Shown here in pieces: positions 1 to 64,000 of a DNA stretch of 64,000 bases. Origin of the DNA: Polynucleobacter sp. AP-Jannik-300A-C4 (GTDB lineage Bacteria; Pseudomonadota; Gammaproteobacteria; Burkholderiales; Burkholderiaceae). Made by a program: the position numbers and the translations under genes. The notes under the pieces are model-generated. The model saw only the letters and a program-made list of their open reading frames with translations. It made no database searches and was not told the origin of the DNA. The DNA lies in NCBI RefSeq assembly GCF_018688335.1, contig NZ_CP061316.1, positions 1,674,001 through 1,738,000 of the forward strand, in the 5' to 3' direction. Numbering within the stretch: position 1 is the stretch's first letter; the number at the start of each line of letters is the position of its first letter.

Positions 1-1344
1 CGACGCATGCCCCTCGCGGTAGCCTTACCGGAGACTGAGGAGCAGGTTGCCCAGATCCTAAAGACCTGCTTTGAAATGCAGGTGCCTATCGTTCCACGCG
101 GATCTGGCACTGGCCTATCCGGTGGCGCCATGCCCATTTCCCAAGGTTTAGTGCTCTCGCTAGCCAAACTCAAAAAGATTATCAGCATTGACCCTTTCAC
201 CAGAACTGCAGTTGTACAACCCGGTGTTCGCAATTTAGCCATCTCTGAAGCTGTTGCCCATCTGGGGCTTTATTACGCTCCGGACCCCTCTTCACAGATT
301 GCCTGCTCCATTGGCGGCAATGTGAATGAAAACTCTGGTGGTGTCCACTGCCTCAAATATGGACTAACCCTTCACAACGTCCTCAAAGTTCGCGGCGTGT
401 TGATGAATGGTGAAATCGTGGAATTTGGCAGCCTTGCGCCGGACTCTCCAGGACTCGATTTATTGGCAATTGTGATGGGTAGCGAAGGCATGCTCGCAGT
501 GGTGACTGAAGTCACGGTCAAGCTCATTGCTAAGCCAAAATTGGCTCGCGTCATCATGGCCAGTTTTGACGATATTGAAAAAGGTGCCGATGCAGTTGCC
601 GCGATCATCGCTGCTGGCATCATTCCTGCCGGCTTAGAGATGATGGATAAAGCCACTACTCGTGCAGTAGAAGAATTTGTTCATGCGGGGTATGACCTTG
701 AAGCTGAGACCATTCTCCTGTGTGAGTCCGATGGCACGCCTGAAGAGGTTGCAGAAGAAATTGAGCGCATGACTAAGGTGCTCGAACTAGCAGGTGCTAG
801 TGGTATTCAGATTTCTCAAAATGAATCGGAGCGCTTGAAATTTTGGAGTGGTCGTAAGAATGCCTTCCCCGCAGCAGGACGCTTAGCGCCTGATTACTAC
901 TGTATGGATGGAACAATCCCCCGCAGAAATATTGGCACTCTACTCAGACGTATTCAGGTTATGGAAAAGAAATATGGTCTTGTTTGCTTGAATGTATTTC
1001 ATGCGGGCGATGGCAATATGCATCCACTCATTTTATTTAACGGTGCCGATCAAGATGAGTGGCATCGAGCTGAAGAATTCGGTACTGAAATTTTAGAAGC
1101 CTGTGTCGAGCTCGATGGCACGATTACTGGTGAGCATGGCGTTGGAATTGAAAAAATTAATTCCATGTGCGTTCAATTTGGTGAAGGTGAACGCGAGTCT
1201 TTCTGGGGAGTTAAGGCAGCATTTGACCCTGAACGATTATTAAATCCTGATAAGGCGATCCCCACATTAAATCGTTGTGCTGAATACGGTCGTATGCGCA
1301 TTAGTGGTGGAAACTTGCCGCATCCTGAGTTGGAGCGCTTCTAA
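1..1344 (+). CDS. glcD: Glycolate oxidase FAD-binding subunit GlcD (5' end outside window)
   Basis: This subunit oxidises glycolate to glyoxylate together with GlcE and GlcF at the inner membrane. The visible 447 codons carry the FAD-binding PCMH fold (GSGTGLSGGAMP, PDPSSQIACSIGGN) and the C-terminal FAD-oxidase half with FHAGDGNMHPLI and GEHGVG. The first ATG at position 7 is not the true start: the frame is open from base 1, and known GlcD proteins (about 499 residues) have some 50 more residues before this point. The stop overlaps the glcE start (TAATG), so the genes are translationally coupled. Assignment is by remembered close similarity to E. coli GlcD over the whole visible length. Confidence 0.95.
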   Translation, partial: RRMPLAVALPETEEQVAQILKTCFEMQVPIVPRGSGTGLSGGAMPISQGLVLSLAKLKKIISIDPFTRTAVVQPGVRNLAISEAVAHLGLYYAPDPSSQIACSIGGNVNENSGGVHCLKYGLTLHNVLKVRGVLMNGEIVEFGSLAPDSPGLDLLAIVMGSEGMLAVVTEVTVKLIAKPKLARVIMASFDDIEKGADAVAAIIAAGIIPAGLEMMDKATTRAVEEFVHAGYDLEAETILLCESDGTPEEVAEEIERMTKVLELAGASGIQISQNESERLKFWSGRKNAFPAAGRLAPDYYCMDGTIPRRNIGTLLRRIQVMEKKYGLVCLNVFHAGDGNMHPLILFNGADQDEWHRAEEFGTEILEACVELDGTITGEHGVGIEKINSMCVQFGEGERESFWGVKAAFDPERLLNPDKAIPTLNRCAEYGRMRISGGNLPHPELERF

Positions 1345-2492
1345 TGCCCACATCCAACAATATGGCTATTGATTTATTTCGCGAACAAATTCTGGCAGCA
1401 GCCAAAAGTAAAACACCACTATCAATTGAAGGCGGCGGTACCAAGTCTTGGTATGGCAATACCAATTCCTATGCCAAGTTAGACACCCGCCCTTATTCTG
1501 GCATCCTGGAATACCAGCCTGAAGAATTAGTGATTACGGCTTGTGCTGGCACACCATTAAAGGAAATTGAAGCAGCTCTAGCCGAGAAAAACCAAGTGCT
1601 GGCTTTTGAGCCACCCCATTTTGGTCATAACGCAACTTTTGGTGGCACCATAGCTGCAGGCTTAGCAGGACCTGGCCGCATTAGCGCTGGCAACTTACGT
1701 GACTTTGTTCTTGGTGCACGCATCATGGATGGCAATGGCCAAGACTTATCTTTTGGCGGCAAGGTGATGAAAAACGTGGCGGGATATGACGTTTCACGTT
1801 TGATACCTGGATCTATGGGAACCCTCTCACTATTACTCGAGGCTTCTGTAAAAGTACTACCTAAGCCAGCAGCAACAGCCACCTTACGTTGTCAGCTCAG
1901 CCAAGAAAAAACCTTGCGCCTCTTAAATGAGTGGGCTGGGCAACCCTTACCACTCTCAGCTAGCTGCTGGATTGGAAGCCCAACAGGTGGCGATGGTGAA
2001 CTTACCATTCGTCTGGCCGGTGCTGCTGCTGCTGTTAAGTCTGCAATTCCGCTAATGAATGCAGCTATCGATGCTGTTGAAGTGGACCCAGTGCTTGCAC
2101 AAATATTTTGGAGTGAGCTACGTGAGCAGCACTTAACTGTTTTTACAAACCTAGATAGTGCTGACACACTCTATCGCCTAGCTCTTCCAGTCGCATGCGG
2201 TCCACTTGCAATTAAAAATGCCGTTGGCGATATTGCTTTGGAATGGCATGGACAGCAACGCTGGGTTAAAGCGCCTGGCGATGATGCCACTTTTGCATCC
2301 ATCAAAGCATTAGCCAATGCCAATGGTGGGCATGCAACGCGCTTTAAGCAAGGAAGCAGTGTTGATCCAAGTAAGCAACGCTTTACCCTTTTGAGTGAGC
2401 AAGCGCACTCAACTGCTTTAGAGGCGGTACAAGCACGCCTAAGAGCCGCCTTTGATCCAGCAGGCGTATTTGCTACTTCACGCCTTCCTTAA
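1344..2492 (+). CDS. glcE: Glycolate oxidase subunit GlcE
   Basis: This is the second FAD-binding subunit of glycolate oxidase, required for activity with GlcD and GlcF. The 382-residue protein is shorter than GlcD and has a single PCMH-type FAD domain: GGGTKSWYG near residue 30, FGGTIAAGLAGPGR near 100 and GGKVMKNVAGYDVSRL near 140. The ATG overlaps the glcD stop by one base; a second ATG seven codons later is possible. The C-terminal part is variable, as is usual in this family. Its place between glcD and glcF makes the call firm. Confidence 0.93.
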   Translation: MPTSNNMAIDLFREQILAAAKSKTPLSIEGGGTKSWYGNTNSYAKLDTRPYSGILEYQPEELVITACAGTPLKEIEAALAEKNQVLAFEPPHFGHNATFGGTIAAGLAGPGRISAGNLRDFVLGARIMDGNGQDLSFGGKVMKNVAGYDVSRLIPGSMGTLSLLLEASVKVLPKPAATATLRCQLSQEKTLRLLNEWAGQPLPLSASCWIGSPTGGDGELTIRLAGAAAAVKSAIPLMNAAIDAVEVDPVLAQIFWSELREQHLTVFTNLDSADTLYRLALPVACGPLAIKNAVGDIALEWHGQQRWVKAPGDDATFASIKALANANGGHATRFKQGSSVDPSKQRFTLLSEQAHSTALEAVQARLRAAFDPAGVFATSRLP

Positions 2493-2500
2493 GTCTTTAT

Positions 2501-3778
2501 ATGCAAACTCAATTAGCTCCCCAATTCGCCAATACTCCTGAAGGAATAGAGGCCGCCAGAATTCTTGGAAAATGTGTGCACTGTGGCTTCTGCACTGCTA
2601 CTTGCCCCACCTATCAAATTCTGGGTGATGAACTCGATGGCCCACGTGGTCGTATCTACCTCATCAAGCAGATGGCTGAAGGGCAAGTGCCGACTGAAAA
2701 AACACGCATGCATTTAGATCGCTGCTTAACTTGCCGCAATTGCGAAAGCACTTGCCCAAGCGGTGTGCAATACGGCAACTTGGTGGATATTGGTCGCAAG
2801 TGGGCAGAAGAAAACACTCCTGAGCGCCCTCTTGGCCAGCGCCTCACCCGCTGGGCTTTAAAAGAAGGTTTAACCAGCCCTACATTATTTAATTCAGCGA
2901 TGGCAATTGGTCGCTTAGTTCGCCCACTGATGCCGGCTGGCATCCAACGCAAGATTCCAGAAGCTAAAAATAAAGCATTAGCTAGACACACCGATCCTTA
3001 CGCCAGGCCACAAGCAAGTCACTCTCGTAAGATGCTCTTACTCGAGGGTTGCGTACAGCCAGGCATGCTGCCAAATATCAACTCAGCAACGGCACGTGTT
3101 CTAGATGCACTCAAGATTCAACTGATTAGCGCGTCTAATGCCACATGTTGTGGCGCACTGCGTTACCACCTTAACGATCAAGCTGGTGGCCTTGATAACG
3201 CCAAACAAAATATCGATGCCTGGTGGCCACAAGTGGAACAAGGTGTGGAGGCCATCGTCATGACTGCATCTGGTTGTGGCGTCATGGTCAAAGACTATGG
3301 CCATCTATTTGCAAATGATCCGCAATATGCAAGTAAAGCAAAGATGATCTCTGATCTCACGAAAGATATTTCAGAAATCTTGCCGTCACTTGAGGGCGAG
3401 TTGATTTCTCTGGTGGGTGCAGATCCCAAGCCTGGCGTGGTGTATCACCCACCTTGCACACTTCAACATGGTCAACAAATTCGCGGGAAGGTAGAAGGCC
3501 TGCTAGCTAGTATTGGTATTGGTGTGCGCTTATGCGCTGATAGCCACCTCTGCTGCGGTTCTGCAGGCACCTACTCGGTAACCCAGCCAGAGCTCTCAGA
3601 GCAGTTACGCCATAACAAGCTTGCCCACCTCAATGCCGCTTGCGAAGAGTCTGGTGCGAAAGTCATTGTGTCTGGAAATATTGGTTGCATCACCCATCTG
3701 CAGCAAGATGACACCCCAGTACTACATTGGATCGAGATTGTTGATCAACTTATCAGTCAACAAGGCCAAACCAAATAA
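2501..3778 (+). CDS. glcF: Glycolate oxidase iron-sulfur subunit GlcF
   Basis: The electron-transfer subunit takes electrons from the GlcDE flavins toward the respiratory chain. Two ferredoxin-type 4Fe-4S motifs are visible, with cysteines at 25, 28, 31, 35 and 75, 78, 81, 85. Two CCG-domain cysteine clusters follow (ATCCGALRYH and HLCCGSAGTYS), as in GlcF and heterodisulfide reductase D-like proteins. It is 425 residues, normal for the family. It begins 8 bases after glcE and ends overlapping yggS (TAATG), so the transcript probably runs glcDEF-yggS-proC. Confidence 0.94.
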   Translation: MQTQLAPQFANTPEGIEAARILGKCVHCGFCTATCPTYQILGDELDGPRGRIYLIKQMAEGQVPTEKTRMHLDRCLTCRNCESTCPSGVQYGNLVDIGRKWAEENTPERPLGQRLTRWALKEGLTSPTLFNSAMAIGRLVRPLMPAGIQRKIPEAKNKALARHTDPYARPQASHSRKMLLLEGCVQPGMLPNINSATARVLDALKIQLISASNATCCGALRYHLNDQAGGLDNAKQNIDAWWPQVEQGVEAIVMTASGCGVMVKDYGHLFANDPQYASKAKMISDLTKDISEILPSLEGELISLVGADPKPGVVYHPPCTLQHGQQIRGKVEGLLASIGIGVRLCADSHLCCGSAGTYSVTQPELSEQLRHNKLAHLNAACEESGAKVIVSGNIGCITHLQQDDTPVLHWIEIVDQLISQQGQTK

Positions 3779-4503
3779 TGAGTCAAATTACTACCAACCT
3801 GATGTTGGTAAGGCGAAGGTTAGAACTGGCAGCGCTAGCAGCTAAACGTGAGCCAGAAGACATTCAACTGCTTGCGGTAAGTAAAACTTTTCCAGCAATA
3901 GCGGTTGAAGAAGCTATGCATGCTGGTCAGACTGCCTTTGGTGAGAACTATGTTCAAGAAGGTGTTGAAAAAATTCAGCAACTTGCGAAGTTGCGTCCTT
4001 GGCTAGAGTGGCATTTCATTGGTCCACTTCAGAGCAATAAAACGCGAGATGTCGCAGAACATTTTGATTGGGTACACAGTATTGACCGACTCAAAATTGC
4101 AGAGCGCCTTTCGACTCAACGCGGAGAATTTCCTGATTTGGGTGAACTGCAAGTCTGCGTTCAAATTAATGTGAGTGAAGAAGAATCTAAAAGTGGAATA
4201 TCGCTTGAGGAAGTTGAAACGCTTTGTGATGCCGTAGCAAAACTCCCCAATCTGGTACTTCGTGGACTGATGGCTATCCCCGCGCCCAGCGATGATGTAA
4301 GCCAACAGCGCCGAGCCTTTGCTGCTGTCAGGGAGTGTTTTGTCGGACTTAAAGCAAAGCATAGTAATGATCTTGGGTATGACTTCTTCGACACCCTCTC
4401 CATGGGAATGTCGGACGATATGGAGGCAGCAATTGCTGAAGGCAGCACCATGTTACGTATAGGAAGCGCTATTTTTGGGAAGCGCGATAAGATAAAAATA
4501 TGA
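3778..4503 (+). CDS. yggS: PLP homeostasis protein (YggS/PLPBP family)
   Basis: This is a single-domain, alanine-racemase-like TIM barrel that binds pyridoxal 5'-phosphate and keeps PLP and amino/keto-acid pools balanced; it has no known catalytic activity. The PLP lysine is Lys36 in LLAVSKTFPA, matching Lys36 of E. coli YggS. FGENYVQE, WHFIGPLQSNK and the C-terminal LSMGMSDDMEAAI phosphate-binding stretch are all present. At 241 residues it is normal length. It overlaps glcF upstream and proC downstream (ATGA), and the yggS-proC pairing is common in proteobacteria. Confidence 0.94.
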   Translation: MSQITTNLMLVRRRLELAALAAKREPEDIQLLAVSKTFPAIAVEEAMHAGQTAFGENYVQEGVEKIQQLAKLRPWLEWHFIGPLQSNKTRDVAEHFDWVHSIDRLKIAERLSTQRGEFPDLGELQVCVQINVSEEESKSGISLEEVETLCDAVAKLPNLVLRGLMAIPAPSDDVSQQRRAFAAVRECFVGLKAKHSNDLGYDFFDTLSMGMSDDMEAAIAEGSTMLRIGSAIFGKRDKIKI

Positions 4504-5360
4504 GCACACAACAAACAAACCAAAATGCCCACATCACCTTTATTGGCGGTGGCAATATGGGCCGCGCATTAATTAGCGGATTACTCGCCAACGGTTTTGA
4601 AGCCAAACAACTTTCTGTAGTGGAAGCCAATGCGAGCACGGGCCTGCAATTGCATCAAGATTTTGGCGTACAGATTATTGGTGCTTTGGATCAAATTGCT
4701 TTTGATTTCTCTAAAAATAATGTTGTAGTTATGGCGATTAAGCCTCAGGACTTCAATGTAGTAGCGAAGTCTTTAAATGCGAAACTGAAACATGCAACAG
4801 CGCCAGGTCCGTTGATCCTCAGCATTGCGGCTGGTATTCGCCTCAAAGACATGAGTCGCTGGCTTGACCACGCACGTTGTGTTCGCGCTATGCCAAATAC
4901 TCCCGCCCTCATCGGCAAAGGTATTACAGGTCTATTTGCAGATGTTGGCGTCAGCGCATCTGATCGTGCTCTAGCAGAAACCATTTGCAATGCAGTTGGC
5001 CAAGCAGTATGGGTCAATGAAGAAAAACTCATGGATGCTGTTACTGCGGTTTCTGGAAGTGGCCCCGCCTATGTTTTTGCTTTCTTGGAAGCCATGCAAT
5101 CCAGCGGTGAAAAGCTTGGACTTGATGCAGTCACTGCTCGCAAACTAGCTTACGCCACCCTAGAAGGTGCCACACAGCTTGCCCATAACTCCGATGAGCA
5201 TGCAGGCGTACTGCGTGAACGAGTGACATCTAAAGGCGGCACAACTGCTGCAGCACTCGATACACTCAAGCAACTTGATTGGCATGGTGCACTTGAAAAA
5301 GCAATTGATGCTGCCAGTCAACGTGGCAAAGCTATGGGCGATGAACTAGGCAAGACCTAA
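4500..5360 (+). CDS. proC: Pyrroline-5-carboxylate reductase
   Basis: ProC catalyses the last step of proline synthesis, reducing 1-pyrroline-5-carboxylate with NAD(P)H in the cytoplasm. The N-terminal Rossmann motif [15 protein letters not shown] lies near residues 14-28. [12 protein letters not shown], the substrate loop [10 protein letters not shown] near 185 and the dimer-domain signature near 245 ([16 protein letters not shown]) are family hallmarks. It is 286 residues long and overlaps yggS by 4 bases. Its last 15 bases overlap the 3' end of ubiA on the opposite strand, so the two transcripts converge with no spacer. Confidence 0.95.
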
Positions 5361-6209
5361 AAGGATTCCAAGAAAAAGGAATCCGCCTAACCAGTTGTTG
5401 TGGCGAAATGCCTTGAAGCAATCCTCACGCTTGCGGGTCGATACTAGTTTCAGATGATAGATGGCGCAAGTTAAAGCCAGACACCAACCCACCCAAAAGT
5501 AATTATTGAGATTTGCCAACTGGGCAACCCAAGCTTGGCTGAGGAATAGTACGCCGTAACTCAGTGCAATTGCGAGCACGTCAAAGCGACCAAAAGTAAT
5601 GGCTGAAGTGCGCAAGCCCAAACGCAAATCATCATCACGATCAACCATTGCGTAAGCCGTGTCATAAGCAATGGCCCAGAAAATATTGCCGACAAACAAA
5701 ATCCAAGCCTCAAGAGGAATAAAGCCAAGAACTGCGGCATAGGCCATCGGAATGCCGAAACCAAAAGCAATACCAAGAACGGCTTGCGGAATCGCAAAGA
5801 AACGCTTCGTAAAGGGATAGAGAATCGCAACTGCCAAGGCAAAGAAAGAGAGTTCTTTAGTCAGGGCATTGAGGGGTTGAATAAGTAAGTAGGCTATCAA
5901 GGCTAAAGTGGCCGCTACAACCAGAGCCTCTTTTCCAGAAATCTTGCCACTGGTAATCGGTCGATCCTTAGTCCTCAAAACATAGCGATCAAAATCTTGA
6001 TCCGCATAATCATTGATGGCACAACCAGCACTACGCATTAAAAATGTACCCAAGGCAAAAATAATCAGCAGATGGAACTCAGGAAGGCCGCCACTCGCCA
6101 ACCAAAGCGCCCACAAAGTTGGCCACAATAGAAGTAGCGTGCCGATCGGCTTATCTAGACGGATTAAGTAGGCGTAAGCAACAATGCGATTGCGCATCAA
6201 ATCAATCAT
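5346..6209 (-). CDS. ubiA: 4-hydroxybenzoate octaprenyltransferase
   Basis: UbiA is an integral-membrane prenyltransferase that attaches the polyprenyl tail to 4-hydroxybenzoate in ubiquinone synthesis. Two Asp-rich Mg-diphosphate motifs are present, [11 protein letters not shown] followed by RTKDRP, and [32 protein letters not shown] is the usual N-terminal signature and there are about eight hydrophobic segments. I chose the ATG at 6209, which leaves 18 residues before DKPIG, close to E. coli UbiA; the frame reaches a TTG at 6224. It ends inside the 3' end of proC, and recG lies just upstream on the same strand. Confidence 0.94.
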
Positions 6210-6244
6210 CTTTCTTTTAAACAATCATGCTCATGATCGCATTA

Positions 6245-8332
6245 TCAAGCTTTTAGAAATTCAGTACGAGATCCAAGCCAACGCTCAAGATGTCTTTCTA
6301 CCAACTCTCCATGCTCGGCCAGCAAACGCTCAGCAGCCATCTGCGCTAATTCAATCAACCAGGCGTCCCGCTGAAGATCAACGAAACGCAACATAGCATC
6401 ACCAGATTGCTTGGCTCCCAATAACTCGCCAGGACCGCGTAGTGATAAATCGCGCTCAGCAATCACAAAGCCATCCGAAGTCTCTCGTAAGGTTTGTAAG
6501 CGCTCTTTAGCGGCTAAAGATAGAGGCTCTGCATACATCAAGATGCAAACTGAATCTGCCGAACCGCGCCCTACACGCCCACGTAACTGATGGATTTGCG
6601 CATACCCAAAACGTTCAGCATGCTCGATCACCATGAGAGCTGCATTGGGAACATCCACCCCCACCTCAATCACTGTAGTTGCAACTAAGAGCTGGATTTC
6701 ATTGGCTTTGAAGGCTGCCATCACTGCAGCTTTTTCTTCACTCTTTAAGCGACCATGCACTAAACCCACTTTGAAATTTGGTAATGCTTGCGTGAGCTGC
6801 TCAAAACTTTCAACTGCAGTTTGTAATTGCAATACCTCTGACTCTTCAATCAAAGGGCATACCCAATAAGCTTGCAGTCCCTTTGCTAGCCAATCATGCA
6901 AACCGCTAATCACCTCATCTCTTCGCGCCGCCTTGACTACTTTGGTGGCAATCGGTTTTCTACCAGGAGGTAATTCATCAATGACTGAAACATCTAAGTC
7001 AGCGTAATAGGTCATTGCCAAAGTCCGTGGAATCGGAGTGGCCGACATCATCAATTGGTGACAATAGAATAGTTCCGAGCCAACGCGTTGCTGAATCTCT
7101 AGACGCTGCCTCACACCAAAACGATGTTGCTCATCAATCACCGCTAAACCTAACTTAGCAAAGCTCACCTTATCCTGAATAAGAGCATGCGTACCAATAA
7201 TCAGCTGAGCCTCACCACCCTCAATCATTTCTTGGGCAAGTCTTTTCTCTTTAGCCTTCAAGCTGCCTGAGAGCCAAGCAATCTTGACACCAAGAGGTCC
7301 AAACCACTCTTGCATTTTGAGATAGTGTTGCTCCGCCAGAATTTCTGTTGGCGCCATGATGGCGGCTTGATAGCCATGATCCATGGCGCGTGCAGCAGCT
7401 AATGCAGCAATCACGGTTTTTCCACTACCCACATCGCCTTGCAATAGGCGATTCATCGGAAAGGTGTTGGATAGATCGGCACCAATCTCGGCCCAGACTC
7501 GGGATTGAGCGCCAGTCAACTTAAAGGGTAAAACTTTCAGCAAGCCATCTTCAATACTGGTAGTTTTTTTGCTTACCTTACTTGCTGGCTGATCCTTTGC
7601 AAAACTAGGAGCGCGTCTTTCTCTACGAATGGCATGAGCCCGCTTTAAAGAAATCTGCTGCGCGAGCAATTCTTCAAACTGAACACGACGCCAAGCAGAA
7701 TGGGTCCGATCTAGAAGTGATTGAGTATTGGCATCTGCGGGTGGCTGATGTAAATAGGTAATCGCATCTTGCAGCGGTGGCCAATCATTGCTTGGCAATA
7801 TTTCTGCCATGAGTTTGGTGGGTAAAAATTCCGCCAAACTTTCTTTCAAACTTGAATCACGTAAAGCTTGTAAGACTGCCTTACGAATAACTGTTTGCGA
7901 GACACCTGCACTTGCAGGATAGACCGGGGTCAAACTTGCTGGCAATGGTGCATCTGGAGTCAAGGCCCGAACTATAGGGTGAACCATTTCAGAGCCTTGA
8001 TAGCCTTCTCGAACCTCACCTCGAACTCGGACATGGGCACCGACTGCCATTTGCTTTTGCTGGCTCGGGTAAAAATTGAGGAAACGGAGCTGTAGCGAAG
8101 CGGTGTCATCCTCAATCGTGACCAGGAGCTGCCTTCTAGGGCGGAACATGACCTGATTGCGAATGACAACACCCTGGGTTTGGATGGAATGAAATCTTCC
8201 AAGGGCTAAGGCTTCCTCGATAGTGAAAAGCTCAGTCTCATCCTCGTAACGGGATGGCAGGTGCAAAGCAAGTGCCATAGGGCTGTTTAAACCCATCTTT
8301 TCGAGTGCAGTTGGCGGTCGCTTAGTCGTCAT
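6245..8332 (-). CDS. recG: ATP-dependent DNA helicase RecG
   Basis: RecG remodels stalled replication forks and branch-migrates Holliday junctions. An N-terminal wedge/OB domain is followed by a superfamily 2 helicase core: Walker A GDVGSGKTVIAALAAA, motif Ia MAPTEILAEQH, DEQH box, MSATPIPRTLA, and C-terminal HGRLKSEEK with the QLRGRVGRG motif VI. The frame extends upstream to a TTG, but the ATG at 8332 gives 695 residues, the family norm, and leaves 30 bases to the divergent queA. It is probably cotranscribed with ubiA, 36 bases downstream. Confidence 0.95.
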   Translation of the reverse strand: MTTKRPPTALEKMGLNSPMALALHLPSRYEDETELFTIEEALALGRFHSIQTQGVVIRNQVMFRPRRQLLVTIEDDTASLQLRFLNFYPSQQKQMAVGAHVRVRGEVREGYQGSEMVHPIVRALTPDAPLPASLTPVYPASAGVSQTVIRKAVLQALRDSSLKESLAEFLPTKLMAEILPSNDWPPLQDAITYLHQPPADANTQSLLDRTHSAWRRVQFEELLAQQISLKRAHAIRRERRAPSFAKDQPASKVSKKTTSIEDGLLKVLPFKLTGAQSRVWAEIGADLSNTFPMNRLLQGDVGSGKTVIAALAAARAMDHGYQAAIMAPTEILAEQHYLKMQEWFGPLGVKIAWLSGSLKAKEKRLAQEMIEGGEAQLIIGTHALIQDKVSFAKLGLAVIDEQHRFGVRQRLEIQQRVGSELFYCHQLMMSATPIPRTLAMTYYADLDVSVIDELPPGRKPIATKVVKAARRDEVISGLHDWLAKGLQAYWVCPLIEESEVLQLQTAVESFEQLTQALPNFKVGLVHGRLKSEEKAAVMAAFKANEIQLLVATTVIEVGVDVPNAALMVIEHAERFGYAQIHQLRGRVGRGSADSVCILMYAEPLSLAAKERLQTLRETSDGFVIAERDLSLRGPGELLGAKQSGDAMLRFVDLQRDAWLIELAQMAAERLLAEHGELVERHLERWLGSRTEFLKA

Positions 8333-8362
8333 CGTTAAAATCCAATACCTGATGGTAATGCT

Positions 8363-10553
<2,191 letters not shown>

Positions 10554-10697
10554 TAGCCCTAGAGCATCAATGGGCACCCCCTGTTGATCTGAAATCAGCC
10601 CTCCAAGCCCCATACAGTTTAGAATTGCGGGTTTACGGCTTTGCTTAAAAGCCTAAAACTGAAGCATTTTCCAATTGGTAACTAATGGAGGTTTTGT

Positions 10698-11024
10698 ATG
10701 TGGATTAGTAACGCTTTTGCCCAGGCTCCAGCCGCGGGTGCAGATTCTGGTGGCTTAATGAGCTTCCTTCCCCTGATTTTGATGTTTGTAGTTTTGTACT
10801 TCATCATGATTCGCCCACAAATGAAGCGTCAAAAAGAAACTAAAGCAATGCTTGAGTCCCTTTCTGTTGGCGATGAAGTAGTGACTGTTGGCGGCATCAT
10901 GGGAAAAGTGACTGCATTGAAAGATCAAGTGGTAACTGTTGAAATTTCTGCCGGCACTGAAGTACAAATGCAAAAAGTCGCCATTACAACAGTATTGCCA
11001 AAAGGCTCAATGAAGTCTGCTTAA
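10698..11024 (+). CDS. yajC: Preprotein translocase subunit YajC
   Basis: This small inner-membrane accessory protein of the SecDF complex has 108 residues. One hydrophobic segment at about residues 21-40 (FLPLILMFVVLYFIMIRPQ) is followed by the conserved RPQMKRQKE and a soluble tail with GDEVVTVGGIMGKV. A good ribosome-binding site (GGAGG) sits about 9 bases before the ATG. It lies 25 bases before secD, and the three genes look like one operon. Confidence 0.94.
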   Translation: MWISNAFAQAPAAGADSGGLMSFLPLILMFVVLYFIMIRPQMKRQKETKAMLESLSVGDEVVTVGGIMGKVTALKDQVVTVEISAGTEVQMQKVAITTVLPKGSMKSA

Positions 11025-11049
11025 TAAGCTTGTTTAAAAGTATCTCGAT

Positions 11050-12909
11050 ATGAATCGCTATCCCCTCTGGAAATACATAGTCATCCTATTTGCTTTGCTA
11101 ATTGGAGGACTATATTCATTACCTAATTTCTACGGAGAGGCTCCAGCGGTTCAAGTCTCGTCCGCCAAGCCAACCACTAAGGTTGATTTGGCGACACAGT
11201 CTCGAGTCGAAAAGATTCTGACTGAAGACAACATTAGCAATACCGGCATCTTCTTTGAATCCACAGGCAATGTAGGTTCAATCAAAATTCGCTTCAACAA
11301 TACCGATATTCAATTGCTTGCGCGTGACTTGCTGCAACAGAAATTGAATATTGATCAAAATGATCCCAATTTCACAGTTGCATTAAACCTACTCTCCAAT
11401 ACACCGAGTTGGCTCAATGCACTTAATGCATTACCAATGCCTTTAGGTCTGGACTTGCGTGGTGGCGTTTACTTCTTGCTACAAGTCGATATGAAGGGCG
11501 CAGTTCAAAAGAAAGTAACTTCTTTAGCCACTGATATTCGTAGTCAGTTGCGTGACAAATCAATTCGTCAACAAGGGATTGAACGCGGTCAAGACAGTAT
11601 TACCTTAACTTTTGGTAGCACTGAGGATGCTGAAAGAGCACGTTCAGTTTTGATGGCTAGTCAGCCTGATCTGACCTGGCAGATTAAGCCTACAGGGCTA
11701 TCACCAAAACTCGTAGGCGAATTTAAGCCAACCTCCTTAAAAGAAATCCAAGATAGCGCAGTAAAACAGAATATCGTGACGCTCAATAAGCGCGTCAATG
11801 AATTGGCTGTAAAAGAGCCAGTCATTCAGCAACAAGGTGCAGAGCGTATTGTGGTTCAGCTACCAGGCGTTCAAGATACAGCTCGTGCCAAAGACATCAT
11901 TGGTCGCACAGCAACACTGGAGTCCAGATTAGCCGATCCCATCGTCTCTACGATTGCGATTGGCGAGACCCCTCCCCCAGGCATGGATGTTTTCCGCTTT
12001 GGCGAAAACCGTCAAGGCGTATTCAAAAAATCGGTGATCTTTAGTGGCGATCGCATTACGGATGCAAGCGCAGGCTTTGATCAAAACCAACGCCCTGCAG
12101 TGAACATTTCTTTAGATGCGGCTGGTGGTCGCGTAATGCAAGAAGTAACCCGTGAAAACATTGGCAAGCCGATGGGCATGATCTTGTTTGAAAAAGGCAA
12201 AGGTGAGGTTCTCACAATTGCCACCATTCAAAGTGAGTTTGGCTCCAAGTTTCAGATTACTGGTCAACCAACTACTGAGAGTGCGAATGATTTGGCGCTC
12301 TTATTGCGCGCGGGCTCCTTAGCAGCCCCAATGGAAATCATTGAAGAGCGCACAATCGGACCAAGCCTTGGTGCTGAAAATATTGAGAAAGGGTTTAAAT
12401 CTCTCATCATTGGTTTTGCAGCAATCGCTATTTTCATGATTGCCTACTACCTGTTGTTTGGTACTTTCTCAGTTGTGGCACTAGCAGTGAACTTATTACT
12501 CTTAATCTCCGTTTTATCCATGTTGCAAGCCACCTTAACCTTGCCAGGAATTGCTGCGATGGCATTGGCGCTAGGTATGGCGATTGACTCCAACGTATTA
12601 ATCAACGAGCGTATTCGTGAGGAGCTACGCAATGGCGCAGCCCCGCAAACAGCTATTGCTATCGGCTTTGATAAAGCCTGGGCAACTATCTTGGATTCAA
12701 ACATCACCACCTTAATTGCCGGTCTTGCATTGCTTACATTTGGCTCTGGCCCAATCAAAGGCTTCGCAGTAGTGCATTGCCTTGGTATTTTGACTTCCAT
12801 GTTTTCAGCGGTCTTTTTCTCACGTGGCCTGGTTAACCTCTGGTACGGCAGAGGTAAAAAAGTTCAGAAACTCGCTATCGGCCAAGTTTGGCGTCCTCAG
12901 GAGAAATAA
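11050..12909 (+). CDS. secD: Protein translocase subunit SecD
   Basis: SecD uses the proton motive force to pull proteins out of the SecYEG channel on the periplasmic side. One N-terminal transmembrane helix is followed by the P1 domain (GLDLRGGVYFLLQVD near residue 135) and five C-terminal helices with LGMAIDSNVLINERIREE. The 619 residues match E. coli SecD. It begins 25 bases after yajC and ends 3 bases before secF. The start MNRYPLWKYIVI is typical of betaproteobacterial SecD. Confidence 0.95.
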   Translation: MNRYPLWKYIVILFALLIGGLYSLPNFYGEAPAVQVSSAKPTTKVDLATQSRVEKILTEDNISNTGIFFESTGNVGSIKIRFNNTDIQLLARDLLQQKLNIDQNDPNFTVALNLLSNTPSWLNALNALPMPLGLDLRGGVYFLLQVDMKGAVQKKVTSLATDIRSQLRDKSIRQQGIERGQDSITLTFGSTEDAERARSVLMASQPDLTWQIKPTGLSPKLVGEFKPTSLKEIQDSAVKQNIVTLNKRVNELAVKEPVIQQQGAERIVVQLPGVQDTARAKDIIGRTATLESRLADPIVSTIAIGETPPPGMDVFRFGENRQGVFKKSVIFSGDRITDASAGFDQNQRPAVNISLDAAGGRVMQEVTRENIGKPMGMILFEKGKGEVLTIATIQSEFGSKFQITGQPTTESANDLALLLRAGSLAAPMEIIEERTIGPSLGAENIEKGFKSLIIGFAAIAIFMIAYYLLFGTFSVVALAVNLLLLISVLSMLQATLTLPGIAAMALALGMAIDSNVLINERIREELRNGAAPQTAIAIGFDKAWATILDSNITTLIAGLALLTFGSGPIKGFAVVHCLGILTSMFSAVFFSRGLVNLWYGRGKKVQKLAIGQVWRPQEK

Positions 12910-12912
12910 GTC

Positions 12913-13887
12913 ATGGAATTTTTCCGGATTAAAAAAGATATTCCCTTCATGCGCCATGCATTGGCGCTCAATGCGGTTTCTCTCATCACCTTCTTAGCCG
13001 CCGTTTTCTTCCTCTGGCATAACGGCCTCCACCTATCAATTGAATTTACTGGCGGTACGGTTATGGAGGTTACTTATCCACAAACCGCTCCTTTAGATTC
13101 AATTAGATCGAATGTGGAAAAGTTAGGCTATTCAGATACTCAGATTCAGAACTTTGGCAGCTCACGTGATGTGATGATTCGCCTACCACTCCAAAAAGAT
13201 GCTGAAGGAAAAATGATTTCCTCTGCAGATCAAAGCGCAGCAGTGATGCAAGCGCTGGAGCCAGCAACTACTGGAGCGAAGCTACAGCGTGTGGAGTTCG
13301 TAGGCCCCCAAGTAGGCCGTGAACTCGCGATTGATGGATTAATGGCTTTGTTGTTTGTAGTAATTGGCATCGTGGTTTACCTTTCCTTCCGCTTCGAGTG
13401 GAAATTTGCTGTTGCCGGCATCATTGCGAACTTACATGACATCGTCATTATTTTGGGCTTCTTTGCTTTCTTCCAATGGGAATTCTCACTCTCCGTATTG
13501 GCTGCAGTACTCGCCGTGCTGGGTTACTCGGTCAATGAGTCAGTGGTGATCTTTGACCGTATTCGCGAAAACTTCCGTAAGTACCGCAAAATGAATACCC
13601 GCGAAATTATTGATAACGCCATAACCAGCACCATTAGCCGTACCGTGATTACTCACGGCAGTACTGAGATGATGGTCTTGGCAATGTTGATTTTTGGTGG
13701 TCCTACCCTCTTCTACTTTGCCTTAGCGCTGACCATCGGTATTTTGTTCGGTATTTATTCTTCTGTATTCGTTGCTGCAGCTTTAGCAATGTGGCTTGGT
13801 GTTACTCGTGAAGATTTAGTGAAGGGTGACAAGAAGCCGGATGATACTGCTCGCAATGATAATCCTAACTTCGGGGCTCAGGTCTAA
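12913..13887 (+). CDS. secF: Protein translocase subunit SecF
   Basis: SecF is the partner of SecD in proton-driven protein export. It has 324 residues with six predicted membrane helices. The N-terminal SIEFTGGTVMEV is the FTGG signature, and the C-terminal half carries LGYSVNESVVIFDRIREN, the SecF version of the RND helix-4 motif. The spacer of 3 bases after secD implies coupled translation. It converges on waaA with only 28 bases between stops, and no terminator hairpin is evident there. Confidence 0.95.
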   Translation: MEFFRIKKDIPFMRHALALNAVSLITFLAAVFFLWHNGLHLSIEFTGGTVMEVTYPQTAPLDSIRSNVEKLGYSDTQIQNFGSSRDVMIRLPLQKDAEGKMISSADQSAAVMQALEPATTGAKLQRVEFVGPQVGRELAIDGLMALLFVVIGIVVYLSFRFEWKFAVAGIIANLHDIVIILGFFAFFQWEFSLSVLAAVLAVLGYSVNESVVIFDRIRENFRKYRKMNTREIIDNAITSTISRTVITHGSTEMMVLAMLIFGGPTLFYFALALTIGILFGIYSSVFVAAALAMWLGVTREDLVKGDKKPDDTARNDNPNFGAQV

Positions 13888-13915
13888 GTTTGCTACCAAG
13901 CAATTAAAAACGTAG

Positions 13916-16725
<2,810 letters not shown>

Positions 16726-16768
16726 TTAGGGGCAACCCAATTTGGCTGAGATAGCTATACTTAGCTTT

Positions 16769-17383
16769 ATGAAACTCATCGGATCCCTCACTAGCCCATA
16801 CGTACGCAAGGTACGCATTGTTCTCCTGGAAAAAAAGGTTGATGTAGACCTAGAACTGGAAAATGTCTGGGCAGCAGATACCAAAATTGCCCTCAACAAC
16901 CCCTTAGGCAAGATCCCCTGCTTGATTTTGGATGACGGCGAGGCCATTTATGACTCCCGGGTGATTGCGGAGTATGCCGACACCCTTAGTCCTGTTAGCA
17001 AGCTTATTCCAGCTGGTAGCCGTGAGCGGGCAGCAGTTAAGACCTGGGAAGCCCTGGCTGACGGGGTTGAAGATGCAGGAATTTTAGCCCGTTTAGAGGT
17101 GACTTTGCGCCCACTAGAGCAGCAGAGCCCTGAATGGGTCAATCGCCAAATGGGCAAAATCAATGCTGCTTTAGCCCAAATGTCCCGTGCCTTAGGTGAA
17201 AACGCCTGGTGTCACGGCAACCAGATGACTTTGGCTGATATTGCGGTGGGATGTGCACTGGGTTACATGCTCTTTCGCTTCCCAGATGTCACTTGGCAAG
17301 CTCAATACCCCAATCTAGACGCTCTGTATCAAAAGTTAATGCAGAGACCTTCATTTGCTGAAACAGCGCCTCCAGCAGCCTAA
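16769..17383 (+). CDS. Glutathione S-transferase family protein
   Basis: This cytosolic GST of about 204 residues has an N-terminal thioredoxin-like domain (MKLIGSLTSPYVRKVRI; NPLGKIPCLILDDGEAIYDSRVIAEY, the glutathione site) and an all-helical C-terminal domain with TLADIAVGCALGY. The frame extends to an upstream TTG, but the ATG at 16769 matches the family start exactly. The physiological substrate cannot be read from sequence. It stands alone between divergent purB and convergent mnmA. Confidence 0.88.
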   Translation: MKLIGSLTSPYVRKVRIVLLEKKVDVDLELENVWAADTKIALNNPLGKIPCLILDDGEAIYDSRVIAEYADTLSPVSKLIPAGSRERAAVKTWEALADGVEDAGILARLEVTLRPLEQQSPEWVNRQMGKINAALAQMSRALGENAWCHGNQMTLADIAVGCALGYMLFRFPDVTWQAQYPNLDALYQKLMQRPSFAETAPPAA

Positions 17384-17417
17384 TTAAGCAATTACTACTG
17401 AAGTATGTGAGGGGTGC

Positions 17418-18572
17418 TTAGGCGGAAATAATTCCACCACCCAAGCAAATGTCACCGTCATACAGAACGGCAGACTGGCCAGGCGTTACTGCCCACTGAG
17501 CCTCGGGAAAAGCCAGCTCAAAGCTCAAGAGCCCCTCAGAGCCATTGGTAAGAGTGCATGCTGAGTCCGACTGACGATAACGTGTTTTTGCGGAGTACTG
17601 TCCCGGCGTAGGCGCAACCCCGGCAACCCAGCTGGCATCTATTGCTGAGAGCTGATTCGCTAAAAGCCATGGGTGCTCGTGTCCTTGTGCCACATATAGA
17701 GTGTTATTCACTACGTCTTTGCGAGCGACATACCATGCATCGCCATTGCCATCTTGACTACCACCCAAGCCAATACCTTTGCGCTGTCCTAGGGTGAAAA
17801 AGGCAAGCCCCATATGCTCTCCCACCGTTTTGCCTTCAGGGGTTTTAATGGGTCCAGGCGTACGAGGCAAGTAGCGGTTTAAGAACTCACGGAAGGGGCG
17901 TTCGCCAATAAAGCAAATGCCAGTGGAATCTTTTTTGCGCGCATTGTGTAAGCCAATTTGCTCAGCAATCTTGCGCACTTCCGTCTTTGGGATCTCCCCA
18001 AGTGGAAAAAGAACGCTTGCCAATTGCGTTTGGGTTAAGCGATGCAAGAAGTAACTTTGATCCTTGCTGGCATCAAGCGCCTTCAATAATTGCACTTGAC
18101 CACCTTCATGTCGAACCCGTGCATAGTGGCCAGTAGCAATAGCATCTGCACCCAAACTGATGGCATGGTCTAAAAAGGCTTTGAACTTAATTTCTGCATT
18201 GCACAACACATCGGGATTAGGTGTTCTGCCAGCTGCATATTCCCGTAAAAACTCCGCAAAAACGCGCTCCCGGTACTCGGCGGCAAAATTGACTGCCTCA
18301 ACATCAATTCCGATCAGGTCTGCTACGGACACCACATCCAACCAATCCTGGCGGGCAGAGCAATACTCATCATTGTCATCGTCTTCCCAGTTTTTCATGA
18401 AAAGACCAATCACTTCATAGCCTTGCTGCTTGAGCATCCAGGCCGCAACAGACGAATCCACCCCCCCAGACATTCCGATCACGACTTTGGATGGCTTAGA
18501 AGCTGGTATAGCGGAAGAATTGAGGGTGATCATCAAAAAATGCGAGAATTCAATATAAGCTGAAAACCTCAT
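17418..18572 (-). CDS. mnmA: tRNA-specific 2-thiouridylase MnmA
   Basis: MnmA makes the 2-thio group of s2U34 in tRNA Lys, Glu and Gln using ATP and sulfur passed from the cysteine desulfurase relay. The PP-loop [18 protein letters not shown], the first catalytic Cys in [12 protein letters not shown], the second in [17 protein letters not shown], and [11 protein letters not shown] are all present. Two in-frame ATGs are possible. The first, at 18572, has an AAGG ribosome site 8 bases upstream; the second, at 18533, gives a length nearer the family (371 residues) but has no visible ribosome site. It converges with the GST gene. Confidence 0.94.
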
Positions 18573-18710
18573 TGTAGAAGCCTTAATTCAAGTTAGCTCC
18601 AGAGCTAAAGTGAAATAACTCAAAACATAAGGGTATCCATATATATGTGTATTCGCGTATATATACCTAAAATAGATTTTTTTTGAATCATTAGCATTTG
18701 GAGACATGCC

Positions 18711-19841
18711 ATGCGCATAGGAGTACCGCTGGAAATCAGGCCTGGGGAAACTCGGGTAGCCGCCACACCGGAAACCGTTAAGAAGTTGATTGGCCAAGGC
18801 CATACGGTTGTTATTCAAAAGGATGCAGGTGTTACAGCCAGCCAACCCGATTCTGCGTATGAAGCAGTGGGCGCAAGCATTGGTAGCGCAGCTGATGCTT
18901 TTGGCGCAGAGATCGTGCTTAAAGTGCGCGCACCCGAAGCTGCCGAACTCAAGCAAATTAAGTCTGGCAGCGTGCTCCTGGGCATGCTCGATCCATTTGA
19001 TAACGACAATATTGCCGCCATGGCTGCACAGGGGGTCACAGCATTCTCATTAGAGGCTGCTCCCCGTACCACTCGCGCTCAAAGCATGGACGTTCTTTCT
19101 TCGCAAGCTAACATTGCCGGTTACAAAGCGGTGATGGTTGCCGCTAACGAGTATCAGCGCTTTATGCCAATGCTCATGACTGCAGCGGGAACTGTTAAAG
19201 CTGCACGTGTGCTGATCTTGGGTGCAGGTGTTGCCGGCCTCCAAGCAATTGCAACTGCAAAGCGCCTAGGCGCAGTTATCGAAGCATCTGATGTGCGTCC
19301 AGCGGCTAAAGAGCAAATTGAATCTCTCGGCGCTAAGTTTGTTGATGTGCCTTATGAAACTGATGAAGAGCGTGAAATCGCTCAAGGTGTTGGTGGTTAT
19401 GCTCGCCCAATGCCAGAAGCTTGGATGAAGCGTCAGGCAGCACTCGTTGCTGAACGCGCTCAACAAGCTGACATCGTGATTACTACTGCATTGATTCCGG
19501 GTCGTAAGCCACCAGTCTTGTTGCACAGCGATACCGTTGCCAATATGAAACCCGGCTCTATCGTGATCGACCTAGCTGCTGGTCGCGGCGATAACGGTTC
19601 AGGTAATTGCCCTTTGACAGAAGCTGACAAGATTGTTGAAAAAAACGGTGTGAAGATTATTGGTTACACCAATCTTGCTAGCATGGTAGCTGCGGATGCT
19701 TCTGCCTTGTATGCGCGCAACTTGCTCGACTTCATGAAGCTAATTGTTGACGCAGAAGCTAAGTTAGTTATCCCAAGTGATGACGATATCGTTACTGCCT
19801 GTCTCATGTGTCGTGATGGCCAAGCCATCCGTAAAAACTAA
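18711..19841 (+). CDS. pntAA: Transhydrogenase subunit alpha part 1 (NAD(H)-binding)
   Basis: This is the NAD(H)-binding domain I of the proton-translocating transhydrogenase, which drives NADPH formation from NADH. The 376 residues begin MRIGVPLEIRPGETRVA. A Rossmann fold ARVLILGAGVAGLQAIATAKRLG lies near residue 165, and PVLLHSDTVANMKPGSIVIDLAAG marks the C-terminal half. The alpha chain is split in two genes, as in many alpha- and betaproteobacteria, and is followed by pntAB and pntB. A ribosome site (TTGGAG) precedes the ATG. Upstream lies an AT-rich alternating tract at 18638-18666. Confidence 0.94.
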   Translation: MRIGVPLEIRPGETRVAATPETVKKLIGQGHTVVIQKDAGVTASQPDSAYEAVGASIGSAADAFGAEIVLKVRAPEAAELKQIKSGSVLLGMLDPFDNDNIAAMAAQGVTAFSLEAAPRTTRAQSMDVLSSQANIAGYKAVMVAANEYQRFMPMLMTAAGTVKAARVLILGAGVAGLQAIATAKRLGAVIEASDVRPAAKEQIESLGAKFVDVPYETDEEREIAQGVGGYARPMPEAWMKRQAALVAERAQQADIVITTALIPGRKPPVLLHSDTVANMKPGSIVIDLAAGRGDNGSGNCPLTEADKIVEKNGVKIIGYTNLASMVAADASALYARNLLDFMKLIVDAEAKLVIPSDDDIVTACLMCRDGQAIRKN

Positions 19842-19865
19842 TAGAAATCATTCAAAGGAAACATC

Positions 19866-20204
19866 ATGGATCTCGCTGCTTTTCAAAGCATCCTCACAGT
19901 CCAAAACATCACCGTGTTTGTATTGGCCATTTTTGTTGGCTACCACGTGGTTTGGAACGTTACCCCTGCACTCCACACCCCACTCATGGCGGTTACTAAC
20001 GCCATTTCTGGAATCATTATTGTTGGCGCCCTCCTGCAAACCGAAGTGATTGGTGGTGATGAAATTACTCTCACCAGCATCATTGGTGCGGTAGCAGTTT
20101 TCTTAGCCTCAATCAATATTTTTGGTGGCTTTATGGTCACCCGTCGCATGCTGGAGATGTTCAAGAAAAAAGCTCCTAAGGCTGATGCGGCCGGAACTAA
20201 ATAA
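19866..20204 (+). CDS. pntAB: Transhydrogenase subunit alpha part 2 (membrane)
   Basis: A 112-residue membrane protein corresponding to the C-terminal membrane part of E. coli PntA. It has three or four hydrophobic segments, including [18 protein letters not shown] and [22 protein letters not shown], the latter a PntAB hallmark. The tail is Lys-rich. It sits 24 bases after pntAA and 32 bases before pntB and forms the proton channel with PntB. Confidence 0.93.
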
Positions 20205-20236
20205 AACTAGAACAAGATCTTATAGAGACCAAAATA

Positions 20237-21604
20237 ATGTCAAACATAACCGCGATTTCCTATCTCATTTCATCGGTGTTATTCATCCTCGCTCTGCGTG
20301 GATTGTCCTCGCCGACAACTTCACGTCAAGGCAACACCTTCGGTATGATCGGTATGCTTCTTGCCGTCATTACCACCTTCATGATTCCTGACTTTAAGCC
20401 AGTCTTCTCATTGATTATTGGCGCGATTGTTGGTGGTGCCATCATTGGAACCATTGCTGCTAAGCGTGTGCAGATGACTAAGATGCCTGAGCTCGTAGCA
20501 CTCATGCACTCTTTTGTTGGCTTGTCGGCCGTATTGATTGCCATCGCAGCGGTATACAACCCAGCCCATGACCATACTGGCGCGCAAAAGATTGAACTCT
20601 TTATTGGCGCCTTTATTGGGGCAATCACCTTTACTGCCTCAATCATCGCGTTCGGAAAACTTTCAGGCAAGGTTAGCGGTAAGCCAGTGACCTTTGCTGG
20701 ACAACATTTACTAAACCTCGCCCTCGCAATTGGCATGGTTGGTGGCGGTGTCATGTATTTCATGACAGGTAGCCACGAAGCATTCTTGGTGATGTGTGCG
20801 ATTGCCTTAGTATTAGGTGTGACATTGATCATCCCTATCGGTGGCGCAGATATGCCAGTTGTTGTATCCATGCTCAACAGCTACTCTGGTTGGGCGGCGG
20901 CCGGTATTGGTTTCACATTAAATAATCCTGTTTTGATCATCGCTGGTGCTTGTGTAGGCTCATCTGGTGCGATTCTGTCTTACATCATGTGTAAGGCAAT
21001 GAATCGCTCCATCTTGGCAGTCTTGCTTGGTGGCTTTGGCGCCGATGCATCTGCTGGTGGCGCCGATGATGGCGGCCCAAAGAACTACAAAACTGGCTCC
21101 CCAGAAGATGCTGCTTTCCTTATGGAAAATGCAGACACAGTCGTTATCGTTCCTGGATATGGATTGGCAGTTGCCCGCGCCCAGCACGCCCTGAAAGAAT
21201 TAACAGAGAAATTGACCCACCATGGCGTGACCGTGAAGTATGCGATCCACCCAGTGGCAGGCCGTATGCCTGGTCATATGAACGTTCTCTTAGCTGAAGC
21301 AGAAGTTCCATACGATCAAGTATTCGAAATGGAAGACATTAACAGCGACTTTGGTCAGGCTGATGTGGTCTTAGTTCTTGGTGCAAACGATGTGGTGAAT
21401 CCTGCCGCTCGTACACCAGGTAGTCCAATCTTCGGTATGCCGATCTTGGAAGCATTCAAAGCTAAAACGATCATCGTAAACAAGCGCTCCATGGCTGCAG
21501 GTTATGCAGGCCTTGATAACGAACTCTTCTACATGGACAAAACCATGATGGTCTTCGGCGATGCGAAGAAAGTGGTTGAAGATATGGTGAAGTCAGTTTC
21601 TTAA
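20237..21604 (+). CDS. pntB: Transhydrogenase subunit beta
   Basis: PntB has an N-terminal half of about nine membrane helices and a C-terminal NADP(H)-binding domain III. Domain III shows VVIVPGYGLAVARAQHA near residue 300, YAIHPVAGRMPGHMNVLLAEA and VLGANDVVNPAA. At 455 residues it is the usual length. It ends 33 bases before a strong hairpin terminator (21637-21658) that closes the pnt operon. Confidence 0.95.
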   Translation: MSNITAISYLISSVLFILALRGLSSPTTSRQGNTFGMIGMLLAVITTFMIPDFKPVFSLIIGAIVGGAIIGTIAAKRVQMTKMPELVALMHSFVGLSAVLIAIAAVYNPAHDHTGAQKIELFIGAFIGAITFTASIIAFGKLSGKVSGKPVTFAGQHLLNLALAIGMVGGGVMYFMTGSHEAFLVMCAIALVLGVTLIIPIGGADMPVVVSMLNSYSGWAAAGIGFTLNNPVLIIAGACVGSSGAILSYIMCKAMNRSILAVLLGGFGADASAGGADDGGPKNYKTGSPEDAAFLMENADTVVIVPGYGLAVARAQHALKELTEKLTHHGVTVKYAIHPVAGRMPGHMNVLLAEAEVPYDQVFEMEDINSDFGQADVVLVLGANDVVNPAARTPGSPIFGMPILEAFKAKTIIVNKRSMAAGYAGLDNELFYMDKTMMVFGDAKKVVEDMVKSVS

Positions 21605-21636
21605 AGACCAAACCAAGTAGCATTAAATAATAAATG

Positions 21637-21658
21637 ACCGCCTTCGGGCGGTTTTTTA
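21637..21658 (+). terminator. Rho-independent terminator of pnt operon
   Basis: A six-base-pair GC-rich stem (ACCGCC/GGCGGT) with a TTCG tetraloop is followed by six T residues. It lies just after pntB. Confidence 0.92.
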
Positions 21659-21691
21659 TTGCCTCAGAATCCTGCTTTTACCATCACCAAT

Positions 21692-21726
21692 AAAAAAAAC
21701 GCCCGGTCTTTTGAACCAGGCGTTTT
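21692..21726 (-). terminator. Rho-independent terminator of groSL
   Basis: Read on the minus strand, the stem pairs AACGCC-GGT with ACC-GGCGTT around a short loop (one internal mismatch). It is followed by a run of eight T residues. It lies about 40 bases past the groL stop. Confidence 0.88.
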
Positions 21727-21763
21727 AGTTTCTACAGCCAGATAGCTGAGGAAATTACGGCTA

Positions 21764-23431
<1,668 letters not shown>

Positions 23432-23442
23432 TTAGGTACCGA

Positions 23443-23733
23443 TTACTTCTGTACAACAGCCATGATGTCTTCTTCGCGCATTACGAGAAGCTCGTCGCTG
23501 CCGACCTTAACTGTTTGACCTGCATATTTGCCAAATAACACGCGATCGCCAACTTTGACGTCTGGTGCATTCAGCTTGCCGCTGTCATCACGTTTGCCTG
23601 GGCCAACTGCCAATACTTCACCTTGGTCCGGCTTTTCAGCAGCAGCATCCGGAATAATGATTCCAGAGGCGGTTTTTGATTCTTGATCTAAACGTTTAAT
23701 GATTACGCGATCATGTAAAGGACGCAGATTCAT
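23443..23733 (-). CDS. groS: Co-chaperonin GroES
   Basis: The 96-residue heptameric lid of the GroEL cage. [15 protein letters not shown] at the N-terminus, the mobile loop [15 protein letters not shown] (about residues 21-35) and a C-terminal [17 protein letters not shown] are typical. It is the first gene of the groSL operon. Confidence 0.98.
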
Positions 23734-23842
23734 TCCTTCTCCTATGTTAGTAAGTGTTAACTAATTAAAAAACCAATATAAATCAATATGTTGCAGTCTC
23801 TTAACACGAAGGCAACAAGCTTTTCAGCTGAATAAGCCTGTT

Positions 23843-23869
23843 TTAGCACTCGCGTGTAGGGAGTGCTGA
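23843..23869. promoter_or_regulatory. CIRCE operator (HrcA-binding site)
   Basis: The inverted repeat TTAGCACTC-N9-GAGTGCTGA matches the CIRCE consensus (TTAGCACTC-N9-GAGTGCTAA) with one mismatch. It lies 110-136 bases upstream of groS and begins at the edge of the groE -10 box, a good place for HrcA repression. No hrcA gene is in the window. Confidence 0.93.
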
Positions 23870-23898
23870 TTATATAGGTCTGATTCTAGGGATTTCAA
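23869..23898 (-). promoter_or_regulatory. Promoter of groSL
   Basis: On the minus strand TTGAAA (23893-23898) and TATAAT (23869-23874) are separated by 18 bases. The -35 region reads CCTTGAAA, which also resembles the heat-shock sigma-32 -35 box (CTTGAAA), so dual sigma-70/sigma-32 use is possible. The -10 abuts the CIRCE operator. Confidence 0.72.
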
Positions 23899-23917
23899 GG
23901 GCAAATTCACCTTAAAT

Positions 23918-23946
23918 TTCAAAGGGAATCCTGCGCTTTCTATAAT
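23918..23946 (+). promoter_or_regulatory. Candidate promoter of the EAL-RR-kinase operon
   Basis: TTCAAA (23918-23923) and a perfect TATAAT (23941-23946) are spaced 17 bases apart, pointing toward the gene at 24051. The -35 lies in one copy of a direct repeat (ATTTCAAGGG at 23892-23901, ATTTCAAAGGG at 23916-23926). The other copy supplies the -35 of the divergent groE promoter. The predicted leader is about 100 bases. Confidence 0.6.
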
Positions 23947-24050
23947 GCAGGCAGGCAAGTAGGTAGATTCCTACATATAAATAAGCCTTAAGCCCTTACA
24001 GCTCCAATCTGTCCTGCCTAGACTGGCTATTCAATGATTGGAGAATGCTG

Positions 24051-24878
24051 ATGAGCCCGAAATCCCGGCTGTACACGCTTGTAAAGGCTTGGAAGAACAA
24101 ACCCTTCCAAGAAGTGCGCGACGCCTGTGGCCAGCCTTGGCTAGGTCTTAGCGGTGAAGTACTCGAAGAACACCAATCCTGGTCACAGCGACAAGCGATT
24201 AGCAACGAACCCATCTTTAATAGCCAAGGAAGTAAGCTGACAAGCTCTTTATTTAGACCATTACTGACTGCCACCGATACACAACTCCTCAGATTGTTCA
24301 TGGAAGGCTTGGATACGATTACCTACTGGTACCGTAGTGGTCGCTTCATTCCTGGCATCTTGCCTTTGCAAGCGCAACACCTAGCTTCAGCCAACTTCAT
24401 TGATGCTCTCAGCGACCTCATCCTGAACTCACGACTTCCGGTTGGTCTTATCAGCTTGGGTGTGCACAAACTCAAGGATGCCGACTCCATGCATTCCTGC
24501 ATGGAGGGCATATTGAGAATGCGCCGTCTCGGCGTTCTGATTCATCTTCTCGAATTTTCTGGAAGTAGCTCTCAAATCCGGTGGATTGAAGAGATGGAGC
24601 CTGAAGGCATTCATATCGAGATGGGGCAATTCCGTACTAATGGCTTACCAAATGAAATGGTCCTCCTAGGTCAGAAATTTCATAGCCAGATCTACGCCAG
24701 CAATATCACCCTAGTAAAGGATTTAGAAAACGCCATGGCTATGGGATCGCACCACTGCTATGGCGGCCTGATGATGCCACCAGTTAGTCGACATCAAATG
24801 CTACACACGAGCGATAGCCGTATCGCTAAGGCCATTTTTTCGCTGCACCCTCATAAAAACCTAAACGGAGACAAGTAA
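24051..24878 (+). CDS. Degenerate EAL-domain protein, BvgR-like
   Basis: A 275-residue soluble protein whose residues from about 75 to 255 follow the order of an EAL (cyclic-di-GMP phosphodiesterase) barrel: LPLQAQHLASANFIDAL, ILRMRRLGVLIHLLEF (the LGxxxxLDDFG strand), PEGIHIEMGQF (the DxIKID strand) and a final HHCYGGLMMPPVS (the QGYxxxxP turn). The metal- and substrate-binding residues at these places are replaced and the EAL tripeptide is absent, so it is probably catalytically dead. The start at 24051 has GGAG 7 bases upstream; the ATG at 24045 is too close to it. The stop overlaps the response-regulator start (TAATG). BvgR of Bordetella is likewise an EAL-type protein beside bvgAS; orthology is my inference. 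Confidence 0.72.
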   Translation: MSPKSRLYTLVKAWKNKPFQEVRDACGQPWLGLSGEVLEEHQSWSQRQAISNEPIFNSQGSKLTSSLFRPLLTATDTQLLRLFMEGLDTITYWYRSGRFIPGILPLQAQHLASANFIDALSDLILNSRLPVGLISLGVHKLKDADSMHSCMEGILRMRRLGVLIHLLEFSGSSSQIRWIEEMEPEGIHIEMGQFRTNGLPNEMVLLGQKFHSQIYASNITLVKDLENAMAMGSHHCYGGLMMPPVSRHQMLHTSDSRIAKAIFSLHPHKNLNGDK

Positions 24879-25501
24879 TGAGAAAACGCGTGATGTTGGT
24901 AGATGACCATCCAGCAATGCTGATGGCATTAAAAAGTATGTTGCAAGATCAATTGCTTTTTGAGATAGCAGGACAAGCGCAGCATGGGGAAGAGTGTCTA
25001 CGCTCAATCAAAGAAGTCAATCCCAATATGGTGATCTTAGATTTAGATATGCCCAAGACCGATGGCTTTGATGTCATTCGCCGGATTGGCTTGATGCACC
25101 CTGACGTTCGCATTCTCGTTTTATCCAGCTTAGATGAAGCTGTCTATGGCGGTAGAGTGCGATCCTTAGGTGCTCATGGTTTTGTCAATAAGACCGCTGG
25201 TGCCGATGTCATTCTGGCTGCATGTGTTGCTATCTCGCAGGGATATACGTTTTTCACGCATGGGAAGAACGGCAACACCTCTTTAAGTGACAACGACAAA
25301 TTGGCGCTGATATCCGATCGCGAACTGCAAGTCATGAAGTATCTCGGCAAAGGTAATACCAATCAGCAGATATCAGACTTACTACATATCAGCAATAAGA
25401 CTGTGGCGACTTATAAGACTAGAGTCTTTGACAAACTAGGCATTAACAATATTGCCGATTTGATCTTGTTCTGCCGCATGAACAACATCATCGAAAGCTA
25501 A
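24878..25501 (+). CDS. NarL/FixJ-family response regulator, BvgA/EvgA-like
   Basis: A 207-residue two-domain regulator. The receiver has the acidic pair Asp9-Asp10, phospho-acceptor Asp55 (VILDLDMPK) and Lys105 (GFVNKTAG). The LuxR-type helix-turn-helix spans about 143-200 (ISDRELQVMKYLGKG, then ISNKTVATYKTRVFDKLG). From memory the closest family match is Bordetella BvgA, including the SNKTV-TYKTR recognition-helix region and a GYTFF stretch between the domains. It overlaps the EAL gene by one base and precedes the sensor by 7 bases, so it is presumably phosphorylated by it. Confidence 0.88.
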   Translation: MRKRVMLVDDHPAMLMALKSMLQDQLLFEIAGQAQHGEECLRSIKEVNPNMVILDLDMPKTDGFDVIRRIGLMHPDVRILVLSSLDEAVYGGRVRSLGAHGFVNKTAGADVILAACVAISQGYTFFTHGKNGNTSLSDNDKLALISDRELQVMKYLGKGNTNQQISDLLHISNKTVATYKTRVFDKLGINNIADLILFCRMNNIIES

Positions 25502-25508
25502 AGCTAGC

Positions 25509-27938
25509 ATGCATCGATTCATATTGAATAAAGTATTGGCACTCTGCTGCATCTATGGTGGCGCAACTTACGCCGGCCCCTTTAGCGCTTCAGAGCAATC
25601 ATGGATCGATGCCCACCCAGTTGTGCGATTTAGTATTCACGAAAAATATGCTCCCTATCTTGTCCAAGCCAATCAGCAAGAAAGTGCAGCACCATTTAAA
25701 GCCCTACTATCAAAAATTGAAGAATGTACCCGACAGCAATATGTAGCGGTATGGAGAAAATCTGATCAAGAAGGTTTAAAACAACTCAGCAAGGGCGATG
25801 TGGATTTCATTATTGATCCGCCTAGCATTAATGACCATGTCTTGCAATTTGGCTCTCTGTCTGAAGCTATCTTTTGGGGGCATGATGCCATTGTCACCAA
25901 GAACTCAAGCAAGCTGGATTCGCCAAGCCTAAAAATTGCCTATTTTGATCGAGGCCTTGAGAATACGCCCTCCATCTTTGATGACTATGCCAAAGATAAA
26001 GAGGCTCAGCCACCTAATGACTTGATGCAATCCCTGATCAAAAGCGATATCGAGGCATTGGTGATGCCAATCCGCTTAGCGCGTCGATTGATACAAGAAA
26101 CCCCAAGTTCAGATCTAAAAATAGATGGGCTTTACAGTCGAGATCCATTTGCCTATCGCTGGTTAATCTCAGATCAAGATGCTCCCCTGCATGATGTATT
26201 GAGTCACTTTTTAAATGACTTGGATCCCATTGCCTCACGCCAGCTCTTTGCCTTAGGCGATGAAGCTAAGCCAAAATCAAGCCTACTACCCTGGCTAAGC
26301 GCAATATTGGTATTCATTATTGGTGGGGTGATGCTCTACCAGCTCCAAAGAAAGTATTTTCATCAGAAAAAAACTGCTCTTGAGTTACTGAACTCCAAAG
26401 AATTAGCCGAAAAGGCCAATGCAGCCAAATCTGCTTTTCTCGCAACCATGAGTCACGAAATTCGCACTCCCATGAATGCCATCTTGGGAGTTCAAGAGCT
26501 GCTACTCAGTAGCGCGCAATTTCCTAAAAAAGATAAACCGCTATTAAAGAGCGCTCAAGCTTCAGCTGAATCGCTTTTAGGGATGCTCAATCAAGTACTG
26601 GATATTTCTAAGATTGAAGCTGGCAAACTCACCCTCAATCTAGAACCGTGCAATCCACATCAATTGATCATGGATATTCATGCGGCGTTCTCCACAGTAG
26701 CCCAGAAACAAAATCTTCTTCTACATACCTCGATTGACCCCAGAATCGCTGAAGTTCTGATGATTGATTCATTGCGTCTACGACAAGTTCTGCAAAACTT
26801 ACTGAGCAACGCAATTAAGTTCACCAAGGAAGGTGAGGTGTACTTTTCCACCACCGTACTGGCAGATGATCATGCTGGCCAATTACTTGAGTTCAGAGTA
26901 ATCGATACTGGGGTGGGCATGGGCAGCGAGCAAATTAAATTGGCTCTGCAAGCTTTTGAGCAATTACCGACTACGCAGGAGTCTTGCCAATCTGAACAAG
27001 CGAGGGGTACAGGGCTGGGACTGACCATCACCAATCATCTAGTGAACTCCATGAACAGTCATCTCTACTTTGAAAGCGCTCCAGGCTTTGGAAGTAATGT
27101 TCACTTTTCGGTGGCCTTTCCTAGAACGAGTATTGCTGCTCCCCAGCCTACTAGCTTCGACTCATTAGAATCGCCATCCAAAAACTTGATCTCGAAAAGG
27201 GTGGGAAGGAAAAATTGCTCCATTCATGCCTTAGTAGTGGAAGATCACCCAGCCAGCCGACAAATTTTGTCTTTGCAATTAGAGGCGTTAGGAATACACA
27301 CCCATGTTTGTGAGAATGCTGCCGTTGCACTCATGCTGCTGAAAGACCACCATTTTGATCTCATGCTCACAGATCAGTCTATGCCCGGAATGCAAGGTTC
27401 TGAATTGGCTAAACAAATCCGATCCCTGGGTAATCGTGAATTAGTCATTATTGCTGTCACAGCCGATATTTACGCTTTAGACTCCCGCCACCAATTTTTA
27501 TCCTCCGGTATGAATGGCGTGCTCATCAAGCCGCTAAGTCTTGGTGCTCTTGAGAATGAACTCATGCGCTATTTTGAGTCTAGCCAAGACCCCGTCTGTA
27601 GTAATGAGGTCTACTCATTTGACGCTTTCTCAAATCTCATTAAAGACGATCCCCGCCAAATCGTCGTAATCCTGGAAGAAATTGAAAAGGTACATCTAGA
27701 AGTTTTGAGTCAGCTCCAGTTAAATAGTGGTCAAGCCCCTATCAACGAGGCACAGTTTCGAAGCCTGGTTCATAAAGTCAAAGGCGGGGCACAACTGTTG
27801 CAAGCCAACGAATTTATCCATGCCTGTGAATCGCTTGAAATTGAGGGGCCACTTTCAGATCGCATAGATCAATTCCTCACCCTACTCGAAGAACAAAATC
27901 AAACTATCGAGACTTATAAGAAAAGATATCGGCATTAA
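25509..27938 (+). CDS. Hybrid sensor histidine kinase, BvgS/EvgS-type
   Basis: This 809-residue sensor has an N-terminal signal segment (1-22), one periplasmic Venus-flytrap domain (about 26-250, SBP_bac_3-like), a membrane helix (about 258-279), a HisKA domain with His316 in MSHEIRTPMN, a HATPase domain (Asn434; DTGVG 466-470; GTGLGL 500-505), a receiver with Asp622 (LTDQSMPG) and Lys674, and an HPt domain with His755 (LVHKVKGGAQLL). The His-Asp-His chain plus flytrap sensor is the BvgS/EvgS plan, but with one flytrap instead of two and no PAS between membrane and kinase. It should pass phosphate to the adjacent response regulator. The ligand is unknown. Confidence 0.88.
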   Translation: MHRFILNKVLALCCIYGGATYAGPFSASEQSWIDAHPVVRFSIHEKYAPYLVQANQQESAAPFKALLSKIEECTRQQYVAVWRKSDQEGLKQLSKGDVDFIIDPPSINDHVLQFGSLSEAIFWGHDAIVTKNSSKLDSPSLKIAYFDRGLENTPSIFDDYAKDKEAQPPNDLMQSLIKSDIEALVMPIRLARRLIQETPSSDLKIDGLYSRDPFAYRWLISDQDAPLHDVLSHFLNDLDPIASRQLFALGDEAKPKSSLLPWLSAILVFIIGGVMLYQLQRKYFHQKKTALELLNSKELAEKANAAKSAFLATMSHEIRTPMNAILGVQELLLSSAQFPKKDKPLLKSAQASAESLLGMLNQVLDISKIEAGKLTLNLEPCNPHQLIMDIHAAFSTVAQKQNLLLHTSIDPRIAEVLMIDSLRLRQVLQNLLSNAIKFTKEGEVYFSTTVLADDHAGQLLEFRVIDTGVGMGSEQIKLALQAFEQLPTTQESCQSEQARGTGLGLTITNHLVNSMNSHLYFESAPGFGSNVHFSVAFPRTSIAAPQPTSFDSLESPSKNLISKRVGRKNCSIHALVVEDHPASRQILSLQLEALGIHTHVCENAAVALMLLKDHHFDLMLTDQSMPGMQGSELAKQIRSLGNRELVIIAVTADIYALDSRHQFLSSGMNGVLIKPLSLGALENELMRYFESSQDPVCSNEVYSFDAFSNLIKDDPRQIVVILEEIEKVHLEVLSQLQLNSGQAPINEAQFRSLVHKVKGGAQLLQANEFIHACESLEIEGPLSDRIDQFLTLLEEQNQTIETYKKRYRH

Positions 27939-27986
27939 TTTGTGGCTGTTGTCGTAGGCGGGGCATCAAGGTTTATCCTATAGGGA

Positions 27987-29555
27987 ATGCGTACTCAGAA
28001 TTCTTCAAGCTCAGTCCTAGCCCAAGCTCCCATGCTGTTGCTTGGCCTAGCCATCCTACTCCTGGCCCCTCAGGCCTACTCTGCGGACTTGGCATCGAAG
28101 GACGCCGCTCTGAAGTTCATACCTAAGGCTGTAGCAGCTAGCCTTGAGAAAAGTCAGATTCCCAAAGATGCAATCAGTATTTCAGTAATGGAAATTGATC
28201 AGGCTCGACCAGGAAAAGTGACAGCAAAAACAGAGGTGGACTGGCGTTCGCAGCAGGCAATGAACCCTGCATCCACCATGAAGCTCATCACCACCCTCAC
28301 TGGATTGGATGTCCTAGGACCTCAATATCGTTGGCGTACAAACATTTATACCGATGGACTTATTCGTCAAGGTACTCTCAAAGGCAATCTCTATTTGCAA
28401 GGGACCGGCGATCCAAAGCTAATCCCCGAAGAATTCGCCAAAATGATGAACGCTATACAGAATTTGGGCATCCAGAAAATTGATGGCAACTTATTCTTTG
28501 ATAGAAGCGCCTATGCGCCCAGCGTGATGGAACACAACACGATCGATGGCGAATCTTTGCGCGCCTATAACGTCCCACCGGATCCCCTGCTGTACGCTTT
28601 TAGAACCCTCTCTTTTCAATTAGGTAAATCACGCACTGCTGACTTTATCGATATCAGCTACACGCCACCACTATCCCAACTCAAAGTGATTAACCAGATG
28701 CAATTGGTCAATCAGTCTTGCGATAACTGGAAGAGCAATCTTCGTTTTAAATTAGACCCTGAAGGTGATGGGTCTGCCACTAACCAACTACTGACTGCGC
28801 AGTTTTCTGGCAGCTTTCCTAGTGCCTGCAAAGGGGTGAACTACAACGTCGTTGCTTTAGATGCCAATACCTTTCTTACCCAAGGCTTTGCTGCAGCCTG
28901 GGAGCTCGCTGGCGGCACTTGGACTCAAGCACCTACAGGAAAGTCTGGCACCGTTCCCCTAGCGGCTCGACTGCTGCTGCAGTTTGAAGGCATCCCTTTG
29001 GCTGATGATGTGCAAGATATCAATAAGTTTTCCAACAATGTAATGGCAAGGCAATTGATGTTGACCTTAGCACTAGAAAAGATGGGTAAACCAGCGACTA
29101 CTGAAAATGGTGAGCTGGTGATTCAGAGCTGGCTAAAGGGACTGGATCTTCAGTTCCCAGAACTCGTAATTGAAAATGGCTCCGGCCTATCTCGTAATGA
29201 GGCAGTATCAGCCGAGCATTTGACTCAACTATTGGTTGCAGCCCGCAACTTATCGGTAGCAGATACTTTTTATAACAGTCTACCAATTGCAGGTAAAGAT
29301 GGCACGATGAAAAACCGCCTCATGGCACATTTACGGAAATTTTTGCATTTGAAGAAAAAGCCTGAGGCCCGAATAAAAACTGGAGCACTCGTAGATGTAC
29401 GGGCAATATCAGGTTATGTGATGAGTAAGTCTGGAAAAATGTACGCTGTGACCTCTTTCATAAACCATCCAAATGCTTTGAAAGGTCTAGATGCGCACGA
29501 TCAACTCTTGGCATGGCTATTAAATGATGGGCCAGATCCAAAACAGGCGCGCTGA
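27987..29555 (+). CDS. dacB: D-alanyl-D-alanine carboxypeptidase/endopeptidase (PBP4)
   Basis: DacB is a periplasmic low-molecular-weight penicillin-binding protein that trims or cleaves peptidoglycan cross-links. A signal peptide (cleavage near residue 32, PQAYSAD) is followed by the SxxK motif (Ser96-Lys99, NPASTMKL), SxN (KFSNNVMARQL) and KTG (RIKTGALVDVRA), all intact. It has 522 residues, as usual for S13 peptidases. It begins 48 bases after the sensor kinase on the same strand and may be cotranscribed with it. Its last 55 bases overlap the sua5 3' end on the other strand. Confidence 0.93.
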   Translation: MRTQNSSSSVLAQAPMLLLGLAILLLAPQAYSADLASKDAALKFIPKAVAASLEKSQIPKDAISISVMEIDQARPGKVTAKTEVDWRSQQAMNPASTMKLITTLTGLDVLGPQYRWRTNIYTDGLIRQGTLKGNLYLQGTGDPKLIPEEFAKMMNAIQNLGIQKIDGNLFFDRSAYAPSVMEHNTIDGESLRAYNVPPDPLLYAFRTLSFQLGKSRTADFIDISYTPPLSQLKVINQMQLVNQSCDNWKSNLRFKLDPEGDGSATNQLLTAQFSGSFPSACKGVNYNVVALDANTFLTQGFAAAWELAGGTWTQAPTGKSGTVPLAARLLLQFEGIPLADDVQDINKFSNNVMARQLMLTLALEKMGKPATTENGELVIQSWLKGLDLQFPELVIENGSGLSRNEAVSAEHLTQLLVAARNLSVADTFYNSLPIAGKDGTMKNRLMAHLRKFLHLKKKPEARIKTGALVDVRAISGYVMSKSGKMYAVTSFINHPNALKGLDAHDQLLAWLLNDGPDPKQAR

Positions 29556-30595
29556 AGTCGATCTCGAACACCATCCCATTCCTCGCCCACCGGAGGCTCC
29601 GGAAACAGAATTAGATCCCAGCCTTGCTGATCTAAATCTCGCAAAGAGCGGTACAAGCGACTCGCAAATGCAGCACTATCACTAGGCACAATCACTTCCT
29701 CAAAATGAGCTGATGGATGCCCATCATCACCTAATGAAGAGTCTGAATCCCATACAGCAACCGCTACCCGCGACTTAATATCTGGGAACTCGCTGAGTGC
29801 ATCCAAGACTCTGCCCGGCGCATACATTCTGAGAGGGGTTGTCGGAGCGTAATGGGCACGAAGACTACCAGAGACCCTTGGTGCGTCTCCACCCTGCTTC
29901 ACTAAATCACTTTCACCAGGCAAATAGACTTTAATGCCCGTCTTGATAAAAATTTCTCCTGGAGTAATGAGGCCTGGGCGCAATAAGACTGGATACTCAC
30001 CAGAAGATAAATCAATGATGGTCGATTCAATCCCGACTTCGCAGTCACCACCATCCAAAATCATGAGCTCCAACATACCCTCAAACTCGCTACGGACATC
30101 AGCAGCGCTCGTAGGAGATACTTTGCCAAAACGATTAGCCGAAGGAGCAACCACCCCACCCTTAAACTTACGCAGCAATTCTTGTGCAATTGGATGCGCA
30201 GGCGCCCGAATCGCCACGGTTTCTTGACCGCCGGTAAGCTCGTTTAAAACGCTTTTATCTTTTTTAAAGACCAAGGTCAGTGGACCTGGCCAAAAGGCAT
30301 TGATGAGTTTTAATGCGTCTTCTGATAAGTCTCTTACCCAGGGCGATAAAACTGGAACCCAATCGATTTGGGATTGATCAAACCTATCAGGGGCTGCCAA
30401 ATGGACAATCAGCGGATGATTGGATGGTCTGCCTTTGGCGGTAAAAATCCGCTTAACTGCATCAGGATTCTTCGCATCTGCCCCTAAGCCGTAAACAGTC
30501 TCAGTCGGAAAGGCAACTAAGCCACCATCTCGCAAAGTTTGTACTGCTTCGTTAATTACCGCAGATGATTGTAGTGAGCTACTATCGCTGGACAT
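29501..30595 (-). CDS. L-threonylcarbamoyladenylate synthase (Sua5 type)
   Basis: This enzyme makes threonylcarbamoyl-AMP from Thr, bicarbonate and ATP, the first step of the universal t6A37 tRNA modification. The YrdC-like domain shows GGLVAFPTETVYGLGADA near residue 20, KGRPSNHPLIVH, FWPGPLTLVF and APSANRFGKVSPT. The extra C-terminal Sua5 domain makes it 364 residues, longer than YrdC/TsaC. It lies 2 bases after purK. Its 3' end overlaps dacB by 55 bases in antisense. Confidence 0.93.
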   Translation of the reverse strand: MSSDSSSLQSSAVINEAVQTLRDGGLVAFPTETVYGLGADAKNPDAVKRIFTAKGRPSNHPLIVHLAAPDRFDQSQIDWVPVLSPWVRDLSEDALKLINAFWPGPLTLVFKKDKSVLNELTGGQETVAIRAPAHPIAQELLRKFKGGVVAPSANRFGKVSPTSAADVRSEFEGMLELMILDGGDCEVGIESTIIDLSSGEYPVLLRPGLITPGEIFIKTGIKVYLPGESDLVKQGGDAPRVSGSLRAHYAPTTPLRMYAPGRVLDALSEFPDIKSRVAVAVWDSDSSLGDDGHPSAHFEEVIVPSDSAAFASRLYRSLRDLDQQGWDLILFPEPPVGEEWDGVRDRLQRACFGSGPSFNSHAKS

Positions 30596-30597
30596 TT

Positions 30598-31782
30598 CTA
30601 GGGCTCAATCCCTAATTCAAGCGCAACAGCTACGCAATTTTGACGCGCTTGGTTAAGTGACTCACCCAAACAATTGATGTGACCCATCTTGCGACCCATG
30701 CGTGGATCGGATTTTCCATAGAGATGTAACTTGGCATCTGGATGCGAGAGCACCTTATCCCAAGCAGGCTCTCTTGTCTTGTCTTCACTACCTTCATACC
30801 AAAGATCACCCAAGAGATTGAGCATAGAGACTGGTGCTAGCAAGCGGGTATCACCCAAGGGTAGACGAGCCATACTTCTCACTTGCTGCTCAAATTGACT
30901 GCTTACACAAGCATCCATGGTGTAGTGACCTGAATTATGAGGACGCGGTGCAATTTCGTTGGCGATGATGTCACCGCTCTTGAGAACAAAGAACTCGACA
31001 CATAAAACGCCTACGTAATCAATCTTACGAATGAGTGCTTTTGCAGCTTCAATAATTTTTTTCTCTTGAGCTGGCTTCAGTGATGGGGCTGGCACAGTAG
31101 AGGTATGCAAAATGCCATCACGATGGATGTTTTGAGAAACTGGATATGCGACAACCGCATCATCATATCCACGCACCACCAAGGCAGATACCTCAAAATC
31201 TAAATCCATACGCTTTTCAAGAACACATGGCACCTTAGCCAATTCTGACCAAGCGGCAACTAAGTTGGCAGAGTCATAAACGGTAATTTGACCTTTGCCG
31301 TCGTAACCCATACGCGCGGTTTTCAGAATGCCAGGGAATAAATCTGCTGGAACATGGTCGATATCTGCATCACGCTCAATTACACAATAGGGCGCAGGGC
31401 CGATATTGGTTTCTGCTTTCCAGGTGGCTAAGAACTTTTTCTCAGCAACACGGTTTTGAGCCAAAGAGACGCAACTACTGCGAGGTGCCACAAAGACGCC
31501 TAAAGATTCGAGTTCATCTAACGCTTGTGCAGGAACATTCTCAAATTCCGTACTAACGGATTTACACAATGCTGCCATTTCTTTTAGTGCGGCAGAGTCG
31601 GTGTAATCGGCTTGAATGAATTTTTCTGCAATGGAGCCGGCAGGGCTATCCGATCCAGGATCGAGCACGCAGACCTTATATCCCATAGCTTGAGCAGCTT
31701 GGGTAAACATCCGCCCCAATTGACCGCCACCTAAAATCCCTAAATATGAGCCCGGCAAAATGGGCTCCAAACGATCTGCCAT
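30598..31782 (-). CDS. purK: N5-carboxyaminoimidazole ribonucleotide synthase
   Basis: PurK is the ATP-grasp enzyme that converts AIR and bicarbonate to N5-CAIR in purine synthesis. GILGGGQLGRMFTQAAQAMG at the N-terminus, SVSTEFENVPAQAL near 75, GYDGKGQ near 165 and EIAPRPHNSGHYTMDAC near 275 are signatures. It has 394 residues. The gene starts 3 bases after purE ends, the usual purEK order. Confidence 0.96.
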   Translation of the reverse strand: MADRLEPILPGSYLGILGGGQLGRMFTQAAQAMGYKVCVLDPGSDSPAGSIAEKFIQADYTDSAALKEMAALCKSVSTEFENVPAQALDELESLGVFVAPRSSCVSLAQNRVAEKKFLATWKAETNIGPAPYCVIERDADIDHVPADLFPGILKTARMGYDGKGQITVYDSANLVAAWSELAKVPCVLEKRMDLDFEVSALVVRGYDDAVVAYPVSQNIHRDGILHTSTVPAPSLKPAQEKKIIEAAKALIRKIDYVGVLCVEFFVLKSGDIIANEIAPRPHNSGHYTMDACVSSQFEQQVRSMARLPLGDTRLLAPVSMLNLLGDLWYEGSEDKTREPAWDKVLSHPDAKLHLYGKSDPRMGRKMGHINCLGESLNQARQNCVAVALELGIEP

Positions 31783-31785
31783 CTT

Positions 31786-32280
31786 TTAATATCCTGGCAA
31801 ATTCATAGCGCGTGCAGTATCGGACTGCTTCACACGGAACTCTTCTAACTGTTTTGCTAAAGCAGCATCATTAACTGCCAAATTGGCAATCACATGCAAA
31901 GCTGCATTTGCGGCACCAGCCTCACCAATCGCAAATGTTGCCACTGGAATGCCCTTAGGCATTTGTACGATGGAATACAGAGAGTCTTCACCGCGTAGAT
32001 ATTTGCTAGCAACTGGAACACCATAAATTGGAACGATTGTTTTAGATGCCAACATGCCTGGCAAATGTGCAGCACCACCAGCACCAGCAATAATTGCCTT
32101 GAGACCGTTTTTGGAAGCATTTTCTGCATACGCAAACATATCGTCTGGCATGCGATGAGCTGAAACTACTTTGGCTTCATGAGCAATACCAAATTGCTCC
32201 AGCATTTGAGCGGCATGTTGCATGGTGTCCCAATCTGAATTGGATCCCATGACTATTCCGACTACTGGCTTTTTGCTCAT
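31786..32280 (-). CDS. purE: N5-carboxyaminoimidazole ribonucleotide mutase
   Basis: PurE converts N5-CAIR to CAIR, following PurK. The class I signature [13 protein letters not shown] lies at residues 8-20, followed by [10 protein letters not shown] and [13 protein letters not shown]. The start chosen is the ATG at 32280 (MSKKPVVG); a TTG four codons upstream is in frame but less likely. It is 164 residues, coupled to purK. Confidence 0.95.
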
Positions 32281-32361
32281 TGACCTCTCCAAATGCCCTG
32301 ATTTATATCGTTAATCTTTCTAAGGGCTTATTATCCCAGCCTTTTTAGGGCATCTAGGAAA

Positions 32362-33258
32362 TTAGCCTTTAGTTAAGCGAGCAAGGGCCTCACGGTACTT
32401 TTCAGCTGTTTTATCAATCACATCAGCCGGCAAAGCAGGCGCAGGGGCCGTTTTTGGCCAGGGCTTGCCGTCGACCATGGCTGTTTCTAGCCAGTCCCGA
32501 ACGAATTGCTTGTCATAAGAGGGTGGATTTGCGCCCACATAGTAGGTTTCAGCAGGCCAAAAACGGGAAGAGTCGGCGGTGAGGATTTCATCCATCAAGA
32601 CCAACTGACCAGCGTCATCTAAACCAAACTCAAACTTGGTATCTGCAATGATGATTCCACGAGTTGCAGCATATTCAGAAGCTTCTTTATATAAACGAAT
32701 GCTGACCTCACGAATCTGATTGGCTAATTTCTCGCCAATCATCTCAATCACCTTGTCAAAGGAGATGTTTTCATCATGCTCACCCACTTCAGCTTTAGCT
32801 GCGGGAGTAAAAATAGGCTCAGGTAACTTCTGCGCATTTTCCAAGCCTTCAGGCAATGCAATACCGCAGACCTTACCAGTTTCTTTGTAGTCTTTCCAAC
32901 CGCTACCTGCTAGGTAGCCACGCACCACTGCCTCAACCAAGATTGGCTTCAAGCGTTTAGCGACTACCGCACGACCTTTAACTTGATCCATTTCATCTGC
33001 TGGCACAACACTCTCAGGATCAATACCGGTCAAATGATTGGGAATGACCTTAGCCAGCTTCTCAAACCAAAAGTTGGCCATTTGATTGAGCACAATGCCC
33101 TTCTCAGGAATAGGCTGACCCATGACTACATCAAAAGCAGACAAGCGATCCGTGGTGATCATGAGCAGTTTGTCATCCCCCAGCGCATAGACATCACGTA
33201 CTTTTCCTTTAGAAAGTAGAGGTAATGACTGAATACAAGTGGCGTATAAAGCGGGCAT
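32362..33258 (-). CDS. purC: SAICAR synthase
   Basis: PurC joins CAIR and aspartate with ATP. The 298-residue protein is of the longer, yeast-like type: [43 protein letters not shown] and [17 protein letters not shown] are clear. It lies 7 bases after fba. The 69 bases between purC and purE hold no clear terminator. Confidence 0.95.
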
Positions 33259-33265
33259 ATTTATC

Positions 33266-34330
33266 TCACTTCACGATCTGGGCTAATTTGCCACTCTTGT
33301 AAAGCTCTGCCATTTTTTCCAGAGGAATTGGCTTAATTTTGGATGCTTGGCCTGAGCTGCCGAAAGCGTTAAAGCGTGCAATGCACACTTTCTTGGCTGC
33401 TTCACGTGCGGGCTTGAGGTAATCACGTGGGTCAAACTTACTTGGGTTCTCAAACATATAACGGCGGATCGCACCGGTCATTGCCAAACGAATATCGGTA
33501 TCAATATTGATCTTACGTACACCATTCTTAATACCCTCTTGAATTTCTTCAACAGGTACACCATAAGTTTCTTTCATATCGCCACCGAATTCACGGATCT
33601 CAGCAAGCAACTCTTGTGGAACACTCGATGAACCATGCATCACTAAATGCGTATTCGGAATACGTGTATGAATTTCTTTAATACGCTCGATAGCCAAGAT
33701 GTCGCCTGTAGGCTTCTTCGTAAATTTATAAGCGCCATGACTAGTGCCAATCGCAATCGCCAAGGCATCGCACTGCGTAGCCTTTACAAAATCTGCAGCT
33801 TGCTCAACGTCCGTCAACAACTGCTCACGCGTCATCTTGCCGTCAGCACCATGACCATCTTCTTTATCGCCCTGCATAGTCTCCAAAGAGCCTAGAACAC
33901 CCAACTCAGCTTCAACAGTCACACCAATAGAGTGAGAGAACTTCACCACTTCTCTAGAAACATCGACGTTGTATTCATAACTGGCAACTGTCTTGCCATC
34001 GGCCTCTAGCGAGCCATCCATCATCACACTAGTAAAGCCGCTCTTAATCGCAGCCATACACACTGCTGGACTTTGACCATGATCTTGATGCATGACGACT
34101 GGAATATGTGGGTAAGCCTCTACCGCAGCAGAAATCAAGTGACGCAAGAATGATTCACCAGCATATTTACGAGCACCAGCAGAAGCTTGCATGATGACTG
34201 GGGAATCAGCTTCATTAGCCGCCTCCATAATTGCCGTAACTTGCTCTAAATTGTTCACGTTAAATGCTGGCAAGCCATAGCCATTTTCAGCAGCGTGATC
34301 CAAGAGTTGTCGTAAAGATACTAAAGCCAT
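33266..34330 (-). CDS. fba: Fructose-bisphosphate aldolase, class II
   Basis: The zinc-dependent aldolase acts in glycolysis/gluconeogenesis (cleavage of fructose 1,6-bisphosphate). The 354-residue protein is of the Calvin-cycle subtype: [18 protein letters not shown] at the N-terminus, zinc ligands in [11 protein letters not shown] (about residue 79), EAELGVLGS near 140, and [10 protein letters not shown] near 208. It lies between pyk and purC. Confidence 0.94.
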
Positions 34331-34392
34331 GATGGTCTCTTAATTAAAAATGTTAGTAATGAATTATTTGAATCAATATTTTAAAAAGTGGA

Positions 34393-35829
34393 TTACTTCA
34401 CTTGAACAATCTTGAGTGAGTTCGTGCCACCAGGCTCACCCATAGGTTCACCAGAAGTCAGAACAACTACATCACCCTTCTTCACTGTCCCTAACTTCTT
34501 CAGGCAATCTTCAACCTCCTGCAAGGCGGTATCACGTTGCTTGGTGTAGTCCAAGCCAACAGGGAATACATTGCGATAAGTGCTCAATGCACGCTGAGTG
34601 GCAATCTTTGAAGTTAAGGCAAAAATAGGCAAATGAATATTATGTCGACTCATCCAAACCGCGGTAGATCCTGAGTCTGTTAAAGCAGCAATCGCATTGG
34701 CATTGAGATGATGCGCTGTAAATAGCGCGCCCAAGGCAATTGTTTGGTCAATACGTGAGAAGGTTTGGTCCAAGAAATCGGTATCAAGCTTTACACGGTC
34801 AGACTTTTCAGCCTCAACACAAATCTCAGCCATCGCTTTAATCGTTTGCACGGGATACATACCAGCAGCAGATTCTGCAGACAACATCACCGCATCCGTA
34901 CCATCTAATACCGCATTAGCTACGTCACTGACTTCAGCACGCGTCGGTACTGGAGCATTAATCATGGACTCCATCATTTGCGTTGCTGTGATCGTGAATT
35001 TATCAGCCTCAAGTGCCAGCTTAATCATGCGCTTTTGCAAAGCTGGGACAGCAGCGTTACCCACTTCAATAGCCAAGTCACCACGCGCAACCATAATGCC
35101 GTCACTCTCCGCGATGATGCTGTTCAATGCATCAGGTTCAATCGCCTCTGCACGTTCTACTTTCGCAATCGTGCGCACTTTGCCAACACCATGCTTTGCG
35201 CTAGCGGCATCTGCCAACTTACGGGCATAGGCCATATCTGCGCCATCCTTAGGAAAGCTGATTGCCAGAAAATCTACGCCCATCGCGATCGCCGCATCTA
35301 AATCGGCAATATCCTTTTCTGTCAGGGCTGGTGCAGTCAGACCGCCACCAGCACGGTTAATACCTTTGTTATTTGAAAGTGGGCCACCTTGCTCGACGAG
35401 GGTAAAGATTTCTCCGCCTTTAACATTCTCAACACGAAGCACAACTAAACCGTCATTTAGTAAAAGGCGATCGCCTGGCTTGACATCTTGTGGCAACTCT
35501 TTGTAATCCAGACCGACACGCTCTTGATTACCCAGCTCACATGCGACATCCAGAACAAAGTGTGCACCTTCCTTTAAAAGAATTTTGCTATCAACAAATT
35601 TACCCACGCGAATTTTTGGGCCTTGCAAATCGGCCATGATGCCCACTTCTTTTCCTACTTCTGCAGAAATGCTACGCACTAAATCATGACGCGCCTTATG
35701 GTCAGCAACAGTGCCATGAGAAAAGTTCATTCTCACGACATCCACGCCTGCTCGAATCATCTCGCGCAATACTTCTGGTTTTTCTGAAGCAGGGCCCAAT
35801 GTGGCAATGATTTTTGTTGCTCTCAACAT
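34393..35829 (-). CDS. pyk: Pyruvate kinase
   Basis: Pyruvate kinase transfers phosphate from PEP to ADP. ATLGPASEKPEVLREMI at the N-terminus, VRMNFSHG near residue 35, the catalytic-Lys region RTIAKVERAEAIE, MVARGDLAIEVG near 245 and TATQMMESMI are all present. It has 478 residues. It starts 2 bases after the pgk stop, so the two are tightly coupled; 62 AT-rich bases separate it from fba. Confidence 0.96.
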   Translation of the reverse strand: MLRATKIIATLGPASEKPEVLREMIRAGVDVVRMNFSHGTVADHKARHDLVRSISAEVGKEVGIMADLQGPKIRVGKFVDSKILLKEGAHFVLDVACELGNQERVGLDYKELPQDVKPGDRLLLNDGLVVLRVENVKGGEIFTLVEQGGPLSNNKGINRAGGGLTAPALTEKDIADLDAAIAMGVDFLAISFPKDGADMAYARKLADAASAKHGVGKVRTIAKVERAEAIEPDALNSIIAESDGIMVARGDLAIEVGNAAVPALQKRMIKLALEADKFTITATQMMESMINAPVPTRAEVSDVANAVLDGTDAVMLSAESAAGMYPVQTIKAMAEICVEAEKSDRVKLDTDFLDQTFSRIDQTIALGALFTAHHLNANAIAALTDSGSTAVWMSRHNIHLPIFALTSKIATQRALSTYRNVFPVGLDYTKQRDTALQEVEDCLKKLGTVKKGDVVVLTSGEPMGEPGGTNSLKIVQVK

Positions 35830-35831
35830 AG

Positions 35832-37043
35832 TTAGTCTTTCGCTCTTTCAGCTAATACTGCAAAGGCTGGCAAGGTTTTGCCTTCCAAGAATTCCAGGAA
35901 GGCGCCGCCGCCAGTAGAGATGTAATCCACTTGATTTTCAATACCGTACTTCGCAATTGCAGCCAAGGTGTCACCACCACCTGCAATGGAAAATGCAGGT
36001 GAATGGGCGATTGCTGCAGCCAACATCTTGGTGCCACCGCCAAACTGATCAATCTCAAACACGCCTAATGGGCCGTTCCAAACGATCGTGCCAGCATGCG
36101 CCAACATGATGGATAAACGTGCAGCAGTTTTAGGGCCAATATCCAAAATCATGTCATCTTCTGCGACTTGATCAGCAGGCACACGGTTTGCGCGCGCCAA
36201 TGGAGAGAGTTCGTTCGCAACCACGACATCCTCAGGAATCGGAACGTGCGCGCCGCGCTTTTCCATAAGCTCCATGATCTCTCGTGCTTCATCAACTAAG
36301 TCTGGCTCTGCCAATGACTTACCAATGGGCAAGCCTTTGGCCAACATAAAGGTATTTGCAATACCACCACCCACAATTAACTCATCTACTTTGTCAGCTA
36401 AAGCTTTAAGGATGGTCAGTTTTGAAGATACTTTAGAGCCAGCCACAATCGCTACCAATGGGCGCTTTGGACTTGCTAGGGCACGGCTCAAAGCATCCAA
36501 CTCAGCAGCCATCAATGGTCCAGCACAAGCAAGCGGGGCAAATTTAGCTACGCCATTCGTAGTTGCTTCGGCGCGATGAGCAGTGCCAAATGCATCATTG
36601 ACGTAGACGTCACACAAAGCGGCAATCTTCTTAGCCAGCTCATCATTATTCTTTTTCTCGCCCACATTGAGACGACAATTTTCTAGCAGCACCAATTCAC
36701 CGGGATTGACTTCAAAGCCACCATCAACCCAATCGCTAATTAAGGGAACCTTACGATTTAAGAGGGTGGCAATTCGGTCAGCTACCGGAGCCAAACTATC
36801 CTCGGGCTTGAATTCGCCCTCAGTTGGGCGACCCAAATGTGAGGTGACCATGACAGCCGCACCAGCATCCAAGCACATTTGCACCGCTGGCATAGAGGCC
36901 CTAATCCGGGTGTCTTCTGTGATATTGCCCACATCATCCTGAGGCACATTGAGATCAGCGCGGATTAAAACCCGCTTTCCCTTGAGCAGACCTGCTGCAG
37001 CGAGATCACTGAGACGTTTTACTTTAAAGAGAGTTTCCGGCAT
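35832..37043 (-). CDS. pgk: Phosphoglycerate kinase
   Basis: Pgk interconverts 1,3-bisphosphoglycerate and 3-phosphoglycerate with [22 protein letters not shown] near residue 25, SHLGRPTEG, the hinge [12 protein letters not shown] and [13 protein letters not shown] near the C-terminus are signatures. The frame reaches a TTG at 37055, but the first ATG (37043, 403 residues) is preferred. It is the first gene of the run down to sua5. The divergent spacer to ilvE is about 210 bases. Confidence 0.95.
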
Positions 37044-37254
37044 GAGAATGGGCAAATTTAGTGGTTTACTGGGAATGCTCCATTCTAAATCGTCTGGGCT
37101 TGAGACCCCAAGGGAATTGGACTACCCCGCCCCGCTCCCTGCTCTACAATAAAGGCTGAGACGTATTCCAGGCCTAGGGGCTCCCTAGCAGCATGGCACC
37201 CAGTTTTACCGAATTGAATCACCCTATTTATTACATATTTAAAAGGTAGAGAAA

Positions 37255-38178
37255 ATGTCGATGTCCGACCGCGATGGCTTTATTTGGTCCGATGGGAAGC
37301 TCGTTCCCTGGCGTGAGGCCAATATTCATGTGCTAACCCACAGTCTCCACTACGGAATGGGCGTATTTGAAGGCATTCGAGCCTACAAAACCCCCCAGGG
37401 CACCGCCATTTTCCGCCTTCCAGAGCACGTTAAGCGCTTATTCAATGGAACTAAGATTTTCCAAATGACTATGCCTTGGACCCCTGAGCAAATCACCAAC
37501 GGCATTATTGAGGTCGTCAATAGCAATAAGCTGGAATCTTGCTATATCCGCCCAATTATCTTTATTGGCTCCCAAAAGCTCGGCATCTCTCCAAAAGGTA
37601 ACAGCATCCATACCGCGATCGCCGCCTGGGAATGGGGCGCTTATTTGGGTGAAGATGGTATCAATAAGGGTATCCGCGTAAAAACCTCCTCATTTACACG
37701 TCACTTTGTGAACTCCTCATTGGTGCGCGCCAAGGCTTCTGGCTACTACATCAACTCCATTTTGGCGAACCAAGAAGTAACTGCTAACGGCTACGATGAA
37801 GCCCTGCTACTGGATACAGAAGGTTATGTATCCGAGGGATCCGGTGAAAACGTCTTTATGGTGAGTGACGGGATCGTTTACACCCCAGATCTGGCTTCTT
37901 GCTTAGACGGTATTACTCGTGACTCCATTATTCAGATCGTCAAAGATCTCGGCCTTGAATTGCGAGAGAAACGCATCACCCGCGATGAGATCTACTCTGC
38001 TGATGAAGCCTTCTTTACTGGTACCGCTGCAGAAGTAACGCCAATTCGTGAGTTGGATGATCGCACTATTGGTGATGGCAAGCGTGGTCCTATTACCGAG
38101 AAAATTCAGAAGACCTACTTTGATGCGGTCTACGGTAGAAGCGATAAGTACAAGTCTTGGTTAACTTACGTTAAGTAA
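37255..38178 (+). CDS. ilvE: Branched-chain amino acid aminotransferase
   Basis: IlvE is a fold-type IV PLP enzyme catalysing the last step of Val, Leu and Ile synthesis. GMGVFEGIRAYKT near residue 38, YIRPIIFIG, the PLP lysine in LVRAKASGYYINSIL (near 160), EGYVSEGSGENVFMV and FFTGTAAEVTPIREL define the family. It has 307 residues. AAAGG lies 10 bases before the ATG; a second ATG two codons in is equally possible. The zinc-finger gene follows after 14 bases. Confidence 0.95.
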   Translation: MSMSDRDGFIWSDGKLVPWREANIHVLTHSLHYGMGVFEGIRAYKTPQGTAIFRLPEHVKRLFNGTKIFQMTMPWTPEQITNGIIEVVNSNKLESCYIRPIIFIGSQKLGISPKGNSIHTAIAAWEWGAYLGEDGINKGIRVKTSSFTRHFVNSSLVRAKASGYYINSILANQEVTANGYDEALLLDTEGYVSEGSGENVFMVSDGIVYTPDLASCLDGITRDSIIQIVKDLGLELREKRITRDEIYSADEAFFTGTAAEVTPIRELDDRTIGDGKRGPITEKIQKTYFDAVYGRSDKYKSWLTYVK

Positions 38179-38192
38179 TAGGAAATCAGAGA

Positions 38193-38384
38193 ATGAGTGA
38201 AGCTCAAGTTGTGATGGTGAATGGCAATACCGATTTGCCTTTACATTGCCCAACCAATAAAACTCCTAGCTGGAATTCACATCCACGCGTATTTCTGGAT
38301 GTGGCTAAAACGGGTGAGGCAAAGTGTCCTTATTGCGGCACTGAGTACAAACTCATTCCAGGTACCGAACCCCACGGACACTAA
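38193..38384 (+). CDS. CHCC-type zinc-finger protein (Ndufs6-like)
   Basis: A 63-residue protein with one predicted zinc site: Cys in LHCPTNK, His in NSHPRVFLD, and the pair CPYC in GEAKCPYCGTEYKL. This pattern is the zf-CHCC family, related to the small mitochondrial complex I subunit Ndufs6. In betaproteobacteria such a gene often follows ilvE and precedes waaF, as here. Its role is unknown; metal binding is inferred from motif only. Confidence 0.88.
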   Translation: MSEAQVVMVNGNTDLPLHCPTNKTPSWNSHPRVFLDVAKTGEAKCPYCGTEYKLIPGTEPHGH

Positions 38385-38429
38385 GTCCATCAGCACCCCT
38401 ATTTGGGGTGCTGTATCGGGATACCTCAT

Positions 38430-39467
38430 ATGAATCGTATTCTGATCATCGCTCCCAATTGGATTGGTGATGCCGTAATGTCCCAGCCTCTGCTGGCGAA
38501 TCTCAAAGCAAGTTACCCGCAGTCACAGATTGATGTTTTAGCAAGCCCCTGGGTTGCGCCCATCTATCGCGCCTGCGCTGAAGTGCATCAAGTCATAGAG
38601 GCGCGCCTAGAGCATAAGCAATTGCAGTGGGGTCTACGCAAGCAGCTAGCAAGGCAACTGGAATTAAATCAATACGATGCCTGCTTTGTTCTTCCCAACA
38701 GTCTCAAGTCCGCCTTAATTCCTTGGCTAGCTAATATTCCGCTACGGATTGGCTATCGTGGAGAGATGCGTTTTGGACTCATCAATTTTGCTTTAGATAA
38801 TCCCAGTAAGACCAATCGCCCCCCGATGGCGAATCATTACCTTGCACTTGGCAATGTAATACGGCCATCACAAGAGATTGATATCAATCAATCAGCGGAT
38901 CCTAAACTCAACATCTCACCCGTAGCCAAACAATCTGTCAGCACTAAGTTGCAAACAGCGGGAATAAATGAAAAATCTATCTATGTGTTTTGTCCAGGCG
39001 CAGAGTTTGGAGCAACAAAACGCTGGCCCACCAATCACTTCGCAACCCTTGCGCAGCAATTAATCACGCATGAATCTGATGCGCATGTCATTCTCTTGGG
39101 CAGCAAGAGTGATCACGAATTCGGTAAGGAAATTATTTCTCAAGTAACAAATACCTCTCAAATTCAGAACTGGTGTGGCGAGACTTCACTTGATGAAGCA
39201 ATTGCACTCATTGGTATGAGTAAAGCACTGGTCAGCAACGACTCTGGCTTAATGCATATCGGCGCAGCATTAAAAGTTCCGCAAGTAGCGATCTTTGGAT
39301 CAAGCGATCCTCGCCATACGCCACCACTATCTGATAAGGCAAAAGTCATCTGGCTTAACTTGCCATGTAGCCCCTGCCACAAAAGAGAGTGCCCACTTGG
39401 GCATCTCAAATGCTTAAAAGATATTTTGCCCACGACTGTATTGAGCGCCGTTCAATCACTCCACTAA
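38430..39467 (+). CDS. waaF: ADP-heptose:LPS heptosyltransferase II
   Basis: WaaF adds the second heptose to the lipopolysaccharide inner core. The GT9 protein begins MNRILIIAPNWIGDAVMSQPLL, exactly the WaaF start, which fixes the ATG at 38430. CPGAEFGATKRWP near residue 190, LGSKSDHEFG and LVSNDSGLMHIGAAL near 270 form the donor site. It has 345 residues. The gene encodes a Cys-rich stretch near the end (PCSPCHKRECPLGHLKC), usual in this family. Confidence 0.94.
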   Translation: MNRILIIAPNWIGDAVMSQPLLANLKASYPQSQIDVLASPWVAPIYRACAEVHQVIEARLEHKQLQWGLRKQLARQLELNQYDACFVLPNSLKSALIPWLANIPLRIGYRGEMRFGLINFALDNPSKTNRPPMANHYLALGNVIRPSQEIDINQSADPKLNISPVAKQSVSTKLQTAGINEKSIYVFCPGAEFGATKRWPTNHFATLAQQLITHESDAHVILLGSKSDHEFGKEIISQVTNTSQIQNWCGETSLDEAIALIGMSKALVSNDSGLMHIGAALKVPQVAIFGSSDPRHTPPLSDKAKVIWLNLPCSPCHKRECPLGHLKCLKDILPTTVLSAVQSLH

Positions 39468-39501
39468 TTTTGTCGCGATACACATCACCAGAAAGTAAGC
39501 C

Positions 39502-39936
39502 ATGACCAAACTTGCCAGACTTTTTCATAATGCCGATGAAGTGGTGGATGCCTGGCGTGATGCCTTGAAGCATCGTGACGTCAAAGGCGCCTTGGCAATC
39601 TGGCTAGATGATGACTCAATTACTTGCGTACTCCCCGAGGGGCAACGCTTAAGTGGACATGCAGAAATTCGGGAGGGTTTAGAGCGCCTGCTGGCAAAGC
39701 AAGCTCTCTTTTTAGAGCCAATTGCCTGTATTAACCATTCTGTTTTAGGTGCTGCGGTCTACGACACTACTGAAGCCGTGCATCTGCGTGCCGATCAAAT
39801 TGAAGCGGAGTTCTTCCTCAACATCACTTTGGTCTTACTGCAGGATAGTCAGGGCTGGCGCATTGCCCACCTGCATGCAAGCCATTCAACTGAAGATACT
39901 TTTGATGCCCCATCTACTCCGCACGGACTTCACTAA
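39502..39936 (+). CDS. SnoaL/NTF2-like protein
   Basis: A 144-residue cone-fold protein: a helix (DEVVDAWRDALKHRDVKGALAIWLDDDSITCVLPEG) followed by beta strands with SGHAEIREGLERLL and GWRIAHLHAS, the pattern of SnoaL-like/ketosteroid-isomerase-like proteins. No catalytic residues can be assigned. It follows waaF by 34 bases and may share its transcript. Confidence 0.78.
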   Translation: MTKLARLFHNADEVVDAWRDALKHRDVKGALAIWLDDDSITCVLPEGQRLSGHAEIREGLERLLAKQALFLEPIACINHSVLGAAVYDTTEAVHLRADQIEAEFFLNITLVLLQDSQGWRIAHLHASHSTEDTFDAPSTPHGLH

Positions 39937-39964
39937 TTCGTGATGGCTCAAAGACTGCCGCTTT

Positions 39965-40579
39965 ATGGATGAGCAAGTACTTCGATCTCTCATTAAGTGG
40001 CCTAATGTTCCACACTGCTTTGGATGGTTAGCTCTGGATCGTCGAGGTCAATGGCGCATGCGTGATGAATTTGCACAAGCCAATCAATTGGCTGGAAGTG
40101 TCATTCAGCACCTAGCCCTCAATGAATTTATCTCCAGAAATTACGCATGCGATTCCTTGGGTAGATATTTTTTCCAAAATGGGCCGCAACGGGTTTTCAT
40201 CACGCTAGATGCCACGCCATGGATTGCCAGAATTATTCCCACTGAAAGTGGTCCTCAGTTATTAACCCAGTGCGCTACAGAAATAAAACCGCATGGCGCT
40301 CTGAGTGATGAAAAAGGCAATATCTACATCACTGGCCTGATCCCACAATCAAGCTCCGATCAAATCAATGTCACTGCGTTCACCAAAACAGAATTTTTAT
40401 CAGTTGCGTTATTACATGATCATGATTTAGATTTCTTCTCAGAGCAATCTCAAGTTCAGGAAGATGCCTGTAGCTACAGAGGCTCTTGGCAGTGGAATGG
40501 CAGAAGTTTACCGATCGAACCCATTCATTCAAAGGAACTGGGTGAGCGCTTTCACTTCATCAAAGCACCTAGCAATTAA
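39965..40579 (+). CDS. Conserved protein of unknown function
   Basis: I do not recognise a named family. The 204-residue protein is predicted soluble, with no signal peptide or membrane segment. It begins with a Trp/Arg-rich stretch (CFGWLALDRRGQWRMRDEF), has an acidic His-containing part (LLHDHDLDFFSEQSQVQED) and ends with SYRGSWQWNGRSLPIEP. Codon use looks like its neighbours and the frame is intact, so it is likely a real gene. It meets the M48 protease gene end to end (40579/40580) on the other strand. Confidence 0.72.
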   Translation: MDEQVLRSLIKWPNVPHCFGWLALDRRGQWRMRDEFAQANQLAGSVIQHLALNEFISRNYACDSLGRYFFQNGPQRVFITLDATPWIARIIPTESGPQLLTQCATEIKPHGALSDEKGNIYITGLIPQSSSDQINVTAFTKTEFLSVALLHDHDLDFFSEQSQVQEDACSYRGSWQWNGRSLPIEPIHSKELGERFHFIKAPSN

Positions 40580-42298
40580 TTAGCTGGGCATATTTTTGCC
40601 CTGCTCCTTCAGCTCTTCTTGATATTCCTTTTGCATTTCGCGCAGACGTGCATCAATACTAGAAGCCTGATAAAAGTCAGCGCCACCAGAAGATCTAGCG
40701 ATCTTGAGTTGCTCAATGGCGGATGGCCAAGCACCCTCTAACGCATACTTTTCTCCAAGAGCGTAATGGCGCATTGGCACATTCTTTGCCTGATCATAGG
40801 CATTCGATAGCATGGTCCACCAAACTACCTCACTAGGTTGCAACCTAGTGCGCGCCTTTAACCAGGTAATAGCGTCGTTAGTACGGCCTAGTTTCAGGTA
40901 AGCATTCATCATCGCTGCGCCAGCAGCATAAGATTGTGGAAAAGCCTTTAAAGTTGCTTGAGCAATTTGCAATGCCTCATCGCTTTTGCCTCTAGCTAAT
41001 GCTAATTCAGAGGTAGTAATGTCTAGGGAGAGGCTCTGCCTCAGTATGGGAGACCCCGGTGCACTTGCGCTATTAGCTAGATTGCGTGCTTGCTGCAAAT
41101 AGCCTGCAGCCTGATCAAACTTACCTTGCTTTTGAGCAACGAGCGCTAGCCCATAAAAACCTTCCATCTGTTTGCCTGGAGAAGACTGCTTACTCAAACT
41201 ATCAAAGGTGTTTCTTAAGTCATACATTTGACTAGAGCTTCCAGACTGCTCGATACGAGCACGCGCTTTGATGAAATAAAACTCGACCGCAGTGGGCACA
41301 TTTCGGCTGGTGATATTGCGAGCCCGATCTTGCATATCCGCAATACGATCGGTAGTTAATGGGTGAGTGCGTACATAGGATGGAACGCCGCTATCCATAA
41401 TGCCAGTAGCTTTTTGTAATCGCTGGAAGAATCCCGGAGCACCATTCACGTCGTAACCGCTTGCCGCCAGAATCTGAAATCCAATGCGATCAGCCTCGCG
41501 CTCAGCATCTCTAGAGTAGGAGAGTTGATTATTCACTGCCACCGCCTGGCCACCCTGCATCAATCCAGAAGCAGCGCCTGGATTACGTGAGGCGGCTAAG
41601 GCGCCCAACAAGATACCTGCAAGAGCAATCATCGTGTTGGTGGTTTGCTTATCCATTTGACGCGCTAGATGACGCTGTAAAACGTGGCCGGTCTCGTGCC
41701 CCATCACTGAGGCTACCTCTGAATCTGTTTCAGCACTCACCAACAAGCCTGTATGAAAACCAATAAATCCACCAGGCAATGCAAACGCATTAATACTGCT
41801 ATCTTTAACAGCGAATACCTCAAAGTTATAGGCGCCACTGCCCTGCTCATTAGCCCCACCCAATTGCAAACGTTTTGCAGCTTGCAATAAGCGTCGCTCC
41901 ATTTGATTTAAATAATCATAGATAGGCAAGTCATTGGAATAATCTGGATCCGGACGAATCTGGCGCATGATCATCTCACCATACTTTTTCTCGTCCATAC
42001 GACTTAAGCTATCGCCACCTGGATCACCCATATCTGGGAGCACAAAGCTTGGCTGAGTTAGGGGTGTGTTGCGTGAGGGCAGATTTGAAGAGCGGGCGTC
42101 GGGCGACTGAACTGCTCTACCCAGGTTCTGCAATGCTGCAGACTCACCTTGAACCGAGACATCCCCTGTGATTGAGGAAGTGGCAGGACCAGCGGCATAA
42201 ACAAAGCCAGCGCTTGGCCAAGCTAAGCTCAGAATGAGCTGAGCAGCCAAAATTCGCTTAAATAGCGATGATTTTTGCGATGTCTTTATGACTTCCAT
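40580..42298 (-). CDS. bepA: Periplasmic M48 metalloprotease with TPR region (BepA/YfgC-like)
   Basis: This zinc protease probably takes part in outer-membrane protein (BAM/LptD) quality control. A signal peptide (residues about 1-36, VYAAG) precedes the M48 domain with HETGH at 201-205 and the third-ligand motif EADRIG near 268. The C-terminal half (about 340-560) is TPR-like, with repeats such as [20 protein letters not shown] and [17 protein letters not shown]. The 572 residues exceed E. coli BepA (487), mostly from a longer N-terminal region. It diverges from moaC across 23 bases. Confidence 0.87.
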
Positions 42299-42321
42299 CC
42301 CTATATGGTAAAACCTATTCC

Positions 42322-42801
42322 ATGAACAAACTAACTCATTTTGATGCCTCCGGCCAAGCCCATATGGTTAATGTGGGGGACAAACCCAATACCCACCGAA
42401 TCGCCCTTGCTGGCGGCAAGATTTCGATGTTGCCGAGCACCTTCAAAATGGTAGAGGAAGGAACGCATAAAAAGGGTGACGTTCTCGGTATCGCCAGAAT
42501 TGCAGGTATTCAGGCATCTAAAAAGACATCTGACCTGATCCCGCTTTGCCACCCCTTGGCCTTGACTCATGTAAGCCTAGAATTTCTCCTACACCCAGAA
42601 TCCAGCAGTATTAGCTGCCAAGTGAGAGCTGAAACCACCGGACCTACAGGCGTAGAAATGGAAGCCCTCACTGCAGTCCAAGTTACCCTCCTCACTATTT
42701 ATGACATGTGCAAAGCAGTAGACCGAGGCATGGTCATGGGTGATGTCAAGCTCTTGGAGAAGAGTGGTGGCAAGTCTGGCGAATGGAAAATTGCCGAATA
42801 A
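42322..42801 (+). CDS. moaC: Cyclic pyranopterin monophosphate synthase MoaC
   Basis: MoaC forms cyclic pyranopterin monophosphate from the MoaA product in molybdenum cofactor synthesis. [18 protein letters not shown] at the N-terminus, [17 protein letters not shown] near 52, [10 protein letters not shown] near 72, [11 protein letters not shown] and the C-terminal ARG-site-like [10 protein letters not shown] are diagnostic. It has 159 residues. The ATG lies 23 bases from the divergent protease start. Confidence 0.96.
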
Positions 42802-42814
42802 TTTTGGAGGATAT

Positions 42815-43021
42815 ATGGCAGGAAAACTCAGTAAAAACGGTATTGCAATCCTTGCCAGCTTAGGTGTTGGCATCACCATGACTATTTTGTACTTCAACGA
42901 AAACATCAGCTTATTTTTCGCTATTGTGTTTGCCTTGGTATTCAGCACAATCTCAAATTACGTCATCCTCGGCAGGGAAGCCTTCAAAGACAAATATGGA
43001 ATGAACAAGAAGAAGAAATAA
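42815..43021 (+). CDS. Small membrane protein of unknown function
   Basis: A 68-residue protein with two predicted membrane helices (GIAILASLGVGITMTILYF and SLFFAIVFALVFSTISNYVIL) and a highly basic tail (NKKKK). The ATG at 42815 has a strong ribosome site (TTGGAGG) 4-5 bases upstream. A longer frame reading into moaC lacks such a site. It follows moaC by 13 bases. I do not recognise the family. Confidence 0.7.
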   Translation: MAGKLSKNGIAILASLGVGITMTILYFNENISLFFAIVFALVFSTISNYVILGREAFKDKYGMNKKKK

Positions 43022-43041
43022 AAAATGCCCGTCAGGGCATT
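43018..43041 (-). terminator. Rho-independent terminator, minus strand
   Basis: A seven-base-pair stem (AATGCCC/GGGCATT) around a four-base loop is followed, on the minus strand, by six T residues. It terminates the gene at 43045-43401 and sits in the tail of the facing small gene. Confidence 0.8.
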
Positions 43042-43044
43042 GAT

Positions 43045-43401
43045 TTAACTCTTCTTTCTACCCCAAGGCTCCATATGAGCATGGCGGCGAATAATAAAAT
43101 CGAAAATAATCTTCATCCACAAGGTTGAACCAGCAATTGCTGACCAGGTTTCATAAGGTAAACCTAAAACCACGACGCCAAAAATGGCGTAAGTCATGAT
43201 TAAGCCCCCGAGCAAATTGAGAGCACCAACAATCAGGGCAAATTTATGAGGATTTTTAGGCGACTTGCCGCCCTTCAGCGCTACCTCTGAGTAGTCTTTC
43301 TTGACCAGCACCCTCCAGGCGCGGCGATACCAGTAAAACGCGATAGGGAACATGGCAAGAAATAAAATCCATGTCAGGGCTGTACTGATATCAAAAACCA
43401 T
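43045..43401 (-). CDS. Membrane protein of unknown function
   Basis: A 118-residue protein with about three hydrophobic segments: STALTWILFLAMFPIAFYWYR, FALIVGALNLLGGLIMTYAIF and VVVLGLPYETWSAI/TLWMKIIFDFII. Basic loops (RRAWRVLVKKDY, HAHMEPWGRKKS) suggest the C-terminus is cytoplasmic. No family was recognised. It is a monocistronic unit bounded by hairpin terminators on both sides. Confidence 0.7.
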   Translation of the reverse strand: MVFDISTALTWILFLAMFPIAFYWYRRAWRVLVKKDYSEVALKGGKSPKNPHKFALIVGALNLLGGLIMTYAIFGVVVLGLPYETWSAIAGSTLWMKIIFDFIIRRHAHMEPWGRKKS

Positions 43402-43442
43402 TGAATACCTCTTTAATTAAAGTCGATTCATTTTAGACTAAT

Positions 43443-43474
43443 AAAAAAGGCCCTCTTGCGGGGGCCTTTTTTAT
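43443..43474. terminator. Bidirectional-type hairpin terminator
   Basis: AAAAAAGGCCC and GGGGCCTTTTTT flank a short loop, giving a GC-rich stem with an A run on one side and a T run on the other. It lies beyond the stop of the symporter gene (43520, minus strand), which it most likely terminates, and upstream of the 43401 gene. Confidence 0.85.
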
Positions 43475-43519
43475 TAGTCGGCACTAGCGAACTAGTACCG
43501 ACAATGACATGCACTCTAA

Positions 43520-45325
43520 TTAGTGTGCGCCATCTACTGCTTTTGAACCACGTGGAATACGTACAGCTTCAACCATTGCTTGGATGTGTGCTGGTGGCTC
43601 TTTAGTAACTTTATCAACCATGAAGGCAACGATAAAGTTCACACCTGCACCAATCGCACCAAAGGCTTCTGGAGTAATACCGAAGAAGCTATTCGCACCA
43701 CCAATGAGACCAAGATACTCAGTACCCTTGATGAAGAAAAGACCTTTGTGTGCGAACACATAGAACAAGGTGATGAATAGACCAGCAAGCATACCGGCAA
43801 TTGCACCTTCTTTGTTCATCTTCTTGGAGAAGATACCCATCATGATTGCAGGGAACAAGGAGCTAGCAGCAATACCGAATGCTAAGGCCACAGTACCCGC
43901 CGCAAACCCTGGCGGATTCAAGCCGAGATAACCCGCAATGACGATCGATACTGCCATCGCAATCTTACCGGCCATCAACTCGCCCTTCTCACTAATCTCA
44001 GGCATAAATACGTTCTTGATCAAATCGTGAGAAATCGCAGCAGAAATCGCCATCAACAAACCAGCAGCTGTAGAAAGCGCGGCAGCTAAACCACCTGCTG
44101 CAACCAGACCGATAACCCAGTTTGGCAACATCGCAATTTCAGGGTTAGCCAACACGATGATGTCAGCATTCACTGTCAACTCATTGCCTTTCCAACCAGC
44201 AGCAGCAGCTTTGTCAGCAGTAGCTTGATTTTTGGTTTTGTCGTTGTAGTACTGAACACGACCGTCACCATTCTTATCTTGCCACTTCAACAAGCCAGTT
44301 TTTTCCCAACGAGACATCCATGCTGGACGAGCGTCAGCTTTGATGCTTGATTCAACAGCATATAAATCACCGTTAGTTGCAACAGCTGTATTTACTGTAG
44401 CAATCAAGTTGTACTTAGCCATTGCTGCAACAGCAGGAGCAGTTGTGTACAAAGCGGCAATAAAGATCAATGCCCAACCAGCAGATGAACGTGCATCAGC
44501 AACTGTTTTCACAGTAAAGAAGCGCATGATCACGTGTGGCAAACCAGCAGTACCAATCATCAATGAGAGTGTGTACACAAACATATTGAGCTTGCTACCA
44601 GCAGTTGTGGTTGTGTATTGACCAAATCCAAGTTCAGTTACCACCGTGTCAAGACGTGCCAACAAGGAAACATCTGAACCAGTCAAGTTTGAACCCAAAC
44701 CAAACTGTGGAATTGCAACACCAGTCAATGCCAATGAAATGTATACCGCAGGGATGATGTAAGCAACGATCAACACCATGTACTGAGCTACTTGGGTATA
44801 AGTAATACCTTTCATACCACCGAACACAGCGTACGCAAACACAATACCCATACCGATATAAATACCAGTCTCAGAAGACACTTCCAAGAAACGAGCAAAT
44901 GCGATACCTACACCAGTCATTTGACCAATAATGTAAGTTAAAGAAGCTACGAGTAAGCACAGAACTGCCACTGTAGACGCTGTCTTAGAGTAGAAGCGAT
45001 CGCCAATGAACTGTGGGACTGTGAACTTACCGAACTTACGCAGGTATGGAGCCAGCAAAAGCGCCAAGAGAACGTAGCCGCCAGTCCAACCCATAAGGAA
45101 GAGACCGCCGCCGTAGCCCATATTGGAAATCAAGCCAGCCATCGAAATGAAGGAAGCAGCAGACATCCAGTCAGCAGCTGTCGCCATACCGTTCATTACT
45201 GGGTTAACGTCACCACCGGCAACGTAGAACTCACTAGTAGAGCCTGCACGTGCCCATATCGCAATACCGATATAGAGCGCAAAGCTCAGACCAACCATGA
45301 GATATATAGTTGTTTGTAATTCCAT
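43520..45325 (-). CDS. Sodium:solute symporter, acetate-permease type (VC2705-like)
   Basis: A 601-residue SSS-family transporter with about 13 membrane segments, probably taking up acetate or another short carboxylate with sodium. FYVAGGDVNPVMNGMATAADWMSAASFI near residue 34 is the ActP/SSS signature and AALSTAAGLLMAISAAISHD lies near 413. A long extracytoplasmic insert at about 318-400 carries an EF-hand-like loop (DKNGDGRVQYYND, 350-362). It lies 12 bases after a DUF4212 gene; that pairing marks the VC2705 subfamily rather than classical ActP/YjcH. The substrate is inferred from family. Confidence 0.88.
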   Translation of the reverse strand: MELQTTIYLMVGLSFALYIGIAIWARAGSTSEFYVAGGDVNPVMNGMATAADWMSAASFISMAGLISNMGYGGGLFLMGWTGGYVLLALLLAPYLRKFGKFTVPQFIGDRFYSKTASTVAVLCLLVASLTYIIGQMTGVGIAFARFLEVSSETGIYIGMGIVFAYAVFGGMKGITYTQVAQYMVLIVAYIIPAVYISLALTGVAIPQFGLGSNLTGSDVSLLARLDTVVTELGFGQYTTTTAGSKLNMFVYTLSLMIGTAGLPHVIMRFFTVKTVADARSSAGWALIFIAALYTTAPAVAAMAKYNLIATVNTAVATNGDLYAVESSIKADARPAWMSRWEKTGLLKWQDKNGDGRVQYYNDKTKNQATADKAAAAGWKGNELTVNADIIVLANPEIAMLPNWVIGLVAAGGLAAALSTAAGLLMAISAAISHDLIKNVFMPEISEKGELMAGKIAMAVSIVIAGYLGLNPPGFAAGTVALAFGIAASSLFPAIMMGIFSKKMNKEGAIAGMLAGLFITLFYVFAHKGLFFIKGTEYLGLIGGANSFFGITPEAFGAIGAGVNFIVAFMVDKVTKEPPAHIQAMVEAVRIPRGSKAVDGAH

Positions 45326-45337
45326 GAAAATCTCCTG

Positions 45338-45598
45338 TTAGTCTTCGTGAACGTCGAACTGACGGTCAATTTTGCCCATACTGCTCTTGTACCACCAAAT
45401 TAAGGCGATAAAGATCACTATGGAACCTTGTTGAGCAAACCAAAATCCAAGTGGGTATCCACCAAGATGAAATGCATTCATTTGTTCAACAAATAAAATG
45501 CCGGCGCCGAAAGAAACTAGGAACCAAACAATCAGGATCTTAGTCAATAAGCTCAGGGTTGCTTTCCAGTAGCCGTGAGCGTCATGAGAATGTTGCAT
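45338..45598 (-). CDS. DUF4212 symporter small subunit
   Basis: An 86-residue membrane protein with two helices (LLTKILIVWFLVSFGAGILFV and FWFAQQGSIVIFIALIWWY) and the family sequence NAFHLGGYPLGFWFAQQGS. DUF4212 proteins are found next to VC2705-type sodium/solute symporters and are taken to be their small subunit. A strong ribosome site (GGAGGG) precedes the ATG. It is the first gene of a two-gene operon. Confidence 0.88.
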   Translation of the reverse strand: MQHSHDAHGYWKATLSLLTKILIVWFLVSFGAGILFVEQMNAFHLGGYPLGFWFAQQGSIVIFIALIWWYKSSMGKIDRQFDVHED

Positions 45599-45735
45599 AT
45601 TCCCTCCAGAGAATCGCTTTAGTTATAACCATAATTCCAGGTTTCCCCAGAGTCCTATCCGATCAATAACCGCAAAATACGCAGCTATTTATCATTAATC
45701 GCTAATATCGTGGGTATTGGCAAAAGAAATAACTA

Positions 45736-45768
45736 GTATTAACCCTAAAAATTGCTAGGTATTAACCC
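45736..45768. repeat. Direct repeat upstream of symporter operon
   Basis: GTATTAACCC occurs at 45736-45745 and 45759-45768, 23 bases apart (about two helical turns), each preceded by CTA. It lies 140-170 bases upstream of the DUF4212 start, in the 240-base spacer between that operon and the exonuclease stop. It may be a tandem activator site; nothing else is evident in this spacer. Confidence 0.45.
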
Positions 45769-45839
45769 CTGATTTCCTTATAAGAAACAAGTACTTAATT
45801 GAGTCAAATCCCAGCCCTTCAGGGATTGCGCGGGGTTTA

Positions 45840-46490
45840 CTAGTGACGAGGTAATTTGCGCAGACGTTTCTCGAGCTGCTCAATCTCTTCAATTGAGCTG
45901 GCATGCTGTCTTAATAGTGGCCAAATCTGCATCATGATTTCTGCAGTGGCAAAGGTATCAGCTGCAGCCTGGTGACGTACTGCACACTCAATCCCTAAAA
46001 ACTGCATCCAGTCATCCATGTATTTAGCCTTTACTTCAGGGTGGCACTTCGCTACCAATGGCTCAATGTCAATCCAGGGATTCTTTAGCTTTCGCCCTAA
46101 GAATTGCTTAAAGGTTTTTTGAATCATCGCCTCATCAAATACCGCATGAAAGGCAAACAATGGAGCATTACCAATCCACTCCTCAAACTGGAGTAGCGCA
46201 GTAGCTGGATCAACACCCGCCTTTTGAGCCTGCACCCCAATGCCATGCAGCAAGATATTTTCTTTATCGGATGTTTTGCTGGCTTGCTGCTTGAGCACAA
46301 TCTCAAAGCTATCAGCCAGGTCAATTTTTAGAGTTTGGGTCACTGGATCTAAATGAATGCAGATGGCAGCAATTTCTATCAAACTGGCTTTACGGGTGTT
46401 TAAGCCTGTCGTCTCTACATCCAGTACAACCCAACGGTAAGGATCCATGGGTGCCGCGCCCCACAAGCCCTTAATCCAATCGATATTCAT
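45840..46490 (-). CDS. DEDDh 3'-5' exonuclease (DnaQ/epsilon-like)
   Basis: A 216-residue nuclease. Exo I is VVLDVETTGL with Asp24 and Glu26; Exo II is AFHAVFDEAMIQKTF; Exo III is RHQAAADTFATAEIM, with His and Asp of the DEDDh type. It is not the replicative epsilon subunit, since it lacks the usual C-terminal region. It lies 2 bases after the cNMP/CBS/DUF294 gene. This gene pair commonly accompanies acetate-type symporters, suggesting a shared regulatory role that is not understood. Confidence 0.87.
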   Translation of the reverse strand: MNIDWIKGLWGAAPMDPYRWVVLDVETTGLNTRKASLIEIAAICIHLDPVTQTLKIDLADSFEIVLKQQASKTSDKENILLHGIGVQAQKAGVDPATALLQFEEWIGNAPLFAFHAVFDEAMIQKTFKQFLGRKLKNPWIDIEPLVAKCHPEVKAKYMDDWMQFLGIECAVRHQAAADTFATAEIMMQIWPLLRQHASSIEEIEQLEKRLRKLPRH

Positions 46491-46492
46491 GT

Positions 46493-48415
46493 TTATTGAC
46501 CAAATGCGCGCTCGAGGCGCTGCTGGAAGTTTCGTGTGACGCTCAAGGATTCCTTCAAAATACGTCGATCAATATTATTCAAGCTATTGAGCTCAATGGC
46601 ATTTGGATTGCCATCGATTTCATGACCATCAATCTGAATCGATAAACGCAGCATCTGCAGATATTCAAATGCCGTCACCCAGGACATGTACTCTGCCTCA
46701 GGGATTTTTAAAGCCTGGCCCACTGCTATGAGACGCTCTCTGGTATTGGTTTCAGGTATGGCGTTTGCCAAAGCATAAATTCGTGCCGCATCTACCAAGA
46801 TAGCAGTGCCATGTTTTTTCAAATCGATGCACTGCTTACCATCGAGCTTAATCGTATCCAAACCGCCGTGCCAGGTAATAGGCACCTTCATACGTAATGA
46901 ATTGTCTGCCAACTGCTTCAGGAAACGCAGATTGGGAGGGGCATGAGTCAGAATGATTTCCTTCATTTTCAGAAGTAAGTCGGGATTGCCCGCAACTCTT
47001 CTAAAGTCAAAGTAAATGCTGGCGTTTAATAAATTCTCACCAGAACCTTCATCAATCCAATGGGCAAACTTACGATTCCACTCGGCCTCACTTAAACAGA
47101 TCTTCGGATTACTTGCCATCACATTGCCCTTGCACAATGGATAGCCACAAACGTCTAAGGCCTTATTCACATCTAGAGCAAAAGCAAGATACTTTTCCCG
47201 TACAGCATCGCTAGCCTCTCCCGCAAACACCAGGGCGTTGTCTTGATCGGTTGCAATGGTTTGCTCAGAGCGGCCCTCAGAACCCAAGGCAATCCAAGCA
47301 AAACTCTTCATATCAATGTTGTGCTGGTGTGCGTATAGCTCAATCAACCTGTCACACACTAAATCATTCAAATCGCTAATTAATCTGGTTAACTGCTTAG
47401 CCTGAACCCCTTGACCAATAAGGTTCTTCGCAAAACGTCGAACATCTTTTGCGCACAGCGCTACGCTCGCTAAATCTGGTGCAGAGCGGATCGCCATACT
47501 GATGTGCTTTAGCGAGAGTCTCTGCATCGCAAATAAATCTCTCTCCGAGAGAATATTGACCACCTCACTACCATCCATTACCGGAATATGTCTAATACCC
47601 AGCTGCAAAAATATTAAGGCTGCATCCTGAGCAGTATCGCGGATAGTGAGTGATTTCACCCCTTTGGTCATCACATCTTTTATGGGAAGTTGCACATCAA
47701 TCTGAGGAATCGTCACCCTCCCCAAGATGTCATAACGCGTCAAGATGCCCTGCAGACCTTCTTCTGAGTCACCTACCAATATCGAACCAACTCTGCGCTC
47801 ATGCATTAATGTGAGCGCCTCCTTGATGCTGGTATTAGGAGTGACACACAATGGTTTTTTACGAGGCAAATCTCCCAAAGGGGTTTCTAAAGACTGCTCT
47901 GAGAAAATTTGTGATGTATAGGTTCTCTGCAATACCTGCCAAGAACGCTCTAAGAATTTCATAATGCTTTGACTTAGAAAGTCAGCAAACTGGGGCGACA
48001 TTTCTGCCAAGCGCCGCATCACATCGGTTGAAATGCTTAAACAGAAACAATCACCAATTGCGGCATATGTTGCAGTTGGGGGGCGCCCAGCCATTGCAGT
48101 ACTGACCGGAAAGAGCTCGCCCGCTTCAAACTCATGCGCCTCGCCAGCTTCATTGGAAAGACCGCGACGAGAGACAACGCTGCCCTTACGAATAAAAAAT
48201 AATCTATTGACAGGAGGGCTTTGCGGAGAGAGAAATACCTCTTCTGGCGCAAAGTACTCCTCCTGCGAATTTTCAATGAAGAAATCTACATGCTCTGGCT
48301 TCATTTCAGAAAACGGCAGAACCTGCATCATCTGCTGGGTCAGATTCACAATCAAACTGCGAGATGGGCTAGTTTTCTTCAAGGCTTCCTCTGTTCTTTG
48401 CTTCACTTTAACCAC
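46493..48415 (-). CDS. cNMP-binding/CBS/DUF294 nucleotidyltransferase-like regulator
   Basis: A 640-residue cytoplasmic protein. Domains in order: cyclic-nucleotide-binding-like (about 30-155, RLFFIRKGSVVSRRG), two CBS domains (about 180-300, including RRVGSILVGDSEEGLQGILTRYDI), a GlnD-like DUF294 nucleotidyltransferase domain with the GSEGRSEQTIATDQDNAL motif (378-395), and a helical C-terminal domain. It probably senses nucleotides; the target of the transferase part is unknown. The start is a GTG at 48415 with only a weak ribosome site; ATG codons near residue 29 are an alternative. A perfect inverted repeat lies 40-75 bases upstream. Confidence 0.86.
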   Translation of the reverse strand: MVKVKQRTEEALKKTSPSRSLIVNLTQQMMQVLPFSEMKPEHVDFFIENSQEEYFAPEEVFLSPQSPPVNRLFFIRKGSVVSRRGLSNEAGEAHEFEAGELFPVSTAMAGRPPTATYAAIGDCFCLSISTDVMRRLAEMSPQFADFLSQSIMKFLERSWQVLQRTYTSQIFSEQSLETPLGDLPRKKPLCVTPNTSIKEALTLMHERRVGSILVGDSEEGLQGILTRYDILGRVTIPQIDVQLPIKDVMTKGVKSLTIRDTAQDAALIFLQLGIRHIPVMDGSEVVNILSERDLFAMQRLSLKHISMAIRSAPDLASVALCAKDVRRFAKNLIGQGVQAKQLTRLISDLNDLVCDRLIELYAHQHNIDMKSFAWIALGSEGRSEQTIATDQDNALVFAGEASDAVREKYLAFALDVNKALDVCGYPLCKGNVMASNPKICLSEAEWNRKFAHWIDEGSGENLLNASIYFDFRRVAGNPDLLLKMKEIILTHAPPNLRFLKQLADNSLRMKVPITWHGGLDTIKLDGKQCIDLKKHGTAILVDAARIYALANAIPETNTRERLIAVGQALKIPEAEYMSWVTAFEYLQMLRLSIQIDGHEIDGNPNAIELNSLNNIDRRILKESLSVTRNFQQRLERAFGQ

Positions 48416-48454
48416 TCAATTTATCGCGTCATTAGGCTACTGTCTATACGATCT

Positions 48455-48490
48455 GACCTACTTATTTGATTACGATCAAATAAGTAGGTC
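48455..48490. repeat. Perfect 16-bp-arm inverted repeat
   Basis: Arms GACCTACTTATTTGAT and ATCAAATAAGTAGGTC surround a four-base loop (TACG) with no mismatch. It lies between the pilin stop and the DUF294 gene start, both on the minus strand. No T run follows, so it is not a standard terminator. An operator or an mRNA-stabilising hairpin are the main options. Confidence 0.85.
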
Positions 48491-48538
48491 ATTCTCTTGT
48501 CCAAACCCCGATACCCTAGCTCTATGCAGCAAAGAAAG

Positions 48539-49036
48539 TTACTTAGTGAGTCGGCACTCTGAGGGCACTAATTGGGGAGATAAGTTGCTATCTGGGCTTC
48601 TACAAGACCATCCTCCTGACCATGATGAGGACTCAGGCCTCGATAAATCCATGGCACTTGGGATGATCGCATCCGGCTCATTTGTGGGAATGAGATACAA
48701 GGTGTTTTTACCCACAGGTGCCACATTGGCTTGATAACCAATGGCAATGGTTCCAGAAGGATCAATTTCAATGAACTTGACATTGCGAGTTGGTGCAAAA
48801 GTAAAGGCTCCTTGAGTTGCCTCATCCATTGGAACAGCGCCTCGACTGGAGAATACCTCCGTGACGGCGAGCTTAGCAGTGGAAGCAAGATTCAGACCCT
48901 CCACAACGCGACTTCGGGCAATGTAATCTTGATATTTAGGAACAGCTACTGCAACCAAGATGCCAATGATGGCTACCACTACCATCACCTCAATTAAGGT
49001 GAAACCGGATTCTTGTTGTTGATCTTGCGTAGACAT
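48539..49036 (-). CDS. Type IV major pilin-like prepilin
   Basis: A 165-residue prepilin with a short leader ending in Gly (QQESG) followed by [22 protein letters not shown], the N-methylated hydrophobic helix of type IVa pilins. [18 protein letters not shown] follows, as in PilA. Two cysteines near the C-terminus (GWSCRS, SECRLTK) would form the D-loop disulfide. It has its own promoter and stands alone, with no pil assembly genes in the window. It could serve twitching, adhesion or DNA uptake. Confidence 0.9.
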
Positions 49037-49074
49037 TTTTATAAGCTCCTGAGGTTAAATACCCCATCATCCAG

Positions 49075-49103
49075 TCTATACCCAACAAGCTCAACACGTC
49101 CAA
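49075..49103 (-). promoter_or_regulatory. Candidate promoter of the pilin gene
   Basis: On the minus strand TTGGAC (49098-49103) and TATAGA (49075-49080) are spaced 17 bases, upstream of an AGGAG ribosome site about 8 bases before the ATG. Matches to the sigma-70 boxes are only partial; no sigma-54 site is evident. Confidence 0.4.
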
Positions 49104-49110
49104 ATGTAAG

Positions 49111-49137
49111 AAAAGCCGGCTTTAAAGGCCGGCTTTT
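49111..49137 (-). terminator. Hairpin terminator after terC-family gene
   Basis: A nine-base-pair stem (AAAGCCGGC/GCCGGCTTT) with a seven-base loop lies just past the TerC-protein stop. The T run on the minus strand is short (four). Confidence 0.75.
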
Positions 49138-49158
49138 TCTGATTAATGCTGAAGAAAA

Positions 49159-49866
49159 TTAGTGTGCCTCTTTAGCGGCATTCTTTTTCTTAAAGTAGCT
49201 ACCAACTAAAATCACAATCGCAATACCAACCACTTCAAAGGCTAGTTTTGCATCACCTAGTGCAGCTTGAATGCTATCTTTAATAGCAGGGTCATCAACT
49301 AACATGCCGCCGGCTAAGAAACCTAAAAGTCCAGCACCAAGAGTGATGATGATTGGGAAACGCTCCATTACTTTGAGCAACATTGCGCTACCGAAAATAA
49401 TCAACGGAATAGACATTGCCAAACCAATGATGAGGAGCAATAGGCGAGTTTCTTCAGGTCCCTTTTGGGCTGCTGCTGCAACCGCCAAAACGTTGTCCAA
49501 GCTCATTACTAAATCAGCAATTAAGATTGTGCGGATAGCTGCCCAGATACTAGTCTTTGCTTCCATATGCTCTTCGCCGCCGCTATCAGACAAAAGCTGA
49601 ATACCGATGTAGAGCAATAGCAAACCACCGACGATTTTTAAGTACGGTAAGGTTAATAAAGCAACTGCAGTAATAGTGAGCACCACACGCAAAATGATGG
49701 CTGCAGCGCTACCCCAAAAAATGGCTTTCTTTTGTTGAGCGGGCGGCAAATTGCGAGATGCTAAAGCAATCACAACTGCGTTATCGCCAGATAACAAAAT
49801 ATTGGCGATGATGATTGAGAGTAATGCTGCCCAAAAAGCGGCATCTGAAAATGCTGAAAAATCCAT
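49159..49866 (-). CDS. TerC family integral membrane protein
   Basis: A 235-residue membrane protein with about seven helices. The family's intramembrane acidic motifs are present: LLSGDNAVVIALA near residue 25 and ADLVMSLDNVLAVAAAA near 118, which in TerC/Alx/MeeF-type proteins are linked to manganese or other metal export. It begins MDFSAFSDAAFWAALLSIIIAN. It is flanked by terminators on both sides, so it is a single-gene unit. A manganese-responsive riboswitch, known upstream of E. coli alx and mntP, would have to fit in the 46 bases left to the sucD terminator edge and is not evident. Confidence 0.88.
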   Translation of the reverse strand: MDFSAFSDAAFWAALLSIIIANILLSGDNAVVIALASRNLPPAQQKKAIFWGSAAAIILRVVLTITAVALLTLPYLKIVGGLLLLYIGIQLLSDSGGEEHMEAKTSIWAAIRTILIADLVMSLDNVLAVAAAAQKGPEETRLLLLIIGLAMSIPLIIFGSAMLLKVMERFPIIITLGAGLLGFLAGGMLVDDPAIKDSIQAALGDAKLAFEVVGIAIVILVGSYFKKKNAAKEAH

Positions 49867-49912
49867 AATGTCTCCGTACTTTTATATTTTAGTTTTAACT
49901 ACAAGGTGCTAC

Positions 49913-49939
49913 AAAAAACATGCCGACGAATCGGCATGT
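49913..49939 (-). terminator. Rho-independent terminator of sucCD
   Basis: A nine-base-pair perfect stem (ACATGCCGA/TCGGCATGT) with a four-base loop is followed on the minus strand by six T residues. It lies 9 bases past the sucD stop. Confidence 0.92.
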
Positions 49940-49947
49940 CTCTTTGA

Positions 49948-50841
49948 TTACAACATGGCTTTGAGCAAAGCAGCCATTTCTGAAGGGTTTCTTGTTACTT
50001 TAAAGCCACATTCTTCCATAACGGCAAGCTTGGCATCGGCCGTATCTGCACCACCAGAAATCAATGCGCCAGCGTGGCCCATACGTTTTCCAGGAGGCGC
50101 CGTTACACCAGCAATAAAGCCAACAACCGGTTTCTTCATATTGGCTTTGCACCAGCGAGCCGCTTCGGCTTCGTCCGGCCCACCAATTTCACCAATCATG
50201 ATGACTGCATCTGTCTCAGGGTCTTCGTTGAACATGCGCATCACATCGATGTGCTTCAGGCCATTAATTGGGTCGCCACCAATACCAACCGCTGTGGACT
50301 GTCCTAAACCAATCGCTGTTAATTGACCAACTGCCTCATAAGTCAAAGTACCAGAACGGCTAACAACACCGATACGTCCCTTTTTATGAATATGGCCAGG
50401 CATGATGCCGATTTTGATTTCGTCTGGAGTAATGATTCCAGGACAATTTGGCCCTAGTAATAATGTCTTCTTACCACCAGCAGCTTCTTTTGCATGCATC
50501 TTATTACGCACTTCCAACATATCCTTGACTGGAATGCCTTCAGTAATACAGATAACAAAATCTAAGTCAGCTTCAACAGCTTCCCATATTGCAGCAGCAG
50601 CGCCAGGAGGCGGAACATAAATTACAGAAGTAGTAGCGCCAGTTTGTTGAGCGGCTTCTTTTACAGTTCCATAAATTGGAATGTTAAAAATAGACTCGCC
50701 TGCTTTTTTAGGATTTACACCCGCCACAAAACAGTTTTTACCATTTGCGTATTCCTGGCACTTCTCAGTGTGGAATTGGCCAGTCTTACCAGTAATACCT
50801 TGAGTAATTACTTTAGTATTTTTATTTACCAAAATAGACAT
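49948..50841 (-). CDS. sucD: Succinyl-CoA synthetase alpha subunit
   Basis: SucD carries the phosphohistidine and binds CoA in the succinyl-CoA to succinate step of the TCA cycle. VITQGITGKTGQFHTEKC near residue 12, GPNCPGIITP near 125, SRSGTLTYEAV and the active-site His in GKRMGHAGALI near 245 are present. It has 297 residues and lies 15 bases after sucC. Confidence 0.97.
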   Translation of the reverse strand: MSILVNKNTKVITQGITGKTGQFHTEKCQEYANGKNCFVAGVNPKKAGESIFNIPIYGTVKEAAQQTGATTSVIYVPPPGAAAAIWEAVEADLDFVICITEGIPVKDMLEVRNKMHAKEAAGGKKTLLLGPNCPGIITPDEIKIGIMPGHIHKKGRIGVVSRSGTLTYEAVGQLTAIGLGQSTAVGIGGDPINGLKHIDVMRMFNEDPETDAVIMIGEIGGPDEAEAARWCKANMKKPVVGFIAGVTAPPGKRMGHAGALISGGADTADAKLAVMEECGFKVTRNPSEMAALLKAML

Positions 50842-50856
50842 ATTGAAGTTCCTTGA

Positions 50857-52026
50857 TTATTTGTTTTTCGCAACAGCAGCAACTACCTTGGTAGCAGCCT
50901 CTGCCATTGAATCGGCACTAATGATTGGTAAACCAGAGTCCGCAAGAATCTTCTTGCCCAACTCCTCATTGGTACCCTTCATGCGAACAACCAAAGGTAC
51001 AGTCAAGTTCACCGCTTTACATGCTGTCACTACGCCATCGGCGATCACATCACAACGCATAATGCCACCGAAAATATTCACCAAAATAGCTTCAACACTC
51101 TTGTTTTTGAGCATGATCTTGAATGCTTCAGTAACCTTCTCTGCTGTTGCGCCACCGCCAACGTCCAAGAAGTTTGCTGGCTCACCGCCAAACAATTTAA
51201 TGGTGTCCATCGTAGCCATTGCCAAGCCAGCACCATTCACCAAGCAACCAATGTTGCCGTCGAGTGAAATGTAAGCCAAGTCGAATTTAGAAGCTTCAAT
51301 CTCAGCCGCATCTTCTTCATCGATATCGCGGTAAGCCACGATCTCTGGATGACGATAGAGAGCATTTGGATCAAAATTGAATTTAGCATCCAGAGCTTTG
51401 ATCTTGCCGTTGCCTTCAAGAATTAATGGGTTGATCTCAACCAATGAAGCATCAGTTTCCCAGTAAGTCTTGTACAAATTCTTGAACACGTCACGTGCCA
51501 TTGGAATAGAAGCATCAGGAACGCCAATGCCTTTAGCAATGATGTCGCAATCTGCATCTGTCAAACCAATCAATGGATCAACAAATACTTTGATAATTTT
51601 TTCTGGGTGAGATTCAGCAACCTCTTCAATGTCCATACCGCCTTCGCTGGACGCCATGATCACATTCTTTTGTGTTCCGCGGTCAGTAACGATACTGAAG
51701 TAATACTCTTTTTTGATGTCAGCGCCATCTTCAATCAAGAGGCGATTTACTTTTTGACCTTCTGGGCCAGTTTGATGGGTCTTCAACTGCATCCCCAAAA
51801 TTTCAGAAGCGTACTTTTTCACTTCGTCCATACTGCGAGCTAATTTCACGCCACCACCCTTACCGCGACCACCTGCATGAATCTGTGCTTTAACAACCCA
51901 AACTGGGCCGCCTAGCTTTTCGGCAGCTTTAATAGCCTCATCAACGCTAAATGCAGGTATGCCATTTGGAACAGGCACATTAAATTGGCGCAAAAGTTCT
52001 TTGCCTTGGTACTCGTGAATTTTCAT
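50857..52026 (-). CDS. sucC: Succinyl-CoA synthetase beta subunit
   Basis: SucC is the ATP-grasp, nucleotide-binding subunit paired with Suc[21 protein letters not shown] at the N-terminus, [20 protein letters not shown] near 45, and the signature [19 protein letters not shown] near 277 are clear. It has 389 residues. The 168-base spacer upstream to recX probably holds its promoter, which I could not place with confidence. Confidence 0.97.
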
Positions 52027-52194
52027 AATTACTCCGAAACGGTGTCTTTTTTAGCAAGCGATAAGAACGTATAAAACCAGCCGCCTGCTTTTGGTTTTTT
52101 CTTTCCAACCAAAAAATGGCGAGCGTTTTACCCGACTTTGTAAGTCTATCATGCTGCAATGCATCAACTTGGGGTTTTTGGCTCCGTAATTGCC

Positions 52195-52731
52195 CTAGTC
52201 AGGGCGTCCTGCGACCACCTTGGAGACTACATCAGAACTGAAGCCCTTGGAGGCCAGAAATCGATATTGCCGAGCCCGCTCTTTTTGTTCAATTGCCAAT
52301 GCACCAAACTTGCGCAACCACAAGTCATGGGCACGCTGGTATTCGGTTTCCTTGAGATTCCTGAGGAGATCGATGGTCTTTGCACTATCCACCCCGGCCT
52401 GAGCAAGTTCGTCCTGTATTTTTCGTGTTCCAAAGCGCTCGCTACGGCGTCGGACCAGAGCCTCTGCAAAGCGCTGGTCAGACAACCAACCGCGAGCCTC
52501 AAAATCATCTAAAACGGCTTCAATTTGTGTGGTCAACGGAATGACTGGCTCAAGCACCTCAGAATCCTCTGCGGGACTCTGAAACTTCAACATCCTTGCG
52601 GCAGACTCTTCGAGCTTTGCGGCCAGCCCTTTGCGACTGTACTCTCGCATAGACAAAAGGCGCAAAGCCCGAGCTTTGAGACTCGGGCTTTGTTTTTTAT
52701 TTTTCTTAACAGTGCTACCTAATTCTGACAT
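52195..52731 (-). CDS. recX: Regulatory protein RecX
   Basis: RecX binds RecA filaments and limits recombinase activity. The 178-residue protein has the RecX three-helix repeats: SLKARALRLLSMREYSRKGLAAKL near residue 20, RGWLSDQRFAEALVRRRSERFG near 95, and a C-terminal QYRFLASKGFSSDVV. I chose the ATG at 52731, 7 bases past the recA stop; a GTG at 52758 inside recA is also in frame. The basic start (KKNKKQ) is encoded by an A-rich stretch followed by a strong hairpin (52663-52692), so the recA-recX junction may act as an attenuator. Confidence 0.93.
   Translation of the reverse strand: MSELGSTVKKNKKQSPSLKARALRLLSMREYSRKGLAAKLEESAARMLKFQSPAEDSEVLEPVIPLTTQIEAVLDDFEARGWLSDQRFAEALVRRRSERFGTRKIQDELAQAGVDSAKTIDLLRNLKETEYQRAHDLWLRKFGALAIEQKERARQYRFLASKGFSSDVVSKVVAGRPD
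52663..52692. promoter_or_regulatory. Perfect 11-bp hairpin in the recX coding start
   Basis: Arms CAAAGCCCGAG and CTCGGGCTTTG enclose an eight-base loop. On the minus strand (recA to recX direction) the stem is followed by CGCC then TTTTGTCT, a poor T tract. On the plus strand it is followed by six T residues, but no plus-strand gene needs it. It may act as a leaky recA terminator, as known between E. coli recA and recX. Confidence 0.7.
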
Positions 52732-52738
52732 TGAAGAA

Positions 52739-53827
52739 TTACGCTTCCTCTTCTTCACTCAAAACATCGCTCACTACTGCTGTGCCAGCTTTGACACCCA
52801 ATTTCGCACGAATCTTCGATTCAATATCTTGTGCAATGGCTGGGTTCTCTTTTAAGAACTCGCGCACATTATCTTTTCCTTGACCAATGCGATCACCGTT
52901 ATAGCTATACCAAGAGCCTGATTTTTCTACGATATCGGCTTCAACACCCATATCAATAATTTCACCTTCTCTAGAAATGCCGGCGCCGTACATGATGTCG
53001 AAGATGGCTTCGCGGAATGGAGGTGAGACCTTATTCTTCACTACCTTCACGCGAGTCTCGTTGCCGACCACTTCGTCGCCCTTCTTAATACTGCCGATGC
53101 GACGAATATCTAGACGCATAGAGGCATAAAACTTCAGCGCATTACCGCCAGTAGTGGTTTCAGGGGAGCCAAACATCACACCAATCTTCATTCGAATTTG
53201 GTTAATGAAAATGACTGTAGTGTTCGTACGCTTAATTGCGCCAGTTAATTTACGCAATGCCTGACTCATCAAGCGCGCCTGCAGACCTGGCAATGAATCG
53301 CCCATGTCGCCTTCAATTTCTGCTCTTGGCACCAAGGCTGCTACTGAGTCGATCACGATTAAATCGATTGAGCCTGAACGCACCAATGCATCTGCAATTT
53401 CCAATGCCTGCTCACCAGTATCAGGCTGAGAGATCAATAAATTATTAACGTCTACACCTAAGCGCGAGGCGTACTGAACATCTAAGGCGTGCTCGGCATC
53501 AATAAAGGCGCAAGTTCCACCAATTTTTTGCATCTCTGCAATCGCATGCAGGGTAAGTGTTGTTTTGCCTGATGATTCTGGGCCGTAAATCTCAATCACG
53601 CGCCCACGTGCCAAACCACCAACGCCAAGGGCTATATCTAAACCCAATGAACCACTAGACACTACCTGAATATCTTGATGAATCTCTGCATCACCCAATC
53701 TCATGATTGAGCCTTTGCCAAATTGCTTTTCAATTTGCGCCAAAGCAGCTGTTAATGCCTTTTGCTTGTCTCCACTCATGCCGTCAAACTCTGATGAGGC
53801 TGATTTCTTCTTATCATCCAAGGCCAT
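52739..53827 (-). CDS. recA: Recombinase RecA
   Basis: RecA forms the strand-exchange filament and drives LexA self-cleavage in the SOS response. Walker [10 protein letters not shown] is at 82-90, [20 protein letters not shown] near 160 contains Walker B, loop L2 region [20 protein letters not shown] near 210 and an acidic C-terminus (LSEEEEA). It has 362 residues. A LexA box and promoter lie 73-100 bases upstream. recX follows directly. Confidence 0.98.
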
Positions 53828-53899
53828 TTTTTAATTCCTTTTCGCTATGTATTGGGCTTTTTCCCGAAGTTTCTGTACTTTTTAACAACTTAGAAGTCA

Positions 53900-53915
53900 C
53901 TGTATATAAAAACAG
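53900..53915. promoter_or_regulatory. LexA (SOS) box upstream of recA
   Basis: CTGTATATAAAAACAG fits the LexA consensus CTG-N10-CAG with the usual TATATA-rich core. On the minus strand TTGCAA (53922-53927) can serve as -35, and TACAGT overlapping the box as -10 with 17-base spacing, so bound LexA would block the recA promoter. Confidence 0.88.
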
Positions 53916-53942
53916 TAGTATTTGCAAGAAACTTTTTTGACT

Positions 53943-54473
53943 CTATGGCTGATTTTTATCTAGGGTCACTCTTACGCGATCCCAATATAGGAAAAGTGGC
54001 ATTGCAGCGCCCCAAATAATTGCTAAAAATATGAGGCCGCCCACCTGCCCTTGTGGCCCCCATGCTCCAGCACCCATTTGGATGCCTGCCTCATAAGACA
54101 TTGGGCCTGCAATTGCACCTAATACTGCTGCCAGAATGGGTCTTCCACGCAACCAGGATAGTGACCCGTTGATTGTGCTGGCAACCAAAGCCCAGAGCAC
54201 CCACATCCAAACGGGTGACAAATAGCTGCTTGGCCAAGCATCCTCAAAGATTAAAAATCCTGCTAAAGATACAAGTGAGTCAGCGCTTACTCCGTATAAG
54301 GTTGCCTTTGATAATAGACTCATCTCCAACGATGGTTGATTGGAGCGTGCAATGTGGATAGTCAGATAGAGTAAGGTAATGACAACAGGCCAAAACACCT
54401 GATGATTGGCGGCGCCAATAATGCAGGCAAACCAACCAAGTTGGAAAAGCACAAAGTTCCAAAATTTAGCCAT
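53943..54473 (-). CDS. DUF2878 family membrane protein
   Basis: A 176-residue inner-membrane protein with about five to six helices. It begins MAKFWNFVLFQLGWFACIIGAAN, the DUF2878 signature, and contains WVLWALVASTINGSLSWLRGRP and GPMSYEAGIQMGAGAWGP. The function is unknown. It lies between recA and the tRNA, all on the minus strand; the tRNA terminator separates it from the tRNA. Confidence 0.82.
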   Translation of the reverse strand: MAKFWNFVLFQLGWFACIIGAANHQVFWPVVITLLYLTIHIARSNQPSLEMSLLSKATLYGVSADSLVSLAGFLIFEDAWPSSYLSPVWMWVLWALVASTINGSLSWLRGRPILAAVLGAIAGPMSYEAGIQMGAGAWGPQGQVGGLIFLAIIWGAAMPLFLYWDRVRVTLDKNQP

Positions 54474-54501
54474 CGCTTACGCCCAAGCAGTCACACCTAA
54501 G

Positions 54502-54531
54502 AAAAAGGCCACTGCCGCTGGGCAATGGCCT
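54502..54531 (-). terminator. Rho-independent terminator of tRNA
   Basis: On the minus strand AGGCCATTGC pairs with GCAGTGGCCT (one T-G pair) around a six-base loop and is followed by TTTTTC. It begins 8 bases past the tRNA CCA end. Confidence 0.88.
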
Positions 54532-54538
54532 GAAGATA

Positions 54539-54615
54539 TGGTGGCGAATCAGGGATTTGAACCCCGGACCTGCGGATTATGATTCCGTCGCTCTAACCAG
54601 CTGAGCTAATTCGCC
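54539..54615 (-). tRNA. tRNA-Met (anticodon CAT)
   Basis: A 77-base cloverleaf with encoded CCA. Acceptor GGCGAAT/ATTCGCC, D arm GCTC/GAGC, anticodon loop ATCATAA (CAT at 54579-54581), T arm CGGGG/CCCTG with TTCAAAT. The first anticodon-stem pair (27-43) is A-C mismatched. It lacks the three G-C pairs of initiator tRNA, so it is elongator Met; tRNA-Ile2 (CAT read as lysidine) is an alternative but less like the stem seen. Confidence 0.93.
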
Positions 54616-54654
54616 GAAGCTAAGATTTTAGCTTATTTGACTAAGTCGATCAAT

Positions 54655-55308
54655 TTATTTAGTGCTGTGAGAGAGTTTTTTAAAGACCTCTTTCATGAAA
54701 ATCCAAAGAGCTGGTAAGCCCGGAATGACAATCATTGCCAGCGCCACTAGAGAGAAATTGCTTTTTACCCAGGGGTGATCGCCAATGAAAAAACCAAGGC
54801 TGGTCAAACTGCAAACCCAAACAATGCCGCCAATCACGTTATAGAAAACAAAGACGGAATAGCGCATATGCGCCACCCCAGCTACAAAGGGGGCGAAAGT
54901 ACGAATAAATGGCATAAAACGCCCCAGAACAATAGTGATTGGGCCATATTTTTCATAAAAAGCATGTGCCTTATCAAACGCATTCCGATTAAACCAACGT
55001 GAGTTTTCCCAAGAAAAAACCCGGTTACCAATCTTTCTACCGATGGAGTAATTCAGAGCATCACCCGTTACTGCAGCTGCAGTTAGCAGGGCCATCAAAG
55101 CAAATAAATCTAAGCCCCCTACTGCTGCAATGGCGCCTGCAACAAATAGCAGAGAATCACCGGGCAAAAAGGGCATCACTACTAAACCAGTTTCAACAAA
55201 AATGATGGCGAATAGCAGGGCATATATCCAAACGCCCCACTGGTTAGCGACTAATGCCAGATTTTTATCTAGATGTAGAAATAGATCGATGAGGTATGAA
55301 AAGTCCAA
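54655..55308 (-). CDS. DedA family membrane protein
   Basis: A 217-residue inner-membrane protein of the DedA/SNARE-associated group, thought to flip undecaprenyl phosphate or other lipids using ion gradients. FVETGLVVMPFLPGDSLLFVAGAIAA near residue 40 and the conserved KYGPITIVLGRFMPFIRTFAPFVAGVAHM near 120-150 (with the essential Arg residues) are clear. The start appears to be a TTG at 55308: GGAG lies 6 bases before it and no ATG occurs early in the frame. It is transcribed toward the tRNA. Confidence 0.9.
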   Translation of the reverse strand: MDFSYLIDLFLHLDKNLALVANQWGVWIYALLFAIIFVETGLVVMPFLPGDSLLFVAGAIAAVGGLDLFALMALLTAAAVTGDALNYSIGRKIGNRVFSWENSRWFNRNAFDKAHAFYEKYGPITIVLGRFMPFIRTFAPFVAGVAHMRYSVFVFYNVIGGIVWVCSLTSLGFFIGDHPWVKSNFSLVALAMIVIPGLPALWIFMKEVFKKLSHSTK

Positions 55309-55360
55309 AAGGGCTCCAGAGTTTTAATAGGTGAGCTGATGTGAGGTCTGAGCTAGGATG

Positions 55361-55768
55361 CTACTTGATTTGAAAAGTGCTGGTGGCTTCATCTCGGTTA
55401 TACCGAACAAAAACTTCAATCTTCTTAGCCAAAAAGAGTTTTTTAAGCACCTCATCCTTATTCTCAAAAGTAATTGCGGTTTGCTCAGGGTAGCGTGAGA
55501 AAGGATCGCTCATCACTTCAATAGCTTGATCGTCGATCTTGATTAAGCGGATTGTGCGCTTATGAAGGCGGTCGGGCCGAATAAAAATGAGGCGCTTAAT
55601 ATATTTATCGAGTACGAGCTTTTGCCCCTGCTCATTGGTTTTAAAGTAGTAGACAAGCTCATCTTTGCCGTTGACGGTGAGGTCGCGCTCTTCCTCCCAT
55701 TTTGCTAGGGCGGACTGACTCAGACAAATACCCAGAATCACCCCTACTACGATCCTATACAGTTGCAT
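55361..55768 (-). CDS. Secreted protein of unknown function
   Basis: A 135-residue protein with a signal peptide (MQLYRIVVGVILGICLSQSA, cleavage likely after ALA). The mature part is charged and beta-rich (KWEEERDLTVNGKDELVYYF, FIRPDRLHKRTIRLIKID) and has no cysteines, suggesting a periplasmic or outer-membrane-associated protein. I do not recognise a family. It precedes the DedA gene by 52 bases on the same strand and diverges from the MOSC gene by 46 bases. Confidence 0.72.
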   Translation of the reverse strand: MQLYRIVVGVILGICLSQSALAKWEEERDLTVNGKDELVYYFKTNEQGQKLVLDKYIKRLIFIRPDRLHKRTIRLIKIDDQAIEVMSDPFSRYPEQTAITFENKDEVLKKLFLAKKIEVFVRYNRDEATSTFQIK

Positions 55769-55814
55769 TATTTGCTTTCTTCATGTGATCGTTCAATCTT
55801 ATCAGCGAATCTCT

Positions 55815-56426
55815 ATGCGACTACTATCAATCTCTATTGGCAAATCAGGCCCCTTATTTGGACTAAATCATCCCGATTACTCAAGCGTAGCTTCTGCGAT
55901 CAATAAAAAGCCAGTGAGCACGCTAAGCCAGGCAACCCCAGTAGAAATCAAATCCTTAGGTGTTGTGGGCGACGAGCAAGCAGATTTATCAGTTCATGGC
56001 GGTCTTGAAAAAGCGATATATGTTTATCCAATCGAACACTATGCATTTTGGAATGAACTTCTCAATAGGGAAACCAAGAAAATAGTCAATCTCCAGCCAG
56101 GCTCTATGGGTGAGAACTTCACCATAGAAGGGCTTCTTGAAGATGCAGTATTTGTGGGGGATAAGATGACTATTGGTGAACTTGAATTTACAGTTGTCAA
56201 ACTCAGAGAGCCATGTTTTAAGTTCAACGCAAAGATGAAATACAAAGGCGCAGCCAAGGCAATGCTGCAGTCCGGAAAAAGTGGCTGGTACTTGCGGGTT
56301 AATAAGCCAGGAATGCTTGCAGCAGGTGACAACATTACCCTCACTCCTGGACAAAGACTGACCTCGATAGCCAGTCAAAACAAAGCCCTCTTTCAGCGCG
56401 GCAATCAAAAAGATCTTTGGGATTAA
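55815..56426 (+). CDS. MOSC domain protein (YiiM-like)
   Basis: A 203-residue MOSC-domain protein, a fold used to bind molybdenum cofactor or carry sulfur. VDEQADLSVHGGLEKAIYVYPIEHY-type residues lie near 50 (VHGGLEKAIYVYP), QPGSMGENFTIEGL near 95 and the conserved Cys in LREPCFKFNAKM near 140. In E. coli, YiiM and YcbX reduce N-hydroxylated compounds, a possible role here. The ATG at 55815 is preferred over a GTG ten codons upstream because it matches the family start (MRLLSISIGK). Confidence 0.88.
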   Translation: MRLLSISIGKSGPLFGLNHPDYSSVASAINKKPVSTLSQATPVEIKSLGVVGDEQADLSVHGGLEKAIYVYPIEHYAFWNELLNRETKKIVNLQPGSMGENFTIEGLLEDAVFVGDKMTIGELEFTVVKLREPCFKFNAKMKYKGAAKAMLQSGKSGWYLRVNKPGMLAAGDNITLTPGQRLTSIASQNKALFQRGNQKDLWD

Positions 56427-56435
56427 TTTGACAAC

Positions 56436-56467
56436 AAAAAACCCGACCATAAGCTGATCGGGTTTTT
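56436..56467. terminator. Bidirectional terminator between MOSC and MFS genes
   Basis: AAAAACCCGA and TCGGGTTTTT form a ten-base-pair stem around an eleven-base loop. With an A run on one side and a T run on the other it can serve both convergent genes. Confidence 0.88.
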
Positions 56468-56485
56468 GACAGAGCAAAAGATTAA

Positions 56486-58156
56486 CTAATCGTTCGCATA
56501 AATATCAACATCTTTTGTCTCACGAATAAATAAGGTGCCAATCACCAATGTAATGGCAGCAATGATGATCGGATACCAAAGACCATGGTAGATATTGCCG
56601 TTTTGAGCAACCAAGGCAAATGATATTGTTGGCAGCAAACCCCCAAACCAGCCATTACCAATATGGTAGGGCAAGGACATTGAGGTGTAGCGAATACGTG
56701 TTGGGAACATCTCGACCAATATTGCTGCAATAGGGCCATAGACCATTGTCACCAAAATAACTAAATAGGCTAACAACAGGAGTACTGGAACGTAACTGAT
56801 TTCTTCAGGATTAGCTTTCGCTGGATAGCCCGCATAATTTAGAGCGTTACGGATAGCATTTTTAAACTCTGCGTCTCTCGTCTGACTCTCTTCTAAAGTC
56901 ATTCCTTTTGCTGAATACGCCTGAATTTCAGTTTCACCAATTTTGATGATGGCAGTACTTCCCACAGACCCAGGAATTGTTTTGTAGCTGGCAGAGTTTG
57001 ATGCCATAACCTGCTTAGCAATGTCACATGAGCTCGTAAATTTAGCTGTGCCAGTCGGATTAAACTGGAAACTACACTCGCTCAGATCCGCAGTAATTGT
57101 TGCTGGCGCAGTAACCATTGCTTTTTCTAAGGCAGGATTTGCAAAGTGGGTTAATGCATTAAACACAGAAACTGGCGTGCCCGGAATGTAAGTCACAACA
57201 GCTAACAACAGGCCACCCATAATGATGACCTTGCGACCAATCATGTCTGACAAGGTTCCAAAAATAATAAAGAATGGTGTACCTATGATTAAGGCAGCAG
57301 CGATTAAGAGGTTAGCTGTCGTGGGGTCTACTTTGAGTACCTGAGTAAGGTAGAACAAAGCATAAAACTGACCCGTGTACCAGACCACTGCTTGACCAGC
57401 CACTAAGCCAAACAAGGCCAAGAGAACGATCTTTAAATTCTTCCATCGGGCAAACGACTCTGTCAGCGGCGCTTTAGATAGCTTGCCATCCTCTTTCATT
57501 TTTTTGAAAGCAGGCGATTCGTTCATGGACAGTCGAATCCAAATCGATATGCCAAGTAATGCAATGGATACGACAAATGGAATGCGCCATCCCCAAACCT
57601 CAAAATCAGAACCCGTTAACTCACGAGCGCCCAAGATCACTAACAGGGATAAAAACAAACCCAAAGTAGCCGTTGTCTGAATCCAAGATGTATATGCACC
57701 GCGACGACCATGGGGTGCATGCTCGGCAACATAAGTGGCGGCACCACCATATTCACCACCCAAAGCCAAGCCCTGCAGCATCCGCAATGCGATGAGGATG
57801 ACTGGGGCAGCCACACCAATCGAATCGTAATTTGGCAAGATGCCAACAACAAATGTTGAGACACCCATTAGCAAAATAGTAACTAGGAAGGTGTACTTAC
57901 GACCAATCAGATCTCCGAGCCGTCCAAATACCAAAGCACCAAAAGGTCGCACGATAAAGCCTGCAGCAAAAGCCAACAAGGCAAAAATAAAAGCGGAACC
58001 CTGATCTAGCCCTGAGAAAAACTGTTTAGCAATAATGGCGGCCAATGAGCCATATAAATAAAAGTCATACCATTCGAAAACCGTACCCAAAGACGAAGCA
58101 AAAATAACTTTGCGTTCCTCAGCAGTCATGGGGGCGACCTTAGTTGATCGTGACAT
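56486..58156 (-). CDS. MHS-family MFS transporter with large extracytoplasmic insert
   Basis: A 556-residue major facilitator of the metabolite:H+ symporter type. GTVFEWYDFYLYGSLAAII near residue 24, GRLGDLIGRKYTF near 78, RMLQGLALGGEYGGAATYVAEHAP near 125 and a second GRK motif at 307 are family marks. Between helices (about 330-450) it has an unusually long hydrophilic insert with two cysteines (Cys361, Cys377). Related proteins carry dicarboxylates, osmolytes or shikimate; the substrate here cannot be told. It is probably monocistronic. Confidence 0.87.
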   Translation of the reverse strand: MSRSTKVAPMTAEERKVIFASSLGTVFEWYDFYLYGSLAAIIAKQFFSGLDQGSAFIFALLAFAAGFIVRPFGALVFGRLGDLIGRKYTFLVTILLMGVSTFVVGILPNYDSIGVAAPVILIALRMLQGLALGGEYGGAATYVAEHAPHGRRGAYTSWIQTTATLGLFLSLLVILGARELTGSDFEVWGWRIPFVVSIALLGISIWIRLSMNESPAFKKMKEDGKLSKAPLTESFARWKNLKIVLLALFGLVAGQAVVWYTGQFYALFYLTQVLKVDPTTANLLIAAALIIGTPFFIIFGTLSDMIGRKVIIMGGLLLAVVTYIPGTPVSVFNALTHFANPALEKAMVTAPATITADLSECSFQFNPTGTAKFTSSCDIAKQVMASNSASYKTIPGSVGSTAIIKIGETEIQAYSAKGMTLEESQTRDAEFKNAIRNALNYAGYPAKANPEEISYVPVLLLLAYLVILVTMVYGPIAAILVEMFPTRIRYTSMSLPYHIGNGWFGGLLPTISFALVAQNGNIYHGLWYPIIIAAITLVIGTLFIRETKDVDIYAND

Positions 58157-58263
58157 CTACAACATTCCTATTAATTTTTTTCAGTTGCAGATTATCTCTT
58201 GGAAAATTACTTTCATTTATCAGAATTAGGGTAATTCCCCATCAAAGTAAAAAAATTTTGATC

Positions 58264-58293
58264 AAAAAAAAAGAGGAGGCATAGCCCCCTCTT
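58264..58293 (-). terminator. Rho-independent terminator of TRAP operon
   Basis: On the minus strand AAGAGGGGGC pairs with GCCTCCTCTT (one mismatch) around a three-base loop, followed by a run of T residues. It lies 18 bases past the large-permease stop. Confidence 0.87.
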
Positions 58294-58310
58294 TTCTTTA
58301 ATTTACTTCT

Positions 58311-59636
58311 CTACCAACCAATTACTTTAGGCAACCAAAGTGAAATTTGTGGGTAGTAGAAAACTAAGAACAATGCTACGCCCTGCATAAACAGGAATGG
58401 CAAGACACCAATGTATAAGTCCCTAATCTTCACCTCAGGTGGAGCAACCCCTTTGAGATAAAAGAGTGCCCAACCAAATGGGGGAGTTAAGAATGATGAT
58501 TGCAGGCAAACGGTGATCATCATTGCAACCCAAACAGGATCTGCACCTTGCGCCAAAAGAATGGGGAGGAACAATGGCACAGCAATATAACTAATTTCAA
58601 TCCACTCAATAAAAAAGCCGAGTACAAAAATTAGCAAGAGCATGAACCAAATATCGCTATTAATTCCGCCAGGTATCACCTCAAACATCCCAGAGATAAG
58701 CTCTTCTCCGTTAAGCCCCCTGAAGGACAAGGCAAATACTTGTGCGCAAATTAAAATAAACATCATTAACGCGCTGATCTTGGTGGTGTCTATTGCAACT
58801 TGCTTCAAAATATCCCACTTAAAGCGACCAGATAAAAAAGTTACCAAAATTGATCCGACGGCACCCATCGCTGCAGCTTCGGTTGGCGCAGCAACACCAC
58901 CAACGATAGAGCCTAATACTGCAACCACCAACATAATTGGCGGGACTACGACTTTCCAAAAACGCACCCAGAGTTCTTTACCCGAAACACGGCTGCGTTC
59001 TTCCTTAGGAATAGGTGGCATTAAGTCAGGCTTAAGCCAACCTAAAATCAAAATGAAGACTATATAAACCACTACCAAAATGAGCCCCGGTCCTACTGCA
59101 GCGGCAAACAAAGTACCAACCGACAACTGCATGATGTCGGAGAGCAAAATTAAAATGAGACTAGGTGGAATAATTTGACCCAAAGTACCAGAGGCGCAAA
59201 TTGCACCGCAGGCAATACTCTTGTTATAGCCACGTCGTATTAAGGTTGGTAGGGTCAACAAGCCTAAGGTGATGACGGTAGCACCAACAATGCCGGTTGT
59301 AGCACCCATCAAAGCCCCGAACAAGATAATGCCAACTGCCATACCGCCCTTAACACCGCCCGCTATGTGCCCAATCACATCAAGCAAATCATCTGCTAGC
59401 CGAGATTTTTCCAGCATGATTCCCATAAAAATAAACAAGGGAATTGCAAGCCATTGATAACCCGCCACAATGCCAAATACTCTGGCTGGCAATAAGTTAA
59501 ACAAGGATGTTCCGAATCCTAAAAATCCAAATACGAATCCGACTGTTGCCAAAGTAATGGCAACTGGAACCCCAACCATCAATAAAATGAAAAAGCCTAT
59601 CAGCATCAGAATGGCCATCACATGCATATCAAACAT
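58311..59636 (-). CDS. TRAP transporter large permease (DctM family)
   Basis: The 12-helix permease of a tripartite ATP-independent periplasmic transporter, driven by a sodium or proton gradient. LLMVGVPVAITLATVGFV, IPLFIFMGIMLEKS near 75, GATTGIVGATVITLGLLTLP near 115 and GTLGQIIPPSLILILL near 150 are conserved. The ATG at 59636 has a near-perfect ribosome site (AAAGGAGGT) 5 bases upstream and overlaps the small-permease stop by 8 bases. It belongs with the mannitol/chloroaromatic (FcbT3-type) group, which includes keto-acid and lactate transporters. Confidence 0.92.
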   Translation of the reverse strand: MFDMHVMAILMLIGFFILLMVGVPVAITLATVGFVFGFLGFGTSLFNLLPARVFGIVAGYQWLAIPLFIFMGIMLEKSRLADDLLDVIGHIAGGVKGGMAVGIILFGALMGATTGIVGATVITLGLLTLPTLIRRGYNKSIACGAICASGTLGQIIPPSLILILLSDIMQLSVGTLFAAAVGPGLILVVVYIVFILILGWLKPDLMPPIPKEERSRVSGKELWVRFWKVVVPPIMLVVAVLGSIVGGVAAPTEAAAMGAVGSILVTFLSGRFKWDILKQVAIDTTKISALMMFILICAQVFALSFRGLNGEELISGMFEVIPGGINSDIWFMLLLIFVLGFFIEWIEISYIAVPLFLPILLAQGADPVWVAMMITVCLQSSFLTPPFGWALFYLKGVAPPEVKIRDLYIGVLPFLFMQGVALFLVFYYPQISLWLPKVIGW

Positions 59637-60153
59637 GCTGACCTCCTTTGGTGCTATAGCCATTCAGAATCACCCGACAGAGCTCCCCGACGCCTTGCAA
59701 AGCCAGTAAAGCAAAGCCAATTGGAATTAATCCCTTCACAATCCAGCGATAAGGAATACCTCCTGGATCGGGCGACATTTCTCCAATCGAGAAAGACTGG
59801 ACAACATATGATGAGGACAAGTAGATAAATAGCAGCGCCACAATTATTGTGAGGACTGCAGAAATAATATCGACACGATATTTAGTCTTAGGAGAATAAT
59901 TGGCGTAGAACAAATCTACCCGAACATTATCGCCACGCAATAAGGCATAGCTCATACCGAATAAGATTAATGCCGCCAATAGATGCCACTCAAGCTCTTG
60001 CGCCCACACCGAACCAATGCTCATGGTGTAGCGTAAAAAAACGTTAACTGTTATTAATCCCACAATGGCCAAGGCCACGTAAGACGTGGCCTTGCCAGTG
60101 AAATCAATTAAGCCTTCGATACGCAATGCGATTTTTAATAACAAAGGATGCAC
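59629..60153 (-). CDS. TRAP transporter small permease (DctQ family)
   Basis: A 174-residue protein with four membrane helices and the typical DctQ sequence VFLRYTMSIGSVWAQELEWHLLAALILFGMSYAL near residue 40. The start is a GTG at 60153 with AGGA six bases upstream; no early ATG exists. It lies 33 bases after the binding-protein gene and overlaps the large permease. Confidence 0.91.
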   Translation of the reverse strand: MHPLLLKIALRIEGLIDFTGKATSYVALAIVGLITVNVFLRYTMSIGSVWAQELEWHLLAALILFGMSYALLRGDNVRVDLFYANYSPKTKYRVDIISAVLTIIVALLFIYLSSSYVVQSFSIGEMSPDPGGIPYRWIVKGLIPIGFALLALQGVGELCRVILNGYSTKGGQHV

Positions 60154-60186
60154 TGATATTCCTAACTTAAATGATTAAAACGAAAA

Positions 60187-61287
60187 TCAACCGCGAACTT
60201 TGCTGTGGTACGTTGCCTCGCTGTAAGAAGCCCAGGAATCGTAATTGCGCTTAAAGGCAAAATAAGAATCATGTACTTTTTTAGTCATAGGATCAGCAGC
60301 GGCAGACTCGTCCAAAATCTTTTTCGTTTCAGTGCGCATCGCAGCTACTACTGAATCTGGCAATTGCAGAGCAGTAACGCCTTGCTTCTCAACCAAATCT
60401 TTCATTGCCTCGGCATTGTTACGCTGACACCATGCCTCACCAATAACATTACAAGCAGCAGATGCGTTTTGCACAACTGCTTGAAGATCTTTAGGTAGCT
60501 TTTCCCAAGCTGCTTTATTAATCAAAAGCTCAGAAGTAGTTGCTGGCTCATGCCAACCAGTGGTGTAGTAGAACTTAGCTGCTTTTTGCAATCCAAGACG
60601 ACGGTCTTGAAATGGGCCAACGAATTCAGCTGCATCAATCACGCCACGCTCAAGCGCCGGGAAAATCTCACCGCCCGGCAATACCTTCACATCAACACCC
60701 AACTTGGCATAGACCTTACCAGCAAGCCCAGGAATACGCATCTTCAGACCCTTGAGATCAGCAACGCTATTAATTTTCTTTTTGAACCATCCAGTCATTT
60801 GCACGCCGGTATTACCGCAAGGCATTGCAATCATGCCAAAAGGGGCATAGGTTTCATTCCAGAGATCAATACCGCCACCGTCATATAGCCAACCATTCAT
60901 CCCTTGGAAATTCAGGCCGAATGGCACAGCTGTAAAGTACTGAGCTGCAAATGTTTTGCCGGTCCAGAAATAACTATTAGCATGATTCATCTCCACCGTA
61001 CCAGAGCGAACAGCATCAAAACCCTCAAATGCGGGAATCAATTCCCCAGCGCCAAAAACTTGAATCTTTAAGCGACCATTGGACATTTCGCCAATCCGTT
61101 TCGCTAAGTCAGTTGCGCTACCTGGGCCGTCCATATAAAACGGTGCACCCTTTGGGTAGGCGCTGGTCATCTTCCAGTTAAAAGTTTGTGATGATTGCGC
61201 TCGCACAATGGCTGGAGCGCCCAAGGTAGCCCCAACAACACCTGCACCAATTCCTGTACTGAGAAACTTACGACGGTTTGTTTTCAT
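60187..61287 (-). CDS. TRAP substrate-binding protein, Tat signal (FcbT1/TakP-like)
   Basis: A 366-residue periplasmic binding protein. The signal NRRKFLSTGIGAGVVGATLG carries a twin-arginine motif, so it is probably exported folded, with cleavage after VRAQ. The mature part has MTSAYPKGAPFYMDGPG, FEGFDAVRSGTVEMNHANSYFWTGK and RIPGLAGKVYAKLGVDVKVLPGGEI. This group (COG4663 type) includes TakP (2-oxoacids) and a lactate-binding homologue, so a hydroxy- or keto-acid ligand is likely but unproved. It leads the operon and diverges from a GGT-family gene. Confidence 0.9.
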   Translation of the reverse strand: MKTNRRKFLSTGIGAGVVGATLGAPAIVRAQSSQTFNWKMTSAYPKGAPFYMDGPGSATDLAKRIGEMSNGRLKIQVFGAGELIPAFEGFDAVRSGTVEMNHANSYFWTGKTFAAQYFTAVPFGLNFQGMNGWLYDGGGIDLWNETYAPFGMIAMPCGNTGVQMTGWFKKKINSVADLKGLKMRIPGLAGKVYAKLGVDVKVLPGGEIFPALERGVIDAAEFVGPFQDRRLGLQKAAKFYYTTGWHEPATTSELLINKAAWEKLPKDLQAVVQNASAACNVIGEAWCQRNNAEAMKDLVEKQGVTALQLPDSVVAAMRTETKKILDESAAADPMTKKVHDSYFAFKRNYDSWASYSEATYHSKVRG

Positions 61288-61370
61288 AATTGACTCCTCC
61301 TAAAAAAATACTAACTACACACATATGGTTAAAAGTTGATGGACATCAAGATTTCCGAAATGACTTGTCA

Positions 61371-61382
61371 GCATTGCAATGC
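61371..61382. repeat. 12-bp palindrome upstream of TRAP operon
   Basis: GCATTGCAATGC is a perfect palindrome 84-95 bases upstream of the binding-protein ATG. It may be an operator. The sequence around it (61288-61440) holds no other gene-like feature. Confidence 0.45.
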
Positions 61383-61461
61383 AATAAATGATATTTTTCC
61401 TACCAATCCAATGTAGAGCATATTCAACATGAGAAGGTCAGTACATTCCCTAATGCAGTGC

Positions 61462-61477
61462 ATAAAGTGCACTTTAT
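61462..61477. repeat. 16-bp palindrome between TRAP and GGT-family genes
   Basis: ATAAAGTGCACTTTAT is a perfect 16-base palindrome centred 109 bases upstream of the GGT-family ATG. Its size and symmetry suit a dimeric repressor, but no regulator gene is adjacent. Confidence 0.55.
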
Positions 61478-61578
61478 TTGGGATGATGGGATTTGATGCT
61501 TCAATTTGGTGTCTGCAAGAATCTAAACTACCTTTACTAAATTAATAACTCAAACCTGCAATAGGAGATATACAAATA

Positions 61579-63177
61579 ATGCAACCAAAATGGGGTATTC
61601 GCGGAATGGCTGTAGCGCCACACTCACTTGCATCTGAGTCAGCCCTAGGGGTTCTGAAAGAGGGTGGGAACGCTTTAGAAGCAATGATTGCTGCTGCCGC
61701 AACGATTGCAGTGGTCTATCCCCACATGAATTCGATTGGTGGAGACTCATTCTGGGTAGTGCATTCACCCGGAAAGGCAATGGGGGGCATTGACGCTTGC
61801 GGAGCTGCAGCTGGATTAGCCACAAAAAACTGGTACGCAGAGCGTGGCATTACCAAAGCGATTCCATTTAGAGGTGCTGTTGCAGCCAATACTGTTGCAG
61901 GCACTATTTCTGGCTGGGGTGCTGCTCAGAAACTTTCTCAACAAGGTCTTCGCGGCAAGCTTCCGCTCTCCCGCCTCTTGGCAGATGCCATCTACTACGC
62001 AGAAGCTGGTGTGCCAGTTACCCACAGTCAATCAAGCTTAACTGCCAAGAAGCGTGCAGAGCTCATTGATATTCCAGGTTTTGCAAATACCTTTTTAGTA
62101 AACGGCCAAGCGCCTGCCGTTGGCAACATCTTTAAACAAGATCGCCTGGCTAAGACCTTGCGCCAAATTGCCCGCAAAGGAACTGAGGATTATTACCGCG
62201 GAGACTTAGCAGAGCTATTAGCTAAAGAACTGACTGAGCTAGGTAGTCCATTAAGACTGAGCGATCTGCATCGTCACCATGCAAAATTAATTGATCCACT
62301 GGAGTTAAAACACAGCCTAGGGAATGTCTACAACATGACCCCGCCAACTCAAGGTGTCGTGTCGCTGATGATTTTGGGAATCTTGGATCAACTCAACTTA
62401 AAGCGCTTCAAAGTAGACAGTGCCGAGTATGTACATCATTGTGTTGAAGCTACCAAGCAAGCTTTTAAAGTTAGGGATCAATATGTCACTGATCCGGCTT
62501 ACATGACAAAGCACGCACAATCTTTCTTAGCGCCCGCTTTCTTAAAAAAACTCGCTAAAAATATTGACCCTGAAAGAGCCTTGCCTTGGGGTCAAGGTAA
62601 GGGCCCTGCCGACACGATTTGGATGGGCGTAGTCGATGGTGAAGGCAACTGCGTTTCTTTCATTCAAAGTATCTATCATGAATTTGGCGCAGGAATTGTG
62701 TTACCGAAATCCGGCGTCAATTGGCAAAATCGTGGCTGTAGTTTTTCATTGGATCCTAAAACACTGAATCACTTAGAGCCCTATCGCAAGCCGTTCCACA
62801 CATTAAATCCAGCCATGGCTTTATTTAAAGACGGACGTTCCATGGTTTATGGAACGATGGGAGGCGATGGACAACCCCAAACACAATGTGCAGTATTTAC
62901 GCGCACAGCCACATATGGACTTGATCCTCAAGATGCAATTAGTCGTCCTCGCTGGCTATTGGGACGAACCTGGGGACAAACCAGCGATAGCTTAAAACTC
63001 GAGTCGCGTTTTAACCCTTGGGTTGCTAAAGAGCTCCATGCTCTTGGACATGAAATTGAAATGCTAGATGCTTTTGATGAAACTGTAGGGCATGCAGGCT
63101 GCATTATTCGAGAGCCCTCTGGAACCTTGCGTGGCGGCTGGGACCCACGTAGCGATGGAGCAGTTAGCGCTTATTAG
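61579..63177 (+). CDS. Gamma-glutamyltransferase family protein, cytoplasmic HpxW-like
   Basis: A 532-residue N-terminal-nucleophile hydrolase of the GGT family, normally self-cleaved before the catalytic Thr. The N-terminal half has ALGVLKEGGNALEAMIAAAATIAVVYPHMNSIGGD-type residues (near 22-56). The predicted nucleophile is Thr346 in PADTIWMGVVD, followed by CVSFIQSIYHEFGAGIV. True GGTs have TTH at the nucleophile; here it is TIW, and there is no signal peptide. This fits the cytoplasmic clade with oxamate amidohydrolase HpxW, so glutathione is an unlikely substrate. A GGAG ribosome site precedes the ATG. Confidence 0.85.
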   Translation: MQPKWGIRGMAVAPHSLASESALGVLKEGGNALEAMIAAAATIAVVYPHMNSIGGDSFWVVHSPGKAMGGIDACGAAAGLATKNWYAERGITKAIPFRGAVAANTVAGTISGWGAAQKLSQQGLRGKLPLSRLLADAIYYAEAGVPVTHSQSSLTAKKRAELIDIPGFANTFLVNGQAPAVGNIFKQDRLAKTLRQIARKGTEDYYRGDLAELLAKELTELGSPLRLSDLHRHHAKLIDPLELKHSLGNVYNMTPPTQGVVSLMILGILDQLNLKRFKVDSAEYVHHCVEATKQAFKVRDQYVTDPAYMTKHAQSFLAPAFLKKLAKNIDPERALPWGQGKGPADTIWMGVVDGEGNCVSFIQSIYHEFGAGIVLPKSGVNWQNRGCSFSLDPKTLNHLEPYRKPFHTLNPAMALFKDGRSMVYGTMGGDGQPQTQCAVFTRTATYGLDPQDAISRPRWLLGRTWGQTSDSLKLESRFNPWVAKELHALGHEIEMLDAFDETVGHAGCIIREPSGTLRGGWDPRSDGAVSAY

Positions 63178-63793
63178 TAATAAATAATTTGGGTACGCGT
63201 AGATCCCAATGAATGGCAGCTACGCGTAATCCAAATATGGCGAGCATGCAAACAACCGAAGCTTCTAGCGTGTATTGCGGCAAATAATTCAGCGCTAATA
63301 CATAGAGGGTGCATCCAATAGTCACAGGGATAGCATATAACTCATGGGACATGAGTAAAGTTTTTCTACCCGCCAAGATATCTCGCAATAGTCCACCGCC
63401 AATAGCAGTAACCACACCCAAAATGACAGGGGCTACTGGTAAACCGAATCCTAGATTCCAGACCTTATCCGCTCCTTGAATCCCAAATAAAGCCGCGCCT
63501 AGACCATCTATGTAAAGCATCGTCCGATAGATCTGCGGTTGAGTAAAAAACGATTCCGCCACAAACGTCAACACACAAGCACCAAGAGCAACCCAGATAT
63601 AAATTTGCGAAATTGACCAAAAAGCTGGGACATCCAAAATCATGTCACGAATCGTACCGCCACCAATTGCTGTAATCACGCCCAAAACTAAAACGCCAAA
63701 TAAATCGACGCCACGATCGGAAATTGCTAGAACCCCTGTAACAGCAAAGGCGACTGTGGCGATCATGCCAATCCAGAAATTAATTTGATCCAT
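63164..63793 (-). CDS. TRIC/YadS-type cation channel family protein
   Basis: A 209-residue membrane protein with seven helices formed by two repeats of a three-helix unit. Each repeat has the glycine-rich motif: VITAIGGGTIRDMILDVPAFW near residue 40 and VVTAIGGGLLRDILAGRKTLL near 125. Bacterial homologues (UPF0126/TRIC) form trimeric cation channels. The ATG at 63793 (MDQINFWIG) is chosen; the frame extends 23 codons further without family match. Its 3' end overlaps the GGT-family gene by 14 bases. Confidence 0.9.
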   Translation of the reverse strand: MDQINFWIGMIATVAFAVTGVLAISDRGVDLFGVLVLGVITAIGGGTIRDMILDVPAFWSISQIYIWVALGACVLTFVAESFFTQPQIYRTMLYIDGLGAALFGIQGADKVWNLGFGLPVAPVILGVVTAIGGGLLRDILAGRKTLLMSHELYAIPVTIGCTLYVLALNYLPQYTLEASVVCMLAIFGLRVAAIHWDLRVPKLFITNKR

Positions 63794-63873
63794 GACATTA
63801 AGTCTAAAGCACTCGAGTGAGACGAGCAATGAAGTCCTGAATATACTGAGACTTACGATCACAGGAAATTCTT

Positions 63874-64000
63874 ATGAAAACCCAACTTTATAGTTTTTGG
63901 CGTAGCTCAGCAGCTTTTAGAGTGCGCATTGCCCTCAATTTAAAAGGGGTCGATCATCAAATCATTCCAATTCATCTTCTCAAGAATGGTGGCGAACACA
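63874..64000 (+). CDS. maiA: Maleylacetoacetate isomerase (3' end outside window)
   Basis: Only the first 42 codons are present. They read MKTQLYSFWRSSAAFRVRIA followed by LNLKGVDHQIIPIHLLKNGGE, the zeta-class GST signature with the catalytic SSxxxRVRIAL motif. The enzyme isomerises maleylacetoacetate (or maleylpyruvate) in tyrosine/aromatic breakdown using glutathione. AGGAAA lies about 8 bases before the ATG. It diverges from the TRIC-family gene across 80 bases. Confidence 0.86.
   Translation, partial: MKTQLYSFWRSSAAFRVRIALNLKGVDHQIIPIHLLKNGGEH

Follow-up and report, generated by a model that had tools for sequence, protein, structure and literature searches.

A Polynucleobacter operon, probably of the EvgAS/BvgAS/Roc kind, that joins a degenerate EAL-fold protein to an EvgA/FimZ-type regulator and a Venus-flytrap hybrid kinase

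Three plus-strand open reading frames at positions 24051-27938 of the window (the whole stretch of 64,000 nucleotides of Polynucleobacter DNA analyzed here) form one operon in the order EAL, regulator, kinase. The explanation that we find best overall, and consider reasonably probable, is a genus-wide operon of the EvgAS/BvgAS/Roc kind whose non-catalytic EAL protein acts by protein contact. Its parts and their order, the loss of catalytic residues, selection, co-occurrence and the retention of the EAL gene where no GGDEF was found are all shown by the sequences. A bolder form, in which a BvgR-like dead EAL protein would work wholly without c-di-GMP and serve a single response regulator under extreme constraint as its dedicated co- or anti-regulator, seems to us evenly balanced between true and false. 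In general type, the operon matches the virulence switch of whooping cough.

Results

The frames overlap or adjoin, as originally predicted (Table 1): the regulator ATG overlaps the EAL stop codon by one base (TAATG), and the kinase begins 7 nt downstream of the regulator. The EAL frame as mechanically called begins at 24045, but the GGAG at 24040-24043 is separated by 7 nt from the ATG at 24051 and by a mere 1 nt from the one at 24045, a spacing that makes 24051 the likelier start. In Pfam, the regulator matched Response_reg (82 bits) and GerE (64.5 bits), and the kinase matched HisKA (59.3 bits), HATPase_c (73.3 bits), and Response_reg (75.9 bits). Two matches fell below their cut-offs, namely, EAL for the first protein (17 bits, E 0.0039; cut-off 31.3) and Hpt for the kinase (18.5 bits against 24.6), where the HKVKGG motif is nonetheless present. 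The same gene set and order recurs in 56 loci (L003-L058) and is thus not a product of chance. These loci were collected through kinase peptides and are near relatives, with titles naming Polynucleobacter or MAGs of Burkholderiaceae or Betaproteobacteria; a weak kinase match in Enterococcus (L059) was excluded, and in one locus (L043) no EAL was found at the search threshold used. No study of the operon is apparent from the titles and abstract openings of the papers listed by full-text searches.

Table 1 Features of the operon and its upstream region (window positions unless given as residues)
Feature	Position	Strand	Remarks
Alternative promoter TTCAAA-N17-TATAAT	23918..23946	+	palindrome would then fall between about +6 and +22
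Palindrome GTAGGTAGATTCCTAC (GTAGG-N6-CCTAC)	23959..23974	+	candidate regulator-binding site
Weak -35	around 23995-24001	+	paired with candidate -10 TAGACT
Candidate -10 TAGACT of the operon promoter	24019..24024	+	putative assignment; block 93% conserved over 21 sequences
Degenerate EAL-fold protein gene	24051..24878	+	275 aa counted from 24051
Shine-Dalgarno-like GGAGA of the regulator	24867..24871	+	within the 3' end of the EAL gene
EvgA/FimZ-type response regulator gene	24878..25501	+	207 aa
Unorthodox hybrid sensor kinase gene	25509..27938	+	809 aa
Periplasmic Venus flytrap, single	kinase residues about 22-260		profile and fold
Transmembrane helix	kinase residues about 262-283		by eye
Phosphorelay residues	HisKA H316, REC D622, Hpt H755		HATPase domain also present

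The EAL protein opens with a conserved basic leader, MSPKSRLYTLVKAWKNKP, followed by an EAL-like domain without catalytic residues. Its predicted degeneracy was borne out by an alignment with intact REC-EAL proteins, in which none of the eight aligned metal and catalytic positions is kept: P107, G139, K142, and L169 occupy the places of the canonical N, E, E, and D, and E170, H190, S219, and Y239 those of the canonical D, K, E, and Q. In the EAL motif, L69 replaces the E (assigned by eye only), so that the set E, N, E, E, D, D, K, E, Q of an active phosphodiesterase is missing. Four relatives in a 14-row alignment (P0006, P0020, P0071, and P0076) have D at position 170, and not all canonical residues are lost in all family members. 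The EAL fold is supported by the fold match of the predicted structure, a model in which residues 1-51 and 242-277 have a pLDDT below 50. Among family members of 22-72% identity, the invariant residues include the N-terminal leader, YW, R161/G163, and YG; in near relatives both ends are strongly conserved, the C-terminal NGDK probably being explained by the regulator's GGAGA. Pfam found no REC domain, which sets the protein apart from the Roc/Sad-type REC-EAL proteins.

Among 40 genus genomes surveyed, all 38 that bear the regulator (E 1e-30) have an EAL-family match; the two others have either no EAL match (G194) or EAL fragments with stops (G094). GGDEF is present in 32 of the 40, the window's own genome among them, and gave no match in eight, seven of which retain both the EAL gene and the regulator (in one GGDEF-less genome, G269, the kinase looks frameshifted in the fetched piece). 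The dN/dS of the EAL gene was 0.079-0.111 in four pairs drawn from five of the seven GGDEF-less genomes and 0.067-0.101 in three pairs of GGDEF-bearing genomes. Since a dead EAL protein is kept in seven GGDEF-less genomes, with a dN/dS of about 0.1 in the five for which it was determined, we favor a role in protein contact over one in c-di-GMP signaling, and this retention argues against the cyclic-di-GMP control of the original prediction as the protein's general job. It is conceivable, but in our view unlikely, that the protein is a non-hydrolysing c-di-GMP receptor feeding the messenger level into the regulator, the effector model proposed for BvgR. Such a role would suit the 32 genomes with GGDEF, the single GGDEF protein of the window's own genome with its intact RWGGDEF, and the capacity of degenerate EAL domains to bind c-di-GMP described in a review (PMC12805831); it sits poorly with the seven genomes just mentioned, with selection as strong in the five measured as elsewhere, with the loss of all eight aligned positions in the window protein, and with the window's own genome, which at E 1e-3 gave no match to HD-GYP, PilZ, or EAL.

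The kinase has the HisKA-HATPase-REC-Hpt arrangement with phosphoacceptors H, D, and H. Its flytrap was undetected by Pfam; profile matches point to EvgS (2.8e-5) and BvgS (1.8e-4), and a fold search with a moderate model (pLDDT 60.5) ranked BvgS VFT2 (3mpk) first. The relay residues and flytrap foreseen for a BvgS-type kinase are thus present. The periplasmic part, of about 240 residues, holds one flytrap and not a tandem, and Pfam found no PAS domain of the BvgS cytoplasmic type. In NCBIfam, the best match was TorS (306.8 bits), with EvgS only eighth (196.2 bits against a cut-off of 1995).

The regulator carries D9, D10, D55, and K105 and a LuxR-type HTH at 145-198. It had been described as a BvgA-like member of the NarL type, to be placed by phylogeny; in a tree of 39 hand-chosen rows, which included EvgA and FimZ and not BvgA or RocA1, it grouped with EvgA and FimZ at 99/97 support, with NarL, NarP, UvrY, and RcsB outside and long-branch flags on RcsB, UvrY, EvgA, and one outside row. 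EvgA was also its best NCBIfam match, at 140.9 bits, below the equivalog cut-off of 251. Outside the genus, a regulator match reaching E 1e-36 or better was obtained in only nine of 392 order genomes, with identities of 35-43%. REC-EAL genes adjoin the best of these regulators (f28) in four of the five loci read, and the nearest (L163-L166) are divergent from REC-EAL genes whose proteins are intact. As the closest outside regulators adjoin intact REC-EAL proteins, the combination of EvgA-type regulator and EAL protein is not Bvg-specific.

As in Bordetella BvgA-BvgS-BvgR, a flytrap hybrid kinase with a His-Asp-His relay is combined with a LuxR/NarL-type regulator and a catalytically dead EAL protein, BvgR being described as without 12 of 13 EAL residues (PMC11537037). 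The differences are that BvgS has tandem flytraps and a PAS domain where the Polynucleobacter kinase has one flytrap and no PAS match, that the EAL gene is here the first of a single operon, and that the genus is free-living. Of the "BvgR-BvgA-BvgS-like" label, the kind of system stands and the architecture does not. We regard true orthology to BvgASR, as an environmental form with its genes in another order, as improbable: the three parts of the same kinds, the sensor's top fold match, and the parallel residue loss of BvgR are offset by the single flytrap, the missing PAS match, the leading EAL gene, the rarity and low identity of regulator matches elsewhere in the order, and the REC-EAL neighbors of the best outside regulators, in comparisons that include neither BvgA nor BvgR sequences.

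The EAL frame is intact in 52 of the 56 loci, one of the other four being truncated by a contig edge, and the regulator is intact in all 56. A frameshift disrupts the EAL gene in L009, an element interrupts it in L033/G050, and it is broken in G264; the regulator is intact each time, so the EAL gene is not strictly required. The break in G264 is perhaps an assembly error: this genome has frameshifts in the EAL gene, the kinase, and the adjoining PBP4, and these are probably assembly errors. In L043, unlike sequence lies 5' of the regulator and only the last EAL codons are left, probably a misjoined MAG contig. That the EAL frame is a relic kept mainly to couple translation of the regulator is very improbable, because its dN/dS of about 0.07-0.11 across the gene, its invariant residues at 22-72% identity, and its 52 intact frames outweigh the GGAGA and TAATG overlap at its 3' end, the conservation of both ends in near relatives, and its disruption in L009 and L033 with the regulator retained.

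Conservation of the regulator was assessed in 52 of the 56 loci, in two kinase-identity groups (19 and 33); four loci with a kinase match below 70% of its length were excluded, as were, for each gene, rows with less than 70% coverage. In the main clade, median identity is 95-99.5%, on par with GroEL, while 47-63% of fourfold sites differ. The dN/dS of the regulator is 0-0.018 (nine pairs). Recombination as the source of this conservation was ruled out because the fourfold sites have diverged; one dS among the dN/dS comparisons is saturated, at 3.0. In eight of 38 genomes, regulator identity is only 47-78%, with GroEL remaining at 88-95% in the eight loci of this kind that were examined. Near-invariance is limited to the main clade and is not genus-wide.

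In 32 of 39 genomes, the EAL gene is preceded at a distance of 90-91 nt by the palindrome GTAGG-N6-CCTAC, a candidate autoregulatory site of the regulator (G194, which has no EAL gene, is outside this set; positions were copied by hand). The upstream gaps were compared over 42 uninterrupted sequences, the window and 41 loci, of which 11 were displayed. A consensus promoter scan did not list the candidate -10 TAGACT. A hairpin that would sequester the Shine-Dalgarno sequence (CUCCAAUC/GAUUGGAG) in the conserved leader was dropped for lack of covariation: its z was -2.21, with 5 of 200 shuffles folding as well, no pair was changed on both sides among 20 distinct sequences, a result equaled by shuffles, and letter changes mostly disrupt pairs. 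The conserved block reads better as a promoter than as a hairpin. Rfam gave no family at the operon, the one match scoring 17 bits (cut-off 37.3), and a second search found only a tRNA, at 54542.

In the window's own genome, GTAGG-N4-TTCCTAC has one exact site, that of the operon, and with up to two mismatches 50 matches, fewer than the 193 of the reversed control; the only other one-mismatch site (L093) falls where a small coding frame begins. Across the 40 genus genomes, TAGG-N4-TTCCTA recurs at the operon, with no enrichment over the reversed control in most of them. A further site in the window's own genome is located upstream of an MraZ-like gene. None of the seven gaps scanned in relatives outside the genus contained a TTCYTAC half-site. 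On these results we claim no regulon; none of the kind originally suggested (pili, cell wall, or cyclic-di-GMP control) was found.

Discussion

In the mechanism that we propose, the Venus-flytrap kinase would pass phosphate along H316, D622, and H755 to D55 of the regulator. This EvgA/FimZ-type activator would probably control its own operon through GTAGG-N6-CCTAC. The arrangement would resemble Bordetella Bvg promoters, described as pairing a strong inverted site with a poor -35 downstream of it (PMC7250471). The non-catalytic EAL-fold protein would most likely contact the regulator or the kinase, and so act by a route other than c-di-GMP, as YdiV does with FlhDC. YdiV, likewise of EAL fold without most catalytic residues, is reported to act on FlhDC by protein contact without c-di-GMP (PMC3510510); the partner would differ here, and the likeness is drawn from the fold and the residue loss.

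Two further systems share parts with the operon. Pseudomonas Roc/Sad (RocS1-RocA1-RocR) also combines an unorthodox flytrap (SBP_bac_3) kinase, a GerE regulator, and an EAL protein, and its roc1 and roc3 loci are described as divergent from REC-EAL genes (PMC12051241), similar to the nearest regulators outside the genus. However, RocR carries a REC domain and reportedly degrades c-di-GMP, whereas the Polynucleobacter protein lacks both REC and the catalytic residues. Escherichia coli EvgAS resembles the operon in its regulator, in the match of the sensor profile to the EvgS periplasmic structure (9ilw), and in a TTCYTAC half-site in the evgA-emrK gap; in contrast, no EAL gene adjoins evgAS, EvgS has two flytrap stretches, and the Polynucleobacter proteins score below the EvgA and EvgS equivalog cut-offs.

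From a biological perspective, Polynucleobacter offers a dead EAL protein in one operon with its regulator that survives where GGDEF was not found, and because of this survival the c-di-GMP and protein-contact models make opposite, testable predictions. The organism concerned has a small genome and is not known as a pathogen, in keeping with the non-pathogen background first noted, and the genus is reported to be among the most abundant freshwater bacteria (PMC7522526). With its GroEL-level constraint in the main clade, the regulator may be a master regulator of this abundant bacterium. If the protein does work wholly without c-di-GMP, Polynucleobacter would lend itself to studying how dead EAL proteins adjoining EvgA/BvgA-type regulators act. 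As a separate observation, Tn7-like elements have inserted repeatedly in the groES-EAL gap.

Results and Discussion

The operon and its products

The genome is a single contig of 1,998,164 bases, and its near relatives are Polynucleobacter. Three close-packed genes separate the divergently transcribed groES/groEL genes from one for a PBP4-type peptidase, and the set of EAL-like protein, response regulator and hybrid kinase described in the original prediction is confirmed by open reading frames, Pfam domains and phosphorelay residues. The first protein is a weak Pfam EAL match (17 bits against a cut-off of 31.3). The regulator is clearly recognised by Pfam and carries D9, D10, D55 and K105, and the kinase matches HisKA, HATPase_c and REC, plus Hpt below threshold, with H316, D622 and H755 all present. 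Judged by sequence, the operon encodes what appears to be a relay like those of EvgAS, BvgAS and Roc, whose EAL partner is dead.

Genes of the operon (window coordinates)
Feature	Position	Strand	Basis
EAL-like protein gene	24051-24878	+	ORF, weak Pfam EAL
Response regulator gene	24878-25501	+	TAATG overlap with EAL-like gene
Hybrid kinase gene	25509-27938	+	Pfam domains

The EAL protein

A profile search of solved structures returned nine ordinary EAL domains (E 0.0004 to 0.1; RocR second), and the predicted model (pLDDT 67; residues 1-51 and 242-277 below 50) matches the EAL domains of BifA (E 3.7e-11), then MorA, FimX, MucR, RocR and others. When mapped by profile alignment against intact REC-EAL proteins (L163-L166, loci of f28, a family of order genomes outside Polynucleobacter), the canonical N, E, E, D, D, K, E and Q are replaced by P107, G139, K142, L169, E170, H190, S219 and Y239. 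The E of the EAL motif falls outside this alignment, its counterpart by eye being L69, and position 170 is D in 4 of 14 close relatives. Since these catalytic positions are replaced, it is very unlikely that the protein works as a canonical phosphodiesterase. Ten sequences with identities as low as 22% share invariant residues in the N-terminal leader (P5, K6, L9, L12, W16, P20) and beyond it (G88, Y94-W95, L131, G134-L135, R161, G163, Y239-G240).

The regulator was found at E 1e-30 in 38 of 40 genus genomes, all 38 with an EAL-family match, which lacks its start in G050 and is broken in G264. The two genomes without the regulator have either no EAL match (G194) or EAL fragments with stops (G094). 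GGDEF domains occur in 32 of the 40 genomes, and seven of the eight GGDEF-less genomes (G182, G218, G230, G253, G259, G269 and G279) retain EAL gene and regulator, the EAL frame being open in each. Four pairs among five of these seven gave EAL dN/dS values of 0.079-0.111, compared with 0.067-0.101 in three GGDEF-bearing pairs and 0.095 and 0.112 in two mixed pairs. The dead EAL partner thus persists independently of detectable c-di-GMP synthases, and because the gene is kept under selection in genomes without GGDEF, c-di-GMP is unlikely to be its general ligand. The best reading, by analogy, is a putative protein-contact role with a presumed partner, similar to that of YdiV, which is described as neither cleaving nor binding c-di-GMP and as blocking FlhDC (PMC3510510).

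An EAL domain scores above the Pfam cut-off in 8 of the 40 genomes; in G200 it belongs to this operon's own gene. The window's own genome has one GGDEF match and no HD-GYP or PilZ match at E 1e-3. Its sole GGDEF protein found (L002 1228-1995) has an intact RWGGDEF, and its gene and an RpoN-like one (named by eye) are arranged tail to tail. In G094, the operon has decayed (L124): deletions have taken out the regulator and the greater part of the kinase, the EAL gene is broken, and the genome's other GGDEF and EAL genes are fragmented too.

Conservation of the three genes

The 56 loci with this gene set (L003-L058) were collected by kinase peptides and are therefore near relatives. The regulator is intact in all 56 and the EAL gene in 52, the others being cut by a contig edge (L032), frameshifted (L009), interrupted by an element (L033) or probably on a misjoined contig (L043). 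The kinase is intact in 51; three are cut by contig edges and two are broken (L013, L058). Where kinase identity to the window is below 70% (33 loci), median amino acid identity to the window is 95.2% for the regulator, 69.7% for EAL (31 loci) and 62.7% for the kinase, with neighbours GroEL at 97.1% (25 loci), GroES at 96.9% (25) and PBP4 at 78.6% (31). At the regulator's fourfold sites, 62.7% of those compared differ from the window in these loci; the 19 nearer loci show 99.5% regulator identity and 46.9% of fourfold sites differing. Regulator dN/dS was 0 to 0.018 (nine pairs). Its near-identity reflects constraint on the protein and not recent transfer. This strong conservation does not extend to the whole genus: among the 38 genomes bearing the regulator, identity is at least 90% in 30 and 47-78% in eight, GroEL being at 88-95% in the eight loci read with a diverged regulator. 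The regulator is unusually constrained in most of the genus.

Relation to Bvg and other known systems

The original prediction had read the operon as BvgR-BvgA-BvgS-like, and this interpretation is partly supported. In a tree of 39 rows, which include neither BvgA nor RocA1, ten Polynucleobacter regulators form one clade with the proteins P0173 and P0217 (support 100/99), nested in a 99/97 group with EvgA and FimZ; NarL, NarP, UvrY and RcsB stand apart, and RcsB, UvrY and EvgA are flagged as long branches. No flytrap was detected in the kinase by Pfam, but a profile of 38 sensors matched the periplasmic domains of EvgS (2.8e-5) and BvgS (1.8e-4). The top four Foldseek hits of the kinase AlphaFold model, which is only moderate because its mean pLDDT is 60.5, were BvgS VFT2, the BvgS periplasmic domain, EvgS and a BvgS VFT2 mutant, so that the sensor flytrap probably resembles theirs in both profile and fold. 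The lost EAL residues also fit the Bvg comparison: BvgR is reported to have lost 12 of 13 EAL residues (PMC11537037), and a non-catalytic effector role is proposed for it (PMC12805831). Unlike Bvg, the window kinase has periplasmic space for a single flytrap, and no PAS domain was matched in it. Among NCBIfam models, TorS scores highest (306.8 bits) and EvgS comes eighth (196.2 bits), and the core taken alone does not appear to point to Bvg.

The theme also reaches further. The regulator matched at E 1e-36 or better in 16 of 399 order genomes, seven of them Polynucleobacter, and the best matches outside that genus come from f28. In L163-L166, an EvgA/FimZ-type regulator adjoins a divergent REC-EAL gene (EAL 210 bits in L163 and 218 in L166; L164 and L165 identified by alignment); the ORF listing of L167, also f28, showed no REC-EAL neighbour. 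The Pseudomonas roc3 locus is described as having two divergent regulator genes, one for an EAL protein, and as reminiscent of roc1 (PMC12051241), a layout resembling the f28 pairs. Given these pairs and the roc3 description, the combination of flytrap kinase, EvgA-type regulator and EAL protein is wider than Bvg. L163-L166 also place a Roc-like pair with an intact REC-EAL protein within the order of the window's genome.

Loci L115-L118 belong to a diverged clade; there, alignment to kinase residues 301-306 starts about 120-130 nt past the regulator end and the kinase ORFs have 525-538 aa (Pfam was run on L117), and therefore the periplasmic domain is missing: the sensor was lost from the kinase, with EAL and regulator retained.

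The upstream region

Across 42 uninterrupted groES-EAL gaps, the EAL side holds a palindrome, GTAGG-N6-CCTAC, with constant arms and a variable centre, as expected of a candidate dimer site. In 32 of 39 genomes, TAGG-N4-TTCCTA precedes the start of the EAL match by 90 or 91 nt; it is kept in G050, split off from EAL by an element, and not at that position in six (G200 plus five from the diverged clade). A block 93% identical follows, holding TAGACT at 24019-24024. Were TAGACT the -10, the centre of the palindrome would fall at about -64, and activation of the operon by its own regulator would be possible; were TTCAAA-N17-TATAAT the promoter, the palindrome would lie just past the start and the regulator could repress. 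Bvg promoters are described as having a strong inverted site upstream and more dimers each 22 bp to a poor -35 (PMC7250471), a geometry that the region here would fit. The E. coli evgA-emrK gap likewise contains the half-site TTCYTAC, in the other arrangement, and the half-site is absent from seven gaps of outside-genus relatives; for so short a motif this is only a hint.

In the window's own genome, an MraZ-like gene (by eye) is preceded at a distance of about 80 nt by a perfect palindrome, TAGGAAATTTCCTA (L098, L155; G000 145597-145610), whose letters recur in further genus genomes. Upstream of groES, the inverted repeat GCACTC-N9-GAGTGC (23846-23866), which we take to be a CIRCE element, is largely conserved in the 42 aligned gaps.

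Several different Tn7-like elements landed repeatedly in or beside the groES-EAL gap, whose window equivalent (23734-24066) is uninterrupted. The G050 element (about 18.08 kb; L176 about 310-18390) is inserted in EAL codons 5-6, with GAAAT at both flanks, and encodes TnsA, TniB/TnsC and TniQ proteins; the protein at the TnsB position has no Pfam match and weak transposase matches only. Directly upstream of EAL, L004 has TnsA, a Mu-type transposase C-terminal domain, TniB and two TniQ, L058 the same Mu-type domain, TniB and two TniQ, and L009 and L049 TnsB-, TnsC- and TniQ-like matches. Counted from the ATG at 24045, L004, L009, L048 and L049 diverge from uninterrupted sequence at -151/-149, with similar ends, and L005, L006, L012, L052 and L058 between -139 and -95. 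No tns genes were seen in the pieces read of L005, L006, L012, L048 and L052, nor Tn7-type matches elsewhere in the loci searched (centred on the operon, or on motif, regulator or GGDEF matches). The gap is possibly an attachment-site hotspot for such elements.
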